Origin: Myxococcales bacterium
GTDB lineage: Bacteria; Myxococcota; UBA727; GCA-2721815
Assembly (NCBI GenBank): GCA_002721815.1
Contig: PBLQ01000011.1
Span: forward strand, 234,885 to 298,884
Length of the DNA stretch: 64,000 nucleotides
Reading direction: 5' to 3'
The notes below the pieces were generated by a model. The model saw nothing but the letters and a program-made list of their open reading frames with translations, ran no database searches and was not told the DNA's origin. Positions 1-64,000 of the stretch are shown here, one piece after another. Each line of letters starts with the position of its first letter. Positions within the stretch are counted from its first letter, which is position 1. Position numbers and translations under genes: made by a program.

Positions 1-230
1 GGCGCTGCGTCATCGGGGCCCAAACGAATGGCGCCGTAACGGCTCCCCATCAACCAAAAGGCAAACAATAAAAAGCCAGTCATGGCAGTGACATAAAACC
101 AGCCGAAGGTTTCGATGATTGTGTTTTGAATTGCGGTAAAGACGGCCCCTACCTGATCGGTGGCCACAAAACTGCACAAGAGCAGCAAGACGATCACACC
201 CACCGATGTCCCAAACACCATCCGGTTCAT
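1..230 (-). CDS. BCCT family betaine/choline/carnitine transporter, N-terminal part only
   Basis: Inner-membrane secondary transporter of the betaine-choline-carnitine family, which takes up quaternary ammonium compatible solutes with Na+ or H+. Only the first 76 residues are in the window; the gene leaves through the left edge. The translation begins MNRMVFGTSVG, has a first hydrophobic helix (about residues 5-23), then the family hallmark region: an amphipathic stretch leading into GWFYV (about 43-47), a second hydrophobic helix, and SRYGAIRLGPDD (about 63-74), which is the typical BCCT end of helix 2 and following loop. The ATG at 228-230 gives the usual short N-terminus; a weak purine-rich GGAAC lies just upstream. 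It is divergent from the lipoprotein gene starting at 450, and the 219 bp between them must hold both promoters. The substrate cannot be told from this fragment. Confidence 0.88.
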   Translation of the reverse strand, partial: MNRMVFGTSVGVIVLLLLCSFVATDQVGAVFTAIQNTIIETFGWFYVTAMTGFLLFAFWLMGSRYGAIRLGPDDAA

Positions 231-449
231 TAGTTGTTCCTCAAAGCGTTAGCTGGTCACTAAAATACGCGCAGACCTGTTATTCACTGGGTTTACTCAT
301 TAAATGCTCACCTTCGTGGCAGGCTAAGTCTACCGGAATGGGTAAAAAGCGACAATGATGCCGTGTTTGACTGGCGGGATATTCTCAACCGAAGATTGAG
401 GCCCAGCCTGATTTGGTCTAATCTTTAAACATGAAACAAAGGACGTAGG

Positions 450-1367
450 TTGAGATTTTTTGTGGTATTTTCTGTTTTGCTCTGGGTGGCCTGTCCTTCA
501 ACGCCCGAAGGGCTAGGTGAAGGCGAGGCCTGTGAAAGCCACAATGCATGTGCCACTGGCTTGAAATGTGAAAATGGCACCTGCACCGCCCCGCAACCAA
601 ACCCCGATCCGCCCCCCTCCAAGAGCGATGCCGGACATGCGTCCCACGCATCTGTTGACGCTGGCGTCTCTGCTTCCCTACCCAACATCGATGCGGGCCC
701 TCCCTTGGTGGCGACCGATGCGGGTACAGCGCTCATCCCACTGGTGGATTCGGGTTTGAATGACACTGAAGATTGTACCGCCACTTGTACCGAACGAGAA
801 TGGGTGTGTGGTCAAGTCTGTGGCGAGGCGTGCGGCACTTGTACAAACGGCGAGCTGTGCGGCAATGGCAGTTGTTGGTCATCCCAAAACGAGTTAAATT
901 GTGACACCTGCTCTTTACAACTCACCCTCACGCAAGCCACGCGGGTGAACGGGCAAATCACCAACGTGACCTTGGCCATTGATTATGCGCCCACGTCCTT
1001 AGAACCACTCCCGCGACTCATCGATTTGTACCTCAACATCGATACCACGACGCAGCCTTTACCGGTCACCGAAGGAGACGCGCTCACCCAAGCCAATAAA
1101 AATCTCTCGGCAGACCCCCAAACGGGCAACCTCTGGTTGGATGGTGGTGCGAACACGCTTCGGTTCCTCGCCTTTTCGGCAGGCAACACCAACACCATCG
1201 ACGCAGGTCGACTGTTGACCATCAGCTTCATCGTACAACCGCTCCACGAACAAGCCTTGGTTTTTTCATTGGTGAAACGAGAAGAAAACTTTGCGCCGCC
1301 CGAAGCGGACCAAGCGTTATATGGGCAAAACTACGATACGGCGGTGGTGGTATTTCCGAACGAGTAG
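450..1367 (+). CDS. Cys-rich DAG-repeat lipoprotein with C-terminal cohesin-like domain
   Basis: Predicted exported lipoprotein of 305 residues, function unknown. The start is a TTG at 450 with AAAGGA at 438-443; the nearby ATG at 431 runs into a stop after five codons. A hydrophobic signal ends in a lipobox-like VAC (Cys15). Next come a Cys-rich stretch (about 24-48), a low-complexity linker with repeated DAG/DA units (about 50-105), a second Cys-rich block with the pattern CGQVCGEACGTC (about 115-147) and a beta-rich C-terminal domain (about 150-305). The last two parts are paralogous to the lipoprotein at 36187-37191. The C-terminal domain contains RFLAFSAGNTNTIDAGRLL, which aligns column by column with segments in three other window proteins and has the look of a cohesin/CBM-type beta-sandwich. 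A weak promoter is possible upstream (TTGAGG at 396-401, TCTAAT at 417-422, 15 bp spacer). It converges on the selenoprotein gene, with 5 bp between stops. Confidence 0.8.
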   Translation: MRFFVVFSVLLWVACPSTPEGLGEGEACESHNACATGLKCENGTCTAPQPNPDPPPSKSDAGHASHASVDAGVSASLPNIDAGPPLVATDAGTALIPLVDSGLNDTEDCTATCTEREWVCGQVCGEACGTCTNGELCGNGSCWSSQNELNCDTCSLQLTLTQATRVNGQITNVTLAIDYAPTSLEPLPRLIDLYLNIDTTTQPLPVTEGDALTQANKNLSADPQTGNLWLDGGANTLRFLAFSAGNTNTIDAGRLLTISFIVQPLHEQALVFSLVKREENFAPPEADQALYGQNYDTAVVVFPNE

Positions 1368-1372
1368 AACCC

Positions 1373-3091
1373 TCAGTCGTTGATGGCGTCTACAATCATG
1401 CTGCGCAGCGACTGGTAGTTAGAAGTCGTATTGAGATTGTTGGTGGTACAGTTAAAGGCCCCCACGAACTCATTGTGTTCATCTAAAATCACCACATCCC
1501 GGTAAGCCGCTCCCCAATCGCCCTGGACATTTCCTGGATCGTTTAGCCAGGGCAAGGTGGCCCCACTGTGAATGGCCCCGGTACTCCCAGAAGTGTTAAT
1601 CCCCAGTATCACCACGGCGTCCGCAGGCACCGTTGCGTCGCTTTGTAAATCTGCAGCTAAATCGTTGAGCCGGTCAAACTGACCGGAGCAGTAGCCTCAA
1701 CCACCGCTCCCAAAATACCACGCCGAGACCCTCCCGAGGTATTGCCTGGGTGAAAATGACTGGCCGTTGGTGGGCGAATAAGGATTGGTATCTACTAAGT
1801 TGAAATCGCTCTTGGCGTTCGCCCCTGCCACCGGGCCAATGGCTTGGCCAGCATCGGCAAAGGCAACGGCAGCATCGAGTAAGTCGAGGGTACTGCCGGC
1901 ATCCATGTCCTGGGCCGTTTGCCCGGCATCGGTACCAGCATGGCTCGTTCCGGCGTCCATCACAGCGGCACTCATCCCCGCATCGGGTTGGGCACCCAAT
2001 GAGCCGGCATCGGGGACAGGCGGGTTTTGTCCAGCATCGTGCTCCATTGCGCCACCGGAATCTTCAGTGACAGCGCCCGCATCGGTTTCGCTTTGCCCGG
2101 CATCCACCACCGCATTGCAGTCCACCCCGTTGGCGTCCAGTTCGTACCCGGGGTCACACGCGCAGGCGAAGAACAAGGTGATGCTGTCATCAGGGTCATC
2201 AGCGGAATCGATACAGCTTTGGGCACACCCGCCATTGTTCGTGGCACATTCGTCCGTATCCGCACAGGCCACGCCATCTCCCTCGTAGCCTGTGTTACAC
2301 GCGCAAAGGCGATCACTGGTGGCGGTGGGTGCTTGGGATTCAGTTGCGTGGCTGTCACAAACAGACAGCGCACTGCACACGCGATCGGTGGTTGCTGTAG
2401 GAGCCAAAGACTCGAACTCATCACTGGTACAATCCGCCCATTCGGTGCACAACAGCCCATCACCAAAATAACCCGCTTTGCACACGCAAGTGGGCGCATC
2501 GCCTGAAACATCGGCATTGGTGCAACCAGCATTGATGTCGCACCCGCCGTTACTCTGCAGACATTCGTTGATGTCTTCGCAGCCGCATGAAGCCTCATCC
2601 AACGTGGTGCCTTCTGGGCATGTGTCGCAAGATACGCCGGCATCAGCTTCGGTGTTGGGAATGTTCGTACCAGCGTCACCCGAAGACCCGATGGCCCCAG
2701 GGCCGCCATCATCTTCGGTATTAGGAATGTTTGTACCAGCGTCACCCAAAGATCCGATGGCCCCTGTGCCGCCATCATCTTCGGACACGGCCCCGGCATC
2801 AATGCTGCCTTGCCCGTCAGTGGTGCCTTCGGTTCCCGCATCGGGACTGCTGCTGCCGTCCCCGGAACCATCGGTGGCTTCATCCACTTGCACGCAAACA
2901 TTTTGAAAACAGACCAAATCCCCATCACATTCCCCAATGGGACCACAGGGCTGCCCTTCACCACCGTGGCTAGATGAAGAATCGGTTTCAGGCGTGTCGC
3001 CGCTCTCCTCTGGAGGGGCTGGGCAAGCCGACAATATGGTGCATAGAAATGCAGTGAATAGGATGCGCGAGAACATAGAAGTTCTTAACAT
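1373..3091 (-). CDS. Selenoprotein P-like EGF/DAG-repeat lipoprotein with in-frame UGA (Sec465)
   Basis: Read with UGA as selenocysteine this is one 572-residue lipoprotein. It has a signal peptide and lipobox LSAC (Cys23), a Cys-poor Asp/Gly/DAG linker, EGF-like modules of the calcium-binding type (DINEC..., DTDEC..., about residues 175-330), a long DAG-repeat linker (about 330-435) and a thioredoxin-fold C-terminus. The UGA codon is at 1699-1697 (residue 465) in the context WYFGSGG-U-GYCSGQFDRL, so it forms a UxxC redox motif at the start of the first helix. The frame stays open for 107 more codons and encodes plausible thioredoxin strands (VVILGIN, RDVVILDEHNEF). UxxC followed by such a domain resembles the N-terminal domain of vertebrate selenoprotein P and its known bacterial relatives. 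A SECIS-like hairpin follows the UGA. A standard caller would stop at 1697 and discard the domain. Role inferred: surface-anchored thiol/selenol oxidoreductase. Start ATG 3091 is preceded only by a weak G-rich site. Confidence 0.85.
1670..1710 (-). promoter_or_regulatory. Bacterial SECIS-like element around and after the UGA codon
   Basis: On the minus strand the UGA (1699-1697) is followed, after 17 nt, by the apical loop of a perfect 7-bp hairpin: CCGGTCA, loop GTT, TGACCGG (1686-1670). A short loop beginning with G, 16-37 nt after the UGA, is the accepted shape of a bacterial SECIS, the SelB-binding signal. A second, partly exclusive hairpin pairs GGAGCGGT (1710-1703) with ACTGCTCC (1692-1685), 8 bp including one G-U pair, and puts the UGA itself in the 10-nt loop. 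Both lie in coding sequence, as expected for bacteria. Confidence 0.75.
2648..2779 (-). repeat. 66-bp in-frame tandem duplication in a DAG linker
   Basis: Two adjacent 66-bp units encode 22-residue copies built around GDAGTNIPNTE within the selenoprotein N-terminal linker. The copies differ at only a few bases, mostly synonymous, so the duplication is recent or kept homogeneous. Confidence 0.75.
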
Positions 3092-3248
3092 CTACCCACC
3101 CAGGGTGTGTAGTACTTTTTTCAATTGCTGAGCGCCTGATGTGCCGGCTGGAATCAGATAAAGAGGAAAAACGGCCCACGGGGCCCGATCTTAGACAATT
3201 TTTGGGCCTCGCGATAAGGATGGCAAACCAGCCAAACGGAGACGGAAA

Positions 3249-4238
3249 ATGAAGCGACTTTTCGCCGGCGCAGCAAACCTTCTGTTAGACCCCAGTATTG
3301 TCTTTTCTTTCGATCGCAATGGATTTGTGCGGCATCGCGTCTTTTTCGACCCGCAAGATTTAAAGACGGATATGAAGGACCGCGTTTGCTTGGTCACAGG
3401 GGCCAATTCAGGACTGGGCTACGCCACCGCCCTAGGCCTGGCGGAGCGGGGGGCTAAGGTTTGGCTGTTGTGTCGCAACCCCCAAAGAGGCGAACAAGCA
3501 CTGGCAAAACTAAAAAAAGAAACAGGCCACAATGATGTGCACTTAGCCTTGGTGGATCTGGCCTCACAATATAGTGTTCGCACTTTCTGTGAACAGTTTG
3601 AAGAAAAACACATCGATGTACTGATTCACAATGCGGGCATATTACCTGCGACCCTGCAAAAAACAGAAGATGGCATCGAGAGCACCCTGGCCACACATTT
3701 GGTGGGCCCCTTTCTGATGACCCATCTTTTGTTGCCACGACTCAAAGAAGGCAACCGCGCCCGAGTCATTTGGGTTTCTTCGGGAGGCATGTACACACAA
3801 AAACTCAACACGGCCGAACTCCAGAATCCACCCCCGCCTTTTGACGGGGTGCTGGCTTACGCAAGAGCCAAAAGAGGCATGGTGGTGTTGAACCGTTTAT
3901 GGGCAAAAGAGTTGGCCGCCCAAGGCATCATGAGCCACGCCATGCACCCGGGTTGGGCAGACACGCCTGGCGTCCAAACGTCCATTCCCGGCTTTTGGAA
4001 AATCACCAAAAAAATCCTGCGCAATGCCCAAGAAGGGGCAGACACCATCCTGTGGTTGGCCATTTGTGACAAGGCCCAGGCCACGCCGGGACTTTTCTGG
4101 TTCGATCGCAAACCCCGGTCTGAGTATTTATTACCCGGCAAAGCAGCGTCAGCGCAAGAGGAGTCGTCGTTGATGGTGGCACTGCGTCGTTGGACCAATC
4201 TGCAAGAACCAACCGAACCCAATCCCGCTAAGGAATAA
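3249..4238 (+). CDS. Short-chain dehydrogenase/reductase, DHRS12-like
   Basis: NAD(P)-dependent oxidoreductase of the classical SDR superfamily, 329 residues. The cofactor-binding TGANSGLG is at residues 50-57, the structural NAG at 128-130, the catalytic Ser within WVSSGG (about 177-178) and the YARAK catalytic Tyr204/Lys208. Outside these motifs, VSSGGMYTQKLNTAELQ, PFDG, HPGWADTPGVQ, the GADT(I)LWLA segment and the FDRKPRSEYLLPG tail closely follow the eukaryotic DHRS12 (SDR40C) layout, including the about 40-residue N-terminal extension before the Rossmann fold. That family usually lacks an assigned substrate; lipid or sterol-like carbonyls are a guess. The start has GGAGA upstream. It is divergent from the selenoprotein gene (157 bp apart), and its last 11 bases overlap convergently with the end of the giant lipoprotein gene, so neither gene has room for its own intergenic terminator. 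Confidence 0.9.
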   Translation: MKRLFAGAANLLLDPSIVFSFDRNGFVRHRVFFDPQDLKTDMKDRVCLVTGANSGLGYATALGLAERGAKVWLLCRNPQRGEQALAKLKKETGHNDVHLALVDLASQYSVRTFCEQFEEKHIDVLIHNAGILPATLQKTEDGIESTLATHLVGPFLMTHLLLPRLKEGNRARVIWVSSGGMYTQKLNTAELQNPPPPFDGVLAYARAKRGMVVLNRLWAKELAAQGIMSHAMHPGWADTPGVQTSIPGFWKITKKILRNAQEGADTILWLAICDKAQATPGLFWFDRKPRSEYLLPGKAASAQEESSLMVALRRWTNLQEPTEPNPAKE

Positions 4239-7200
4239 TCAGCACCCCGGAAAAGGTCCACATGGTACTCCAAATATGAGTTAATCCGGTACCATCGGTG
4301 TTCATTCGATACAGGCGGTTCTGCTCCCCACTCGGCCACGCATAATTCACGGCACTGACGTACAAATGGCCATTGGGTTCATCAAGGGCGATATAACGAA
4401 TACTGGTCAAATCATCTATGGAACCATCCGTGGCATCTGCGTGCTGCTTTTCATAAATGGTGACCGGATTGCTGCCATCGTGGTCCATGCTCACCACTTG
4501 CGTCACTTGTTCGTAACCCGTGGCAACCACATACACGCGGCTGCTCCCCACTGCCACCTGCTCGGGTTCATTGTCGGAGAAGTGATACAGTTTCGTTGGT
4601 GTTGCGGGAAAAGTCGTTCCATCCCCGACAGAAACCACATTAAGACCTGAACTATAGGTGGTCGGCTGAATATTGTAGGTGCTGAAAAACAACTGTCCGT
4701 TGTAAAAGCCCATGCCTTGCGACCCGAAGCCACTCGTGACATTCAAATCAGCAACAATCTCCACATTGCCATGGCTGCAGTCAGCAACAGGGCACCGCTG
4801 GATGTAGCCCCCGTAGGTACTGGAATAGTTGATGAACCAGTAAAGCTCCCCGGCGTCGGGGTCTAAAGCAAGCGCATGAGACGTGGTATTGGACTCAGAG
4901 CCAGGCAATTGGACCTGATGATCGAGGATTTGCTCAGCAGAAATATTGTTTTCACCATTGGTGTTGTAATCCGCAGGCAATTGAATTTTGGTGATGCCTC
5001 TCATGCCATTTCCGCCACCTAAGTACACCGTGTTGTTGGCTGCATCAGCGACAGCGCCATACCAATAGCTTAAATCGATACCAGACACGCGGTGCTGCCC
5101 AATCTCATTGCCATCACTGTCCATCATGTGCAGCACTGGAATGTGAGTCATGGCGATAATGGTGGGATGTGGTCTGGTCGGCTCAGAAAAGGTCACGCCC
5201 GCATTTCGGTCGCCACTCATGGTCACCACACATGAATCGCCGGAGCCGGCACAGTCGCCGGTCCATTCTGATACCGCGGCAAAAGGCCCGGCCGCATAGG
5301 TGAGTGTCACGGTTTCACCGGGCGAGAAAGTGTAGGTGCAATCACTGCCCTCCAGGCCGCAAGAAATACCAGCAGGGCTGGAGGTGACCGTCGCGTTACC
5401 CGTCACCGAAAACGTTAAGGTACTGGGTTCATCACAGGTGGTGTTTTGGTAGGACGGTGTCAGCAATGAAATGCCACCCACGTTTGTCATTTCCTCATAG
5501 GCTTTGGTGGCTACATGGATACTTCCATCGTCAGAAAGCGCCAAGCCGGTCAGTTCATTGCTGCTGAAATACACCCGATCGGTCATCATGGTCGCTTGAG
5601 ATATTTTAACAATCTCGTAATTCCAACGTTCGGCAGCGAAAACATTTCCATATTTATCAACTTGAAGGTCAAACACGGTCGACAACTCAAATCCCAAATC
5701 GGCTTCAAAAGAATAGTAGCCCCATGGGCTCAACACGAACTTCTGAATGGTGGGCTTACTCATGTAAGACACGTACAGATCGCCTTGAGGAGAAACTGCA
5801 AGACCACAGGGGCCGTCTTCGTCGTAAGTGATTTGTGTCGAGGTGCCATCGGGCTTAATGTGAGTAACTGTATATGCACCGGAATCTGCAATGAAAAGGC
5901 TACCATCTGGGCCTATCGCCACCCCTTCTGGGGATGTGAACCCATCACCCACAGTGGTGATGGTGCCATCGGGGGCCACTTTTTTAACCAAAGCATTGCC
6001 TGCATCAGCCACATACACACTGCCATCAGCGGCCAGCGCAATACCTCGCGGCATGGAAAAACCTGAACCGATATCGGTGACATTTTGTTGTGGGTCGATC
6101 TTTTTCACCGCGTTTAAAAAGGCGTCTGTCACGTACAGGCTGCCATCCGATCCGAGAGCCAACCCCGTGGGCTCTTTCAAACCAAATTCTCCTAAGGCTG
6201 TAGCAGAAAAAGTTGTGGCAGCCGGGTCTACCCCGCCCGTACTGGTGGTCCCTCCATCACAAGGTACACAGCTTCCATTTTCTGCACGTTCGTTCATTTC
6301 ACAATAGCCAGCGTTACAAAATGTATCTTCACCAGTGGCGTCCTCGAGTTGGTTATTGGTGGTCCCCGGTGGACAAGTGACACACTTATTATCGAGCAAA
6401 TACTCGCCTTCTTGGCATAACGTGATGTCGCAGGTGGTGTCACCGCCACTGGCGGGGTCGCCGGCCTCATTGATCGAGCCAGCTTCACACGGCACACAGA
6501 CCGCCCCCGAAACGTACTCATCCTCTTCACAAATCCAAGGGTCACAATCCGTATTAGCGCCCGATGCGTTATCGCCGGCATCGTTGGTGGACCCCATGGG
6601 ACAAACCTCACATCGGTTTTCCACCACGTGGTAGCCCTCATCGCAAAGCGTGGCGGTGCAGCTGGTGTTTTCGCCCGTGGCCTCATGGCCCCCTTCCGCG
6701 TTGGTGGTCCCTGGCGGGCAAGGCGTACAAGCATTATCCACAACGTATTCATCGACCTGACAAATAATCGCAGTACAAGAAGTGTCGATGGGTTCGGCCG
6801 TCCACACCTGGACCTCCGAGGCACTGGGCACAGAGGCATAAACATTTCCAGATGGCCCCACCAACACATCGCCCATCAATGCATCCCCGGCTCCTACGAA
6901 ATCGGTGTATCCGGCATGCGACACCTTACTGACGGTCGTGCTGACTTGTTGTGTGGAAGTTTGATAAGTGATCTCGCCGTAGTTTACCCATATTTCCCAA
7001 CCAGAGAACCCTGAGATTGCTACGAGGATAAGCCGGTCACCGCTTTCAATACTTAAGGGCCCTTCCGCCCAACTTCGGCTTTCATTGGTGTACTGAGTTC
7101 TATCGGACCCATCGCAAGGCGGCCTTGCCGTTCCCAGGTGGGTTTGAACGCCGTCCGACAGTCTCTCGTGGTAAAGCGCCACGTAAGAGTAGGTGCCGCA

Positions 7201-10200
7201 CCCGCCCCAGCCGTGATCACGAATAGAGACCATCCAGTCTACGCTGTCGAGGTAACCTGTTTCTAGGGTAACCGCCATGTATTCTTGACCACACCATTGA
7301 CAGGCCTCGATCACATTGCTCGATGTCACAGTCTGCGAATCACTGGTGCTGGTCGTAAATCCCTCTGCAAGGTAGAGGTTACCCGCCGCGTCGGTATCCA
7401 ATTTCGCTGGGACGTCGTATCCGCTCCTGGAGAATTCCGTATCCTCATTCCAGTACCCATAGGCATCTCTTAAAAATCGAGTTGTGTCATTTGCACTGCC
7501 GCTGGAGACATAAAGGACGTTTTGTGGCGTCACGCTAACCGCAACAGGGTCCATCGTTGCACCGATATATCCAGAGGAGAAAACGTCACCATTCTCCATG
7601 AACATGTCACCATGGTACATGCCTCCATCAGCGTCATGGTGCATGCCCGCCTCATCTCCGGCCCAACCCCCATCACCAAGCCCTTGCCCGGAACCAGCAT
7701 CGTGTTGCGCGTTGGCGGCAGGCGTTTGAAACCCATCAGCATCAAACCAGATGATTCCCGATGCGCCTTTGTCTGCAACGTAAACGATGCCATCGGCGCC
7801 CACATCCACGTCCACGGGTTCCACAAACATGAGTTGGCTCACCATGGTTTCACCCACCGTGTCGATTTTGTGGATGCGCCCCGAACCAGAGTCAGCCACA
7901 TACAAAGCGTCCTGCGGTCCGATTGCGATTCCAGCCACACCGGCGAACCCGGAAATCACCACCTCAGCGGACAAACCATCCGCCGCGATTTTTCTGACCG
8001 TTTGCGCGACAGAATCAGACACGTACACCGCCCCCGTGCTGTCCATGGCCAACCCGTTTGCTGCACTCAAACCACCGTTAAAATAGGTGCTGTATGTGTA
8101 ATTCGTCATCGAGAGGTCGGCGCCCCCGTAACTCTCAGTGCCTACTTCACAAGGGACGCACGCCCGGTCCAGAGCGTACTCTCCCTCTTCGCAAAAAGTG
8201 GGTTCACAGGACGTGTCTACGCCAGAAGCATTGTCAATGGAGGCCCGTTGCGTTCCAACCGAACAAGGCACACAAGTGTGATGCACCACATGCTCATTTT
8301 CTGCGCACAAGATCGTATCACATTCGGTATCCACCAAACTGGCGTTATCGCCTGCCACATTGACCTTCCCCAAGGGACACGGCGTGCAATAGTTCCCCGA
8401 CACTTTTTCGTTCTCCAGGCAAAGAATGGGGTCGCAAAAGGTGTTTGCTCCAGACGCGTCATCTCCTGCCACATTGTCGGAGCCCGTTTCGCAGGCGATA
8501 CACGCATGGTCCTGTACCCGCTCGTCTGCCCCACACAGAATCGGTTCGCATTCGGTGTCGTCACCTGTTGCATTGTCGCCAGCCTCATTTTGCGTACCTG
8601 GTTCGCACAGATCACAAATGTGGTTATTCACTCTAAAGTTCTCAAAACAGAGCGTGTCCGTACAGGCCGTATCCGCAGAGGAGACGGTCAGTTTCATCAC
8701 GGACATCGAGTTACCGGCATCCCATCCGGCGTACACCATACTCCCGTAGTAGACATCGCCATTGCTGGTCATGGCCAATCCTTGAACAGAACTGTACTCG
8801 TCATTCACCAATACTTCGGTGGTGCCGGCAGCTGAAATCTTGGAGACCGTACTGTAATCACCCACAAACACGCTCCCATGTTTATCTACAGCGATATGTC
8901 GGGGGTCATAAAGTTCTTCGGCCACGGTCACGATGTTGCCGTCATAATATCCATAAGCGTCAGGAAGGCATTTCACGATTTTGCCTGAGCCCGAGTCACC
9001 GACATACACCACGCCATTATCGGTCACTGCAACACTAATTGGATAATCGTAGTTATAACCCACCGTGATGTAATCGTATTGGGCGTCACCTGCGTCGTTA
9101 AGTGCTGCCCCAAAGTTGTCGGGACTGATTTTATAAACCATTGCCTGAGTGCTATCCACGACGAAAAGGTCGCCATCCGGACCCAAGGCCAGATCTTCGG
9201 GACGTTCGAACGCAATGGGACTCTCGGTCACCACACCATCACCATCGATCTTTTTCACCCTCCCCTCAGTGGGATCCGCCACATAAACGTTTCCGGCCAC
9301 ATCCATGACGACACCGTGCGCCTCTACCAGATTCGCTTCTAGTGCGGATGCTTCTCCAGAAGCGCTCAACCGGGTCACCCCGCCACCAGAGCCCTCTGTC
9401 ACCACCACCGTACCATCATCGGACACTGCAAGGCCGGTGAAATATTGTAGACCGGATTCTAGGTGAACCGAAGGCATGTAAACGACGGCCGATGAATCGT
9501 CACCTGGCGGATTGGTACTACCGATCACACAGTCTAAGCAGCCGTGGTCTGATGCGTATTGGTTTAACCCGCAAGCGTTGATCTCGCATTCGGTATCCCC
9601 GCTTGCAATTTCATCACCGGCCACGTTCACAGCGCCCGCGGGACACCCCTCACAAAAACCATTGATGACGTATTCGTTTTCCAGACAGTGGGTTTTGGGC
9701 TCGCAACTGGTGTTAATGGGGCCGTACGTGTGGCGCTCAATCCCCGGAATATCGTATCCAGTCACATAAACCTGCCCGTCAGCGGTCACCGCCATATCTT
9801 CAAAATAGGTACCGGAAAGCACTTCGTCGATGGTTCCATCTGCGTTTCGACGGGTAATTCGCACATCTTCTTCGTAGGAAACCATGTAAACCGCCCCAGC
9901 GGCATCGATTTCAAGCTGATACCCACGATAGTTCGCGTCGATCACCTCGAGTTCACTTTGGTCATCACTGATGTGCACCAAACCGGATTGTTGGTCTACC
10001 ACGTAGATTTCTCCCGCTGGCCCCAGGGCCATTTCGGAGGGTGACGCCAGTAAATCTGCCCCGAAAGTAGTGAGGGTGGAACTGCCCGCATCAATTTTCC
10101 GAATCAGTTCTGCGCCACTGTCAACGATATAGACCGTTCCCTCTTCACTAATTTCGATGTCAGAAATCCAGCCAAAATCGAAGCCAAACTCGATGAGGTT

Positions 10201-13200
10201 CGTTCCATCAGTGTTCATTTTGAACAATCGATTGGAACCAGAATCCGCAATGTACACGGTCAACCCATCAGCGCTGAACGCCAAACTGTCCGGGTAGTTG
10301 AAATAAGTAAAAATTTGGGAGGTTGTGCCATCACTGCCAATGGTCCAAAAATTATTGTCGTAATAGTTGAAAGCCCACACGCTGCCATTAGGGGCCACCT
10401 CTACGGTGGTGGCATCGTACAGCATCTCACCCACCGTACCCGTTCGCGAATAACCGGTTTCCGCCGAATCATCTCCAGCGTCATTCACAAAATGTTTTTC
10501 ACACGGAACGCATTGGTGCTGAATGACATATTCGTTGGCCGCACAATACGTGATATCACATTGGGTGTCGTCGCCAGAAATCACATCACCCGGCGCGTTT
10601 GTGGTGCCCGCAGGGCAAGCCACGCACAAGTGGTTCAACACGTACTCGTCCTCTGCACAAATGGGGGTGTCGCACAAGGTATCGACACCCGAAGCATCGT
10701 CACCCGGTTCATTGGGGGTGGCAGGATTACAGGGTTCACAATTGTGATTGACCACGTTTTCATTTTCCGCGCAAAGAATGGGCAGGCACTGGGTGTCTTC
10801 AGCATAGGCCAAATCACCTGCGAGTCTGGTGGTTCCGGGCGCGCATGGGGTGCACAGGTGGGCAGCTACGAAATGGTCCGCCTCACACACCACGGGCTCG
10901 CAATAAGTACCCGTGTACCCAGCGTCACAAACACAAAGGGCTTGGCCTGTTTCATCGTTGCAAGTACTGTTATCGTGACAATCTAGGTTTGCGGTATCGC
11001 AACTGGCCATGGGGTCTGGGGGTGGAACAACTACTGTGGCCAAATAATTTACCACCCCGTTCAGCGCCAAATCTCCATCGCCAGCAAGGGACTGATCAGC
11101 CCATTGCCATGCCTCGCCCACCGGCCGCAAAAGTGGTTTTTCACCCACCAAGGTTTCCGTTTCATAATAACTGGTCAACAAGGGCAAATGAAACGCGCCC
11201 ACCACGATGTGGTGTCGGAGGATCCGCACAATGTCATCTTCGAGCAATAGGTCATTCACCTCGCCTAAGCCTCGAGTACTCGCCAAAGCACCAAAGGCGG
11301 CATCGTTTGGCGCAAACAGCGTGTACACGCCGCTGGCAGCCAAGGTTTCAGCCAGCCCAGTCTCATTGAGGGCATGGGCTAGGAAGCTCAGATCATCATT
11401 GCCCGCTAATACTTCGCTGATGGCCAATGTGGGTGCGCCCTCAGCCTCGCTATTGGCCGTAAGAACGTATTCACCCACCGATGAACCAAACGCAGACACT
11501 TCAATAATTGCCGGTGTCAAACCCGTCACTTCCAGGTCAGAAATGACAGAATGCAACCCAATGCCACCGTTGTCATTGGAGCCCAGCATGTTCAAATTCC
11601 CATCCGGACGAACTCTGTAGGCCGCTAAAATGGTATCTGAACCCTGTCCACAAAAAGGCAATGTTTCAAAATCGTAAGTCCCGGGGGTTAACCATGCAAA
11701 GTAAAAATCGCGATCATTGGTGGCATTGAAGCCTCCGTATTGTTGGTCGTTTCGCAAAAGCATCCCGGCCGTGGCCAAGGAATCGTTGCTTTCCGTCTCT
11801 GCATTAGCGGGTGCACAGTACCCGTCTTCACAAGAAAGATTTTCACACACGCTTTGGCAGCTTTCATTTTCAGTACAATCGGTCGCCCCCACGTAGAGCA
11901 AGTAAGGCCCGGTGACGCCATTTTGCCCATTGACCTGAATTTCGTAGCGCCCGTTCCGTTCTGGTTCAAAGTGTAAGAGTCGGGCGGGGCCTTCTCCCTC
12001 TGCCACTGCAACCAAAACGCCCGAGGGGTCCCTCACTTTGATCATCGTATTGGTCGAATCGTCGCAAACAGGCAGGGTTTCGATGGTGACCGGAACCCCC
12101 AAGGTAAGGTTGACGCTGTACTGGTCCTCATCGGTGGCGTTGGTAATGCGCGCCCAACGGGTATCTCCAACACTTAGATGATTGAGGGTATTCATACTGT
12201 CATTGGGTTCTACCTCGGTGGGATGAATAGGTGTGCAAACGCCCATGGCCTCAACGGTTTCGCAAGAGAACACATCACAGGGGCAATCTGTTTGTTCAGC
12301 ACAGAAGAGCGGGCCATCACGATCGATGGCCAAAATATAGGAACGATCTAAACTCCCACCGTGGGTCTGTACCTGGATGTAATATTTTCCATTCTCAGGG
12401 ATGACAATATCATCGATGCGAGACCAAATACTCTCCCCATCGTTATCGTTATAGGCGATCATGGCACGGGACTCATCACCTTCAGCATCAAGCACTGCCC
12501 CATTTAAAAACTGAACAAAAGTGTCAATTTCGGTGCCACAGTTGCCGTGGGTTGAAACGGCGATGGTATCTCCAGCATGCAGGTCCATGGCGAACCAGTC
12601 GGCCTCCCCGGGCTCATCGATACGGGCGCGAATCACCGTTCCTGTTCCAATATCGTCGATCACCATCGCCGTGCCAGACGTGCTGATGTCTTCGAAAATT
12701 TCGCATTGATCAGGTTGGGCACCGCACACAAAGTAGGGTGTCCCCTCACAGCCAGAAGCGGTGCAAATATCGTTTTCAGTGCAGGCATTATCATCAAAAC
12801 AACTGCCTCCCAGCGGTACGCCATAAACCTTACAGGTGCCATCCACTGGGTCGCAGGCTCCCAAGTCGCAGGCACTGCTGTCTTGCGTACAGTTCTTTTC
12901 GTATCCCATACAAATCTTGGCACCGCCCGCCCCGAGCACACACACATCGTTTTCCGTACATGCGTTTCCATCATCGCAAGCATCTCCCAAAGCAATTCCC
13001 TCACAAACACCGCATCGAGTGGCCGTTTCGAGATCGGTACACGCGCCCTCTTGGCAAGTGGCAGCAGAGGTACAGGGGTCACTTGATTCGCAGGCCAAGC
13101 CGTTGGGCATCGACACCACATCGCAATTTCCATTGGCTGGATTACAAGTTCCAGCCTGGCAAGCGTTTCCGTCTACCGAACAGTCTTTGGGTGCGCCAAT

Positions 13201-14523
13201 GCAGTGACCCGCAGAGCAGTAATCTTCAACCGTACAGAAGTTTCCATCATTGCAAGCTGTCCCAAATTGGGCTGGAACCGAAACGCAGTTGCCACTGGCC
13301 TGGTCGCAAGAACCGAGCAAGCATCCGTCTTCAGATCCACTACAGATAATCGGTTCGCCCACGCAGACTTCACCGAGACAGGCGTCATTTTCAGTACAAC
13401 GGTCACCATCACTGCAGAACGTCCCATCCGGTTCCCCCACGCACTCACAGGCGTTTTGGGTCACCGTACACGCCCCTTCGCTACAAATGTTGACCGTACA
13501 ATTGTCTGAGTCATCGCAGCTCGTTCCATTGGGCTGCGCCGGTCCGTCACAGGTGCCTGTCTCTGGCGTACAAAGACCGGTTTTACACTCTGTCGCGCAA
13601 TCTTTTACGCCTTCGTGGACACATTCGCCCCCCAAACAGGTATCGCCAAGGGTACAAAGATTCCCGTCTTCACAAGGCGTCTCATCCGCCACAGAAATGC
13701 GCTCACAAGCACCATTGTCTGTGTTACATTGTCCCACCCGACAAGCGGTATTCCAACTGCTGCAGTCTTTGGCTTCACCCGTACAAATTTCGTCTTGGCA
13801 GCTGTCGTTGACCGTACACGGATTCTGGTCATTACAAGCGGTATCATTGGCAATGCCGGCGCAGGAGCAGGACGGTACCGGCTCTCCTGGGACACAAGCC
13901 CCATCGGCACAGACGTCACCATCTGTACAAAAATCGCCATCGTCACAGATCGCCCCTTCCTCAACCGCGGTCGCTTCACATTCACCGGTGTTGGTATCGC
14001 AAACCCCCACCGTTTGACACTCCACATCTAAACCGGAGCAATCTTTAGCGGTTCCCACACAACTTCCCGCGGAACAGGCATCGAAAACCGTACAGGGGTT
14101 CTCATCATCGCAAGCGGTCCCGTCCTCCGCATCTTCGCAACCCGGATCGGGACGCACCTCACCATAAATGGGCGCCTCTCCGAGGCAAGTACAACCCTCA
14201 AACTCGCCTTCATAAGGGACACAAATAGAAGCACTGCAAAACAAACCACACATGCAATCCTGGGTTCCTCCACATGTTTCGCCTAAGATACCCGTCCCGC
14301 CCACGCACACGTTGGGACAATCCCCTTCTTGAGGGATGCAAGACGGTTCGAGCGCATCAAGGCCACCGTCGAGAAAGGCGTTGATGATGTCTTTGGGATC
14401 TTCATCGGTGTTGTCCGTACACGCAGTAAAAAGCATCAAACTCACACCCAGGGCAATCCCCAGCTTTCGCTTGGCGCTTTGAATCGTGGGGGCGGTTGGC
14501 CCAAAACACTTAATCCAACTCAT
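4228..14523 (-). CDS. Giant lipoprotein (3431 aa) with Cys-rich repeats, PPC, FAS1 and five beta-propellers
   Basis: Last gene of the surface-protein operon. The start is the ATG at 14523 (AGGAG at 14535-14531, 7-nt spacer); an in-frame start further upstream would lack a signal peptide. Lipobox LFTAC (Cys35). Order of parts, rough residues: Cys-rich CDDxxxCTxxDxC modules (40-600); three pre-peptidase C-terminal-like beta-sandwiches (604-740, 763-880, 907-1028); a fasciclin FAS1 domain (1030-1165); an EGF-like module (1166-1205); then about sixteen roughly 45-residue Cys repeats of the type C..NEYV..H.C.PC..GT.N..GDDASG.DT.C, interrupted by four NHL-type propellers (about 1358-1605, 1678-1954, 2138-2581, 2770-3025). 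A bacterial immunoglobulin-like 'divergent repeat' (3031-3118) and a YWTD/LDLR-like propeller (3121-3431) end it. Nothing catalytic was recognised. Likely a surface adhesin or binding scaffold. It begins 11 bp after the stop of the 2027-aa gene. Confidence 0.88.
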   Translation of the reverse strand: MSWIKCFGPTAPTIQSAKRKLGIALGVSLMLFTACTDNTDEDPKDIINAFLDGGLDALEPSCIPQEGDCPNVCVGGTGILGETCGGTQDCMCGLFCSASICVPYEGEFEGCTCLGEAPIYGEVRPDPGCEDAEDGTACDDENPCTVFDACSAGSCVGTAKDCSGLDVECQTVGVCDTNTGECEATAVEEGAICDDGDFCTDGDVCADGACVPGEPVPSCSCAGIANDTACNDQNPCTVNDSCQDEICTGEAKDCSSWNTACRVGQCNTDNGACERISVADETPCEDGNLCTLGDTCLGGECVHEGVKDCATECKTGLCTPETGTCDGPAQPNGTSCDDSDNCTVNICSEGACTVTQNACECVGEPDGTFCSDGDRCTENDACLGEVCVGEPIICSGSEDGCLLGSCDQASGNCVSVPAQFGTACNDGNFCTVEDYCSAGHCIGAPKDCSVDGNACQAGTCNPANGNCDVVSMPNGLACESSDPCTSAATCQEGACTDLETATRCGVCEGIALGDACDDGNACTENDVCVLGAGGAKICMGYEKNCTQDSSACDLGACDPVDGTCKVYGVPLGGSCFDDNACTENDICTASGCEGTPYFVCGAQPDQCEIFEDISTSGTAMVIDDIGTGTVIRARIDEPGEADWFAMDLHAGDTIAVSTHGNCGTEIDTFVQFLNGAVLDAEGDESRAMIAYNDNDGESIWSRIDDIVIPENGKYYIQVQTHGGSLDRSYILAIDRDGPLFCAEQTDCPCDVFSCETVEAMGVCTPIHPTEVEPNDSMNTLNHLSVGDTRWARITNATDEDQYSVNLTLGVPVTIETLPVCDDSTNTMIKVRDPSGVLVAVAEGEGPARLLHFEPERNGRYEIQVNGQNGVTGPYLLYVGATDCTENESCQSVCENLSCEDGYCAPANAETESNDSLATAGMLLRNDQQYGGFNATNDRDFYFAWLTPGTYDFETLPFCGQGSDTILAAYRVRPDGNLNMLGSNDNGGIGLHSVISDLEVTGLTPAIIEVSAFGSSVGEYVLTANSEAEGAPTLAISEVLAGNDDLSFLAHALNETGLAETLAASGVYTLFAPNDAAFGALASTRGLGEVNDLLLEDDIVRILRHHIVVGAFHLPLLTSYYETETLVGEKPLLRPVGEAWQWADQSLAGDGDLALNGVVNYLATVVVPPPDPMASCDTANLDCHDNSTCNDETGQALCVCDAGYTGTYCEPVVCEADHFVAAHLCTPCAPGTTRLAGDLAYAEDTQCLPILCAENENVVNHNCEPCNPATPNEPGDDASGVDTLCDTPICAEDEYVLNHLCVACPAGTTNAPGDVISGDDTQCDITYCAANEYVIQHQCVPCEKHFVNDAGDDSAETGYSRTGTVGEMLYDATTVEVAPNGSVWAFNYYDNNFWTIGSDGTTSQIFTYFNYPDSLAFSADGLTVYIADSGSNRLFKMNTDGTNLIEFGFDFGWISDIEISEEGTVYIVDSGAELIRKIDAGSSTLTTFGADLLASPSEMALGPAGEIYVVDQQSGLVHISDDQSELEVIDANYRGYQLEIDAAGAVYMVSYEEDVRITRRNADGTIDEVLSGTYFEDMAVTADGQVYVTGYDIPGIERHTYGPINTSCEPKTHCLENEYVINGFCEGCPAGAVNVAGDEIASGDTECEINACGLNQYASDHGCLDCVIGSTNPPGDDSSAVVYMPSVHLESGLQYFTGLAVSDDGTVVVTEGSGGGVTRLSASGEASALEANLVEAHGVVMDVAGNVYVADPTEGRVKKIDGDGVVTESPIAFERPEDLALGPDGDLFVVDSTQAMVYKISPDNFGAALNDAGDAQYDYITVGYNYDYPISVAVTDNGVVYVGDSGSGKIVKCLPDAYGYYDGNIVTVAEELYDPRHIAVDKHGSVFVGDYSTVSKISAAGTTEVLVNDEYSSVQGLAMTSNGDVYYGSMVYAGWDAGNSMSVMKLTVSSADTACTDTLCFENFRVNNHICDLCEPGTQNEAGDNATGDDTECEPILCGADERVQDHACIACETGSDNVAGDDASGANTFCDPILCLENEKVSGNYCTPCPLGKVNVAGDNASLVDTECDTILCAENEHVVHHTCVPCSVGTQRASIDNASGVDTSCEPTFCEEGEYALDRACVPCEVGTESYGGADLSMTNYTYSTYFNGGLSAANGLAMDSTGAVYVSDSVAQTVRKIAADGLSAEVVISGFAGVAGIAIGPQDALYVADSGSGRIHKIDTVGETMVSQLMFVEPVDVDVGADGIVYVADKGASGIIWFDADGFQTPAANAQHDAGSGQGLGDGGWAGDEAGMHHDADGGMYHGDMFMENGDVFSSGYIGATMDPVAVSVTPQNVLYVSSGSANDTTRFLRDAYGYWNEDTEFSRSGYDVPAKLDTDAAGNLYLAEGFTTSTSDSQTVTSSNVIEACQWCGQEYMAVTLETGYLDSVDWMVSIRDHGWGGCGTYSYVALYHERLSDGVQTHLGTARPPCDGSDRTQYTNESRSWAEGPLSIESGDRLILVAISGFSGWEIWVNYGEITYQTSTQQVSTTVSKVSHAGYTDFVGAGDALMGDVLVGPSGNVYASVPSASEVQVWTAEPIDTSCTAIICQVDEYVVDNACTPCPPGTTNAEGGHEATGENTSCTATLCDEGYHVVENRCEVCPMGSTNDAGDNASGANTDCDPWICEEDEYVSGAVCVPCEAGSINEAGDPASGGDTTCDITLCQEGEYLLDNKCVTCPPGTTNNQLEDATGEDTFCNAGYCEMNERAENGSCVPCDGGTTSTGGVDPAATTFSATALGEFGLKEPTGLALGSDGSLYVTDAFLNAVKKIDPQQNVTDIGSGFSMPRGIALAADGSVYVADAGNALVKKVAPDGTITTVGDGFTSPEGVAIGPDGSLFIADSGAYTVTHIKPDGTSTQITYDEDGPCGLAVSPQGDLYVSYMSKPTIQKFVLSPWGYYSFEADLGFELSTVFDLQVDKYGNVFAAERWNYEIVKISQATMMTDRVYFSSNELTGLALSDDGSIHVATKAYEEMTNVGGISLLTPSYQNTTCDEPSTLTFSVTGNATVTSSPAGISCGLEGSDCTYTFSPGETVTLTYAAGPFAAVSEWTGDCAGSGDSCVVTMSGDRNAGVTFSEPTRPHPTIIAMTHIPVLHMMDSDGNEIGQHRVSGIDLSYWYGAVADAANNTVYLGGGNGMRGITKIQLPADYNTNGENNISAEQILDHQVQLPGSESNTTSHALALDPDAGELYWFINYSSTYGGYIQRCPVADCSHGNVEIVADLNVTSGFGSQGMGFYNGQLFFSTYNIQPTTYSSGLNVVSVGDGTTFPATPTKLYHFSDNEPEQVAVGSSRVYVVATGYEQVTQVVSMDHDGSNPVTIYEKQHADATDGSIDDLTSIRYIALDEPNGHLYVSAVNYAWPSGEQNRLYRMNTDGTGLTHIWSTMWTFSGVLIIP

Positions 14524-14533
14524 GCTTTGGCTC

Positions 14534-17500
14534 CTAATAGTTAACCGGACGGTTACTGTATCTGAAATACAAAATGATATCTTCAATCACTGGCTCATCG
14601 GCTGCATTGCTTATGCCCTCACCCATAATCCAGTGATTATCAGTGGCCGCTTCTTGAATACGAATGGGAATCATTAACTTCCAATCCAATGCCGACAGAC
14701 TGCGGTCGCGGGCGAAATAACGCCAGCAAGAGGATGCAGGGTCTATTTCTCCATTGGATTCCTGGGCGTTAATACAAGCCTTCATGGCTGCGCTCTGTGT
14801 CACGAACAGAGGCGGCACATCTTGTTGACCTTCAAGCGACTGTGGCGCGTAACCAATCACGTGATTGCGAATGGTGTATTGTACATCGGATATGGTTCCA
14901 AGCTCGCCGTAGGTAACTTCAGGTTCACAAGAACGTATAAAATCGGAAGAACCCCGAATCATTTCATACCGCACGAATCTGCCATTGGTAATGCTGTCTT
15001 GGTCATCCAAATTCTGACCAATGAGGTTCACTGCCAGGTTTCCGCCTGTATACGCATTGCTTTGCCCCACCATACGGTGATTACAAGACATGGGATCGAT
15101 CATCCACCGCGGTCCTGTTGGCGAGTTACGCAGTGTGGTCAACAACAATGAGAAAGGCAACTCAACTCTTTGGACCGCCATCTCACCCACCACGCGGCGC
15201 CGCAAATAGGTGGGCCCAGTAATGGCATTGTGGAACTGTTGCCCCGCGGTCAAGACTTTACCGGTTCGGCTGTCGATCACGTCTCGAAGGGTGGGGAAAA
15301 GAAGCTCCCGCAAAGAGACTCGAAGCACCTCAACATTCGAATAAGTATCACAATCGATGGACTCTTGCCCGCAATCGGCCAGTGCTTCATCCGCCAGCGT
15401 ATCCACAAAGTCTTTAATCTCATCGAGGGTGATGCTGGCCATGAGCTGATTTTGCAGCACCGTGGCCTGCCCCTCTGAGACATTGTAGTGATGCACGAAG
15501 GCGCGCAGCATTTTGTAAGCGATCAACCGAATCTCACGAATCTTGGAATCTGCCTCCATGGCCATTTTTCGACCATAAAGGATGCTGCCCGTTTCACGCC
15601 CCACCAAGTGGTCCACAACGAAGTTGACTTCGGTTTGGTACAACCGCGCGCGCTGTCGCACCTCTTGCTTGAGGTCCTCAATACTGGAGCCCACATTAAA
15701 AATGGATTGGCTCAGCAAACGAAACTGGGTGAGGATATCGTCTATTTCTCTAAACTTCGCCTGCATTTCAGCAACCATTTGTTTGTTTTCTTCGGCGTTC
15801 CCCGACTCCATTTCTAAGGAATCGTAAATCCAGTCCGCTGTGCTCATCGCCACATTGAGCCCGACCGGGATGAAATATAAGGATCGTGCACTCAACTTGA
15901 TGAACGCGGAGGCAATGTGCATGGGGCAATCGGTCCCGATACTGAACCCAGCCTGAAAGTAACAATCAGGAATGTCCCCCGACGCGTTTAGAATACCAGC
16001 AGTGGCATCCAACGTGTCTTTCACTGTAGATAATGCCGTGTTGATGGCCGTTTTTATGTTGAACCCAGTATGAATACCGTTTTGTAAACTGACAATTTCA
16101 TCAAGCTGATCATGCAAGATATCCAGTTCGCGGCGTAGGGTTTCTAAATCTCCCACCAACTGTTCTCGCTCCAGTTCTAAACTTGCTTTTTCTTGGAGTA
16201 GCTCTCCCATGGCCCCCCCCACACAGGCTGTTTCTTTGCCATTGATGTTACTCAAAACCAAAGAGGCATCGCCGCTGGTATCTCTGAGTACACATCGCGG
16301 CGCTTGGTTGAGCGGATCGGTATTATTGGTGGCATTGTTGGTGGTACCTTCCAGGCCCCCGGGCGCACTCAAAAAGGTGGTGGCTAAGTTTGTGCAATCA
16401 TGGTTGTTCAAGTCACTTGTGATGTTGCCCCCCAAGGCCCCATTGGCGCGAATATTACCAATGTTCTCGCACGTGTGAACGTACGAGCCCCCTGGGCAAG
16501 GACCGAAGCCCTGACGGTTAGAAGTGCCGTTAAATTTACACTCAGCAAGCCAAATGACTTTTTCGGGCGTATTATAATTCTCTAACAAATAGTCGCAGTA
16601 GTCACGGTCCCCGTCTGCATCCAAATCCCCCACATTGTCCTGTGCGTCCACCACGCCATCTCCGTTGATGTCATCTGTAGGATCTTCCAGCAGAAATGTC
16701 GTTCCGCACATTTCAATGAGATGGGTTTCCATATCGATACGGCTCTCTAACAGACTGCCTTCGAAGCTGTCCAAGTCGCTCAATGCATTTTGTATTTCCA
16801 CCACCACATCATCGAAGTGTGCTTCCGCCGCATCGATCAATCCATTACTGCCCGTCAATTGGTCTTGATAGTATTCCCAATTCGAGAGGTCCACGTTATC
16901 GTTCTCAAAATAAACGACGTTGGAGGTCACCCCCAGTTCGTTCTTATTGGTATTGAAGATGCTGATCAATTCTTGGCCCTGAGTCAGCGTCTGCGCGGCA
17001 GAGCCCAGATAAGAAAATGATTCCCCCTGCCATTCTTTTTGCATGGCCATCAAATAAACCTGCAAAAGATAGTCTTGTTGCAGCGCGTGTTGCGCGAAAA
17101 TAAAATCCCGTTCTCCAGCATTCAACAATACGCGCCGCTTCAAATCAGCGAGTTGCACCATGGCTTCCATGCGGTCGGACAAGACGACCTGCACCATATC
17201 TAACCAATCATTCCCCATTTGCTCGAAACCACGCATGGGCCATGAATGGAATACTTGGGCAGAAATGGGATCGAAGATGAGATCCACTGCGTGGTTGTAT
17301 TGGCGCACCGCTTCTCGAAGCTTGCTTTGCTTGTAAGATAAAGCTGCGCCTTGCTGAAATGGATTAACTTGGTGCCGATACAGGGTCATGAAGGCGTCCG
17401 ACAGCTCTTTGTCACCTCGAAACTTGATGGATTGAATCAAATTTATCCAAAAGCGACTGTGTTCCTGGTACGTGAACACAGCTTCGTAACTGGTTCGCTC

Positions 17501-20500
17501 CGCCGATGGTGTTGTGGAAGGTAAAGTGGCCACACAACCATCGATGCCCAGAGTCTCCGGGCAATACAGCGGCCAATCCGGTCTTGGCGAGCAGGCGTTG
17601 GTCCCTGAGCACCCAGATACCGCATCGGAAGATACCCATTGGTTTAATAAAGCCTTGCGATAAAGGTACATGCCGCATAAGGCCTCTTTTTCCTCAACGC
17701 ACGCAACGGTATCCTCGTCGTGCACGTCTAACTGCCCGTGGACCACGCAGTGTCCGTTTTGACAAAGGGCATCATCAGCCCCATGCAAGGTCACACATTG
17801 GGCGTTGGTGGTACAGGTCTCTTCGCAGGGCAGGACCCATGAGGCCAAAAATTCGTGAACGGTCAATCGGTCCCAATTGCCCCCTTGCTGTGTCCCACTT
17901 TCCAAAGCCACCAGCGCATCCTCCACACTCTCCTCAAAATTCAAGAGTTCAGAGAAAATACGATCCCCACCGGATAAAACATCATTCAAATACGCTTGGT
18001 AACTTTGCTCACTGGCAAAACTGGAGGTGTCTGTGCAGAAATCCGAAATCACTTGGTCCAGTTGCGGCCCCCATTCGGGGAAGCTGTCCAGCTGTTCATC
18101 TGCTGGAAGGAGTTTAAAGTTGTTATCAAGCGCACACTCTGAAATCTCGTCCCATGCAACCACAGCCTCTGGCACTTCGCTTGCTTCGCATGGGTGGTCG
18201 CCACAGTATAACAAACGCAAACCGTTTAACGGACAAACGCAAATGGCTTCATCTCCACTGCCCCCTTCACTGGGCATTAAACAGCGGCTGGTATTCGTGG
18301 GGTCTGGTGCACACTCGGAGTAGACGTGATTTTCCTCTAACCCGAAAGGACGTCCCGCAGCCACGGGGCCTGAGGCCGTATGTATTTTTTGCTTCCCAGG
18401 GACTTCGCAACGGCAGATTTGCTCGCAGAAACAATCCTCGGTGCCCTCTGCGCACAACTCTTGATTGCTGTTCACGCACACCAAGGTCCCTGCATTGTCA
18501 CTGTCTGGATTCGCACAGCTGTTATTGGCCGCGCCGCCCCAAAGTAAGGTTGAATCGTCCATGGTGAGCTGGTCTAAAATAAAATCGCCTTGAATACCCA
18601 CCGGTGTGAGTTCTGACCCGGGCAGAAGACCGGTAATCTTTTCACGATAGGCGCCGGAATAGCGCTTCATAGACTTATCGTAGGGACCATAAAATTCGAT
18701 CTGTCGCCGTATATTGCGCCCAAATCGATTCTTGACTTCTAAGAATGATTCACAAGCGCCACTAAGCCCATTGGAGGCGTTTTCGCATATGGAAAAGTCT
18801 GCCGGGGTGTCGATGATACCGATCAACCTCAGTAAAGTGCTCTCTTCATCGTAAATCCCCACCAGTGGGATTTCGTTCCCGGACCAAATGGTCTCGCCAT
18901 TTTCATCACGGGTTCCTTCATCGCCGCGGGTAAAAATCAGGCTCCCATTCCCATGTAGATTAGCCTTCACTAAACGACCAGACATCAAATCGATAATGTC
19001 CGAGCCCGTTTGTTGTATGTTTTGTTCAGCCAGTAAGGTGTTCCAAACTGCGGGCGAGTCGGTGATTTCCATCTTCATCTCAACTTTGAGGGCCTGTAAC
19101 CCGTTGATGGGGGCGCTGGGGTCGTCCATATAAGCGTCGAGGCTGCCAACGTATTCTCCGGACACTAGGGGAACCGTTAACAAAATGCTCAATCGATGGG
19201 AGTCGCCATTATCGAAGATGGCCATTAGTTCTGCAGGGTAAACACCAGGGGACAGGCTTTCAACCGCTTCGTTCAGCTGAAAGTCCATACTGGGGGTGGA
19301 CGCCCCATTGATCACCCCAAACGGCGACAAGAGTTGAAGCCATTCTTCCTCGGGCTCGATGATACAATCACGTTTTTTCTCTTCACACTCTGCGGTAGTT
19401 GTTCCCAGTCCCAAGGCTTCAGGCTCAGTTTCGCAGTTGGTTCCCACGGCCAAGGTACAAGCAAGGTCTTGTTTAATGCCGTACTCTAACTCGAGCCGGT
19501 ATCCAAAACTGACCGCCGCATTCCCCACCACTTGCTGGCGGGGTTTTAAATCGATGATGGCCATTTCCGATGCGGAGACATTGTTAATGGGATCCATCCC
19601 CACCTGAGACCGACCGAAGCGAATCACGTAATCTTCAGGAACAAAAATGAACCCTTCTTCAGCCGTCCCCTGCGGCAAAGCACGGCACTTGTTGGTATCC
19701 GCACAATACCAACGGTTGCCGGGACAATCGATGCTGCGATAACATTTGGGTTCGCATTTCCCTAAAAAGCAATAAGCACCGGCCGGACAATTTTGGTCCA
19801 CTTCGCAATGGACCTCTTTCACAGATTCCGCGGGAATGGATTCACATTTGCCTCGCTGTCGGTCACAGGTTTTAAGCGCTCCGACACATTGACGATCGAG
19901 ACCCTCCACCTGGGCCTCTCTAGAATACGGAATCATACCGCACTCGCGTACGCACACGTTGCGCTCTTCATCACAATAAGCCCCTTGGCCGCAATGGGCG
20001 CTGGTCGCGCATCCGGTGAGGCTTTCGAGGTCACAATGCCAATATTGGGTGCCATTTAAACTACAACCCGGCTGAGAACTAGAAACACATTCTTCACAAA
20101 TGGGTTGTTCCAAAAAGGCGAGAATACTGAGGTCTACATCGAAAATATCGAACTTATTGTTGCCGTCTTGATCCAGCAGTCGGTCAAGACTGGCTTCAAT
20201 GGAGCACGAATTCGTATTGTCCCAGGCAGGCTGTAAGCCCTGGATCCAAAAACTAATCGCCTTATCGAGCAGATTGAGGTCCATGCGGAAATGGGTTGGC
20301 TTACACCAAGCATTATTGGCCAAAGGTACACAGGTTTCACCGATGGCGCACGATTCGGGCGTCGGCTGTCCCGAGTTTGCGTTCCAGCAGGAAACCTCAC
20401 AATAGGACTCCCCGCTGTCTCGGGCCACGCAGACCTCATCAGATTGGCAGGCACTTGGATTGCCATCGCAAGACACCCGTTCACCGCCACCCTGCCCCTG

Positions 20501-20617
20501 AACACAGAGATTCTCTGCTTGAGAAACAGGTTCATCCGCGTGAACTGGCCCTGCGAAAACCGAAAACCCCAGCAGCGAAAGTACGACCCGAATGAAAAAC
20601 ATTGAGGTTATTCTCAT
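14534..20617 (-). CDS. Exported 2027-aa protein with EF-hand/dockerin-like loops and long helical region
   Basis: Secreted or surface protein of unknown function with a type I signal peptide (AGPVHA, cleavage near residue 28). Its ATG overlaps the stop of the preceding lipoprotein by 4 nt (ATGA, 20617-20614), with AAGGG upstream, so translation is coupled. Parts: Cys-rich N-terminus with a calcium loop DQDGNNKFDIFD (149-160, ligands at positions 1, 3, 5, 9, 12 as in dockerin F-hands), several Cys-rich EB-like modules to about 320, a beta-rich region, a mid-section rich in long helices, a second pair of adjacent calcium loops (DINGDGVVDAQD and DLDADGDRDYCD, about 1316-1340), a coiled coil (about 1472-1512), a further helical stretch to about 1730, and a beta-rich C-terminus ending EDIILYFRYSNRPVNY. 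The helical region followed by that tail recalls Tc-toxin TcA proteins, but only loosely. Probably works with the other operon products at the cell surface. Confidence 0.85.
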   Translation of the reverse strand: MRITSMFFIRVVLSLLGFSVFAGPVHADEPVSQAENLCVQGQGGGERVSCDGNPSACQSDEVCVARDSGESYCEVSCWNANSGQPTPESCAIGETCVPLANNAWCKPTHFRMDLNLLDKAISFWIQGLQPAWDNTNSCSIEASLDRLLDQDGNNKFDIFDVDLSILAFLEQPICEECVSSSQPGCSLNGTQYWHCDLESLTGCATSAHCGQGAYCDEERNVCVRECGMIPYSREAQVEGLDRQCVGALKTCDRQRGKCESIPAESVKEVHCEVDQNCPAGAYCFLGKCEPKCYRSIDCPGNRWYCADTNKCRALPQGTAEEGFIFVPEDYVIRFGRSQVGMDPINNVSASEMAIIDLKPRQQVVGNAAVSFGYRLELEYGIKQDLACTLAVGTNCETEPEALGLGTTTAECEEKKRDCIIEPEEEWLQLLSPFGVINGASTPSMDFQLNEAVESLSPGVYPAELMAIFDNGDSHRLSILLTVPLVSGEYVGSLDAYMDDPSAPINGLQALKVEMKMEITDSPAVWNTLLAEQNIQQTGSDIIDLMSGRLVKANLHGNGSLIFTRGDEGTRDENGETIWSGNEIPLVGIYDEESTLLRLIGIIDTPADFSICENASNGLSGACESFLEVKNRFGRNIRRQIEFYGPYDKSMKRYSGAYREKITGLLPGSELTPVGIQGDFILDQLTMDDSTLLWGGAANNSCANPDSDNAGTLVCVNSNQELCAEGTEDCFCEQICRCEVPGKQKIHTASGPVAAGRPFGLEENHVYSECAPDPTNTSRCLMPSEGGSGDEAICVCPLNGLRLLYCGDHPCEASEVPEAVVAWDEISECALDNNFKLLPADEQLDSFPEWGPQLDQVISDFCTDTSSFASEQSYQAYLNDVLSGGDRIFSELLNFEESVEDALVALESGTQQGGNWDRLTVHEFLASWVLPCEETCTTNAQCVTLHGADDALCQNGHCVVHGQLDVHDEDTVACVEEKEALCGMYLYRKALLNQWVSSDAVSGCSGTNACSPRPDWPLYCPETLGIDGCVATLPSTTPSAERTSYEAVFTYQEHSRFWINLIQSIKFRGDKELSDAFMTLYRHQVNPFQQGAALSYKQSKLREAVRQYNHAVDLIFDPISAQVFHSWPMRGFEQMGNDWLDMVQVVLSDRMEAMVQLADLKRRVLLNAGERDFIFAQHALQQDYLLQVYLMAMQKEWQGESFSYLGSAAQTLTQGQELISIFNTNKNELGVTSNVVYFENDNVDLSNWEYYQDQLTGSNGLIDAAEAHFDDVVVEIQNALSDLDSFEGSLLESRIDMETHLIEMCGTTFLLEDPTDDINGDGVVDAQDNVGDLDADGDRDYCDYLLENYNTPEKVIWLAECKFNGTSNRQGFGPCPGGSYVHTCENIGNIRANGALGGNITSDLNNHDCTNLATTFLSAPGGLEGTTNNATNNTDPLNQAPRCVLRDTSGDASLVLSNINGKETACVGGAMGELLQEKASLELEREQLVGDLETLRRELDILHDQLDEIVSLQNGIHTGFNIKTAINTALSTVKDTLDATAGILNASGDIPDCYFQAGFSIGTDCPMHIASAFIKLSARSLYFIPVGLNVAMSTADWIYDSLEMESGNAEENKQMVAEMQAKFREIDDILTQFRLLSQSIFNVGSSIEDLKQEVRQRARLYQTEVNFVVDHLVGRETGSILYGRKMAMEADSKIREIRLIAYKMLRAFVHHYNVSEGQATVLQNQLMASITLDEIKDFVDTLADEALADCGQESIDCDTYSNVEVLRVSLRELLFPTLRDVIDSRTGKVLTAGQQFHNAITGPTYLRRRVVGEMAVQRVELPFSLLLTTLRNSPTGPRWMIDPMSCNHRMVGQSNAYTGGNLAVNLIGQNLDDQDSITNGRFVRYEMIRGSSDFIRSCEPEVTYGELGTISDVQYTIRNHVIGYAPQSLEGQQDVPPLFVTQSAAMKACINAQESNGEIDPASSCWRYFARDRSLSALDWKLMIPIRIQEAATDNHWIMGEGISNAADEPVIEDIILYFRYSNRPVNY

Positions 20618-21186
20618 GGTGTCACCCTTAACATTTCTCCGAGAACCAACCCTTCATTGGTTTCGACGGGTGCAAAAACGGGCATTTGATCACGGATGGA
20701 AACTTCACCCGCTTGGTTTTTTGTATCGAAATGAAACGCGGCCAAACCGCCTGTATCAATTCTGTCCAGGTTTGTACTGGCAAAGATGATGACCCTCAGC
20801 AGCCCTTGTTCTTTTTCTTGCACAATCAACCGCTTGTTTGCCTCCGCCACAGCGGGCAGCGCATCCACTTTCTCATACGTCCATTCTTGCGGGTACTGAA
20901 CAAACAACTCCACTGCTCGAGGACCCTCGCCATCCGCCTGGCGCTGATATTGAAGTTCGATCACTTGCTGACTGCCGTCTCCCGCCACTGCTTGCAAAAA
21001 CAAGTTCGCTGGCACTTCTTCAATGGGCACATTGCCGCGGCGAATGGACGGTACAACAGTAGGGCCACCGCTTTTATCTTGCTCTGCGCTTACCGTTTTC
21101 CCAACCATCGGCTGCACCTGCTCTATCTCCGATGACGAACACGCCGTCGTGATGAGCATTAGTGTGATAGATATCCAAATCTTCAT
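20614..21186 (-). CDS. Small lipoprotein with cohesin-like domain
   Basis: A 190-residue lipoprotein. The start chosen is the ATG at 21186, with AGAGGA 7 nt upstream and a good signal peptide ending in LITTAC (Cys16); longer in-frame versions add only charged residues. After a short linker, residues about 59-190 form a single beta-rich domain with ELQYQRQ, AVELFVQYPQEW and RVIIFASTNLDRIDTGGLA. The spacing of strands and the final 'G-x-L-A-x-x-x-F' strand match cohesin-type and related carbohydrate-binding beta-sandwiches, and the last segment aligns without gaps to the lipoproteins at 450-1367 and 36187-37191 and to one domain in the 3896-aa protein. It is coupled by 4-nt overlap to the 2027-aa protein, which carries dockerin-like loops. 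That invites the inference of a lipoprotein anchor for that partner, though no interaction is shown by sequence alone. Confidence 0.82.
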   Translation of the reverse strand: MKIWISITLMLITTACSSSEIEQVQPMVGKTVSAEQDKSGGPTVVPSIRRGNVPIEEVPANLFLQAVAGDGSQQVIELQYQRQADGEGPRAVELFVQYPQEWTYEKVDALPAVAEANKRLIVQEKEQGLLRVIIFASTNLDRIDTGGLAAFHFDTKNQAGEVSIRDQMPVFAPVETNEGLVLGEMLRVTP

Positions 21187-21231
21187 TGCGTCCTCTTTAA
21201 TCTTTAGTATTCCTTTGAGCACCCATCTGGT

Positions 21232-24200
21232 TTAAAGCCACCACATGAAAACATGGTACCAAGGTCGCACTTTCGGCTTCACCACCGCCTTGTTTGCCAT
21301 TTTGGACAAATCAAGATTGTTCAGGATTTTCTCCATCTTGGCGAGTCGTGTTTTCAGGTTCTCATTCTCAGCCTTGAGGAGCTCGAGCTCGCTGCTGTGA
21401 CCATCTACCTTTTCTGCCAACGCTTGGGTCGCACTCACATTCAACATGCTTATGGCCTCATAGTCCACAGTGAGGAAGTCGTTCACTTCTCGCCCATAGA
21501 CGAAGACCCAATCGGTTGGTTCGGTCCATTCTCCAACCACAAACTGATCAGCATTGGGCACTTCGATAACATCCACTTCGAACTCTCCGTTTTTATGAAT
21601 CAACTTCACGCGCTCCCCCACATCCAACCCATGGTCGATGAGCTCAACAATCAATTCCTGTGAATCGGCTTCGTATTCCACTGCATCGGCTGCTTTGTAA
21701 ATATCAGGAATCGAATCGGTGGATTGCGATACGGCCTGGGGGAAAACTTTCTGAACCTGCTGAGCGATCACCTTCTTCTGTTCACCGCCTCCTTTTTGAA
21801 TCACATCGATGTAGGTGAAATCGGTCACTTCGATTTGCTTAAGAATGTCTAAATCTTTCTCAGCATCTGAGACGCCGATGATCGACTTGGTGCGTTCGTC
21901 CGAAACGATATAGATTGCGTTACCCACGATATTGCCGGCCACATACAAGCTGGCCGGAATCGGACCCCAAGGCCAACCAGGCAGGCCCACATTCGCTGCT
22001 ACGTTATCCCAAGTCATGGCACCGAAGCGCCCATTCCATGAATGGGTGAAATTATTGGTACCCGTGATTCGAATACCTTTGTTGAAAACGCCAATGCCAT
22101 CTGTTCCAAAATAAGCGTTCACTGAGTTGCGGTTTTGAAAATAAATGCCGAGGTTTGTAGACAACCGGAGATTATGGTTGGACTTGGTGGTCGAAATGGA
22201 TTCATAAGGGGCGCTGAGAGAAACATAGTCAGGATTTTGACCAATGGAGACGTGTTTGGCCCGCACCCCTTCGTCTGCCCGCATGGTATTGGATCGAATC
22301 TGGCCACTGCTGGAAATCGTGGGTACATCTAAAGATCCATCCACCTCGAGATTCCGAGCCACATAAGAGTCGCCGTGTGCGTAGAACGCATCCGCAATGA
22401 CCCGGCCGACCACATCGTGATGAGACCGGGGGTCCCCACCTGCTGGCGCAAAACAACCCGAGCAGTTGGTATTGTTCAGGTTTCCGTTCACCCGCAATTC
22501 ACCGTTAATGTAAAGCATTTCAGTCTGGCCCGTCATGCCCCCGGCGGTACTGTTGCCAGTTCCATCTGTGTTGTCTGCCGGATAAAACCAACGGTATTGC
22601 CCGTAGGATGTGGTTTGGCTGTCCGTATATTTTACCCGAGCGCGATCTTTGGTGCGCAGATAAAGCTGATTGTTGCCCATCACCGTCAATGCACCCGTAC
22701 GACTGGCCACCAACTGGTCCTCCCCTGTAAAGTTGGTGTAGTCTGGGTCCATCCCGATCACCACATTATTGGCGCGAATTCCCTGGTCCATCCCCATGCT
22801 GCCCGGCATGGTGAACGTGCCGTTCACCTGCAAATTGTTGAAGATACTCGTTCCACCAGCCACGATTTCACCGTCGGTGGTCAAATCACCGGTCAGGCCG
22901 TTCATAAAGAGGGTCGTATTCCCGCCCCCGGTATTGTCACCCACCGCCACATTGCCACCGACATATAGAAAATCGTCCACCGATAGATTCGCAGAGGTAG
23001 ACATGCTCCCATTGCTGGGCGTTTGATCGAAATCACCATCGATGATGAGATCGTGGACACGCAGTCTTTGAATGTAAGAATCTGCTTCACCACCGATGTG
23101 TTTGACTTCAAGTCGGCCATTCACCGTAGCGTCTTCATCGACATCAAGATCTTGCTCGGTTGAAATGGAGCCTTGAGCGGTAATGGTACCTTCGATGGTT
23201 TGATTGCCACCGATATCGATGTGTCGGCCAATGTTGACATCACGATCCACTCGGGTGTCACCTTCAGCCCAAAGGCTATCTGCTTTCACCAAACCCACCG
23301 TATCATTGGTTCCCATGGCATCATCGCTGTCCCCTTGGCCCGATGCAATGCCTGCACCATTACCGTATACCCGCAGCTGCCCGTTATGGTAGACCAGAGC
23401 TGTTTCATCACCGGCACCAGCTACCCCTCGAGCATCCACCCTGAGGTAGCCCGTTTGATTGGGGCCCGTTAGCGTGATGCCTTCTGCTGAAATACTGCCC
23501 GTCCCCACCGTGGGATTACCATCGCCTGGAATGGTGAGGCTGTGTCCCACGAACAAAGTGGTTCCCACCAATGCATTACGCTCGACCGTCAGTTTTTCTT
23601 TGACTCTGGCATCTTTAGAGAAAACACTTTCGAGCCCATAAACATAAAAACGATCTAAAGGCTGAATGGTTTCGGAACCATCGTTGCTGCGACTCACCAG
23701 GTGCAACGCATTGCCTTCCGTGGTGGACGGCGTCCATTGCATGAAACCATGCCGATTCGCACCGGCCCATTGATCGCCCATATACGCTTGCAGTACTTCG
23801 TATTTGGAATCATCGTTATCGGTATAGAAATCGAAATAGCCCACATTCGGTTGGGACACCCCAGTCACCAAGAGGCTGCGATCTGCGGTGATGCGGTGCG
23901 CATAATGGGCTTGGGTAGAAATATCAGCGTGGGCTGTGTTTTGAGACCATTCGCTGTAACTGGACTGGATGGCATAAGGCGTGGTTCCTAAAGAGATGGG
24001 GCGCAGGCAGTTGCCCTCGCTGCCCAGACAAACTTGGAACTGCAAATCGCTGTTTTGAGCAATGGTGGGGCCCAAATCACAACTCATGTTGCGCCCAATT
24101 TCCAAGTTAAGAACGCTGTCTCGCACTTGCACGTTGCGAAACTGCTCCACACACAGAACGTTAGAGGCCCCTTGCAAGACCTTCACAAAAACCTGTTGAA

Positions 24201-24432
24201 ACTCCGCATTGGGCAGCGGCAACTTGGCCTGTGCCACACGCGCCTGGAATTTAAACAAGGAGGGAACCGGCTCCAAGGGTTGCTTTTGCGACAATGAGAG
24301 CGTGCATTGGTCTTCTGTTAAACCCGTACACATGTCTTGGGCGTGTAACGTGGTTGGCAGACTCACAAAAAGACAGAAACCAAGCACGTGCAACACTTGG
24401 GTTCTTAGGATGTGACCATTCGTTGTTTTCAT
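21232..24432 (-). CDS. Exported tail-fibre-like protein with C-terminal peptidase S74 chaperone domain
   Basis: A 1066-residue secreted fibre protein. The start is ATG 24432 with GGAG at 24444-24441; it begins a signal peptide ending LHAQ, and starts further upstream would overlap the preceding gene. Residues about 50-190 form a head domain seen in many bacterial fibre proteins, including the 'LGTTPYAIQSSYS' end. The middle (about 250-830) is made of repeated short beta segments (variants of 'GNLEVDGSL..', 'VNGTFTMPGS', 'ADSLWAEGDTRV'), typical of trimeric beta-helical shafts. The C-terminus is a peptidase S74 intramolecular chaperone domain with the Ser/Lys dyad motif SDERTK (Ser844, Lys849), followed by a coiled coil (about 1010-1045). 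In this family the trimeric chaperone folds the shaft, then cuts itself off before the Ser. Here that would release about 223 residues. Phage fibres share the domain, but no other phage genes are nearby; the operon context says cell surface. Confidence 0.87.
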   Translation of the reverse strand: MKTTNGHILRTQVLHVLGFCLFVSLPTTLHAQDMCTGLTEDQCTLSLSQKQPLEPVPSLFKFQARVAQAKLPLPNAEFQQVFVKVLQGASNVLCVEQFRNVQVRDSVLNLEIGRNMSCDLGPTIAQNSDLQFQVCLGSEGNCLRPISLGTTPYAIQSSYSEWSQNTAHADISTQAHYAHRITADRSLLVTGVSQPNVGYFDFYTDNDDSKYEVLQAYMGDQWAGANRHGFMQWTPSTTEGNALHLVSRSNDGSETIQPLDRFYVYGLESVFSKDARVKEKLTVERNALVGTTLFVGHSLTIPGDGNPTVGTGSISAEGITLTGPNQTGYLRVDARGVAGAGDETALVYHNGQLRVYGNGAGIASGQGDSDDAMGTNDTVGLVKADSLWAEGDTRVDRDVNIGRHIDIGGNQTIEGTITAQGSISTEQDLDVDEDATVNGRLEVKHIGGEADSYIQRLRVHDLIIDGDFDQTPSNGSMSTSANLSVDDFLYVGGNVAVGDNTGGGNTTLFMNGLTGDLTTDGEIVAGGTSIFNNLQVNGTFTMPGSMGMDQGIRANNVVIGMDPDYTNFTGEDQLVASRTGALTVMGNNQLYLRTKDRARVKYTDSQTTSYGQYRWFYPADNTDGTGNSTAGGMTGQTEMLYINGELRVNGNLNNTNCSGCFAPAGGDPRSHHDVVGRVIADAFYAHGDSYVARNLEVDGSLDVPTISSSGQIRSNTMRADEGVRAKHVSIGQNPDYVSLSAPYESISTTKSNHNLRLSTNLGIYFQNRNSVNAYFGTDGIGVFNKGIRITGTNNFTHSWNGRFGAMTWDNVAANVGLPGWPWGPIPASLYVAGNIVGNAIYIVSDERTKSIIGVSDAEKDLDILKQIEVTDFTYIDVIQKGGGEQKKVIAQQVQKVFPQAVSQSTDSIPDIYKAADAVEYEADSQELIVELIDHGLDVGERVKLIHKNGEFEVDVIEVPNADQFVVGEWTEPTDWVFVYGREVNDFLTVDYEAISMLNVSATQALAEKVDGHSSELELLKAENENLKTRLAKMEKILNNLDLSKMANKAVVKPKVRPWYHVFMWWL

Positions 24433-24506
24433 TGTTTGTTCTCCATTGTCCTTGAGGCTAAATCGCCCCTTTACAAAAGCGTTCTTCATCTTCAAATCAA
24501 AATTCA

Positions 24507-27500
24507 TCATGGGTAACACCACGGTTTCCCAAGGTTGTGCATCGCTAACTGTCCCACACAAACGGCCGAGTCACAGGTAACGACAAAGCTGCTATCCGAG
24601 GGATCTTTGCATACCCCGGCAGTGGGAGCTGCGCTGCAAGACAAATAGTTCATGGCGTAGCTGCAGGTGCCTAGGTTAGTTTCAGACTCAAAAACTTCCT
24701 GGCCGCTAATCACACACAAGAACTTCGCGATGGCATCGAGGTCGTAGCCCATACTCCATAATGACCCTACGTACATGCCTGCGAAGTCAGCCCCCGAATC
24801 ATGAATGCAACAAATTTGGTCTGGATTGGTGGGGTATTGTTTAATGTTCATGCACACATGACGGTTGCCACTGCTATCTTGTTCTGGTGCGGCAGGCTCG
24901 GGGAAGGTAAAGCTACCATTCCCCGTGAGGTCCAGCGATTGGCTAAACTCGCCGGCCTGCTCCCAAGTGACCCGAATGGACAAATTGTTTCCATTGTAAA
25001 AATTAGCCAACGTGCCCGTGATGTAAGACGCCTCGTCGCAACTCACGACGATGTCATTCACTGGGCCCATGACTGTACCTGAACCATTGGCCACCACGCA
25101 GCGTTGAACAAAAGATTCATCGGCTTTTTTGGGGTGCACACTCACCGACACATCGTAATCGCTGTACTTCAAAAACTCAGAAGGAAAGACGAAAGTACAA
25201 GGGTCACCACAATCGGTTTGGCTCACATTGACGAACACCGCTTGTTGGTTGTTCAGTCGCACCACGAGGTCTCTGCCTAAACCTATCACCGTACCACTAA
25301 CCGTATAGGTTGCTTCGGGGTCTCCTTGATCTTCAACGCAAGTGACGATTAAAGCCATGTTTTGAACCAATGCGCCATAGTTGGGTTGAAATTGGCAAAC
25401 ACGCGTAGCATCACTGGTTACGGCTGTAGCCACATAGACATCCCCTTCATAAGCGATCCAGGGTGCGGCCCAATCGTTCGTGGCCCCTGCTCCAAAATCG
25501 ATGGAACTGGCGGAGTTATCAGGTGTCAAAGGAACGGTGGCGCTGTGCGTCGTTACTTCATAACAGTTGTCGTCGTCCAAACCACAGGCTTCACCAAAAG
25601 TAGTGCCGGTGTACAACTGACAACTTCCAATGGAACGACAAGGTGTGCCGACCTGAACATTGAGCGTCACATCTGAATCGGGGAGTTGGCCCAAAAGCTG
25701 CCCGCTCACTTCAAAGCTGGCACGACCTTCTCGGCAGGTGATATCCACTGACTCCGCTGCAGCCAAAGTCAGGTCGACTTGGTTATCAAAACCCGTGGGT
25801 TCAAACCCACATTCTTTGCACACCCCGCCCGGACAAGGGGTTACTGGTCGGCAGACGCCGTCGTCACAGGCATCGTTAAAAGTGAGCGTCCAGTCCCCAG
25901 GCGCCAACATGCGGACCGTGTCTGCCACCCGCATATTGCCGTTTAAAAGAATGGAAACAGAGGTATTGGATGAATCGGTCGCAATCAGGCTCAGGTTGTC
26001 CGATGGATCCAGCCCCGTGACATTGAAGCTCAAAGGGTGCGCCACTTGGCAACTGATGTTGATGGCGGTCCCAAGGCCACCCACTGGCATTGTGGCAGGG
26101 GGCGGGTTATCGATTTCACAAGCCAAGGCCCCCACCGTCTGCGTGGTGACCGTGAACGCATCACCTTCTCCCACCAAGTATCTCCCCGCTTGCAATGGGA
26201 ACGTCGTGTCGTCCTGTTGAACCAAGGTATAGCTGTTGCCGTTAGTGGTTACGTTACGGACCCGGACGTATAGACCTTCAGACGCCGTCCACTCTGCTGG
26301 GGTCATGCCGTTCACCGTAAAATTCACAGTGTGGGCGTTGCGACAGCCAACTTCGAGAGAGGCCCCTGCCTTGCCTTTGACCCAGGCTTCCATCATGCCG
26401 GATCGCAACTTGACGTCTTCATCTTCGCTTTCCAAAAAGTTACACAGTACATCATCAGGCTCGGGTTCTGGAGGCTCTAAAGAAGCGATAAACGTCATTC
26501 CCTTAGACATCACACGATCCGAAACAGCCAGGGGAGACGCTAGATTAACCGGCAGTTCAACGTCGGGGCAGGTTTCGGTATTGGGGTCACAACAGCGATC
26601 ATTTTCCGCGTCCCATACTTTTCCGCCTTGCGGGCTGCACATAGGATTGGCCGAATCCAACCGAACGGCCCAGCCGGTATCCAATGAATTGCCTCCACTC
26701 CAATCCAGGTTCAGCTTAAACTTGGGCAAAGGTACAGCTTCAAAGCCGTCTGGGTGACCAAAGCTCTGGAATAAACCCACGTCCAAAAGTTGCAAGGTTT
26801 GTACGGGGCTGTTGTATGGATCTAAGGAAACGCTGCCCCCAACCCATTCATAGCAGGGCATCACCCGTTGCGCGTCCAACTCCACCACACACAAATCCCC
26901 CGTATCCATGACAATTTGGCCTTTACTCACTGGGCCATTGAGCAATGGCAAAGTCCCTTCAATGCCCGTGATGTGAATACGCGCCAGCTCGTCAGGGTTA
27001 TCCACCCGGCGGTCATAGGCACAGTTGAGCATGGTGTAGCCCGCCGTTTCAAAGAAGTGCTCGGCCAATGGACTGGCCCCATTCTCGCCAAAATCGGGAT
27101 TCATATCGGTATCGCCCATGGCACACACATAGTTTTCCCAGGTATTTGTATTGGGAACCAATCGCCCCCCCGACACGCGGATGTTGGCAATTTTTAAAAC
27201 AGGGTACCCACCAGGGAATTTGGCATCGTCCACATTGTCATAGTTTCCAAAGCAAGCGCTCTCGGGGAGACCCAGAGCATTACAAGCTTTTGTGGATTCA
27301 CGACTGGGGATGCCCAATGGATAAAACGAACTGGTGGCCAACGAAGGGTCCTCCTCCAAGTCGTAGGTGAACACACCATTGGCGTTGGTTACCCAAATTT
27401 GGGGGACAGCACTGTTGGTCAAAGACCGTTTCAGCAAAATCGCTTTCGGGTCCACCAAACGGTCTCCACCGCCGGCACCCACCACATTTAGTCCATCGAT

Positions 27501-30500
27501 CAGCTCCAATTGTTCAAAGTTTTTCTCAACGGATAACGCAATCACACGCTGTCCCTGGCTCACAAACAAGCGTCGTTGAGTGGCATTTCCAAGTACGGAC
27601 AAACCGTTCACATTATCTAGGTTCCCGGTGGATGGTGTACCGGTGGAGCCTCGATAGCTATAAGTGGTCAAACTGTGATGTTGCTGGAAAGTGCCTGCCA
27701 TGGACGGAAGGCTGTCATGCACCGTCACCGCATTGGTCCCGGCTTGAGCCACGTACAAATAAGTTCTGTCATCTACCGCCATCCATGTGGGCTGCGACAG
27801 GCCGGTCATGCTCGCCACATAAACTAACTCGGTATCGACCCATTGATACAAGTGGATTTGGTCATTGCCCGTATCCGAAAGATAGAGAAAGGGTTCTTTA
27901 AAAACCACGTCTGTGGGAGAAGAAAAAGCAACTCCACCAGAGGTCACGTGTGTGTAGATATCGTTTTCGAAGGTGCCTTCGTTGTCCCAAGTCCCGGCGG
28001 TTTTCCGATAAACCATCAGCCGGTTATTGCCGCTGTCCACCACGAAGACCGTATCGCCCCCGGCGTTGGCCGCGATGCCTTTAGGTGAATTCAACACACC
28101 CTCATTCACGAGACCGGTGTACTCTTGCTCATCTTCAAGGGAGTAGCTTTTGAGTCGGCTGTTCGCCGTGTCAGTATAAACCAACATTTGCGAGGTGGAC
28201 ACGTGGACCATTTCGAAGGGAGTAATATTCGCAATGGCCGCAGTTTTATTCCAAACCTTCACCTTATTGCCACGCAGGTGTTTGGTGGCGGTCACACTGT
28301 TCCTGATTTCAATGCCCTCTTCCGGCGGGTTCTGGCGTGTCACAGGGTTGTGGTAGGTGTCTCCATTCTCACCTGCCGAAGAGACCATGCGAATGCGCAT
28401 TTCATCAAAAGGGTACGGTGAGTCGAAAATAACCGGGTTTTCTTGCGCTTGTTTGACAGTTTTGTTGTTTACGAGCACCCGGCCTAATGTGAGCCACTCC
28501 TCTCCGCCACTCACCGTGGCCCACGTGCTGCCTTTAATTTCCACCAACATTTCTGGTGGATAACCCAGATCTTCGATCCCCCAAGCCTCAATTTCGACGG
28601 GATAATTTTCACCCACGGCCATGGTGTACCCCGGCCAACGTTGATCCGGCACCAATTCGCTATACCGTGCTTCTCCCAATCCGCCAAAAGAAGACGGGGC
28701 TAGGTCCCACCAGTCCCAATCCAGCAGACGACAGAAACCACGGTCACAGTATTCCACCAGCGGGTCACACAGATAAACGCTGGTGCCATCATCAAAGGCG
28801 TAGCATTCCGTTACGCAAGCCCCTGATTCACAGGCAAAGCTCTTAGAGTCTGGACACCCTTCTAAACCACGAACGATATAGCCACCATAATCACGCTCTT
28901 CTTCACGACACTCAATGCATTCACCGGTTCGCTGCTCACAAAAACGACAAGGGCCATTCAAACACTCTTGCGTAAAGCATTGGCTGTCCGCGCCGGCGCA
29001 ATCCGCAGCGCATACGTAATCCAATTCTCGTTGCTCGCTTTGTTGCGCCACCGTAGCCGGGGTCATCACGCAATGGGTATTGGTGGGACAGTCCATGTCG
29101 GTTTGACAACCTTGTACTTCACAAACGCCCGGCCCAGACCCCGTGATTTCACAAACGTGGTAAGCAGGACAATCCACACTGTTGGCACAGGGAACATCCG
29201 TGGGCAGTTGCGACTCCATGATACATTCACCCAGATGGGTGTTACAGACCAACCCCGCCTCACATTCGCCACAAGGTCCCCCGATCAGGCCATCTGCTCT
29301 GAGATGTTCCAGCCCCCGTTCGACCTCAGAGCGGATGGACATTTCACTGCGCTTTCCTTGGTACATTTTTACGTCATCTAAACCACCTTGAAAGCCGTAA
29401 ATCATTTGATGGGTCAAGGGATCTAAAACCCCGCCCACCCAGTTACAGGGATAGTAATTGGTCGTGAAACGCCATGACATGCCGCGGGTTCGCTCTGGAA
29501 CAATGGAGAGTCGGTCTGGCTGTAATGGCAAGGTCGCAATGGTGTCATCATCAGGATCGATCACTTCCAAGGCGTCATTCAAACCTTGGGACAGAAGCAA
29601 GACGGGACGCGCGGACGCGTAGGCGTTAAATAACAAGCGATCGCTTTCTGGAGAAAAGACGGCTTCGGTGAGCTGTTCAAAGAAACCGTTGGGTAGGACC
29701 TCTAGTTTTTTACTCGTCGATGATGGGCCGCCCGCCACGGCTCTTCTGGTCAGTGTCAATTGGCCGGACAGTTCAGCCCCCACCGCGGCGCCCGATGAAT
29801 CAACAGCCACCAAAAATAAGGTATAAACGCCAGAGCCGCGAGGGAAGTCTGCAAAATCCAGTAACCGATTGATGCCGAGTTCATGATTGCCCGTTAACAC
29901 CCGGCCATCCTCGGAATAATCAAAAGGCGTCACCCCCCAACGCCAAGCTGTCGATACGGATGCATCAGATGGCCCCAAGGGCGTCACAGAGATTTGAATG
30001 TCTCCCCCTTCTTGGACGAGTGGTTGGAGCTGGGCAGAGCACAACCCTTCAGAGCAAGCGGGTTTTAAAACATCAATAGCCACTTTCACATGTGAGGTTT
30101 GCGCGCTCAGATCTTGCTCCACCAGCCCGTCTCGCACAAAAGCATATTGAAAGGACTGCAAGGATAGGGCTTGCTCACCGTAGGCATTTGCCGCTGCAAT
30201 TTCCGCTTGAATATAGTTTAAGTAGTCCCCGCCATCTGCTTTGAGTAAAATACGGTCATTGGCTTGTAGCGCGTGATTGGTCACGAAATCGAATCGCGTG
30301 AATGCAGTGGGGATGCTGGCCGCTACAATGGGTTGAGAGGTCACGGTTCCCACCATGTCGCCATTGGAATTTTGGAGATACAAACTCACCGAGCCAGAAG
30401 GACGTCCGACCCTTCTAAGCCAAACCGAGGCCTTCACCATGGTCTTGCCAATCAAATTGCTGGCATCCGCATTGATCGCCACACCGAGGTTTTGAGCAAA

Positions 30501-33500
30501 GGGCTGGTCGCGCAAACAGACGCGGCCTTGGGCATCAGAGTTTGTGCAGGTCCAACCCGGGGCATCGTCTTGGGGGTTGTCCATGGCCATACCTGGGGAA
30601 TCTCCAGCGTGCCCGTCAATACAAGTGCGCGTCAACCCCTTCTCTTCATTGGTGGTCGTACACACCCAACGGTTCACATCACCCTTAGGAACGCCATTGA
30701 GGTCCAATGGATGCAAACTCGTACACGTGGTCCCCACCCCATCTTCACTGCATTGCCAAGCGCAGACCGGTTGGTCCGAGGGATTGCCATCAGCGTCTTC
30801 ATCATGACAAATAGCGCCGTCCATCCCCACCTCACGCTGACAATCACTGCCAAACTGCGTGCAGGAAAAACCACCGATGGATGTCCGAAGCTCTGCGCCT
30901 GTGGTGCTGCTTCCTTCTCGTCTCAGATCCTGGACGATATTTGCAGATGGAAAGCCACCCAGTAGCTGTGAATAAGTGTCTGTTTGCGGAGGCGTGAAGA
31001 CGATGTTTTCCTGACTGTTCACCAAGATGTTTTCGCTCACTTTTTGGCGAAGATAATGGTGGCGATCCACCCGTTTCCTTTTGAGTTCAAAATCTGCCAA
31101 GTCCAGTGTTTCGCCCATCTCCATATTAAATGGGATGATCACGCTCCACCCATTGGTCAACGGAGTTCTGTCTCGGGGGCTTTTTACTTCCACCTGCACC
31201 ATGCTCACTGCTTGCTTGTTGATGTCCACCCCATACAAAATTTTCGGCGCCATTAAATCTTTGCCATCGGCCAGGCGGCACCTTTCTTGCCCTGCCTGTG
31301 GGGGGCCCACACATTCCGAACCTATATTTTCGGTTTGAACGTCACTGCGAAGGGTATTGGGACTGTATTTTGCCAAGGGGAAGCTGATGAACATGTTGCT
31401 CACATCCACGGTGTAACAATCTTGAACATCGTGAACCAAATCCTCGTTCAGGTCTTCGGCTTGATCGTCGATACCGTTTGCATTGGTGTCCCAGCATTGT
31501 GCGGTAAAAAGTGCGTCTTGAGGCCGAAAGGTCACCGCCAGTCCACATCTTGCGTAGGCGCAGGCATCTCCAATGGCGTCACCATCACTGTTATCCTGAT
31601 TGGGGTTGTAGGTTCGGGGGCAATTATCAACATTGTCGTCCACACCATCTTGGTCATCATCAGTTTCATCTTCATTATCTGGAACACCATCGTCTCGACT
31701 CAGCCAAGCACACGAACCTCCTTCCACAGCAAAATGACGCTCATCATCGGGCCAAGTCTCAAAGACTTCGCGTGATGTCTCGTAAAACAAGCGTTCCCTA
31801 TCCTTCAGCGTGATTCCAGAGTCACCTGACAAGAGGACCTTACGATACACATCGAGCAACTTAGTTTCTTCGTTGTAATCAGCCAAACCGGCAATCGCAT
31901 TTCGATGTTTCATAAGGACGTCAGTACCGATGGAAAGCTGGATGATCCGGTAATCATCCCACAAATCCGAAGACGAGTTATAGTAAAGGTCACCCAATCT
32001 TTTTTCGCCATCTCTACAATGACAGCCCGCTGAACCTTCGGAGCAACCAGTGCCCATCGGGGTCATGCAAACCAGTTCGCGGTGGTTGCCCTTAATCCAC
32101 TGCGCCTCTGTGTTGTTTCGGTTCATGTTCTGATCGGTCAGTCTGAAAAACCTGGTTATTTGATTGGCCACCAAATCCGGATAATTCAGTTGCGTGGTGG
32201 TCCCACCACTGGGCATTTGGATTTCGGGGACATTGGCTTTGTTATCGTAGCCGATGTAATACAAATGATAGGTTTGGAAACGATTATCCATGGCCAACAC
32301 GTCACTGGCGTTACTTTCAAATATGACCGCGGACCCATCCGGCGCCATTTTAGGGCGGCGGGCACGCATGTTGTAAGCACTGTTCCCAAAACCTTCGGTG
32401 AGTTGTTGTTTGTTGTTTCCGTCACCATCCGCAATCCAGACCTCTTCGTTCCCAGTGGCATTCGACACAAATACCAAACGATCAATCACCGGGTTGTAAT
32501 CGGGATATCGGTAAGAAGTGGCACCATCGGACAGTATGATTTCTTCGTTATAAGTTTCAACATCCATCCTTCTGACTTCATAGGAACCGCTTTTGTAGAC
32601 ACTACGATACAGCCATTGAGGCGGCTTACCACCGATACTTAAAGCCCCTTGCTCTTTGAGATGGACATCCACCTCTCTGAAAAACTGCGGACAGCTCACA
32701 GGCAAGGAGGTGTCTTCCAATTGGATTAACTCCTCAAGTTCACCATCGACGTACAAATGCACCTTGTTTTCGGCCGCGTCCATGACCATCGACACGTGGT
32801 GCCACGTGTTTTCGGCAATGTTTCTCCTGATGGTTGTTTCCACCACATCACTGCCTCGCAAGTCGCCGCTGAAGAACGACAATTCCATGGCTTCCGCGAA
32901 ATGCCGGTCTTTGCGGACCATGAGACCATACCGGGTTCTTTCATCGGATTGGCCGTTGTGCGCAAAAATTACGTGGGGACTGTCCGGGGCATCGGTGGCC
33001 AAATGTCCACCTGCAAAAAACCATGCAGAAAAGCTGAAACTCTGTTCATCTGCCCGAAGGGGCTCTTGAAATGTTACGGGCATACGAAGATGATCTCTTT
33101 GCCCATTAAAATAGCCAGCCCCATCCCCCAAACCCGGCAGTTCCCCATTCAGAATAGGCGGCATCAAAGTAGGAGACAAAATATTCTTACCGTGTTGTAA
33201 CCGACGCAGTTGTCCGAGAATGCGGTTTTTGGTCGCCTCGTCAGATTCCAATGCGCACTCGGGAAGTCGCTCACAGATTTCCTCAGCGGTCGGTGCTTCA
33301 TTACGCACTAAGGGCGACATGGCATCGTCAAAATCATACAACAGCATCAATTTCACATCTGCGTCTCCAATATTTGTCACGGAAACACCATTGCCCCACA
33401 AAGCGTCTTCACTCAGCTCATCGTTGCCCTGTTCAGGGGCCATGGCCTCTGTTTGAAATTGATCGTCCGTACGAAAACGAATGGAGTTTTCGTTGGTGAT

Positions 33501-36197
33501 TCGACAAGCGGGATAACGGTTCAAAGCATCGGGATTCGTTCCCACATCAACGAAATCCTCTGCACTGGCCAACAGACCGTTTTCAAGGTCGGTGGTCGTA
33601 CAGGCGCGATCGTAACAAAACAAACCAGTTTGAGTGGGAAGATGACAATCACAGACTTTTACGGTGCAGGTGCCCTGTGCTTCACAGTTGCTTGCGCCCG
33701 TGCATCCTGGAACGGTATCTGGATCACACCCTAAAACATAGTCGTGGTCGTCGGGCATCACACAATAACGGTCATCGCCAGTACGACGAAAAACCAATTC
33801 CACCAATGGTCCATAAGGAATGGGTTCCGTAGAGGTGGTGTTGTAAATTGAAAGCCGGAGGGTCCCATCCGACAAATGGGTGGTGGCCAATGCGCGGTCT
33901 GTGGTTGCGAGTGCCGGCAACCGCCTGGAATCTTCCAAGGTTAACAAATCGCGCTGATATTCAATGTACAGGTCCAAAACGCGTGTGGGGGCTGCAGCGT
34001 GGTCAAAATGTACCCAAACCAATACCTGTTGATCGTCTTCAGCAATCTTTTCTAAATGAAAAGCTGTGCACGGTGCGTCTCCACAATCCTGACGCGCCTC
34101 ACAAATACTGCGCCCAGTGATATCACTGTAGGTGCACACTTGATGGAACGCACATGGGTCATCGCCTTCACCACCACAAAAGCGGTCCGCAGTCACCACG
34201 CCGTCGCGTTCATCATCGGTAGGCACAGAGGTATTCCCCATTGTACCGCGGTGGTACATGGTTTCGATTTCGATGGAAGCCAAAGCCCGCCCCCAAACCG
34301 TGACCTCGTCAAGCGAACCATGAAAATATTTATTCAGATCTCGCATGTCGCCACCCAAATAGGTAGACAGCGCGCCTTGTAAATTCGCCGGCGACTGAAA
34401 GGTCACTGTGCTGGGGTCGCGCCCATCAATGAATAGCGTGGCGTTGGTGGCGCTTTGTACCATGGCCACATGATGCCACTGACCATCTCTCAAATCCGTA
34501 CCGTTGGCCGTTTCGACCTGCCAAGTTCGAATCAAGGAACCAATCTTATGCGTGGCAGTTCCTTTGACGGTACCTTCAGCGGTCAGCATCAGTTGATAAC
34601 TTCCATCATAACCCGTGGCGTCGGTACATACCCCACTGTTGGCACGGGTGTGGCACATGCGTTGCTGGATTAAGACGGCATCTTCTTCAGCAGGACCACT
34701 CTTGAACCAAGAGGTAACCGTAAAAGCACCATCGCCATCCAAAGCGCTGGCGTCCACTGCCATGTAGGCCCCATCATTGGTAAATGCCAGTGCATCGCCC
34801 ACCACCCCTTCGTGGCTAATGGTTGGTGCAGCTGCTCCTGACCATCCCTTAAGAAGCCCTGGATGATCACCCGAAGCGGTGTCGCCCACCAAATCTCTCA
34901 CGGTGTTATCAGTCATACTGTCTTCGTCAAAGGACCAATGGGACAATAAATCTGTACGGCTCAAGCAGGGCTGCGTGGACGGGTCACAAGCATCCGCTTC
35001 GTCCAACCATCGGGGCAGTCCATCCCCATCTTGATCCACACAAGCGCTCTGTATTTGTGCGACGGTGAACGGCTGACTTCCGCCCGTCTGTGCCTCCCAA
35101 TAGTCGCACAGCGATTCCGGACACAAAGGGGACCGCACTGCCGACGCTAAGTAGTCCACCCCTTGTGAACTATCTGGTGGTAACCAACACACGGTATCGC
35201 CGCTTTGGGCCTGGCAATCGAGCCTTTCGACCACGGGGCCTTCGATACGAACGGAACGAACGTAAAGATTTTGGAATTCGAGGAGCGGCGATGAAATGGT
35301 CAATACTGGGATGGCAGTGTCCAGCCCGGTTAAGTCGAAAGTGGCTTCATAAACGTCCCAACGCGGGGTTAGCGGGGCCACTTGCACCAAAAATTCTTGC
35401 GACGTATCCCCCATGGAGAGGGTCATGGTGATGGGGTCAATGATGCCGTCTCGCGTCCCGTACGCCTCAATAGCAACCTTATAAGTGCCATCCTCGAGCA
35501 ATGTATTGGCATTGGCAGGGGTAAAAGACAAACTTCGAGATTGTGTAAGTACCCCAGACTGCCCCGGTGTATTTGCCAGTTGCCAACCATCCCCCTGGGC
35601 AACGCCACCTTCACAAGTGGCCCCTAGGAGACTGTTGGTGCACAGGTTTGCGATGTCAAAGGTATCCAAACCACCGGAGACATCAATCTCACACTGGGCG
35701 TTACCCCCAACCTCTGCGGGTTCGGTACAGGCGTCCAACCAATGGCCACACGTTTCGTTTTGACCACAATAAGGACCGAGGATGACCACTTCTCCCTCAG
35801 TGGAACCGTCCTCCTGCGCGTCCCCACCTCGTTCACAAGTGAGTTGCCCTTGGTTTTGTCCGGAACGTTGATTGTAAAATTCGTAAAGTGCGAGCATCAA
35901 ATCAGCGCGGTCTGTGGGGTAAGCCCCGTTTTTCTCCCACTGTCGTTTTGCAGGCCCCCAGCCAAAGCCATCCTCTCTCAAACTGGCATCGGTAGAATTG
36001 CAGCGTGCCACACACTCAAAATGATTTCTTTCTCCCACATAGCTGGGATCACTCCCCCCGGCCGGACAGCGTTCTAAACACTGAACCCACCCATTGAATC
36101 GGTGGATTTCATCCAAAGGCAACGGCTCTGCGTACGCGGATGATGCCATGAACCCCGCGCCAAGTAATAAAAAGGTGAGAAATCGCTTATTCTGCAT
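24507..36197 (-). CDS. Giant exported multidomain protein (3896 aa) with LamG, cohesin-like, TolB-like, TSP3 and NHL domains
   Basis: The largest gene of the window. ATG 36197 has a strong GGAGGTGA site that lies inside the end of the upstream lipoprotein gene; the two overlap by 11 nt and are probably coupled. Signal peptide with SSAYA cleavage site (about residue 23). Order, rough residues: Cys-rich start with a carbohydrate-binding-like beta domain (about 180-325); LamG/concanavalin domain 1 (412-652); cohesin-like domain (706-816); LamG 2 (1022-1202); TolB-like propeller blades (1206-1322); thrombospondin type 3 calcium repeats (DDDQDGVDDNVDNCP, 1496-1542); mixed beta and Cys-rich EB-like modules; an NHL-type propeller (2649-2949); and a string of beta-sandwich repeats of the 'FNVTGLDPSDNLSL' kind (3232-3896). 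No protease or glycosidase motif was recognised. Most likely a surface or matrix adhesin binding glycans or host/prey ligands. Confidence 0.87.
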   Translation of the reverse strand: MQNKRFLTFLLLGAGFMASSAYAEPLPLDEIHRFNGWVQCLERCPAGGSDPSYVGERNHFECVARCNSTDASLREDGFGWGPAKRQWEKNGAYPTDRADLMLALYEFYNQRSGQNQGQLTCERGGDAQEDGSTEGEVVILGPYCGQNETCGHWLDACTEPAEVGGNAQCEIDVSGGLDTFDIANLCTNSLLGATCEGGVAQGDGWQLANTPGQSGVLTQSRSLSFTPANANTLLEDGTYKVAIEAYGTRDGIIDPITMTLSMGDTSQEFLVQVAPLTPRWDVYEATFDLTGLDTAIPVLTISSPLLEFQNLYVRSVRIEGPVVERLDCQAQSGDTVCWLPPDSSQGVDYLASAVRSPLCPESLCDYWEAQTGGSQPFTVAQIQSACVDQDGDGLPRWLDEADACDPSTQPCLSRTDLLSHWSFDEDSMTDNTVRDLVGDTASGDHPGLLKGWSGAAAPTISHEGVVGDALAFTNDGAYMAVDASALDGDGAFTVTSWFKSGPAEEDAVLIQQRMCHTRANSGVCTDATGYDGSYQLMLTAEGTVKGTATHKIGSLIRTWQVETANGTDLRDGQWHHVAMVQSATNATLFIDGRDPSTVTFQSPANLQGALSTYLGGDMRDLNKYFHGSLDEVTVWGRALASIEIETMYHRGTMGNTSVPTDDERDGVVTADRFCGGEGDDPCAFHQVCTYSDITGRSICEARQDCGDAPCTAFHLEKIAEDDQQVLVWVHFDHAAAPTRVLDLYIEYQRDLLTLEDSRRLPALATTDRALATTHLSDGTLRLSIYNTTSTEPIPYGPLVELVFRRTGDDRYCVMPDDHDYVLGCDPDTVPGCTGASNCEAQGTCTVKVCDCHLPTQTGLFCYDRACTTTDLENGLLASAEDFVDVGTNPDALNRYPACRITNENSIRFRTDDQFQTEAMAPEQGNDELSEDALWGNGVSVTNIGDADVKLMLLYDFDDAMSPLVRNEAPTAEEICERLPECALESDEATKNRILGQLRRLQHGKNILSPTLMPPILNGELPGLGDGAGYFNGQRDHLRMPVTFQEPLRADEQSFSFSAWFFAGGHLATDAPDSPHVIFAHNGQSDERTRYGLMVRKDRHFAEAMELSFFSGDLRGSDVVETTIRRNIAENTWHHVSMVMDAAENKVHLYVDGELEELIQLEDTSLPVSCPQFFREVDVHLKEQGALSIGGKPPQWLYRSVYKSGSYEVRRMDVETYNEEIILSDGATSYRYPDYNPVIDRLVFVSNATGNEEVWIADGDGNNKQQLTEGFGNSAYNMRARRPKMAPDGSAVIFESNASDVLAMDNRFQTYHLYYIGYDNKANVPEIQMPSGGTTTQLNYPDLVANQITRFFRLTDQNMNRNNTEAQWIKGNHRELVCMTPMGTGCSEGSAGCHCRDGEKRLGDLYYNSSSDLWDDYRIIQLSIGTDVLMKHRNAIAGLADYNEETKLLDVYRKVLLSGDSGITLKDRERLFYETSREVFETWPDDERHFAVEGGSCAWLSRDDGVPDNEDETDDDQDGVDDNVDNCPRTYNPNQDNSDGDAIGDACAYARCGLAVTFRPQDALFTAQCWDTNANGIDDQAEDLNEDLVHDVQDCYTVDVSNMFISFPLAKYSPNTLRSDVQTENIGSECVGPPQAGQERCRLADGKDLMAPKILYGVDINKQAVSMVQVEVKSPRDRTPLTNGWSVIIPFNMEMGETLDLADFELKRKRVDRHHYLRQKVSENILVNSQENIVFTPPQTDTYSQLLGGFPSANIVQDLRREGSSTTGAELRTSIGGFSCTQFGSDCQREVGMDGAICHDEDADGNPSDQPVCAWQCSEDGVGTTCTSLHPLDLNGVPKGDVNRWVCTTTNEEKGLTRTCIDGHAGDSPGMAMDNPQDDAPGWTCTNSDAQGRVCLRDQPFAQNLGVAINADASNLIGKTMVKASVWLRRVGRPSGSVSLYLQNSNGDMVGTVTSQPIVAASIPTAFTRFDFVTNHALQANDRILLKADGGDYLNYIQAEIAAANAYGEQALSLQSFQYAFVRDGLVEQDLSAQTSHVKVAIDVLKPACSEGLCSAQLQPLVQEGGDIQISVTPLGPSDASVSTAWRWGVTPFDYSEDGRVLTGNHELGINRLLDFADFPRGSGVYTLFLVAVDSSGAAVGAELSGQLTLTRRAVAGGPSSTSKKLEVLPNGFFEQLTEAVFSPESDRLLFNAYASARPVLLLSQGLNDALEVIDPDDDTIATLPLQPDRLSIVPERTRGMSWRFTTNYYPCNWVGGVLDPLTHQMIYGFQGGLDDVKMYQGKRSEMSIRSEVERGLEHLRADGLIGGPCGECEAGLVCNTHLGECIMESQLPTDVPCANSVDCPAYHVCEITGSGPGVCEVQGCQTDMDCPTNTHCVMTPATVAQQSEQRELDYVCAADCAGADSQCFTQECLNGPCRFCEQRTGECIECREEERDYGGYIVRGLEGCPDSKSFACESGACVTECYAFDDGTSVYLCDPLVEYCDRGFCRLLDWDWWDLAPSSFGGLGEARYSELVPDQRWPGYTMAVGENYPVEIEAWGIEDLGYPPEMLVEIKGSTWATVSGGEEWLTLGRVLVNNKTVKQAQENPVIFDSPYPFDEMRIRMVSSAGENGDTYHNPVTRQNPPEEGIEIRNSVTATKHLRGNKVKVWNKTAAIANITPFEMVHVSTSQMLVYTDTANSRLKSYSLEDEQEYTGLVNEGVLNSPKGIAANAGGDTVFVVDSGNNRLMVYRKTAGTWDNEGTFENDIYTHVTSGGVAFSSPTDVVFKEPFLYLSDTGNDQIHLYQWVDTELVYVASMTGLSQPTWMAVDDRTYLYVAQAGTNAVTVHDSLPSMAGTFQQHHSLTTYSYRGSTGTPSTGNLDNVNGLSVLGNATQRRLFVSQGQRVIALSVEKNFEQLELIDGLNVVGAGGGDRLVDPKAILLKRSLTNSAVPQIWVTNANGVFTYDLEEDPSLATSSFYPLGIPSRESTKACNALGLPESACFGNYDNVDDAKFPGGYPVLKIANIRVSGGRLVPNTNTWENYVCAMGDTDMNPDFGENGASPLAEHFFETAGYTMLNCAYDRRVDNPDELARIHITGIEGTLPLLNGPVSKGQIVMDTGDLCVVELDAQRVMPCYEWVGGSVSLDPYNSPVQTLQLLDVGLFQSFGHPDGFEAVPLPKFKLNLDWSGGNSLDTGWAVRLDSANPMCSPQGGKVWDAENDRCCDPNTETCPDVELPVNLASPLAVSDRVMSKGMTFIASLEPPEPEPDDVLCNFLESEDEDVKLRSGMMEAWVKGKAGASLEVGCRNAHTVNFTVNGMTPAEWTASEGLYVRVRNVTTNGNSYTLVQQDDTTFPLQAGRYLVGEGDAFTVTTQTVGALACEIDNPPPATMPVGGLGTAINISCQVAHPLSFNVTGLDPSDNLSLIATDSSNTSVSILLNGNMRVADTVRMLAPGDWTLTFNDACDDGVCRPVTPCPGGVCKECGFEPTGFDNQVDLTLAAAESVDITCREGRASFEVSGQLLGQLPDSDVTLNVQVGTPCRSIGSCQLYTGTTFGEACGLDDDNCYEVTTHSATVPLTPDNSASSIDFGAGATNDWAAPWIAYEGDVYVATAVTSDATRVCQFQPNYGALVQNMALIVTCVEDQGDPEATYTVSGTVIGLGRDLVVRLNNQQAVFVNVSQTDCGDPCTFVFPSEFLKYSDYDVSVSVHPKKADESFVQRCVVANGSGTVMGPVNDIVVSCDEASYITGTLANFYNGNNLSIRVTWEQAGEFSQSLDLTGNGSFTFPEPAAPEQDSSGNRHVCMNIKQYPTNPDQICCIHDSGADFAGMYVGSLWSMGYDLDAIAKFLCVISGQEVFESETNLGTCSYAMNYLSCSAAPTAGVCKDPSDSSFVVTCDSAVCVGQLAMHNLGKPWCYP

Positions 36198-37191
36198 TGC
36201 TCACCTCCGGCCAAATCACCACCGCATTCTCCATCTCCCCAGGCTCAAATAGGTTTGCCTCCATAGGGGCGAGAATGTGAGGATGGGCAAGCAAACCAAA
36301 CGTGGCAGGGCCCGATGTGGCCGTGTCACCAATTTCAAACTTGAAGAAGAGCCACTGGCCCGCGCCGATTGTGCGGGTATTCTGGGTCGATAAAACCATA
36401 AAGCGGTAGGTCTCTGCATCTAATCTTTGGTAGGCCGCCCCCGTGTGTGGATGCGTGAGTGGCTCTTTGCCTGCATCCAGTAAGGCTTGCCCGATTCCCA
36501 CTCTGCTCAAGGTGGCCGGGCCAGTGACCCGCATTTGCAAATCGGCCATGACCGGCAAAACTGAACCGCCAGTGGGGTTGAAAGCCAATGCCAGTGTGGC
36601 GATGGAGCGCCCATCCTCCATTTGCTCCTGCTGCACCACCGAAAGTTTGAATGCGCAATCCGAACAGTTGAAGTCTACCGGACACGGAGTGCACGTCCCA
36701 CCACATCCGTCGGCATCTCCACAGGTTCGGCCCACGCAGTCGGGTTGGCAAACACAGTTGCCCTCTAAGCAATGGTCCTGTGCCCCCTCACAGGTCCCGC
36801 AAGTCTCTCCGCATACCTCACCGCACTCGTAACCCAAATCCTCACAACGCGCCGTGCAATCTTCTGGCGCAGGTTCGCATACCCCCCCCGGCGCACAAAT
36901 TTCTTGCGATGCACATTCACCGCAAAGACCGCCACATAAATCACTGCCACATTCCCTTCCATCGCACGCAGGCTCACAGGCCTGTTCTGCGTCGATGGAC
37001 GGTTCACTCAGTTGCTTTGGTTTTTGGACGTTTTCTAAAGGTGCATTGGCTGTTGGCGAGGTGTTGTTACATCCAACCATCATCGCGTAGAGTGCAAACA
37101 CGGCGAGGCAGACCCCGACCCGCAATCCAAAGTTTCCAGTGTTCCATCTTCCCCCTGAAAAACCACGACCGTCCCAGTCAGTCTCCACCAT
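36187..37191 (-). CDS. Cys-rich lipoprotein with cohesin-like domain, first gene of the surface operon
   Basis: A 334-residue lipoprotein (lipobox MVGC, Cys41) with ATG 37191 and GGAG 6 nt upstream. The N-terminal tail before the signal helix is unusually long but carries Arg residues. A Cys-rich region (about 70-175) repeats C-G-x-x-C-G-x-C units (YECGEVCGETCGTC, TCGDADGCGGTCTPC). Residues about 177-334 are a beta-sandwich with the segment RFMVLSTQNTRTIGAGQWL. Both parts are paralogous to the lipoprotein at 450-1367, so the two ends of this surface-protein region carry sister genes. It leads the operon: a sigma70-like promoter lies 90 bp upstream and the next gene overlaps its stop. Its cohesin-like domain makes it a candidate membrane anchor for proteins with dockerin-like loops; this is inference. 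Confidence 0.83.
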   Translation of the reverse strand: MVETDWDGRGFSGGRWNTGNFGLRVGVCLAVFALYAMMVGCNNTSPTANAPLENVQKPKQLSEPSIDAEQACEPACDGRECGSDLCGGLCGECASQEICAPGGVCEPAPEDCTARCEDLGYECGEVCGETCGTCEGAQDHCLEGNCVCQPDCVGRTCGDADGCGGTCTPCPVDFNCSDCAFKLSVVQQEQMEDGRSIATLALAFNPTGGSVLPVMADLQMRVTGPATLSRVGIGQALLDAGKEPLTHPHTGAAYQRLDAETYRFMVLSTQNTRTIGAGQWLFFKFEIGDTATSGPATFGLLAHPHILAPMEANLFEPGEMENAVVIWPEVSNAE

Positions 37192-37651
37192 GTTTTGCTC
37201 CGTATTTATTTTCTCAGCAATGCTCCTAAAAATTAACTAAAAGAATTCGATACAACCTGATTCAAACTGATCCTTGGTTTTCACAATACAGATCAACAAA
37301 GAGTGATGTCAAAACCAACCCAGGTAAAAAATAGTAAGTGAAACAGCATCACGAAATACATGAAAGACAAACACCCTGGCTTAATTTTTAATCAACCTGA
37401 AAAACACAATCCCCTTCTAGAATTCTAAAGGTTTAGCGTTTCAAGGCGGACCGCTTGTGAAGCCTGGTCAATTGTACGTTCCTGGAAACCGCGTTCATGT
37501 CATACGTGTCCCGACATGTGAGAGGGTGTAACCATTCAAGCTTAGTTTTAAGTCGCTTGCCTTTTCGGAACGGCTCTGCGACACTACGACGCCACAGATG
37601 CAATAATGATCCGAGCCCTAGAAACATTGGCGGGCGGCATTACAAAATGTA
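37192..37651. other. AT-rich intergenic region upstream of the giant operon
   Basis: About 460 bp without a convincing gene, clearly richer in A+T than its surroundings, especially 37200-37440. It holds the candidate promoter of the minus-strand operon near its left end. A 64-codon minus-strand frame at 37433-37627 has no ribosome site and no recognisable features. No terminator-like hairpin with a T-run was found for the lipoprotein gene ending at 37652. Confidence 0.6.
37283..37312 (-). promoter_or_regulatory. Candidate sigma70-type promoter of the surface-protein operon
   Basis: On the minus strand a perfect -35 TTGACA (37312-37307) is followed after 18 bp by TATTGT (37288-37283, 4 of 6 to consensus). 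The start of transcription would be near 37276, leaving a leader of about 85 nt before the ATG at 37191. It is the best match in the AT-rich gap, but not proven. Confidence 0.45.
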
Positions 37652-38347
37652 TTATTCCACAGAATAGGTTTTCAAAGCATTTGTCCCCTGGAGAGGGCCG
37701 GTGTGTGCGAAGAACATCCACTCAACATCATCGGTTCGGTTCTCCAAACGCGACCATAAATCTTTGATTCTGTCTTTGACCGCCAACGCATCGCTCGAAA
37801 AAAACTCAGGGGGCACGCCCACCGACCCGTCTTCATTAGCCATGGCGGTATCTCCCATAAGCATCACATTATTGATCAGGTAAGTTGCGTTACCCGGCGT
37901 GTGGCCAGGCAAATGAAAGGCCTCAACCATCACATCCCCCACCATCATGCGCTCGCCATCATCGATCGGCAGATCTAACACCACCTTTTTCCCAAGCTTT
38001 TCCTCGATCAATGGCTCATCTTGCGCGAAACCCACTTTCAAAGCACTGTCCAACAATTCAAGTGCTGCCACATGATCTTTGTGACCATGGGTGATGAACA
38101 CATGCGTCACATCATCAAGACCGTATCCAAGTGCTTCCAACCCAATTTTTAATGACGCCGCATCCTCCTCACCACCGGAATCCACCAAAATCACTTCGGA
38201 ATCAGATATTGGGATGGCAAAGGCTGAAACAAACCCTGTGTTGATGGTATGAACGCCATTTTGTTCAAAGCCATCCTCCACGGACTTTAACCCACAAGAC
38301 ACGACCGTTAAAAGTACCAAGGAAAACAGTGCCCTCTTGAGATACAT
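37652..38347 (-). CDS. Metallo-beta-lactamase-fold lipoprotein hydrolase
   Basis: A 231-residue lipoprotein (signal ending TVVSC, Cys18) of the metallo-beta-lactamase superfamily. The zinc site HGHKDH is at residues 87-92, with a later GHTPGN and a GDTAM motif for the remaining ligands, and a histidine near the C-terminus (FAHTGP). The family hydrolyses esters, thioesters, lactones or beta-lactams; the substrate is not readable here. The small size and lack of an antibiotic-type insertion argue against a true beta-lactamase. Lipidation places it in the envelope, probably facing the periplasm. It follows the vWA lipoprotein gene by 12 bp on the same strand, so the two are likely co-transcribed. 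Confidence 0.88.
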   Translation of the reverse strand: MYLKRALFSLVLLTVVSCGLKSVEDGFEQNGVHTINTGFVSAFAIPISDSEVILVDSGGEEDAASLKIGLEALGYGLDDVTHVFITHGHKDHVAALELLDSALKVGFAQDEPLIEEKLGKKVVLDLPIDDGERMMVGDVMVEAFHLPGHTPGNATYLINNVMLMGDTAMANEDGSVGVPPEFFSSDALAVKDRIKDLWSRLENRTDDVEWMFFAHTGPLQGTNALKTYSVE

Positions 38348-38359
38348 GCATGGCTCCTT

Positions 38360-39586
38360 TTATTGCTGAGGGTATTTTACCGTCTCACACCCAAATTCCA
38401 ACTCGATGGTGGTGTTGATCAACCCACAGGCCGCTTCGCAAAGAATGGCGCGTGTGGGATGGTTTGCATTATCAAAATACCACGCCTCATTATCACCACA
38501 CTGGGACCCGTTTTGAACGTTAGGTAACGTGGTCCGGCTACCGTCCTCCGTTGAGATTAAGACCACATTTGTTTCATCCGCCTCGATCTGTAAATTATTT
38601 TCAAGTTCAGGAAGTAAATATTCACAGGGTAACAACGCCCCCTGAACCACGTTTTCCTGCAATGCATCAAACACTTCTGTCCAATCCTCCTGGCAAATCG
38701 ATTGGATGACCCCTCCGGTGTCTTCACTCATATTAATGTATTCTTGACCTCTGTTTTCACCACAACTGCACGAATCATCCCAAAAGCAACCTTCGATATA
38801 ACCAATTAAATCCACAATGCTGTGAAAGACAAAACCCTGCGGAAAGCCAGGTGCAGTGGCCGTGGCAATAAAACTTTCAAAGTCTTCATCATCAGAATAC
38901 CCACCGGTGTCATCGTCAGAGACGGCGATAAAGTGCGTGATGGCGTCCGGTCTTAAGAAATCTTTATAATCCTCATAATTGTTGATGAGCTTTGACAACG
39001 CATCGTGACTGTGGACCCCTTGGCGAATGTGCCGATAACTTTCCGAGTCGGTATCCGGGCAACCGGCCGCCCCGCTTAAAGGCTCCGGAATACAAATCCC
39101 TAAATATTGTTTTTGTGCTGCCGGATCATAATAGTCATCATCAGCGCCCACCAAAACCACACGATAATCCAGATTTGATTCGCTAATTTCAGCCACAAAA
39201 AGATTGAGTTCTTGCTCGATGATAAGAATGGAATCGTCCATGCTCGGTGAGGAGTCGATCACCCAAATAATATCGACGGGCAACACCACGTTGTTTGCAG
39301 TGGCCGAAAGCGCAACACAAACATCATCATCAGTGACGCCCGCATCCATCAACGTCACCCCGCCATCAGGGCGCCCTGAAGCGACCGCATCCCCCGGACC
39401 CCCTGCATCTAATGAAGGAGGGTTGGCCGTTAATGTGCCACTGTCATAGAAGTTATTCCAATCGATGGATTCTTGATCTTCCACTTCAGGCACGACAGTT
39501 GGGCCAGCTGGCTCATCCTCACACTGACACCCGTTCATGATCCCAACCGCCAGAATCAAACTCTTTAATGGATGCAAGTTGACCAT
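38360..39586 (-). CDS. von Willebrand factor A domain lipoprotein with DAG linker
   Basis: A 408-residue exported protein with a short signal ending MNGC (Cys20, acceptable lipobox). A linker with DAG units (SLDAGGPG, LMDAG) precedes a vWA-type Rossmann domain from about residue 98 to 300. The metal-ion-dependent adhesion motif is intact: DSSPSM (DxSxS), with later acidic residues in VSDDDTGG. vWA domains bind protein partners through a divalent cation. The C-terminal about 100 residues contain paired cysteines and an 'ILCEAACG' segment like the tails of other myxobacterial surface lipoproteins. The gene overlaps nothing; it starts at ATG 39586 and runs into the MBL lipoprotein gene 12 bp downstream. 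Similar vWA lipoproteins are common in Myxococcota; their ligands are largely unknown. Confidence 0.83.
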   Translation of the reverse strand: MVNLHPLKSLILAVGIMNGCQCEDEPAGPTVVPEVEDQESIDWNNFYDSGTLTANPPSLDAGGPGDAVASGRPDGGVTLMDAGVTDDDVCVALSATANNVVLPVDIIWVIDSSPSMDDSILIIEQELNLFVAEISESNLDYRVVLVGADDDYYDPAAQKQYLGICIPEPLSGAAGCPDTDSESYRHIRQGVHSHDALSKLINNYEDYKDFLRPDAITHFIAVSDDDTGGYSDDEDFESFIATATAPGFPQGFVFHSIVDLIGYIEGCFWDDSCSCGENRGQEYINMSEDTGGVIQSICQEDWTEVFDALQENVVQGALLPCEYLLPELENNLQIEADETNVVLISTEDGSRTTLPNVQNGSQCGDNEAWYFDNANHPTRAILCEAACGLINTTIELEFGCETVKYPQQ

Positions 39587-39903
39587 GCAGATAACTCCAT
39601 TGGTCGTTCACCCCAGCCGACCCGGCAATATTTTGGTTAGGCAAAGCATGCCATAAACCGGTTTCATTTACGACAAATGACCGACCGAAGCCAATTCAGG
39701 TTGGCAAAGCGAGCACATTTGACAGCTGAACAGGGGAACCCGTAAGCCTATGTTTTACTCGGGTTTTCTGGCTTCCCTTTGAACCTGCGATTCTTCTTGT
39801 TCAACAAAACTGAATGATATCTTCAGATATTTGCGCTTTTGAGTGAACAAAGAAAGTGGCAGCTTCCACCCACTTCGGAACCGCTATCAACAAAGGAGTC
39901 GAC
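39587..39903. other. Divergent intergenic region with a short palindrome
   Basis: This 317-bp gap separates the minus-strand vWA lipoprotein from the plus-strand Pro/Glu lipoprotein and must hold promoters for both. The clearest structure is ATATCT-TC-AGATAT (39817-39830), a perfect 6-bp inverted repeat that could be an operator. No small gene is evident. Confidence 0.4.
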
Positions 39904-40752
39904 ATGATTTTCCCACCAAAGGCCAACACAAACCGTGTCTCCCAAACAGCAGCGTTAGGTGTTCTCTTGCTTGCGTTCGCCGCCTGCGGTGAAGAAAAAT
40001 TGGTCTCCATTCCGCAACCAGACCCTGAATTACCGATGGTTCCAGAATCAGATTGGGAGCCTGACACACCGGCACCTCCACCTCCCCCACCGCCACCGCC
40101 GCCGCCTGAAGAGGAAGAGGAGGAGTGGTGCATCGTAGAAGAGAGTGCATTTGACATTGAAGAGTTCTCCAGCCTTGAAGATGCATTCGCCTTGGCGGGC
40201 GTTCACGATGCGATCATTTTGGACTTTGAACAACCCAATCTGCAAACCGATGAAACGTGGCGCATCAAATCTGTGGATGTATTGGCCATGGTACCCGACT
40301 CAATGTTTAACATGTTCCCAGACTCTTATGAATTGGTAGTTGAGATTTACCCAGGCACTTCACCAAATAATGCGACCCCCTACACAAAAACCCAAACACT
40401 GGTCTTGGGAGATTTGGAATGGGAAACCGTAACGCTGAACAATCCGGCCACCGCTTATGAACGCACCCAACGTCGCGCATGGTGGACCTTTGATTTCGGC
40501 GAAGACATCCCTCTGACCAACGCCGCTTATGCGAGCTATACCATTGGCGTGAAATGGCTCTCCAGATCACTGCCCACGGTGGGCTATTCTAACTATAACC
40601 GTGCCTGCAGCAGCAACTGGACCAACTCTGGTTCTGGCTTTCGCAACAATGGTGACAATCACTCCGCTGCCGAGGACATGCAATGTTCATGGCCCATGAT
40701 GCGCGTCCAGCTCGAAAAGCGCACCTACTCAGAAGAGATTTGCGACGAATAG
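39904..40752 (+). CDS. Lipoprotein with polyproline/polyglutamate linker
   Basis: A 282-residue lipoprotein of unknown function. The start is ATG 39904, with AAAGGAG at 39892-39898; an upstream GTG frame exists but lacks a ribosome site. The signal ends LAFAAC (Cys28). The mature N-terminus is acidic and leads to a linker of eleven prolines followed by six glutamates (about residues 58-76), likely a rigid spacer that holds the domain away from the membrane. The C-terminal about 200 residues look beta-rich, with aromatic-rich segments (WWTFDFGEDIPL, YTIGVKWLSRSLPTVGYS) and two cysteine pairs, in the manner of carbohydrate-binding jelly-roll domains; no family was firmly recognised. The gene stands alone and is closed by a strong terminator. 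Confidence 0.8.
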   Translation: MIFPPKANTNRVSQTAALGVLLLAFAACGEEKLVSIPQPDPELPMVPESDWEPDTPAPPPPPPPPPPPEEEEEEWCIVEESAFDIEEFSSLEDAFALAGVHDAIILDFEQPNLQTDETWRIKSVDVLAMVPDSMFNMFPDSYELVVEIYPGTSPNNATPYTKTQTLVLGDLEWETVTLNNPATAYERTQRRAWWTFDFGEDIPLTNAAYASYTIGVKWLSRSLPTVGYSNYNRACSSNWTNSGSGFRNNGDNHSAAEDMQCSWPMMRVQLEKRTYSEEICDE

Positions 40753-40781
40753 ATTTCCTCAAGAAAACACAAACCCTGCCC

Positions 40782-40820
40782 CCCGCCGTCACCTCTCTTC
40801 TCGACGTGCGGGTTTTTTTT
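40782..40820 (+). terminator. Rho-independent terminator after the Pro/Glu lipoprotein gene
   Basis: CCCGC+CGTC (40782-40790) pairs with GACG-T-GCGGG (40803-40812), 9 bp with a single bulged T and a 12-nt loop, followed by eight T (40813-40820). It separates this gene from hppD. Confidence 0.85.
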
Positions 40821-41009
40821 AATTAGATAAACATCAAACCCCTCCTCGCCGTATTTCACTTGCAATTTACACAATTGTTCGAAAACCATCACCTGACGCT
40901 GCATCGAAAAACCTGAACAACCCATTCAAATATTTCTTGTTTTTCTGAATATCTTTCTTTGCTAGACACTCTTCATCGCAAGATTACGTCGTCAAAAAAG
41001 GAGTAAGCC

Positions 41010-42179
41010 ATGGCTGCATCACATGAATTAGGAATTAAAGAAATCCACAGTTTCCATTTTGTCACCAGTGAAAACGAGCGTTCCCATAACTACTACACCG
41101 AAAAAATGGGTTGGCGCCCGGTGGCCATTTCATCAGAGAGTTTTGAAAAACAAACAGGTCAATCCAGTACAGTATTTCAAAACGGCGACATCCGATGGGT
41201 CGTCAGTACCCCGCTCAATGATTCCTGTCGTGCAGCCCGTTTTCTCAAGCGACATCCTGCAGGTGTGATGTCGGTCTCCTTCGAAGTTGAAGACATTCAA
41301 AAAGCCTGGGATTTCTTAGACCAAAGAGGTGGCACACCCATTTATTCTGTTCAAACCACCACCAATGACCAAGGTGGTTGCTTTAAGCATTTCAGCATTG
41401 CCACCCCCATCGGTGACCTCACTTTTCGGTTCATTGAAAAACACAATTGGAACGATTTTGCCCCAGGCTTTGAAACGCTGCCCAACATGACCATCATTAA
41501 TCGTGATAACTATCAATACAAAAAAATCGATCACATCACCTGTAACGTGATGACCATGGCAGCAGTTGAACTTTGGTTTGAACATGTTTTGGGCATGGAA
41601 CGATGCTGGGGAATTGAATTCCACACAGACGAAATCAATGAAAATGCTGTTTCCGGAACGGGCCTCAAATCTGTGGTCATGTGGGATCCAAGCTCCGGTG
41701 TAAAATTTCCCATCAACGAGCCCATGGAACCTTTCTTCAAAGAGGGCCAAATCAATCAGTTCGTTGAAGACAATTGTGGTGGCGGCGTACAGCACATCGC
41801 ACTGGAAGTAGACAACATCCTCAATGCCGCCCAAGCCTTAACCGGCCGTGGCGTCCAGTTTTTGGAAACCCCAGAGGTCTATTACGAGCCTGTGCCTGAG
41901 CGTCTCAAAGAAGTAGGTGTTGATATCAACAATCTCAAACACAGCATTGACGATTTGAAGCCCCACGGCCTTTTGATCGATGGTTCCCCCACGGACCAGT
42001 ATATGCTGCAAGTTTTCTTTAAGGATGCCTCCACGTATCACGATGACCACCAAGCGGGCCCTTTCTTCTTTGAAATCATTGAACGACAAGGCGACCAGGG
42101 CTTTGGGGGTGGAAATTTCCGGGCATTATTTGAAGCCATCGAATTAGAACAAAACAAACAAATCGAAGCCAGCGCCTAA
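41010..42179 (+). CDS. hppD: 4-hydroxyphenylpyruvate dioxygenase
   Basis: Fe(II) enzyme that converts 4-hydroxyphenylpyruvate to homogentisate, the second step of tyrosine catabolism and the source of homogentisate for tocopherol or pyomelanin in some organisms. At 389 residues it is the normal length for a two-domain vicinal-oxygen-chelate protein. The iron ligands are visible in the C-terminal domain: His175 (KIDHIT), His262 (VQHIAL) and Glu355 (FFEIIER). The C-terminal gating segment GFGGGNFRALFEAIE is typical of true HPPD rather than hydroxymandelate synthase. The ATG at 41010 has AAAAAAGGAG just upstream. It leads hppD-fahA-maiA, with 42 bp before fahA. Confidence 0.97.
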   Translation: MAASHELGIKEIHSFHFVTSENERSHNYYTEKMGWRPVAISSESFEKQTGQSSTVFQNGDIRWVVSTPLNDSCRAARFLKRHPAGVMSVSFEVEDIQKAWDFLDQRGGTPIYSVQTTTNDQGGCFKHFSIATPIGDLTFRFIEKHNWNDFAPGFETLPNMTIINRDNYQYKKIDHITCNVMTMAAVELWFEHVLGMERCWGIEFHTDEINENAVSGTGLKSVVMWDPSSGVKFPINEPMEPFFKEGQINQFVEDNCGGGVQHIALEVDNILNAAQALTGRGVQFLETPEVYYEPVPERLKEVGVDINNLKHSIDDLKPHGLLIDGSPTDQYMLQVFFKDASTYHDDHQAGPFFFEIIERQGDQGFGGGNFRALFEAIELEQNKQIEASA

Positions 42180-42221
42180 ATTGCCGCTGTCCGGTTAAAC
42201 GATAAAAAAAGGAGAAATAAA

Positions 42222-43241
42222 ATGAAATTAGCAACTCTCAAAAATGGTCGTCGCGATGGCGCTTTGGTCGTCGTTTCTCAAGACAACACGCAAGCCGTAT
42301 TTGCTTTAGACATTGCGCCCACGCTTCAGTACGCGTTGGACAACTGGGAAGAAGCGTCTCTCTTACTGCAACAGAAGTATCAAAACCTTAACGCAGGAAA
42401 AGAAACTGAGGCGTTCCCTTTTGAGGCTGAGGAGGCAGCAAGCCCCCTACCTCGCTCTTACGCCTGGCTGGATGGAAGTGCTTATATTAACCATGTGGTT
42501 TTGGTTCGCAAAGCCCGCAGTGCAGAGCCGCCCGCGACGCTCAAAACAGACCCCTTGATGTACCAAGGCGGCAGTGATGCTTTCTTGGGACCTCGCGATG
42601 ATATCGAGCTGGCCGATGAATCCTGGGGGTGTGATTTTGAATCTGAGGTGGCAGTGGTCACTGGTGACGTCCCTCAAGGGGTCTCTCCAAAAGAGGCAGA
42701 GCAATACGTCAAATTGGTATTGCTTTGTAACGACGTATCCCTGCGAAACCTGATCCCCGGAGAGCTTGCCAAAGGATTTGGTTTTTTCCAATCCAAGCCC
42801 TCCTCTGCATTTTCGCCCATCGCTGTAACGCCAGACGAACTCGGTGATGCCTGGCAAAATGGGCGGGTTCATCTTCCCTTACACACCCATTTAAACGGCA
42901 ATCTATTTGGACAACCTGAAGCAGGCCCTGAAATGCATTTCAATTTCTACGAGTTGATTTCTCATGCGGCCAAATCTCGACCTTTATCTGCGGGGACCAT
43001 CATCGGTAGTGGTACTGTGAGTAACGAAGACACCTCGAAAGGTTCTTCCTGCTTGGCAGAAAAACGCATGCTGGAGAAAATCAACACCGGCGTCTTTCGT
43101 ACACCCTTTCTCAAATATGGAGACCAAGTCACCATTGAGATGTTTCAAGAGGGACACAGCGTCTTTGGCCAAATTGCGCAAAAGGTCACCCCCTACCAAA
43201 AACCGTTGCAGGAGAATCATTATGGCACTCACGCTTCGTAG
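42222..43241 (+). CDS. fahA: Fumarylacetoacetate hydrolase family protein
   Basis: Last step of homogentisate breakdown: hydrolysis of fumarylacetoacetate to fumarate and acetoacetate. The 339-residue sequence has the FAH fold with the signature DPLMYQGGSDAFLGP (about 107-121), the metal-binding acidic segment DFESEVAVVTGD (about 138-149), NDVSLRNLIPGELAKGFGFFQSKP and GTIIGSGTVSNEDTSKG near the C-terminus. It is the shorter bacterial form without the SH3-like N-terminal domain of mammalian FAH. GGAG precedes the ATG. Its 3' end overlaps the maiA start by 20 bp, so both should be made together. The position between hppD and maiA makes the tyrosine substrate much more likely than another FAH-family substrate. 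Confidence 0.93.
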   Translation: MKLATLKNGRRDGALVVVSQDNTQAVFALDIAPTLQYALDNWEEASLLLQQKYQNLNAGKETEAFPFEAEEAASPLPRSYAWLDGSAYINHVVLVRKARSAEPPATLKTDPLMYQGGSDAFLGPRDDIELADESWGCDFESEVAVVTGDVPQGVSPKEAEQYVKLVLLCNDVSLRNLIPGELAKGFGFFQSKPSSAFSPIAVTPDELGDAWQNGRVHLPLHTHLNGNLFGQPEAGPEMHFNFYELISHAAKSRPLSAGTIIGSGTVSNEDTSKGSSCLAEKRMLEKINTGVFRTPFLKYGDQVTIEMFQEGHSVFGQIAQKVTPYQKPLQENHYGTHAS

Positions 43242-43866
43242 CTATTACCGATCCAGTTGCTCATGGCGGGTCCGCATTGCATTGAATTGGAAGGGGCTCA
43301 ATTACAAAACCCTTCCCGTTCACCTGGTGAACAATGGTGGAGAGCAGTACGGTTTCGAAATGCGACGAAAAAACCCCATGCGCGAAGTTCCCGTCCTAAG
43401 TAGTGGTCAGGGTGACCTCGCCCAAAGCATGGCTATTTTGGAATACCTAGAGGAGGTTCAACCGAAGCCATCATTGCTGCCCACCGATCCCTTTTTGCGC
43501 GCAAGAGTGCGACAACTGGCGGAGGTGATCAACAGCGGTGTGCAACCTTTACAAAATCTCAGGGTTTTAAAACACTTGGGAAAAGTACATGGTTTCAGCC
43601 AAAAAGACACTCACGACTGGGCCAAATATTGGATTGGCGAAGGCCTCAATGCGTTTCAAGAATTGACCAAAGAAACAGTGGGCCAGTTTTGCGTGGGTGA
43701 TCAGGTTAGCTTTGCAGACCTCTTACTCGTTCCACAGCTCTACAATGCGCGACGGTTTGGTGTTTCGGTCAACCATTTCCCCCTGCTGTTGGACATTGAA
43801 GCCAGACTGTCAACGCTGTCTGCTTTCCAACAGGCCCATCCAGAACGTCAGGATGATGCGGCTTAA
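43222..43866 (+). CDS. maiA: Maleylacetoacetate isomerase (zeta-class GST)
   Basis: Glutathione-dependent cis-trans isomerase turning maleylacetoacetate into fumarylacetoacetate. The start chosen is ATG 43222 (AGGAG at 43210-43214), inside the end of fahA; it gives 214 residues, the standard length, and begins MALTLRSYYRSSCSWRVRIAL. That segment is the zeta-class active site, with SSC at residues 11-13. The N-terminal thioredoxin-like domain continues with the cis-Pro/GSH-binding REVPVL and QSMAILEYLEE, followed by a helical C-terminal domain. Longer in-frame starts upstream only read through fahA in another frame. A terminator follows after 24 bp. Homogentisate dioxygenase (hmgA), needed between HPPD and this enzyme, is not in the window. 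Confidence 0.95.
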   Translation: MALTLRSYYRSSCSWRVRIALNWKGLNYKTLPVHLVNNGGEQYGFEMRRKNPMREVPVLSSGQGDLAQSMAILEYLEEVQPKPSLLPTDPFLRARVRQLAEVINSGVQPLQNLRVLKHLGKVHGFSQKDTHDWAKYWIGEGLNAFQELTKETVGQFCVGDQVSFADLLLVPQLYNARRFGVSVNHFPLLLDIEARLSTLSAFQQAHPERQDDAA

Positions 43867-43888
43867 GAACATCGTTGATGTTCAGAGA

Positions 43889-44833
43889 TCAAGCAGAGCT
43901 TTTGCTCTGCTTTTTTTTGGCTTTGCCCTTCGTTGCAAATTGTGCCCATTCTTCTTCGATGTATTCGGCAAACAACCGGCCCCCACTGCCGAGCGGCTTG
44001 TCTCGACGGGTCACCAGTTGCGGCGTAAAAAGAAACGTGTGTCCTTCTTCAAAGGGAAGTGTTTTTAAAATACCTTCATCGAGTTCTTCTTGAATCATGT
44101 GCGTTGGCATCCATCCAAACCCAACACCCCCAACCAAAGCCTCTCGCTTTGAGCGGAAATCAGACAACTCAAAAACATGGGGCACATCAAAATACATTTT
44201 GCGAATATGCGTCATGCCTTTCCCTGCTGACGGGGTCACCAAGACCTGAACGTGAGATGCGAAGGCGGAACGACGTAAAGGTGCTGCCTCATCATGCAAG
44301 GGATGATCGGCGTGTGCCACCAATAACATTTCGAGCGGCTGCAAGGCTCGCACCTCCAGCATGGGCTCCGAAGGGAGGTCCACCGTAATCATTAAAGCAG
44401 CATCCAGCTTGTCGAAACGTTCGCGAACCATGGACAAATAATCCACCCGCAGCTCGACCTTAGTGGGTAAATCTTGGGCAGTGAAACGTCGCAACGCCTT
44501 AATCGGTGGGCGCATGGGTAACACACCATCCATCACCACCACCAAACGAGGCTCCCATCCCGCGTTGAAGTGGTTGGCCACGTTTTCCAACTGGCGGGCC
44601 CGCTCCAACACGGCGCGCCCTTCCTCCAGGATTAGCCGGCCCCCTTCGGTCAAAACTGCCTTGTGCCCAGAGCGATCATAGATTTCGATCTCGAGTGAGC
44701 TTTCGAGGGTCTTGATGGCGTAACTCACCGCTGAGGTAGCGCGGTACAACTCTTTGGCGGCCGCGGAAAAACTGCCCAAACGTTCAATGGCATCCAAAAC
44801 GAGAAGCTGGTCGAGGCTCACATTCATGTTCAA
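43889..44833 (-). CDS. LysR-type transcriptional regulator
   Basis: A 314-residue LTTR: N-terminal winged helix-turn-helix (about 4-63, with LGSFSAAAKELYRATSAVSYAIKTLE) and a periplasmic-binding-protein-like effector domain (about 90-300). The last residues are a Lys/Ser-rich tail encoded by the terminator hairpin of the opposing maiA operon. It is divergent from ilvD, with 161 bp between the start codons, the usual arrangement for an LTTR and its target, so ilvDCGME is the first candidate for control. It also converges on the tyrosine genes, so those remain possible. It is not close enough to IlvY to name. A promoter with TTGACA (44886-44881), 17 bp and ATAAAT (44863-44858) faces it. Confidence 0.93.
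   Translation of the reverse strand: MNMNVSLDQLLVLDAIERLGSFSAAAKELYRATSAVSYAIKTLESSLEIEIYDRSGHKAVLTEGGRLILEEGRAVLERARQLENVANHFNAGWEPRLVVVMDGVLPMRPPIKALRRFTAQDLPTKVELRVDYLSMVRERFDKLDAALMITVDLPSEPMLEVRALQPLEMLLVAHADHPLHDEAAPLRRSAFASHVQVLVTPSAGKGMTHIRKMYFDVPHVFELSDFRSKREALVGGVGFGWMPTHMIQEELDEGILKTLPFEEGHTFLFTPQLVTRRDKPLGSGGRLFAEYIEEEWAQFATKGKAKKKQSKSSA
43891..43918 (+). terminator. Terminator of the hppD-fahA-maiA operon, inside the lysR 3' end
   Basis: AAGCAGAGC (43891-43899), loop TTTT, GCTCTGCTT (43904-43912), then T to 43918: a 9-bp perfect stem with a T-run. It lies almost wholly inside the last codons of the convergent lysR gene, where it encodes the KKQSKSSA tail. Confidence 0.88.
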
Positions 44834-44838
44834 ATTCC

Positions 44839-44886
44839 TTTAACGAGTTTGCCAATTATTTATGTTTTCATTTAACAAGTTGTCAA
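44839..44886. promoter_or_regulatory. Direct repeats in the lysR-ilvD intergenic region, with the lysR promoter
   Basis: TTTAACGAGTTTGCCAA starts at 44839 and TTTAACAAGTTGTCAA at 44871. The 32-bp phase is close to three helical turns, so two bound proteins would sit on the same face of the DNA. The right copy contains the lysR -35 (TTGACA on the minus strand), and the -10 ATAAAT lies between the repeats, so binding would block lysR itself. Likely autoregulatory operator; binding protein inferred to be the LysR product. Confidence 0.5.
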
Positions 44887-44994
44887 GCTATCTCTTCAAT
44901 CCAACGGAGGGTCTCCAGGGCCCTCAACGTGAAAAGAACCTTAAGCGACTGTTTTTAATAAACTTTAAACGCTTGAGCCACCAGGAGGTAAAAA

Positions 44995-46638
44995 ATGACT
45001 CAAAAACGACTCGCTGAAGACCTCGCCCGCGCCCCTGCCAGAGCCATGCTCAAAGCCACAGGGCTAACCGACGCAGATCTCGCGAAGCCCATGGTGGCGG
45101 TGGTTCATTGCTGGACGGATGTCACCCCCTGCAACATGGGCCTCAAAAGTCTGGCTCAAGATGTTCGAAAAGGCATCAAAGACGCTGGTGGGACCCCCAT
45201 CGAATTCAACACAGTCGCAGTCTCCGATGGTATCACCATGGGAACGGAAGGCATGCGATTGTCGTTAATGTCACGTGAAGTCATCGCAGATTCATTAGAG
45301 TTGGCCGTTCGCGCTCATGAGTTCGATGCAGTGGTGGCTTTGTGTGGCTGCGATAAAACCATCCCCGGCGTGGTGATGGGTCTGTTGCGTTTGGATTTGC
45401 CCTCCGTGGTACTTTATGGCGGATCTATCCTTCCCGGTCGTTTCGAAGGTCGTGACGTGACGGTTCAAGACGTTTTCGAAGCTGTGGGTGCAGTGGCCGC
45501 TGGCCAAATGAGCCGCGAGAGATTGAAAGTATTGGAAGACAAAGCATGCCCAGGCGCTGGTGCATGTGGCGGACAGTTCACCGCCAACACCATGTCTACC
45601 GCAGTGACCATGCTGGGCTTATCGCCCATGGGCGCCAATGACGTCCCTGCTGTCGACCCTCGTAAACCGGAAGTGGCCTACGAGGTGGGCCGGACGGTGA
45701 TGCAAGTTCTAGAAAACGGACTGCGACCCAGTCATTTGGTCACAAAGACGTCGTTACAAAATGCCGCTACGGCCGTAGCCGCGTCAGGTGGGTCAACCAA
45801 TGCAGTCCTGCACTTGCTGGCATTGGCACAAGAAGCCCATGTGGACTTTACTTTGGAAGACATTCACCAAGCTTCGGCACAAACACCCACCTTGGCCGAT
45901 CTCAAACCAGGTGGCCAATACACGTCACCCGACCTAGAAAAAGCCGGTGGCTTACGATTGTTGACCCAACGTTTGTTTGAAGCACAACGCCTCACCGATA
46001 CGCCCACTGTCACCGGGAAATGGCTGAGCCAAGAAGCCAACTTGGCAGAAGAAACCCCTGAGCAACAGGTGGTCAGAAACCTCGACAACCCTCTCAAGCC
46101 CCACGGTGGTCTGGCCATTTTGAAGGGCTCTTTAGCACCTGAAGGCTGTGTCTTAAAACTCAGTGGTCACAGTAAAAAGCGTCACGAGGGCCCAGCAAGG
46201 GTTTTCGAATGCGAAGAAGAAGCTTTTGAAGCCGTTCAACAGGGGCGCATCCAACCTAACGATGTGGTGGTGATCCGCAACGAAGGCCCCAAGGGGGGTC
46301 CGGGGATGCGAGAAATGTTGGCCGTCACGGCCGCATTGGTGGGACGCGGACTTGGAGACAGTGTCGCACTGATCACCGATGGTCGTTTTTCTGGCGCCAC
46401 TCACGGTTTCATGGTGGGACATGTGGCTCCGGAAGCGGCGGTAGGTGGTCCCATCGCCTTGGTTCAAAACGGTGACACCATCGTTTTGGATGTGGAAACA
46501 CGAGCCATCGACTTGAAAGTCGATTTGAGCGAGCGCAAGCAAGCATGGGCTCCCAAAGAACTTCATGCGCCGAGAGGCGTTATGTCAAAATATGTTGCTC
46601 TGGTCTCATCCGCTGCTACCGGTGCAACAACATCTTAA
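44995..46638 (+). CDS. ilvD: Dihydroxy-acid dehydratase
   Basis: [2Fe-2S] dehydratase of valine and isoleucine synthesis: dihydroxy-isovalerate and dihydroxy-methylvalerate to the 2-oxoacids. Candidate cluster cysteines are in the expected places: Cys46 (TPCNMG), Cys119 (CGCDKT) and Cys191 ([14 protein letters not shown]). The Mg-bound Lys region, [14 protein letters not shown] and the C-terminal [14 protein letters not shown] and [11 protein letters not shown] motifs are present. Length 547 residues is at the short end of the family but complete. AGGAGG precedes the ATG at 44995. It is the first gene of ilvDCGME, 28 bp before ilvC, downstream of the LysR divergent promoter region. No leader peptide rich in Ile/Leu/Val codons was found, so classical attenuation is not supported. 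Confidence 0.96.
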
Positions 46639-46666
46639 TCCCTTTTACTTTCACAAGGAGGTCGTC

Positions 46667-47656
46667 ATGACTCGATATTTCAATGAAAAAGATGTTAACC
46701 CCCAAGCCCTCAAAGCGCAAAAGATCACCGTTGTCGGTTACGGTAGCCAAGGGCGCGCTCACGCACTTAGTCTGCGAGACAGCGGACTTGCCGTCACCGT
46801 GGCGTTACGACCCGGCGGCAAAAGTTGGGCCACGGCCACGCAAGATGGATTTAAACCACAAGAAGTGGCGGGCGCAGTACGTGAAGCCGATGTTGTGATG
46901 GTGTTGGTTCCTGACATGAACCAGCCAAAGCTTTTTCAAGATGTGCTGAATGAAAACTTACGCGACGGTGTTTTGCTTTTGTTCGCTCATGGTTTCGCGG
47001 TTCATTACAACCGGGTAGCGCTTTCTGAAAAATGGGATGTGGGTTTGGTAGCCCCCAAAGGCCCAGGCAATCTGGTGCGCCAACAATACGAACAAGGTCG
47101 AGGCGTGCCATGTTTACTGGCCGTTCACCAAGACCATTCAGGTAACGCCTTTGAACGCACGTTGGCCTATGCCCATGGCATCGGTGGCACACGCGCCGGC
47201 GTTCTGGAAACCACCTTCAAGGAAGAAACGGAAACCGACCTTTTTGGTGAACAAGCAGTTCTTTGTGGTGGCACCACCGCATTACTTACCGCCGGCTGGG
47301 AAACTTTGGTCGAAGCTGGATACAGCCCCGAACTGGCCTACTTTGAATGTCTGCATGAACTCAAATTAATCGTTGATCTCTTGTACGAAGGTGGACTGAG
47401 CCGCATGCACCATTTTGTCAGCGATACCGCAAGCTATGGCGACCTCACCCGCGGGACGCGTGTGGTTGACAACGCCACGAAAGCTCGGATGCGAGTTCTT
47501 TTGGAAGAAATCCAATCCGGTGAATTTGCGCGAGAGTGGTCCACTGAACACGACCAAGGTTCACCAAACTACGCCGCAGCCCTTGAAAACATGCGTGAAC
47601 ACCCCATCGAAAAAGTGGGTGCACAACTTCGTGAGCGTATGGCTTGGTTACAATAA
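46667..47656 (+). CDS. ilvC: Ketol-acid reductoisomerase (class I)
   Basis: NADPH-dependent isomeroreductase acting on acetolactate and acetohydroxybutyrate. The start is ATG 46667, behind a strong AAGGAGG (46655-46661); upstream in-frame codons belong to the end of ilvD read in another frame. The 329-residue product is the short class I form. Rossmann motif VVGYGSQGRAHALSLRDSG (about 18-36), catalytic-site segments APKGPGNLVR, ETETDLFGEQAVLCGG and YFECLHELKLIVDLLYEGG are all present. The N-terminus lacks any extension, typical of bacteria. It sits between ilvD and ilvG in a compact operon, 16 bp before ilvG. Confidence 0.96.
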   Translation: MTRYFNEKDVNPQALKAQKITVVGYGSQGRAHALSLRDSGLAVTVALRPGGKSWATATQDGFKPQEVAGAVREADVVMVLVPDMNQPKLFQDVLNENLRDGVLLLFAHGFAVHYNRVALSEKWDVGLVAPKGPGNLVRQQYEQGRGVPCLLAVHQDHSGNAFERTLAYAHGIGGTRAGVLETTFKEETETDLFGEQAVLCGGTTALLTAGWETLVEAGYSPELAYFECLHELKLIVDLLYEGGLSRMHHFVSDTASYGDLTRGTRVVDNATKARMRVLLEEIQSGEFAREWSTEHDQGSPNYAAALENMREHPIEKVGAQLRERMAWLQ

Positions 47657-47672
47657 AAGAGTTGAGGAGCGA

Positions 47673-49367
47673 ATGATGAATGCAGCACAACGACTTGTTC
47701 AATTCCTGGAAGCCAATGGGGTCGACACTCTTTTTGGTTACCCCGGAGGTGCCATCTTACCTTTTTATGACGCATTATATGGATCTTCCATCCGTCATAT
47801 TTTGGTACGGCACGAACAAGCGGCTGCTTTAGCCGCTGACGCCTACGCAAGAGCCACCAATAAAGTAGGCGTCTGTGTGGCAACATCAGGCCCTGGTGCC
47901 ACGAATTTGGTGACTGGAATCGCCAATGCATATTTGGATTCTGTGCCCATGGTGGCCATCACCGGCCAAGTTCCCAGCGCAGTCATCGGTACCGATGCAT
48001 TTCAGGAAGTGGATACCGTGGGCATCACCTTACCCATCGTGAAGCACAGCTACCGCGTTATGGACCCCAATGAGTTGATACCGGTTATGGACGAGGCATT
48101 CCACCTGGCACGTTCAGGTCGGCCTGGCCCCGTGTTGGTGGATATCCCCAAAGATGTGCTCAACGCTGATGCAAAAGCATTCGTACCCACCAAACAAGAA
48201 GTGACTTCAGTGAACTCGGACATCGCCCCCCATTCGGTGGCCAAAGCTCTCGATCTGCTGCACAGCGCCAAACGACCCTTGATCTATGCGGGCGGAGGCA
48301 TCGTTTTAGCCGAAGCAGTGAACGCTTTTCGTCAATTTGTTGATGTTACAGGCTGCCCCACGGTCACCACTCTCAAAGCCCTGGGCGCGTTACCTGGTAA
48401 CCATCCGCTCTTCTTGGGCATGCTGGGCATGCACGGACTTAAACCTGCGAATTTGGCGGTCCAAAACTGTGACTTGCTCGTTTCGGTAGGTGCACGGTTT
48501 GACGATAGGGTGACAGGGCTGCTCGCACAATTCGCCCCCAATGCAAAGGTGATTCATTTAGATGTGGACCCTGCCGAGGTGGGTAAACTCCGCCAACCCG
48601 ATGCACCAGTGGTTGGTGATCTCAAAGATTCCTTGGCAGCCTTATTGGAAAACACACGTCCATTGAAGATCCATGCTTGGTTGAATCAATGCGAATCATG
48701 GAAAGTTGAAAATTCTTGGAATTATGAAGCACCCACAGACCTCATCTATGCCCCCAAATTTCTGCGCGACTTAAGTTTGGCCGCCCAAAAAGAAACCTTT
48801 GTTTCTTGTGATGTGGGCCAACACCAAATGTGGGTGGCACAACACTACGCCTTTCAAGAACCCGAAAACCATCTCACCAGTGGTGGGTTGGGCACCATGG
48901 GCTACGGCCTTCCTGCTGCGATCGGCGCACAGCTCGCTAAACCCGACGCCAATGTGATCAACGTCACTGGCGATGGCTCCATCATGATGAACATTCAAGA
49001 ACTCGCCACCATCAAGCGATATAACCTACCCATCAAAATAGTTGTGATGGATAACCAGTGTTTGGGCATGGTTCGCCAGTGGCAAGAGTTATTCTTAGAG
49101 CGCCGCTACAGCGAAACCGACTTGTGGGACAACCCCGATTTTGTGCAGGTGGCAAACGCCTTCGGCATCCCTGCACTGCAAGTTCATCGGGCCGACCAAA
49201 TGACTGAGGCCATCCAACGCCTTCATGAAGAACCTGGCCCGTTGTTGGTCCACCTTATCTTAGACAAAGAAGCCAATGTTTGGCCCTTTGTTCCGCCCGG
49301 AAAATCAAACTCTGTCATGCTGGAGGGAAATAATGACTCAAATCCAACTCAAATTGCGGCCCACTGA
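47673..49367 (+). CDS. ilvG: Acetolactate synthase large subunit, isozyme II type
   Basis: ThDP enzyme condensing pyruvate with pyruvate or 2-oxobutyrate; first common step of branched-chain synthesis. The start MMNAAQ (47673) has GAGGAG at 47664-47669 and gives 564 residues. The ThDP-activating glutamate is Glu48 (RHEQAA), and the Mg/ThDP motif runs from GDGSIMMNIQEL to DNQ (about 433-458). The FAD-domain segments (GARFDDRVTG) and C-terminal WPFVPPG are typical of AHAS. The following 73-residue regulatory subunit is of IlvM type, not the larger IlvH/IlvN type, so the pair matches E. coli AHAS II; the symbol rests on this. In that isozyme feedback by valine is weak or absent, which is inferred here, not seen. 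The gene overlaps ilvM by 35 bp. Confidence 0.92.
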   Translation: MMNAAQRLVQFLEANGVDTLFGYPGGAILPFYDALYGSSIRHILVRHEQAAALAADAYARATNKVGVCVATSGPGATNLVTGIANAYLDSVPMVAITGQVPSAVIGTDAFQEVDTVGITLPIVKHSYRVMDPNELIPVMDEAFHLARSGRPGPVLVDIPKDVLNADAKAFVPTKQEVTSVNSDIAPHSVAKALDLLHSAKRPLIYAGGGIVLAEAVNAFRQFVDVTGCPTVTTLKALGALPGNHPLFLGMLGMHGLKPANLAVQNCDLLVSVGARFDDRVTGLLAQFAPNAKVIHLDVDPAEVGKLRQPDAPVVGDLKDSLAALLENTRPLKIHAWLNQCESWKVENSWNYEAPTDLIYAPKFLRDLSLAAQKETFVSCDVGQHQMWVAQHYAFQEPENHLTSGGLGTMGYGLPAAIGAQLAKPDANVINVTGDGSIMMNIQELATIKRYNLPIKIVVMDNQCLGMVRQWQELFLERRYSETDLWDNPDFVQVANAFGIPALQVHRADQMTEAIQRLHEEPGPLLVHLILDKEANVWPFVPPGKSNSVMLEGNNDSNPTQIAAH

Positions 49368-49554
49368 AGGTGCTCTACTTCGAGTGATCGGCGTCACTGA
49401 ACGACGTGGTTATCCTCTGTTGCACGTGGATGCGCACAGTGGCGATGAACACATGTCAGTCTCTTTGAGCGTGAAAAACAATCGACCGATTCCACTCTTA
49501 CTCAATCAACTCAACAAACTCCACGATGTTTATTTCGCTGAGGTAAAGGTATGA
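49333..49554 (+). CDS. ilvM: Acetolactate synthase small subunit, IlvM-like ACT protein
   Basis: Seventy-three residues forming a single ACT domain (beta-alpha-beta-beta-alpha-beta), the whole length of IlvM. The start MTQIQLKLRP at 49333 has GGAGG 7 nt upstream and lies 35 bp inside the ilvG end; the stop overlaps ilvE by ATGA. Segments GALLRVIGVTERRGYPLLHVD and LLNQLNKLHDVYFAEV fit the first helix and strand 4 of the ACT fold. It stabilises and activates the large subunit. The longer open frame starting at 49276 would only extend back through ilvG sequence. Confidence 0.9.
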   Translation: MTQIQLKLRPTEGALLRVIGVTERRGYPLLHVDAHSGDEHMSVSLSVKNNRPIPLLLNQLNKLHDVYFAEVKV

Positions 49555-50438
49555 ACAATCTACAATTATGGTTTAATGGTGAATTTTTAGACTCTGATAA
49601 TGCCCAATGTAATTTAATGGATCACGGGCTTCATTATGGCACTGGTGTCTTCGAAGGGATTCGATGCTATGCCACCGATCACGGCCCCGCCGTTTTTCGT
49701 TTAGACGATCATCTCTCACGCATGAGCGAAGGTGCTCGTACCATCGAAATGGATTTCGATGCGCCCCAAATGCGCGAAGCCATCCTTGAATTACTGGCGC
49801 GCAATAAAATGGACGAAGCCTACATCCGGCCCATCGCTTATTTTGGCGGGGGCTACTTGGGATTAGACGTGCACCCACTTAAAGTAAATGCTGCCGTGGC
49901 CACCCTGCCCTGGTCCTCTCACCTTGGCGACGCTGCTGAAATGAAAGGCACCACCATGAGTGTCTCCAAAGTCAAGCGCAACCCCGCCTCGGCCATGCCA
50001 CCTTTAAAGCTCTGTGGTGGCTACGTGAATTCTATCTTGGCCAAACTGAGCGCTACCCGTAAAGGTTTTGAAGAAGCTTTATTTGTTGATGATGATGGTC
50101 GGGTTTGCGAGGCAACAGGAGAGAACGTCTTTTTTGTTAAGAACGGCGATGTCTTTGCAGTGGAACACCCTGACGCATTGGCCGGCATCACGCGCAACTC
50201 GGTCATTGAAATGTCCAATGCCAAAACGGTTCCTGCCTACCTCGAAGATCTTTACAATGCTGACGAAGTCTTTGTGACGGGGACATCCGCTGAAGTGGTG
50301 GGTGTCAGCGCCATCGACGATCACGAATTTGGCGTGGGGCCCGTCACTCGCTCTTTGGCACAAGCGTACCAAGATGTGGTGCACGGACGTGATTCGACCA
50401 AAACCAAATGGTTGACCTATGTGAAGGGTCGTTATTAG
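49551..50438 (+). CDS. ilvE: Branched-chain amino acid aminotransferase
   Basis: PLP class IV aminotransferase producing valine, isoleucine and leucine from their 2-oxoacids with glutamate. The 295-residue sequence has GLHYGTGVFEGIRCY (about 26-40), the PLP lysine in PPLKLCGGYVNS (Lys153), CEATGENVFFV (about 188-198) and GITRNSVIEM (phosphate-binding). It is coupled to ilvM through the 4-nt ATGA overlap and ends the operon with two terminator hairpins. D-amino acid transaminase and aminodeoxychorismate lyase share the fold, but the operon decides the role. Confidence 0.96.
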   Translation: MNNLQLWFNGEFLDSDNAQCNLMDHGLHYGTGVFEGIRCYATDHGPAVFRLDDHLSRMSEGARTIEMDFDAPQMREAILELLARNKMDEAYIRPIAYFGGGYLGLDVHPLKVNAAVATLPWSSHLGDAAEMKGTTMSVSKVKRNPASAMPPLKLCGGYVNSILAKLSATRKGFEEALFVDDDGRVCEATGENVFFVKNGDVFAVEHPDALAGITRNSVIEMSNAKTVPAYLEDLYNADEVFVTGTSAEVVGVSAIDDHEFGVGPVTRSLAQAYQDVVHGRDSTKTKWLTYVKGRY

Positions 50439-50474
50439 CCCCTTTTGTGGCCTTTTTTACCCTTATTTTTGTCT

Positions 50475-50522
50475 CGGTCATCTGACCTATTTTTGGGGCC
50501 CTCATTCATGAGGGCCCTTTTA
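50475..50522 (+). terminator. Tandem terminators of the ilvDCGME operon
   Basis: A first hairpin CGGTCA-TC-TGACC with TATTTTT (50475-50494) is followed by a stronger perfect 10-bp stem, GGGCCCTCAT (50496-50505), loop TC, ATGAGGGCCC (50508-50517), and TTTT. Confidence 0.82.
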
Positions 50523-50735
50523 AGTTGCTGTTTTTAAGAGATTTTTAAACTTGAAACTCGTTCAGCTATTTTGAACATGTGCTTTCATTTTTTGAATTAT
50601 CATTTGTGAATTTCGTGTGCTGTTATCCCACCATCTCGCACAGGGGAAACACACAGTCCTGAATGCGATGATTCAAAAGTGTGGTGATTAACTTTTTATG
50701 CGGTGCTCTTCGAAAGCATCTGGCAGGAGGCAATA

Positions 50736-52736
50736 ATGCGCTCTTTAGGCACAACTATACTCTGTTTAAGCTTGTTCATGGTTTTGGTGGGATGCGGCGG
50801 TCGTCCGGTCGCCAACGGGAACGATTACTCCGGCTACAGCACTAACGGCAACGCAGTAGCAGGAGATGGCAGTGGGTTGGATTTCATGAACGGCAATGAA
50901 AACTCAGACCCCGGCGCAACTTGTCTCGAAATCTACAACGCCATTTCGGATTGTTACACGACCTATTATAACTGCGCCTCTGCATGCCAAGATCAAGCTT
51001 GCGCTGACGCCTGTGAAAGCACTTACAACAGCTGTTTCGAATCCCAAGTGGCATTGGGCTCGGTACAAGGGCAAAATGAATTCAATAGCCTTCGCACTTG
51101 TGAAGAAACCAATTACCAAGCCTGCTACGATGAAGGCGGGGTGGTTTATAACGACTGTGTGGCCGACTGCTCCGATGATGCTTGCGCGCAGGCTTGCGGC
51201 GACGAAGCCAATGGGGTTTTACAAAGCTGTATGTTGACAGCGTGTAATGCTGAATACACCACCTGCGGTGTCCGCGGCGACGGCAGCGATGATGATGCTG
51301 GGGCTGTATCTGACTCCGGGTCAGGTTCTGGCTCAGGCTCCAACTCTGGTTCCGGCTCAAATGAGTACACCTGTGGCGAGCTCTATGACTGTGAAGATGC
51401 CTGTAATGGCAACACCAGCTGTGGCCAACTCTGCTATGATAGCGGTTCAGAACTGGCCCAGCAGCAATGGACCACTTTGATTCAGTGTGGTCAAATATAC
51501 TGTGATGGAAATGTCACCAGTGCGCAAGAATACCGCAGCTGTTTACAAAACATGTGTGCCAGTGATTATAACACGTGCTTTGGCAGCGGTGGCGGAAGCT
51601 CAAGCTCAAGCTCAGGCGGCGGCCACAGTGGCAGCGGTGGGTTCGGTACCGAGACATGTGGTCAAGGTTACTCTTGCATCCAAGATTGTTACACCACATC
51701 AGCAGATGAAAACAGTTTCTACGGCTGTGTGGATACCTGCTACAACAATATGAGTTCGCAAGCGCTTTTATTGATGAATGATTTGGTGAACTGCAGCAAT
51801 GTTCAATGCAACGATGTTCCTGGCTCCATGGATAACTACTACCAGTGCCAACGTGATTTCTGCAGCAGCGAATATAACGCCTGTGTGGGGCAGAGCACCA
51901 CCACTTCTTCAACTTCAGGTGGCTCCTATGGAGGGTCCAGTTCAAATATCGAAACTTGTGCCGATGTGCACTATGCCGTCTTGGATGTTTGCGTGCCGGC
52001 TTACAGCACCTGCGTGTCCAACTGTAGTACGGACAGTTGTACGGAACAATGCAACACAGAGATCAACAACTGCATTGAAACGCAACAGGACGCCGCACCT
52101 TTCTCTGAGGCACAAGATTTTCAAGCGGTGCGCGATTGTCGCTCAGACAACTTTGATACCTGCAACAGCCAAGCCGACACCAACTACAACACTTGTTCCT
52201 CTAACTGCAGCAGCACTGATAGCTCTTGCTTAGAAGGCTGCGCTGAAACCGCCAACAACCTCTACGAATCTTGCCTTGCAGATGCTTGTACCGCAGAATA
52301 TGCGACTTGCGGCATCAGCGAGAACGGAACCTCTCCTGCGGGTCAATTCACAGCGGAAGCACACGAAACATGCCTCGAGATTTGGGAAGCGAATGTGAAC
52401 GTCTGCTCACCTGAGTATTTCGACTGCGTCGAACCGTGCACCACCGATGCCTGTAAAGAAGCTTGTGCCGATACCTATGAAGAATGCATGGTGGCTCAAA
52501 AAGAAGCCGCCGATGATACGGCAGCACAAGAATACCAAGCTGTGGAAGATTGCCGAGATGAAAACTATCAGACCTGTTACGACAATGGCAGCGACGCCTA
52601 CAACGAATGTGTGGAAGCGTGCAGCAGCACGGACACCGCTTGCCAGAACCAATGCAACGAACCTGCGAATTTGGCTTACAACAACTGCTTTAAAACAGAG
52701 TGTGCCTCAGAATATGAAGTTTGTGGCATTGAGTAA
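50736..52736 (+). CDS. Cys-rich helical repeat lipoprotein (666 aa)
   Basis: Unrecognised lipoprotein built from internally repeated cysteine modules. ATG 50736 has AGGAGG 6 nt upstream; signal ends VLVGC (Cys20). Three long modules of about 115 residues (63-180, 408-528, 545-666) share the order TC(L/A)E..., paired CxxxC-x4-CxxxC helices (YNCASACQDQACADAC), 'NSC', a middle RxCRxxNYxxC block, and end with EYxTCG. Two shorter related modules (211-285, 306-386) sit between them, separated by Ser/Gly-rich linkers and one DAG segment. The cysteines fall in pairs spaced for antiparallel helical hairpins, like the CX3C/CX9C logic of CHCH proteins. About a tenth of the mature residues are Cys. No catalytic motif, no haem motif (no CXXCH) and no metal clusters recognised. 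It sits alone between two terminators; function unknown, most likely a surface or periplasmic binding scaffold. Confidence 0.83.
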   Translation: MRSLGTTILCLSLFMVLVGCGGRPVANGNDYSGYSTNGNAVAGDGSGLDFMNGNENSDPGATCLEIYNAISDCYTTYYNCASACQDQACADACESTYNSCFESQVALGSVQGQNEFNSLRTCEETNYQACYDEGGVVYNDCVADCSDDACAQACGDEANGVLQSCMLTACNAEYTTCGVRGDGSDDDAGAVSDSGSGSGSGSNSGSGSNEYTCGELYDCEDACNGNTSCGQLCYDSGSELAQQQWTTLIQCGQIYCDGNVTSAQEYRSCLQNMCASDYNTCFGSGGGSSSSSSGGGHSGSGGFGTETCGQGYSCIQDCYTTSADENSFYGCVDTCYNNMSSQALLLMNDLVNCSNVQCNDVPGSMDNYYQCQRDFCSSEYNACVGQSTTTSSTSGGSYGGSSSNIETCADVHYAVLDVCVPAYSTCVSNCSTDSCTEQCNTEINNCIETQQDAAPFSEAQDFQAVRDCRSDNFDTCNSQADTNYNTCSSNCSSTDSSCLEGCAETANNLYESCLADACTAEYATCGISENGTSPAGQFTAEAHETCLEIWEANVNVCSPEYFDCVEPCTTDACKEACADTYEECMVAQKEAADDTAAQEYQAVEDCRDENYQTCYDNGSDAYNECVEACSSTDTACQNQCNEPANLAYNNCFKTECASEYEVCGIE

Positions 52737-52759
52737 GCATTAGGGCTCACCGCACGGGT

Positions 52760-52800
52760 CCCCGGAAGATCTGCTTCATCGCGTCTTCCGGGGGCTTTTT
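52760..52800 (+). terminator. Terminator after the Cys-repeat lipoprotein
   Basis: CCCCGGAAGA (52760-52769) pairs perfectly with TCTTCCGGGG (52784-52793) across a 14-nt loop and is followed by GC and a T-run. Convergent ilvA ends 9 bp further on. Confidence 0.85.
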
Positions 52801-52808
52801 TAATTTTT

Positions 52809-54023
52809 TTAGCGCTCCACTTCGTAACCGGCGGCATGTAAACCTTGGACCAACTCACTGATGTGCTCATGCCCACGGGTGTCCAGGCCCAAACGAACCT
52901 GTACCGTCCCTACCGTGGTTTTGGCAAAGGCACGCTCATGTTGAACCCCGACCACGTTGGCCTGATGTTGCCCGATACATTGAAGTAAACCTTGTAAGGC
53001 GCCGGGTTTGTCCGGCACCATGATCGAAAGAGAAACACGCCGCCCCGACTCTAGCAAACCACGCTCAATGATTTGCGCCACCAGATTAACGTCGATATTG
53101 CCACCACACACACAGGTGCAAACCACCGTATCTGCGTCAATCTTTATTTTCCCGGCCAGCAATGCAGCCACACCTGCAGCGCCCGCTCCCTCGGCAACGC
53201 TTTTTTCGGTTTCCAAGAGATAGAGGATGGCCCTGGCGATTTCATCGTCATTCACCGTGACGTATTCATCCACATACTTTTTGGCCATTTCGAAAGTTTG
53301 CTTACCCCCTTCCCGCACCGCTATCCCATCGGCCAAAGTCACCGCTGGCGGTATTTTTTTGACCGCCCCCGCCGCAATGGACTGTGCCATGGATGGCAAC
53401 GCTTCGGGCTCCACCGCAATGATTCGAATGTCGGGATTGTAATGCTTAAGCGCACAACTCATACCACCGATTAAACCACCCCCACCCACGGGAATAATCA
53501 CGGTATTCACATCCGGTTGTTGCGCAATAATTTCAAGCGCCATGGTTCCTTGCCCGGCCATCACCATGGGGTCATCATAGGGGTGCACAAAGGTGGCACC
53601 TGATTCTTTGGCCAAACCCACTGCATGCTCATAAGCGGCATCATAATTGTCGCCATGTAAATGTACCTGAGCCCCAAACCCTCGGGTCCGACTCACTTTA
53701 ATAAGGGGGGTTCCGGTGGGCATCACAATGGTGGCCGCAATGCCCAGACGGGTGGCATGATACGCCACCGCTTGTGCATGGTTTCCAGCAGAAGACGCTA
53801 TCACCCCAGCTTTTTTTTCTTCTTCGGTGAGGGTTAACAATCGATTGAGTGCCCCTCTCTCCTTAAATGAACCCGTGTGCTGCAGATTGTCCATCTTCAA
53901 AAATACGGGTCGGCCCAGCTGGTGTGAGAGCGGCTTGGTTTTCACGCAGGGGGGATTCCGCAATTGATCAGCACACCGGCTTTGTGCCGCATGGACTTCT
54001 TCAATTTGAAGCAGGTTCGTCAT
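52809..54023 (-). CDS. ilvA: Threonine ammonia-lyase with C-terminal ACT domain
   Basis: PLP enzyme deaminating threonine to 2-oxobutyrate, the isoleucine-specific entry that feeds the acetolactate synthase encoded nearby. The start chosen is MTNLLQ at 54023, with AAGGA 6 nt upstream; 404 residues, the medium form. PLP lysine in GSFKERGA (Lys54), glycine loop PVGGGGLIGG, and a single ACT-like regulatory domain at about 325-404 (VSLSIMVPDKPGALQGLL). A single ACT domain of this kind is shared by catabolic (TdcB-like) and biosynthetic medium-form enzymes; the position 2.4 kb from ilvDCGME favours biosynthesis. It is not in the operon but on the opposite strand, and is the missing fifth gene of the E. 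coli ilvGMEDA set. Confidence 0.92.
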   Translation of the reverse strand: MTNLLQIEEVHAAQSRCADQLRNPPCVKTKPLSHQLGRPVFLKMDNLQHTGSFKERGALNRLLTLTEEEKKAGVIASSAGNHAQAVAYHATRLGIAATIVMPTGTPLIKVSRTRGFGAQVHLHGDNYDAAYEHAVGLAKESGATFVHPYDDPMVMAGQGTMALEIIAQQPDVNTVIIPVGGGGLIGGMSCALKHYNPDIRIIAVEPEALPSMAQSIAAGAVKKIPPAVTLADGIAVREGGKQTFEMAKKYVDEYVTVNDDEIARAILYLLETEKSVAEGAGAAGVAALLAGKIKIDADTVVCTCVCGGNIDVNLVAQIIERGLLESGRRVSLSIMVPDKPGALQGLLQCIGQHQANVVGVQHERAFAKTTVGTVQVRLGLDTRGHEHISELVQGLHAAGYEVER

Positions 54024-54264
54024 GCTCATTCCTTGTGGTTGACCCTTTTGCGAGTGCCCTGGAACTCTACCACGACACCCCGCCACGTCTAGGGATTAAA
54101 CGACTTTTGTGCGCCACAGACCCCTGAATTCTCGAGATCCACACCATTGGTGACCACCTTTCTCCCTTGCCATTTGTGCACGCCATTTTTGCAGATACCG
54201 CCCCATTTGGAGCTGGGTGGATTTTGCGCTAATAAGAAGGGGTACTTCGAAACGAGGAGCTCAA

Positions 54265-56529
54265 ATGAAGGTCTCATCCACCCGTCTCAACCTGTTTTTA
54301 CTGCCATTGGCAATTTTACTTCCCACCCTCCTGGTCATGGGATGCCCCGAAGAAACTAAACCGGCACCGGCCCCAGAGGTCTTGGGTGAATGCCGAAAAA
54401 ACCTGGACTGTGGGCCGGGCTCCATCTGTGAAAAACTCAATGAAGATGATGAATGGGGTGCCTGCATCAAGTTGGTCTGCACCAGTGATGAAGACTGTGA
54501 TGAGGGGGAAGTTTGTGAAGATCGCAGGGGGATTTGCATTCCCGCAAACACCTGTGACCCAGCCAACCCCCAAGCGGCCTGCGAGCCCGGACAAGTCTGT
54601 GTCTATGAAGATGGGGTTCCCGTTTGCCGGGACGCATCCGATCTCACCCCACCTGACACATGTGCCATTGCACCAGGTCGCCTCTTTATGGGCAATGGCT
54701 CCACCGCTGAAATTAAAGTATCAGGCTTTTTGGAGAGTGGTGCCATGGCACCCAATGCAGAATTCACCATCACAGGTGATGAAGCCCTCACTCTCACCGA
54801 CGGCACAGTGACAGGAACCTGCACCGCCACCACCCCTTGTAATTACACCATCACGGCCACCGCATTGGTGGGCGAAGCATCCTGCGAAGCAACCGTCACC
54901 ATCTTCCCCGCAGTGGCAGAGGCTGACTTTCGAGTGGCCGTTTTTGATGAGACCGACAATGGCCCCCTCGCCTCCGCCAGGGTGGTGGCCAAACTTACCG
55001 ACGGCACCTTAGATGCCCAAGAAACCAACGCCGACGGTCTGTACACCTGGGTGGGGAAAGCCAACGACATTGAAGCCATCTCCGTTTTTGAGCCCTACTA
55101 CCACTGGCAAACCATCGTTGCACCGCCAGCCAATGATGTGGCCCTGTACACCAAACGTGTCCCCAATCCCACACGGGTATCGGGCATGAAAGGCCATTTC
55201 AATTTTGATAATGTTCAAACCTTTGGCGAGGTAAAAATGGCATTGGCGGGGACCCCCATCTCTGGCGACTGGATCAATTTGGATTTCGATAACATTTTGG
55301 GCGAAATCGCCAGTACCGCAGTAGACATCCCAGATATTTTTTCCGGCAACATGCTCATGCCCTCTGGCTTCACGTTCGAGATTAGCGACGAACCCATGAA
55401 AGATTACTTTGTCATTTTCGACGACCCCGGTCCCAGCACCCTTTGGGCCCTCGGTGGTAAGCTCAAGTTAGCCGACGTAGGAGACATCATCGGTGAAGTC
55501 GCCACCTCCACCGTTGACGAAGTGAATATCGGTTCGATTTTAGCGCAGGTCCTGCCATTCTTTAACACCTTCTCCCACGCCGCGGTCACCGGCCTCGAAG
55601 TTTTCGAGACCGATCGTCCCGCCAACCCTTTTGGGGGCGCCATCGACTACGAACGGTGGGACAATCTCTTGGAGTTCACAGATGAGTCGGCAGTGAATCT
55701 CAACACCATGTTGACCCAGAGTCACACCTACGAAATCCCCTCGATCCCTTGCGTTCCAGGTAAAATTTCAGGTTCCACCTGTATCGATGGTGCCTATACC
55801 ACCGGTGTGGTGTTGGCATCAGGAACCATCGTCCCCGGGCAAGGCGTGGTTCCACTGGGCATTTCTTTAGGGCTGGATGACCCTGACAGCGAAGACAATG
55901 AAAACCAAGTAGACGGCATGATCGATTATCTGGCTGGAACCATTGACACACCAGGGGCCGGCTACATGATCGTTGATGCGGCCCCCCAACACGACGGGCT
56001 CGAGGGCAACCTTCTCACCACCATGGCATTCGCACTGGATGTCAACAGCGTCACCGAAGGCAACTTGTCCGTGTCTATTTTGACCCATATCGCCGATTCT
56101 TTTGGTGTCAACAACGGATTTCCCGCCGGTGACTTCTTGGAATTTCAAACGGGTACCTTTAACAACAGCACCCATGTCTTCACCAAGACCGAAGCCAACC
56201 CCGATGCCTTCTTCGTGATCAAAGGCATGGACAGCAGCGAAGGGCTGTGGAATGTTTGGTTTCCTGGTGATGTTACTGAGGTGGATCTCAACTCACTTCG
56301 TACCAGCGATGAATTGGCCGGTACATCCCGAAGAGATACAGAAATTGAAATCCAAGCGCTACGCTTGGGCACCGGGTATACAGGACAAACCGCGTCTACC
56401 TTCTCTGACCTCATGCAATTTAACGGTACCAACGCGGATCGTCTCAACTACTACTTGGGCGCTTGGTCTACGGTCACCTGTGCACCGGTCAGTGAAATCA
56501 ATCCTTCCCCGGGTTGCGTTGTAGAGTAA
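54265..56529 (+). CDS. Large Cys-rich lipoprotein with carboxypeptidase-regulatory-like domain
   Basis: A 754-residue lipoprotein of unknown function. ATG 54265 has GAGGAG 5 nt upstream; lipobox VMGC (Cys27). Residues about 36-130 are a Cys-rich EB-like region (CRKNLDCGPGSICE, CTSDEDCDEGEVCED). An Ig-like domain (about 135-220) and a carboxypeptidase-regulatory-like beta-sandwich (about 221-310, VAVFDETDNGPLASARVVA ... GLYTWVGKANDIEAI) follow. The remaining about 440 residues are beta-rich without a recognised family; one region has GMKGHFNFDNVQTFGEVKMA. Such transthyretin-like domains often display or orient a neighbour. It is the first of four same-strand genes, all lipoprotein or exported, that end with a multihaem cytochrome. 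Confidence 0.8.
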   Translation: MKVSSTRLNLFLLPLAILLPTLLVMGCPEETKPAPAPEVLGECRKNLDCGPGSICEKLNEDDEWGACIKLVCTSDEDCDEGEVCEDRRGICIPANTCDPANPQAACEPGQVCVYEDGVPVCRDASDLTPPDTCAIAPGRLFMGNGSTAEIKVSGFLESGAMAPNAEFTITGDEALTLTDGTVTGTCTATTPCNYTITATALVGEASCEATVTIFPAVAEADFRVAVFDETDNGPLASARVVAKLTDGTLDAQETNADGLYTWVGKANDIEAISVFEPYYHWQTIVAPPANDVALYTKRVPNPTRVSGMKGHFNFDNVQTFGEVKMALAGTPISGDWINLDFDNILGEIASTAVDIPDIFSGNMLMPSGFTFEISDEPMKDYFVIFDDPGPSTLWALGGKLKLADVGDIIGEVATSTVDEVNIGSILAQVLPFFNTFSHAAVTGLEVFETDRPANPFGGAIDYERWDNLLEFTDESAVNLNTMLTQSHTYEIPSIPCVPGKISGSTCIDGAYTTGVVLASGTIVPGQGVVPLGISLGLDDPDSEDNENQVDGMIDYLAGTIDTPGAGYMIVDAAPQHDGLEGNLLTTMAFALDVNSVTEGNLSVSILTHIADSFGVNNGFPAGDFLEFQTGTFNNSTHVFTKTEANPDAFFVIKGMDSSEGLWNVWFPGDVTEVDLNSLRTSDELAGTSRRDTEIEIQALRLGTGYTGQTASTFSDLMQFNGTNADRLNYYLGAWSTVTCAPVSEINPSPGCVVE

Positions 56530-56555
56530 CCTTCAAATCGTTCTGAACCTGCTTT

Positions 56556-56573
56556 TTGTGGCCTTAGCCACAA
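56556..56573. other. Short inverted repeat after the 754-aa lipoprotein gene
   Basis: TTGTGGC, loop CTTA, GCCACAA is a perfect 7-bp hairpin 27 bp after the stop, but no T-run follows it on either strand, so it is not a standard terminator. It could be an RNA-stability or operator element. Confidence 0.3.
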
Positions 56574-56622
56574 GTCTGTTCGAATTTTATGCCTCCTATG
56601 GTAATCTTTTGACCAGGGAGGC

Positions 56623-57195
56623 ATGGTGGCGACTCATTTTTTTGCGCGAACAACCAGGGGAACAATGATCCTCTGTAGCTGCACCCTGCTTCTGCTCGGA
56701 GGACACGGTTGCGCTGGAGACGCCAGTTCAAAATCTGGGAACCTGGAAGAAACAGATTACGTCAAAAGCTTTAATAGAGATGTCTCAGCGCAGGACTGCT
56801 ACAATGAAGAAGAGGTAGACCTCTTACTCGGTATCTACACCGATACGTTTGTAAGCTTTTCAGAAAACCAAGATTTGGTTCTTTCATCGGATGCCGATGG
56901 CGGTCTGGCCGCGACCATTGCGGTGGTTTTGATGGGCACATCTTCCGATGCTGTTTCACAGATTAATTTCTCGGTCACGATAGAAGACGAAACCGTTGGC
57001 GCAGTGAGCCACAATCATTTTGAAGGGTTTTGCACGCCAGAATTGAATTGGCTCATCCCCCAGCTCGGCCTGGGCTTTAATCCGGGTACAAGTCTATTTG
57101 ACTTGACCGACCAAACCGCCACGCTCAACGTAGATTTGCTTTTCACCGATGACAGTACCAAGGCTTTTCAAGCGCAGGTGGTCTTCACCCCTTAA
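56623..57195 (+). CDS. Small lipoprotein of unknown function
   Basis: A 190-residue lipoprotein; signal core MILCSCTLLLLGGHGC. The start is uncertain: ATG 56623 has GGGAGG only 1 nt upstream but supplies the Arg residues needed before the hydrophobic core (residues 9-12), while ATG 56665 has a well-spaced AGGGG and a bare core. The first is kept. The mature part (about 30-190) is probably a beta-sandwich (ILMGTSSDA... VSQINFSVTIEDET ... ATLNVDLLFTDDS), with two cysteines. It sits 11 bp before the next lipoprotein gene and shares its style, so the two may form a pair. No family was recognised. Confidence 0.68.
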   Translation: MVATHFFARTTRGTMILCSCTLLLLGGHGCAGDASSKSGNLEETDYVKSFNRDVSAQDCYNEEEVDLLLGIYTDTFVSFSENQDLVLSSDADGGLAATIAVVLMGTSSDAVSQINFSVTIEDETVGAVSHNHFEGFCTPELNWLIPQLGLGFNPGTSLFDLTDQTATLNVDLLFTDDSTKAFQAQVVFTP

Positions 57196-57206
57196 GGAAA
57201 TAATGA

Positions 57207-57707
57207 ATGTCCGCTTCACTTCCCACTCAACCCACAGCAACCTTTTTCCTGCTCGTATTGCTCATGAGTTCAGGCTGGGGCTGTACCTTGCCGTGTGAAG
57301 AAGGAGAACAAGACTTCAAGGTTTTTCAAAATGGGGAAGAGATTCAAGACGGGGCTCAGTTGGTCCTGGGCGACGTCATGGTGGGGGGCCCTCAGGGCGG
57401 AAGTCACGCCGCAGTGGGGACTTCTTTCAACACCCACATCTCGGGGGTCACCCGGAGTCAGTTCGCATCGCTCAGCGCACGTTTGGTACAAGACGGTGAA
57501 GAAATCGGCGCCTATTTTTCCGGCAGTCAATTAGACCCCGAAACGTGCAACCCCGATGACGCCATATGGGAGTTGAGCCCGAGCATCGCCATATACAATG
57601 TCGAATCCCTCCTCGATTTAGACGGCCAGCCGGTCACTCTGGAAATAACCCTTGAGGCTAATGAGGAACAAAAAAGAGAATACAGTCTCACTTTATTCGT
57701 AGAGTAG
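57207..57707 (+). CDS. Small lipoprotein of unknown function
   Basis: A 166-residue lipoprotein with signal ending SGWGC (Cys26). AAGGA at 57194-57198 precedes MSASLP at 57207 by 8 nt; an ATG at 57203 opens another frame. The mature protein is beta-rich, resembling a single immunoglobulin-like sandwich (DFKVFQNGEEIQDGAQLVLGD, VTLEITLEANEEQKREYSLTLF). It is similar in layout to its upstream neighbour but too divergent to align by eye beyond the general strand pattern. The next gene, a multihaem cytochrome, begins 26 bp downstream, so the three are probably co-transcribed. Confidence 0.7.
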   Translation: MSASLPTQPTATFFLLVLLMSSGWGCTLPCEEGEQDFKVFQNGEEIQDGAQLVLGDVMVGGPQGGSHAAVGTSFNTHISGVTRSQFASLSARLVQDGEEIGAYFSGSQLDPETCNPDDAIWELSPSIAIYNVESLLDLDGQPVTLEITLEANEEQKREYSLTLFVE

Positions 57708-57733
57708 TTCAATGGGGAGAACGGCACCGTAGC

Positions 57734-59770
57734 ATGACACCAACCAGACTGACATTCCAATTACTATTGTGGGTTTGGCTGTTCTACGGTGCGCCAGGCT
57801 GTTTGAGTCAGTGTGACCCTGAGCCGCCAGGGCCCAACCCCGCCGATTTTGAATCCAGCTGTGTCTATTGTCATCAATACACGCCCGAAGCCTTAGCAGA
57901 GGTCGCACATCCTTGGGCCCCCTTAAGTTGCGTGGATTGTCATGGCGGGAACCGTGATGCCTTCACTCAAGAAGAGGCACACATTGCCAAACCACAGGCT
58001 GTCACCAGCACCTACCGACATTTGGCCACAGAAGAACTGAACAATCTCAATATGGATTATTTACGTTTTGCCAACCCTGGTGATTTGCGCGTGGCGGAAA
58101 TCAGTTGTGGCTCAAAAAATCCACAAAGTATCGTGGGGGTCACCGGGTGTCACCAAGGCATCGTCGAAACCACCCAGCGGTCTGTCATGTCGACTTTCAC
58201 CGGGCACTACAACATCCCGCGCTTTTTGGCTGGGCTTCAAGGGCGCGAAGCTGCAGTTGGAGCGGTCAGTCTCGAATCGCAAACGGATGATCAACCCATG
58301 GGAACCGTCATGTCCATCGAACCGCTTTTGGGCCCTGAACCCGATAGCTCCGATGTGGGCTTTGTCATGGACACCTATCTGGTCCAGGCTTGTCCCAAAT
58401 GCCACGCCAATGCACCGGGGCCCAATGATGCCTACGGCAACTACCGTTCTTCCGGATGTACCTCATGCCACATGGTTTATAATGACGATGGCATCTCCAG
58501 ATCGTTGCTGCAAAACATCAGCAACCCCAACAATACCGACGGGCAATCTCCTCACCCCCAGACCCACCAATTGACCTCTGCCATACCCGTGGCCCAATGT
58601 GTTCATTGTCACTACCAGGGCGCAAGGATTGGCTTAATGTACCAAGGCAAACGTGAAGCAGGTGGTTTTAAGGCACAAGACGAAGATGGTTTCCCCATTG
58701 ATGAAGCGGCCCCCCGACCCAACCATGCCACTTACGAAGGACGCGCCATGTTCGTGAATAACCGTCCCTCTGATTTTTATATCGAATACGAAGATGACGA
58801 TAATGACGGGCTTGAAGACACACCGGCTGACCTCCATCACACAGCGGGTCTCGTCTGCGCGGATTGTCACATCGGCTCCGATGTGCATGGCGATGGCTAT
58901 TTATACAGCACAGGTAAATTTCAGGCGAAAATACGCTGCGAAAGCTGTCACGGCACCGTGCGAGAAACCATCCAACCCAATGATGAAGGTTTCTTCACCA
59001 ACAGTGCCGGTGAGCCCATCAAAGCCCTGTATGAAAATGAAGGTAAGATCTATCTGCGCGGCAAACTGAGCGGCAAAGACCACGTGGTTAAGCAAGTCAA
59101 GGAGTCGCTCGACAACTACCCCACTTGGACCAATTTACAAAACGCCATGGGGGTCAACGAAGACGGGTACAGTCACACCGATGACATCGAATGTCATACC
59201 TGCCACACTGGATGGCGGCAAAGCTGTTTGGGTTGTCATGTAACGGTTGGCAAAGGTTATCGGTCTCGAACGCCTAACTACCAAACAGGTACCAATGAGT
59301 TGAATTACTTCGAAGGCGAGCGTTTCTTTAGCAGCGTTAAAGATATTTTCTTAGGCATGAACCATCGTGGTAAAATATCGACCGTCTGCCCCTCCGAACA
59401 GATGTTTATTTCAATGAAAGAAAAAACAGACGAGGGTGCAGCAACGGTGATGGATATGCAGGTACGACGTACGGCCACCGGCAAACTTGGTTTTGGCTGG
59501 CAGCCCAACCATCCACACACAACCCAGCTCGTGGCCCAACCGTGCACCCTGTGTCACCTGAAAGAAGATGGCAGCAATGAGAAGGCCGTCAAAGGTGTAT
59601 ATGGTTTTGGCACTGGCGAATTCATGTTGCGAGACGGTGAGGGGCAAGCCTACGACCTCACACAAATTTTAGATGAAAATGGTGACCCCATCGTGGACTT
59701 TGCGCACGAGGGCACGGGGGCCGTACCACCAGACGTCATTCAAAGGGCGATGGAGATCACCGTCCCCTAA
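57734..59770 (+). CDS. Exported eleven-haem c-type cytochrome with one CX13CH site
   Basis: A 678-residue exported cytochrome; the signal ends GAPGC, so it may be a lipoprotein. Ten CXXCH motifs: C43, C66, C220, C242, C289, C375, C402, C487, C498 and C604. In addition Cys125 and Cys139-His140 form a CX13CH motif (CGSKNPQSIVGVTGCH), of the stretched kind known from the CX15CH haem of the MccA sulfite reductase and a few others. Eleven haems in one chain suggest electron transfer across the envelope or a haem-based reductase. The function is unknown: no lysine-coordinated CXXCK (NrfA) motif is seen, and the sequence is not obviously OTR, MtrA or MccA. Three lipoprotein genes lie just upstream. 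Confidence 0.9.
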   Translation: MTPTRLTFQLLLWVWLFYGAPGCLSQCDPEPPGPNPADFESSCVYCHQYTPEALAEVAHPWAPLSCVDCHGGNRDAFTQEEAHIAKPQAVTSTYRHLATEELNNLNMDYLRFANPGDLRVAEISCGSKNPQSIVGVTGCHQGIVETTQRSVMSTFTGHYNIPRFLAGLQGREAAVGAVSLESQTDDQPMGTVMSIEPLLGPEPDSSDVGFVMDTYLVQACPKCHANAPGPNDAYGNYRSSGCTSCHMVYNDDGISRSLLQNISNPNNTDGQSPHPQTHQLTSAIPVAQCVHCHYQGARIGLMYQGKREAGGFKAQDEDGFPIDEAAPRPNHATYEGRAMFVNNRPSDFYIEYEDDDNDGLEDTPADLHHTAGLVCADCHIGSDVHGDGYLYSTGKFQAKIRCESCHGTVRETIQPNDEGFFTNSAGEPIKALYENEGKIYLRGKLSGKDHVVKQVKESLDNYPTWTNLQNAMGVNEDGYSHTDDIECHTCHTGWRQSCLGCHVTVGKGYRSRTPNYQTGTNELNYFEGERFFSSVKDIFLGMNHRGKISTVCPSEQMFISMKEKTDEGAATVMDMQVRRTATGKLGFGWQPNHPHTTQLVAQPCTLCHLKEDGSNEKAVKGVYGFGTGEFMLRDGEGQAYDLTQILDENGDPIVDFAHEGTGAVPPDVIQRAMEITVP

Positions 59771-59876
59771 ATGCTCGCAGATAACACGCAGTCGATATTT
59801 CTCGCCATCAACTCCATTCAGGTTTTGGCCTATGAATTTGTATCAAAACCGAATATCACGCGCCAGCTCACGAGTC

Positions 59877-62741
59877 TTAAGCCTCTAACTCCGCCTTTAA
59901 TCGATCTAAACTTTGTACCAACTCGAACCGAGCCCCTTTTGATAGCCCATCTAACATTTTGTTACCTTCTTCCAATGCGGCCTGGGCTGCCCGGAGGTCG
60001 CCGGATAACCGCATCACTTGCCCTCGGTAGCTGACCGCCAAGCCGAGCAAACGTTGGCCAGACTCTTGTTGTCGAACGATGGCTTCACCTTCCGCCACCA
60101 ACTGCTTTGCCTGGGAAAACATCGATAAACGCGCCATCACTTCCCCCAAAGCACACATGAAATATCCCGTGGCTTTGACTTGCAGCTGTTGGCACAACAA
60201 AACACACTCTTCGAGGTACTGACGGGCTTGAACGTAATGCTGGTCCTCCAAAAACGCCAACCCCATATTGCCAAGGGTTATGGTTTCTTCAAATCGCTGG
60301 CCTTCTTCTCTCAAAATTTGCAGTGCGGCCTCATAGTTGTGAAGACCTTCGTCCCGAATGCCATGATCCAGCAATAAATCACCAAGTGCCCGGTGCACCC
60401 AACCTTCAGCGGCTCGGCTACCAATCTGCCGATGAATGCGTAAGGCGCCTTTGAAATATTGACGCGCCTCTCGCAATCTCTCTTCGTCATTGAGTTCATG
60501 ATGAAAGCGATATATTTTTCCTAACAACCCCAAAGTAACGCCTTCTTGCAACCGAATTTGGTGTTTGCGGTGTAGCAGCAAAGCCCTACGACAGAAGGTT
60601 TCAGCTTCTTGAAGGTTACCAAAATGGGTTTGTAAGTCACCCAGCTGGGTCAAAATGGTCCCTTCGCTCACTTCGTCATCAATGCTTTTGGATAACGCCA
60701 AAGCTTCAGTTAGAAGTGATTCAGCGTGGCCTGCATGCTCTGACCATCGACTTAATTTTGCTTTTTGTAGCAACAAGCGAACCCTTAAGGCATCGGGCAC
60801 CCCTGTTTGTCCCTCGATTTGGCTGGCTGTTTCAATGGCATCTCGAAATGGTCCCTGTTCACCGTAAACATGCATTGCGGCCAGACCGAACAATACAGCA
60901 TCTTTACCGTTTCCTTCATTTAATGAGAAAGATAATCCAGTTTGAATGTTCTCCAACTCAAACACCAGCTTCTGTCGTCGGCGTGTACCGCCCTTCATGG
61001 AAAAAGAATCTAAATGGTCCTGTTCTCCAAATTGGACATAGTATCTCGCGTGACGCACAAGGACCTCCCCTTCCGGATCAGCGTCGCTATTCTTTCCCAT
61101 TTCAGCTAATTGCATGGCACCGTATTCACGAATGCTCTCAAATAGATGGTACCGATGGTATCCTTGCCAACACATTTTCCGTTCCCATAAATGCATTTCA
61201 ACCAAACGGTGCGCAATACGTTTGATGGAAGGGGCATCAGGAAACGGCGCCAGGTTGACCACCGCATTCACGGCCTTGAGATCGAACCCACCTCTAAAAA
61301 CCGTGGATTGCGCCAGAACCGCCTTCTCCCAAGGATCGAGCAGGTTCCACGACCAATCAATGGTGGCTTTGAGTGTTTTCTGTCTGGGCTCAGCATGGGG
61401 GTCTCGGTTTTGCAGTAATTTGAATCGCTGATTTAGACGCGCCAAAATTTTTGCGGGCGACAAAATATTTATACGTGAGGCCGCCAGTTCAATGGCCAAA
61501 GGGATGCCATCCAAACGCTTCACCAATTCTCGCACCACTTCTTTGTTTTGTTCGTCCAGAACAAAAGCATAGCTCCTGGTCTTTGCGAATTGTTCAAACA
61601 GCCGAGAACCATCTTGGTCATTCATTGGACCCAAAGGTAAAGGGGCCTCATCCATCAGCCCTAATTGACGCCTTGACGTCACCAAAAAATGAGCATGCGG
61701 TGCACCCTCTGCCCAGCTCTCCACCGTTTGTTCTCCAAGGGACGTTAAGTGCTCAAAATTATCAATGATGATCAGCACCCGACCGCAGTCTCTGATGGCC
61801 TCGGTTAAAGCTTGGATTTGGTCTTCTTCATCGCGAAACTCATACAAAGACAAGGACAAGGAATTGGCCAAGGTGGTGAGAAACTCTCCCAAGGTGTGAG
61901 CACTCGCGACATCCGCATACCACACGCCACCAGGGTAATGAACCAACTGCATGGACCCGTACCTGATCGCCAATCGGCTCTTTCCAACGCCTCCCGGCCC
62001 AACAAGACTCACCACCTCATGGCCTTCATCAAAAAGATGGGAAACTGCCTGTAACGATTTTTTGCGACCCACGAACGCATTGGGTTGGTGCGGCAAATTA
62101 CTTTTGTGAGCCCCCAGCGCGCGCAAAGGAGGGAAGAGTCTCTCACTCAGTTCCTGGGGTTGAATTTGAAAAAGGCGGCCGGCCTCTTGAACCCCCCGCA
62201 GCCGATAAACCCCCAAATCAATAAAATGCAAGGTATCTAAACGATCGTCCGATTCTAATACTTCGTTGCTCAATAGGATCTGACCGCCATGACCGGCGTT
62301 GGCAATGCGAGCCGTTCGGTTCACGGAAGGCCCAAAATAATCCATCCTGCCAGTGACAGGGTCGGCTTCACAGGAGGGCTCACCCACATGAATCCCCATG
62401 CGAACCCGTAACCCACGATACAGGATTTTACCATCTGCGGTGGTGACTTCAGCGCCGAAGGATTCGTCGATGATCTCTTGAGGCCACGGGGCACCGACCA
62501 ACTGTTCTTGAACCCTTAAGCACCACTGGGCCGCATCCATGGCATGGGCAAACGCGGCCATGAACACATCGCCTTCTGATTTAACTTCATAGCCCTGGCA
62601 GGTTTCTAAATTCTCTCTAAGAATCCCATTGTAGAGGGCGTTCGCTTCGGCCATAGGTCCAGTGGCCCGATCCCACAACCCAGTGGCCCCTTGAACATTG
62701 GCAAACACCAAAGTGACTTGACCGACAGGCGCTTGTGTCAT
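59877..62741 (-). CDS. Class III cyclase-homology / AAA-NB-ARC ATPase / TPR signalling protein
   Basis: Cytoplasmic regulator of 954 residues, same layout as mycobacterial cyclase-ATPase-TPR proteins but without their LuxR C-terminus. Residues about 8-200 are a class III cyclase homology domain, with NRTARI (transition-state Asn and Arg) and a second metal Asp (Asp58 in SEGDVFMAAF). The first metal site reads FANVQGAT, Asn15 in place of the usual Asp, so activity is doubtful. An ATPase follows: FVGRKK (about 222), P-loop GPGGVGKS (about 245-252), Walker B VLIIIDNFEHL (about 330), then winged-helix-like segments and TPR repeats from about 600 to 954. Start ATG 62741, GAGG upstream, 9 bp after the stop of the TPR gene that precedes it on the same strand. 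It converges on the cytochrome gene. Confidence 0.87.
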   Translation of the reverse strand: MTQAPVGQVTLVFANVQGATGLWDRATGPMAEANALYNGILRENLETCQGYEVKSEGDVFMAAFAHAMDAAQWCLRVQEQLVGAPWPQEIIDESFGAEVTTADGKILYRGLRVRMGIHVGEPSCEADPVTGRMDYFGPSVNRTARIANAGHGGQILLSNEVLESDDRLDTLHFIDLGVYRLRGVQEAGRLFQIQPQELSERLFPPLRALGAHKSNLPHQPNAFVGRKKSLQAVSHLFDEGHEVVSLVGPGGVGKSRLAIRYGSMQLVHYPGGVWYADVASAHTLGEFLTTLANSLSLSLYEFRDEEDQIQALTEAIRDCGRVLIIIDNFEHLTSLGEQTVESWAEGAPHAHFLVTSRRQLGLMDEAPLPLGPMNDQDGSRLFEQFAKTRSYAFVLDEQNKEVVRELVKRLDGIPLAIELAASRINILSPAKILARLNQRFKLLQNRDPHAEPRQKTLKATIDWSWNLLDPWEKAVLAQSTVFRGGFDLKAVNAVVNLAPFPDAPSIKRIAHRLVEMHLWERKMCWQGYHRYHLFESIREYGAMQLAEMGKNSDADPEGEVLVRHARYYVQFGEQDHLDSFSMKGGTRRRQKLVFELENIQTGLSFSLNEGNGKDAVLFGLAAMHVYGEQGPFRDAIETASQIEGQTGVPDALRVRLLLQKAKLSRWSEHAGHAESLLTEALALSKSIDDEVSEGTILTQLGDLQTHFGNLQEAETFCRRALLLHRKHQIRLQEGVTLGLLGKIYRFHHELNDEERLREARQYFKGALRIHRQIGSRAAEGWVHRALGDLLLDHGIRDEGLHNYEAALQILREEGQRFEETITLGNMGLAFLEDQHYVQARQYLEECVLLCQQLQVKATGYFMCALGEVMARLSMFSQAKQLVAEGEAIVRQQESGQRLLGLAVSYRGQVMRLSGDLRAAQAALEEGNKMLDGLSKGARFELVQSLDRLKAELEA

Positions 62742-62750
62742 GAATGCGCC

Positions 62751-64000
62751 TCATGCACTTTCAACAAAACGATTCTCCGAATACCGACGCAGACTTAATT
62801 CTAAAAATTTCAAACTGTCCCGAACATCACCACTTTGTGTGGCCAAAGAGGGTTGTCCTTGAGGATGCGCCACCGACACCGGCCCCTTCTTTTCAGCCTG
62901 CGACTTGCGCTCTAATGCGGCCTTAAAATGCAACTGTGCCGTGGCCATGTCGTTGTTTTGTTTTGCCACGCGGGCACGTGCCACATCGACGAGACCTTCA
63001 CAAACGCTCACAGCCGCAACACCCAAATCATCTCCAATCTCTTTTAAAACCTCTGCAGCTTCACACATGTTGGCTTGGGCCGTCTCTATTTCTCCCTCTT
63101 CGGCCAACAACGCACCAAAAAATGCTTTAAAATAGGCCAAATTGAGTTTGTCACCACGCGACTCGTAAATGTGAATGGCCGCCTCGTAAGTCTCTCGGGC
63201 CTTGCCTAATTGACCGTCTTGAAAATAAAGCGTGGCCAAGTTCCCTAAAAAAACGCTTTCGGCCACACGCGCACCCACTTCTTCAAGTTTTGACATGGCT
63301 GCCTCATAAAGATGCGCCGCAGAAGGGACCATGCCTTTTTCAGCCTGAATGATTCCTAGACTTCCCAGGATGACGCCCTCACTGCGCCGGTCCTTAATGG
63401 AACGTGCCATTCCCAATGCGCGGATGTAACAATCTTGCGCCTCATCAAACCGTTCTTGATCCAAATGAAGGGTGCCCAGCACAATTCGCCAGGACTCTTC
63501 ATTGAAGCGGTCCTGGACCCGCTCAAAGAAAGCAATGGCCTCTTCGAGCATTTTGACATTTTTTGTGATGCGACCAATTTGGGCCGTGGCCTTGGCGTGA
63601 GTCGGGCCGTCCTGTGCTGTCTCGGCCAATGCTTGCGCTGCACGCCAATAGTCCAATGACGCCTGTCGTTGCGTATTGTGGACGGCATTACCCATTTGTA
63701 AAACGGTCTGGGCCTCCCGTTGAAGGTCCTTGTTACTTTGAAAAATTTGTCGCGCGGCTGAATAATCCTGGTAGGCATGCTCCATTTCATCACGCTGCCA
63801 CCACCATTCGCCCCGTGCCTGCAACACCCGAGCCTCGAGCTGTGAGTTTTGTTTTTGGGCTAAGGCGAGTGAGCGATCCAGCATAGTGCCGTATTGCTCC
63901 AACGGACTTCGAATTAAAAAGAAAGGATGCATGCACAGAAGCACTTCGATGGCTTTGGCCGGGTCCTTTTCAAGAAAATAGTCGTGGGTAGCATTGAGGT
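62751..64000 (-). CDS. TPR-repeat protein, N-terminal part missing
   Basis: The frame is open to the right edge (through LNATHDYFLEKDPAKAIEVL), so the gene continues beyond the window and the GTG at 63944 is not its start. The visible 415 residues are helical repeats with the tetratricopeptide spacing (for example ARQIFQSNKDLQREAQTVLQMGNAVHN, ERFDEAQDCYIRALGMARSIKDRRSEG, GQLGKARETYEAAIHIYESRGDKLN), about nine copies. The same repeat style ends the downstream cyclase-ATPase protein, and the genes are 9 bp apart. It probably is the C-terminus of a related ATPase or kinase-TPR regulator, but its catalytic part is outside the window. Confidence 0.8.
   Translation of the reverse strand, partial: LNATHDYFLEKDPAKAIEVLLCMHPFFLIRSPLEQYGTMLDRSLALAQKQNSQLEARVLQARGEWWWQRDEMEHAYQDYSAARQIFQSNKDLQREAQTVLQMGNAVHNTQRQASLDYWRAAQALAETAQDGPTHAKATAQIGRITKNVKMLEEAIAFFERVQDRFNEESWRIVLGTLHLDQERFDEAQDCYIRALGMARSIKDRRSEGVILGSLGIIQAEKGMVPSAAHLYEAAMSKLEEVGARVAESVFLGNLATLYFQDGQLGKARETYEAAIHIYESRGDKLNLAYFKAFFGALLAEEGEIETAQANMCEAAEVLKEIGDDLGVAAVSVCEGLVDVARARVAKQNNDMATAQLHFKAALERKSQAEKKGPVSVAHPQGQPSLATQSGDVRDSLKFLELSLRRYSENRFVESA

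Follow-up and report, generated by a model that had tools for sequence, protein, structure and literature searches.

A divergent, long-stalked TUGYCR-family protein of a Myxococcales bacterium is a predicted selenocysteine-containing surface lipoprotein

The window (the whole stretch of 64,000 nucleotides analysed here) carries on its minus strand an open reading frame of 464 codons (3091..1697) that ends at a TGA at positions 1699-1697. Beyond this TGA the same frame stays open for 107 codons, up to a second TGA at 1375-1373. With the first TGA read as selenocysteine (Sec, U) and a family profile matching across it, the complete gene (1373..3091, minus strand, as are all the parts listed here) is predicted to encode a selenolipoprotein of 572 residues in which Sec is residue 465. 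The translation starts with a signal peptide (3023..3091) whose lipobox, LSAC at residues 20-23 (FLCTILSAC23), gives a signal peptidase II site at LSA-C23; a second ATG, at Met6 (MFSRILF...), is a possible alternative start. EGF-like repeats follow at residues 177-325 (2117..2563), where EGF_3, cEGF and FXa_inhibition match above their Pfam cut-offs (36.1, 36.4 and 34.3 bits), and then a low-complexity linker rich in DAG (1832..2110); the entire region upstream of Sec holds 14 DAG triplets. The C-terminal part is a thioredoxin-fold domain of the TUGYCR type (residues 428-569, 1385..1810), which contains the putative Sec codon (1697..1699) in the motif U-G-Y-C and, 17 nt after it, a candidate bacterial SECIS (bSECIS) hairpin (1670..1686). 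Among Pfam profiles run on this protein alone only the EGF repeats pass, with AhpC-TSA and Redoxin below threshold. Ordinary annotation would cut the protein at 464 amino acids, ahead of its catalytic head, as the preliminary description of this DNA had anticipated.

Other genes of the window and of the host genome (G000) share some of these features. The convergent gene at 450-1367 (plus strand) encodes a DAG-rich lipoprotein without Pfam match that has a Cys-rich cap like that of the selenoprotein. Next to the selenoprotein gene, on the minus strand, lies a gene for a giant protein of 3452 amino acids (4228-14586) that has NHL repeats, a Fasciclin domain and, below threshold, a match to PPC; a 2027-aa ORF at 14534-20617 gave no Pfam match, and a second giant protein (3896 amino acids; 24507-36197, minus strand) has laminin-G/concanavalin-like domains. 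The host genome is predicted to encode three or more additional Sec lipoproteins that are secreted. A second TUGYCR Sec copy (L136, contig C67, 5675-6520, minus strand) lies downstream of a BamA/Omp85-like ORF of 942 amino acids and adjoins two DAG-rich lipoproteins, which have a Cys-rich N-terminal cap in common with the window protein. A likely Sec lipoprotein of TlpA/ResA type (L138, contig C58, 4032-4751, plus strand; AhpC-TSA 57.9 bits) has the motif AFW-U-GSC, the lipobox LMGC and a hairpin after the UGA, and another, peroxiredoxin-like (L139, contig C45, 4752-5393, minus strand; AhpC-TSA 77 bits), has the motif PLANTSG-U-TT, the lipobox LMAC and an 8-bp hairpin after the UGA.

The domain belongs to a family that is already known, modelled by NCBI as NF053656 (redoxin_TUGYCR, 'TUGYCR motif thioredoxin fold (seleno)protein'). 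This NCBIfam profile matches the window protein with 150.4 bits (E 3e-44; curated cut-off 100 bits), residues 428-569 covering positions 2-146 of its 146, and also matches two paralogues in the host genome, the C67 Sec copy (180 bits) and a copy with Cys (150 bits). The 142 matching residues run across the TGA, which agrees with the earlier observation that the frame is the same and the protein sensible on both sides; the UxxC motif then proposed (GSGG-U-GYCSGQFDRL) is likewise read in the sequence, within SAWYFGSGG-U-GYCSGQFDRLN. A table from 2026 that covers 119 families of prokaryotic selenoproteins does not list the accession, and the name 'TUGYCR' was not found in the literature searched. 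Literal T-U-G-Y-C-R does not occur in the window copy, which reads G-U-G-Y-C-S and keeps the UGYC core; other members vary too, with S, P or V after U and S, K, Q, V or G for R. The difference is therefore variation within NF053656, whose curated criterion is score.

The window copy thus has the domain of the family over its full length, with the UGYC motif and Sec, but departs from the consensus in several places: SGGUGYCSGQ stands where the consensus has HATUGYCRSQ, LND replaces LQD, DVW is missing and FNCTT, with an extra Cys, is found instead of the FNLTT of other members. Because of these departures the copy may have changed function. A tree pairs the window copy with the C67 copy (86/85) and puts the Cys paralogue on a very long branch of unsure placement. 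We regard the window protein as a divergent member, with an unusually long stalk, of a family that was modelled recently. This family may be the same as the 'Prx-like 2' selenoproteins described from the GOS data in 2008 (PMC2398784): compared by description, both have UxxC, are distant Prx homologues with low similarity to pfam04592 and are fused to extra domains, although 'Prx-like 2' includes UxxU members and none was seen among the TUGYCR copies here.

Whether the UGA could be decoded depends on the Sec machinery of the host, whose genome (4.6 Mb, 98% complete) was expected from the preliminary description to carry selA, selB, selC and selD. All four are present over cut-off: selA (426 bits) and selB (270 bits) form one cluster on contig C51 with the gene for tRNA-Sec (selC; 71.7 bits, ARAGORN anticodon tca), and selD (419 bits) lies on contig C14. 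Searched by tblastn with the domain, 13 of 195 phylum genomes gave matches (12 besides the host). TGA occupies the Sec column in 14 phylum copies, and the full-length matches have exactly one in-frame TGA each, with the exception of one paralogue in the host genome. This paralogue (C19, L033) has TGC (SIWYFVHAS-C-PYC) and is the only Cys homologue found; the other, on C67, has TGA at the same place as the window gene. When 84,980 species genomes were scanned, 74 loci were returned, 73 of them with TGA at the Sec column; going by record titles, the loci come from Myxococcota, Planctomycetota, Verrucomicrobiota, Krumholzibacteriota, Eiseniibacteriota, Thermodesulfobacteriota and unplaced bins. 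In the remaining TUGYCR locus (L108, Nannocystis pusilla Na p29) a frameshift immediately ahead of the Sec codon marks either a pseudogene or a sequencing error. Homologues with U and with Cys at this position, which the preliminary description had called for, thus both exist: 87 copies from at least 6 phyla carry TGA and one carries TGC, the 87 being the sum of the phylum and genome-collection sets, with some records in both (76 are distinct over 51 nt). Each of the 13 phylum genomes that carry a UGA copy possesses selA; since the gene occurs in 152 of the 195 phylum genomes overall, this link proves little alone, and we take it as consistent with Sec decoding rather than as strong evidence.

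Downstream of the UGA the transcript can form the hairpin CCGGUCA-GUU-UGACCGG (1686-1670), with a 7-bp stem (1686-1680 paired with 1676-1670) and the apical loop GUU (1679-1677). The published bSECIS model asks for a loop of 3-9 nt with G in its first two positions, a stem of 4-16 bp, a distance of 16-37 nt from the UGA and an MFE <= -7.5 (PMC13188914); with its loop GUU, 7 bp, 17 nt and -11.9 kcal/mol, the window hairpin lies within all these constraints. Because the single-sequence z-score of the 54-nt stretch around the hairpin is weak (-1.55), we relied on covariation and synonymous recoding. In the 14 phylum copies pairing over the seven pairs is 99% formed and five of the seven pairs have changed on both sides (10 double-changed cells), while none of 500 shuffles matched any of the covariation measures and sliding the partner by 1-3 columns lowered pairing to 33-61%. 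Over the 76 distinct sequences pairing reaches 91.5%, compared with 75.9% after shuffling (maximum 78.8%); pairing is weakest at 20-24 (62%), a place at which the loop widens to five bases. Synonymous recoding of the window sequence gave -5.0 +/- 2.1 kcal/mol against the native -11.9, with 0 of 200 recodings as stable, and across the family the z-score averages -2.5, 61 of the 76 members being significant at 5%. The Cys paralogue (CPYC) is without the hairpin, its MFE being -1.9 kcal/mol as opposed to -11.9 for the window. Part of the departure of the window motif (SGQFDRL for RGQFGLL) would then be the coding shadow of compensated changes in the stem.

Taken together, conservation, hairpin and machinery strongly support the reading of the in-frame UGA at 1699-1697 as a Sec codon. 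The opposite reading, in which this UGA truly terminates translation, or arose through an error in sequencing or assembly, and the frame beyond it has decayed or is translated on its own, can point to the final stop of the gene, which is also TGA, so that UGA does act as a stop in this host, and to the 464-aa product, by itself a complete-looking lipoprotein. We consider it extremely improbable: one domain family matches the frame on both sides of the TGA, the same TGA recurs in the 87 copies and in the independent C67 paralogue, the hairpin is conserved and the genome has the machinery for Sec.

The 'thioredoxin-like strands' that had been noted after the TGA are confirmed by an AF2 model of the domain (pLDDT 93.6). 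By sequence, a search of the PDB returned nothing below E 0.01; by fold (Foldseek), the nearest solved structures are ResA, TlpA/DsbE-type proteins and the pneumococcal Etrx lipoproteins, with E values for ResA/TlpA of 3e-8 to 3e-6. As in the ResA/TlpA/CcmG thiol-disulfide oxidoreductases, the family combines a thioredoxin fold and an extracytoplasmic location with a nucleophile at the N-terminal position of CxxC/UxxC, but it differs from them in having Sec for Cys, in the absence of a conserved partner gene nearby and at the cis-proline site. In the alignment and secondary structure, an invariant Arg-Asp (R107-D108, YRDVV) falls at this site, before beta-4, and appears to replace the proline. 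The most likely activity would be thiol/disulfide exchange of the ResA/TlpA type, by which disulfides or sulfenic acids of secreted proteins would be reduced or repaired.

The main alternative, rather unlikely in our view, is a Prx-type peroxidase that would reduce extracellular peroxides with its Sec/Cys and the invariant Arg. Weak matches to AhpC-TSA and Redoxin occur in 13 and 9 of 15 members, respectively (best E 5e-5), and R107 seems to correspond in position to the Prx arginine, yet the Prx motif PxxxTxxC is missing, the UxxC active site resembles that of disulfide oxidoreductases, and the best solved-fold matches are ResA/TlpA/DsbE rather than Prx. Judged from these comparisons, a disulfide reductase is the likelier of the two.

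The resemblance to the N-terminal domain of vertebrate selenoprotein P (SelP) proposed in the preliminary description is weak, and it is supported at the level of the fold but not at that of family membership. Both domains carry UxxC in a thioredoxin fold. However, Pfam SelP_N (PF04592) matches none of the TUGYCR genes at E<=10, and in nine genomes searched with it only two chance matches appeared, elsewhere (E 0.55 and 1.55). In hhalign, the family profile and the human SelP N-domain can be aligned along 129 columns, U facing U (E 2e-5 / 1.3e-5), and the score of 37.8 exceeds the best of 60 shuffles (22.1). SelP is thus alignable but no closer than TlpA-type proteins: two TlpA-like proteins of the host genome score 44.5 and 38.3 against the same profile, which indicates that the score reflects the fold superfamily and not a special kinship with SelP. 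For SelP itself, Lobanov et al. concluded on a common fold superfamily (PMC2397514). We found no solved relative of human SelP in the PDB and, in the literature searched, no paper on myxobacterial SelP-like proteins.

That the domain is a true bacterial SelP N-domain, sharing with vertebrate SelP an ancestry that excludes other thioredoxin-fold families, is in our view unlikely. The U-on-U alignment and its margin over shuffled sequences speak for it, as does the low similarity to pfam04592 noted for 'Prx-like 2' in 2008 (PMC2398784); in addition, SelP and the TUGYCR family both appear to lack the cis-proline, with [RK]D at the corresponding position, which is suggestive only. Against it stand the silence of SelP_N, the scores of the TlpA-like proteins and the C-terminus of the window protein, which has one internal UGA, ends 107 residues later and, unlike vertebrate SelP, shows no Sec-rich or His-rich transport tail. 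A role mainly in storing or carrying selenium, as in SelP, would fit a secreted Sec protein in a genome with several others, but a single Sec in a conserved UxxC active site, with U in nearly every species, argues for catalysis and makes storage very improbable.

In the window protein 442 residues, made up of EGF-like and DAG-rich sequence, separate the lipobox from Sec, the longest such stalk among the copies parsed. The lipoprotein anchor with a long stalk had been described correctly, and the idea of a catalytic domain moved to the tip of a lipoprotein as an unusual arrangement holds in part: the EGF/DAG stalk is particular to this copy and not typical of NF053656, but lipoprotein relatives are common. 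Many of these have the lipobox about 46-62 residues before Sec, and others have linkers of 100-230 residues. By eye, L043, L058 and L059 continue after the TUGYCR Sec domain with VPEP, a hydrophobic segment and an Arg-rich tail, resembling a PEP-CTERM sorting signal, and L042, L053 and L063 combine the domain with dockerin-like DxNxDG repeats. A secreted or surface-held redox head, as predicted from these sequences, is a recurring theme of the family. No gene neighbours are conserved beyond genus level, and none indicates a partner.

From these data we propose that the gene very probably encodes a Sec-containing thioredoxin-fold lipoprotein in which Sec465 is inserted by way of the hairpin and which is exported and anchored as a stalked redox head. 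As comparison of the copies suggests, SelB with Sec-tRNA-Sec would bind the hairpin just downstream of UGA1699 and direct Sec to residue 465; insertion at this residue is very likely. After export the protein would receive its lipid at Cys23 and become anchored, probably to the outer membrane. Lipidation and outer-membrane location are likely, with surface exposure and sorting to that membrane predicted from the sequence, and the EGF/DAG stalk may hold the enzyme head away from the membrane. Sec465, at the N-terminal position of a thioredoxin-type UxxC, is likely to be the attacking residue and Cys468 the resolving thiol.

Dozens of relatives would likewise lose their catalytic head under standard annotation. 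Thioredoxin-fold selenoproteins usually have many Cys homologues; because Sec, by contrast, is found in nearly all copies of this family (87 against 1 with Cys), its near-constancy suggests that selenium is truly required for the extracytoplasmic reaction. Two Sec copies are present in Nannocystis exedens DSM 71, a culturable strain in which the function is therefore directly testable. We also consider, as a quite unlikely extension, that the N-domain of animal SelP descended from the TUGYCR lineage of extracytoplasmic selenoenzymes or a close relative, a domain that several phyla would mount on the surface in various ways; if this were true, the ancestral function of SelP would be open to study in a cultivable bacterium.
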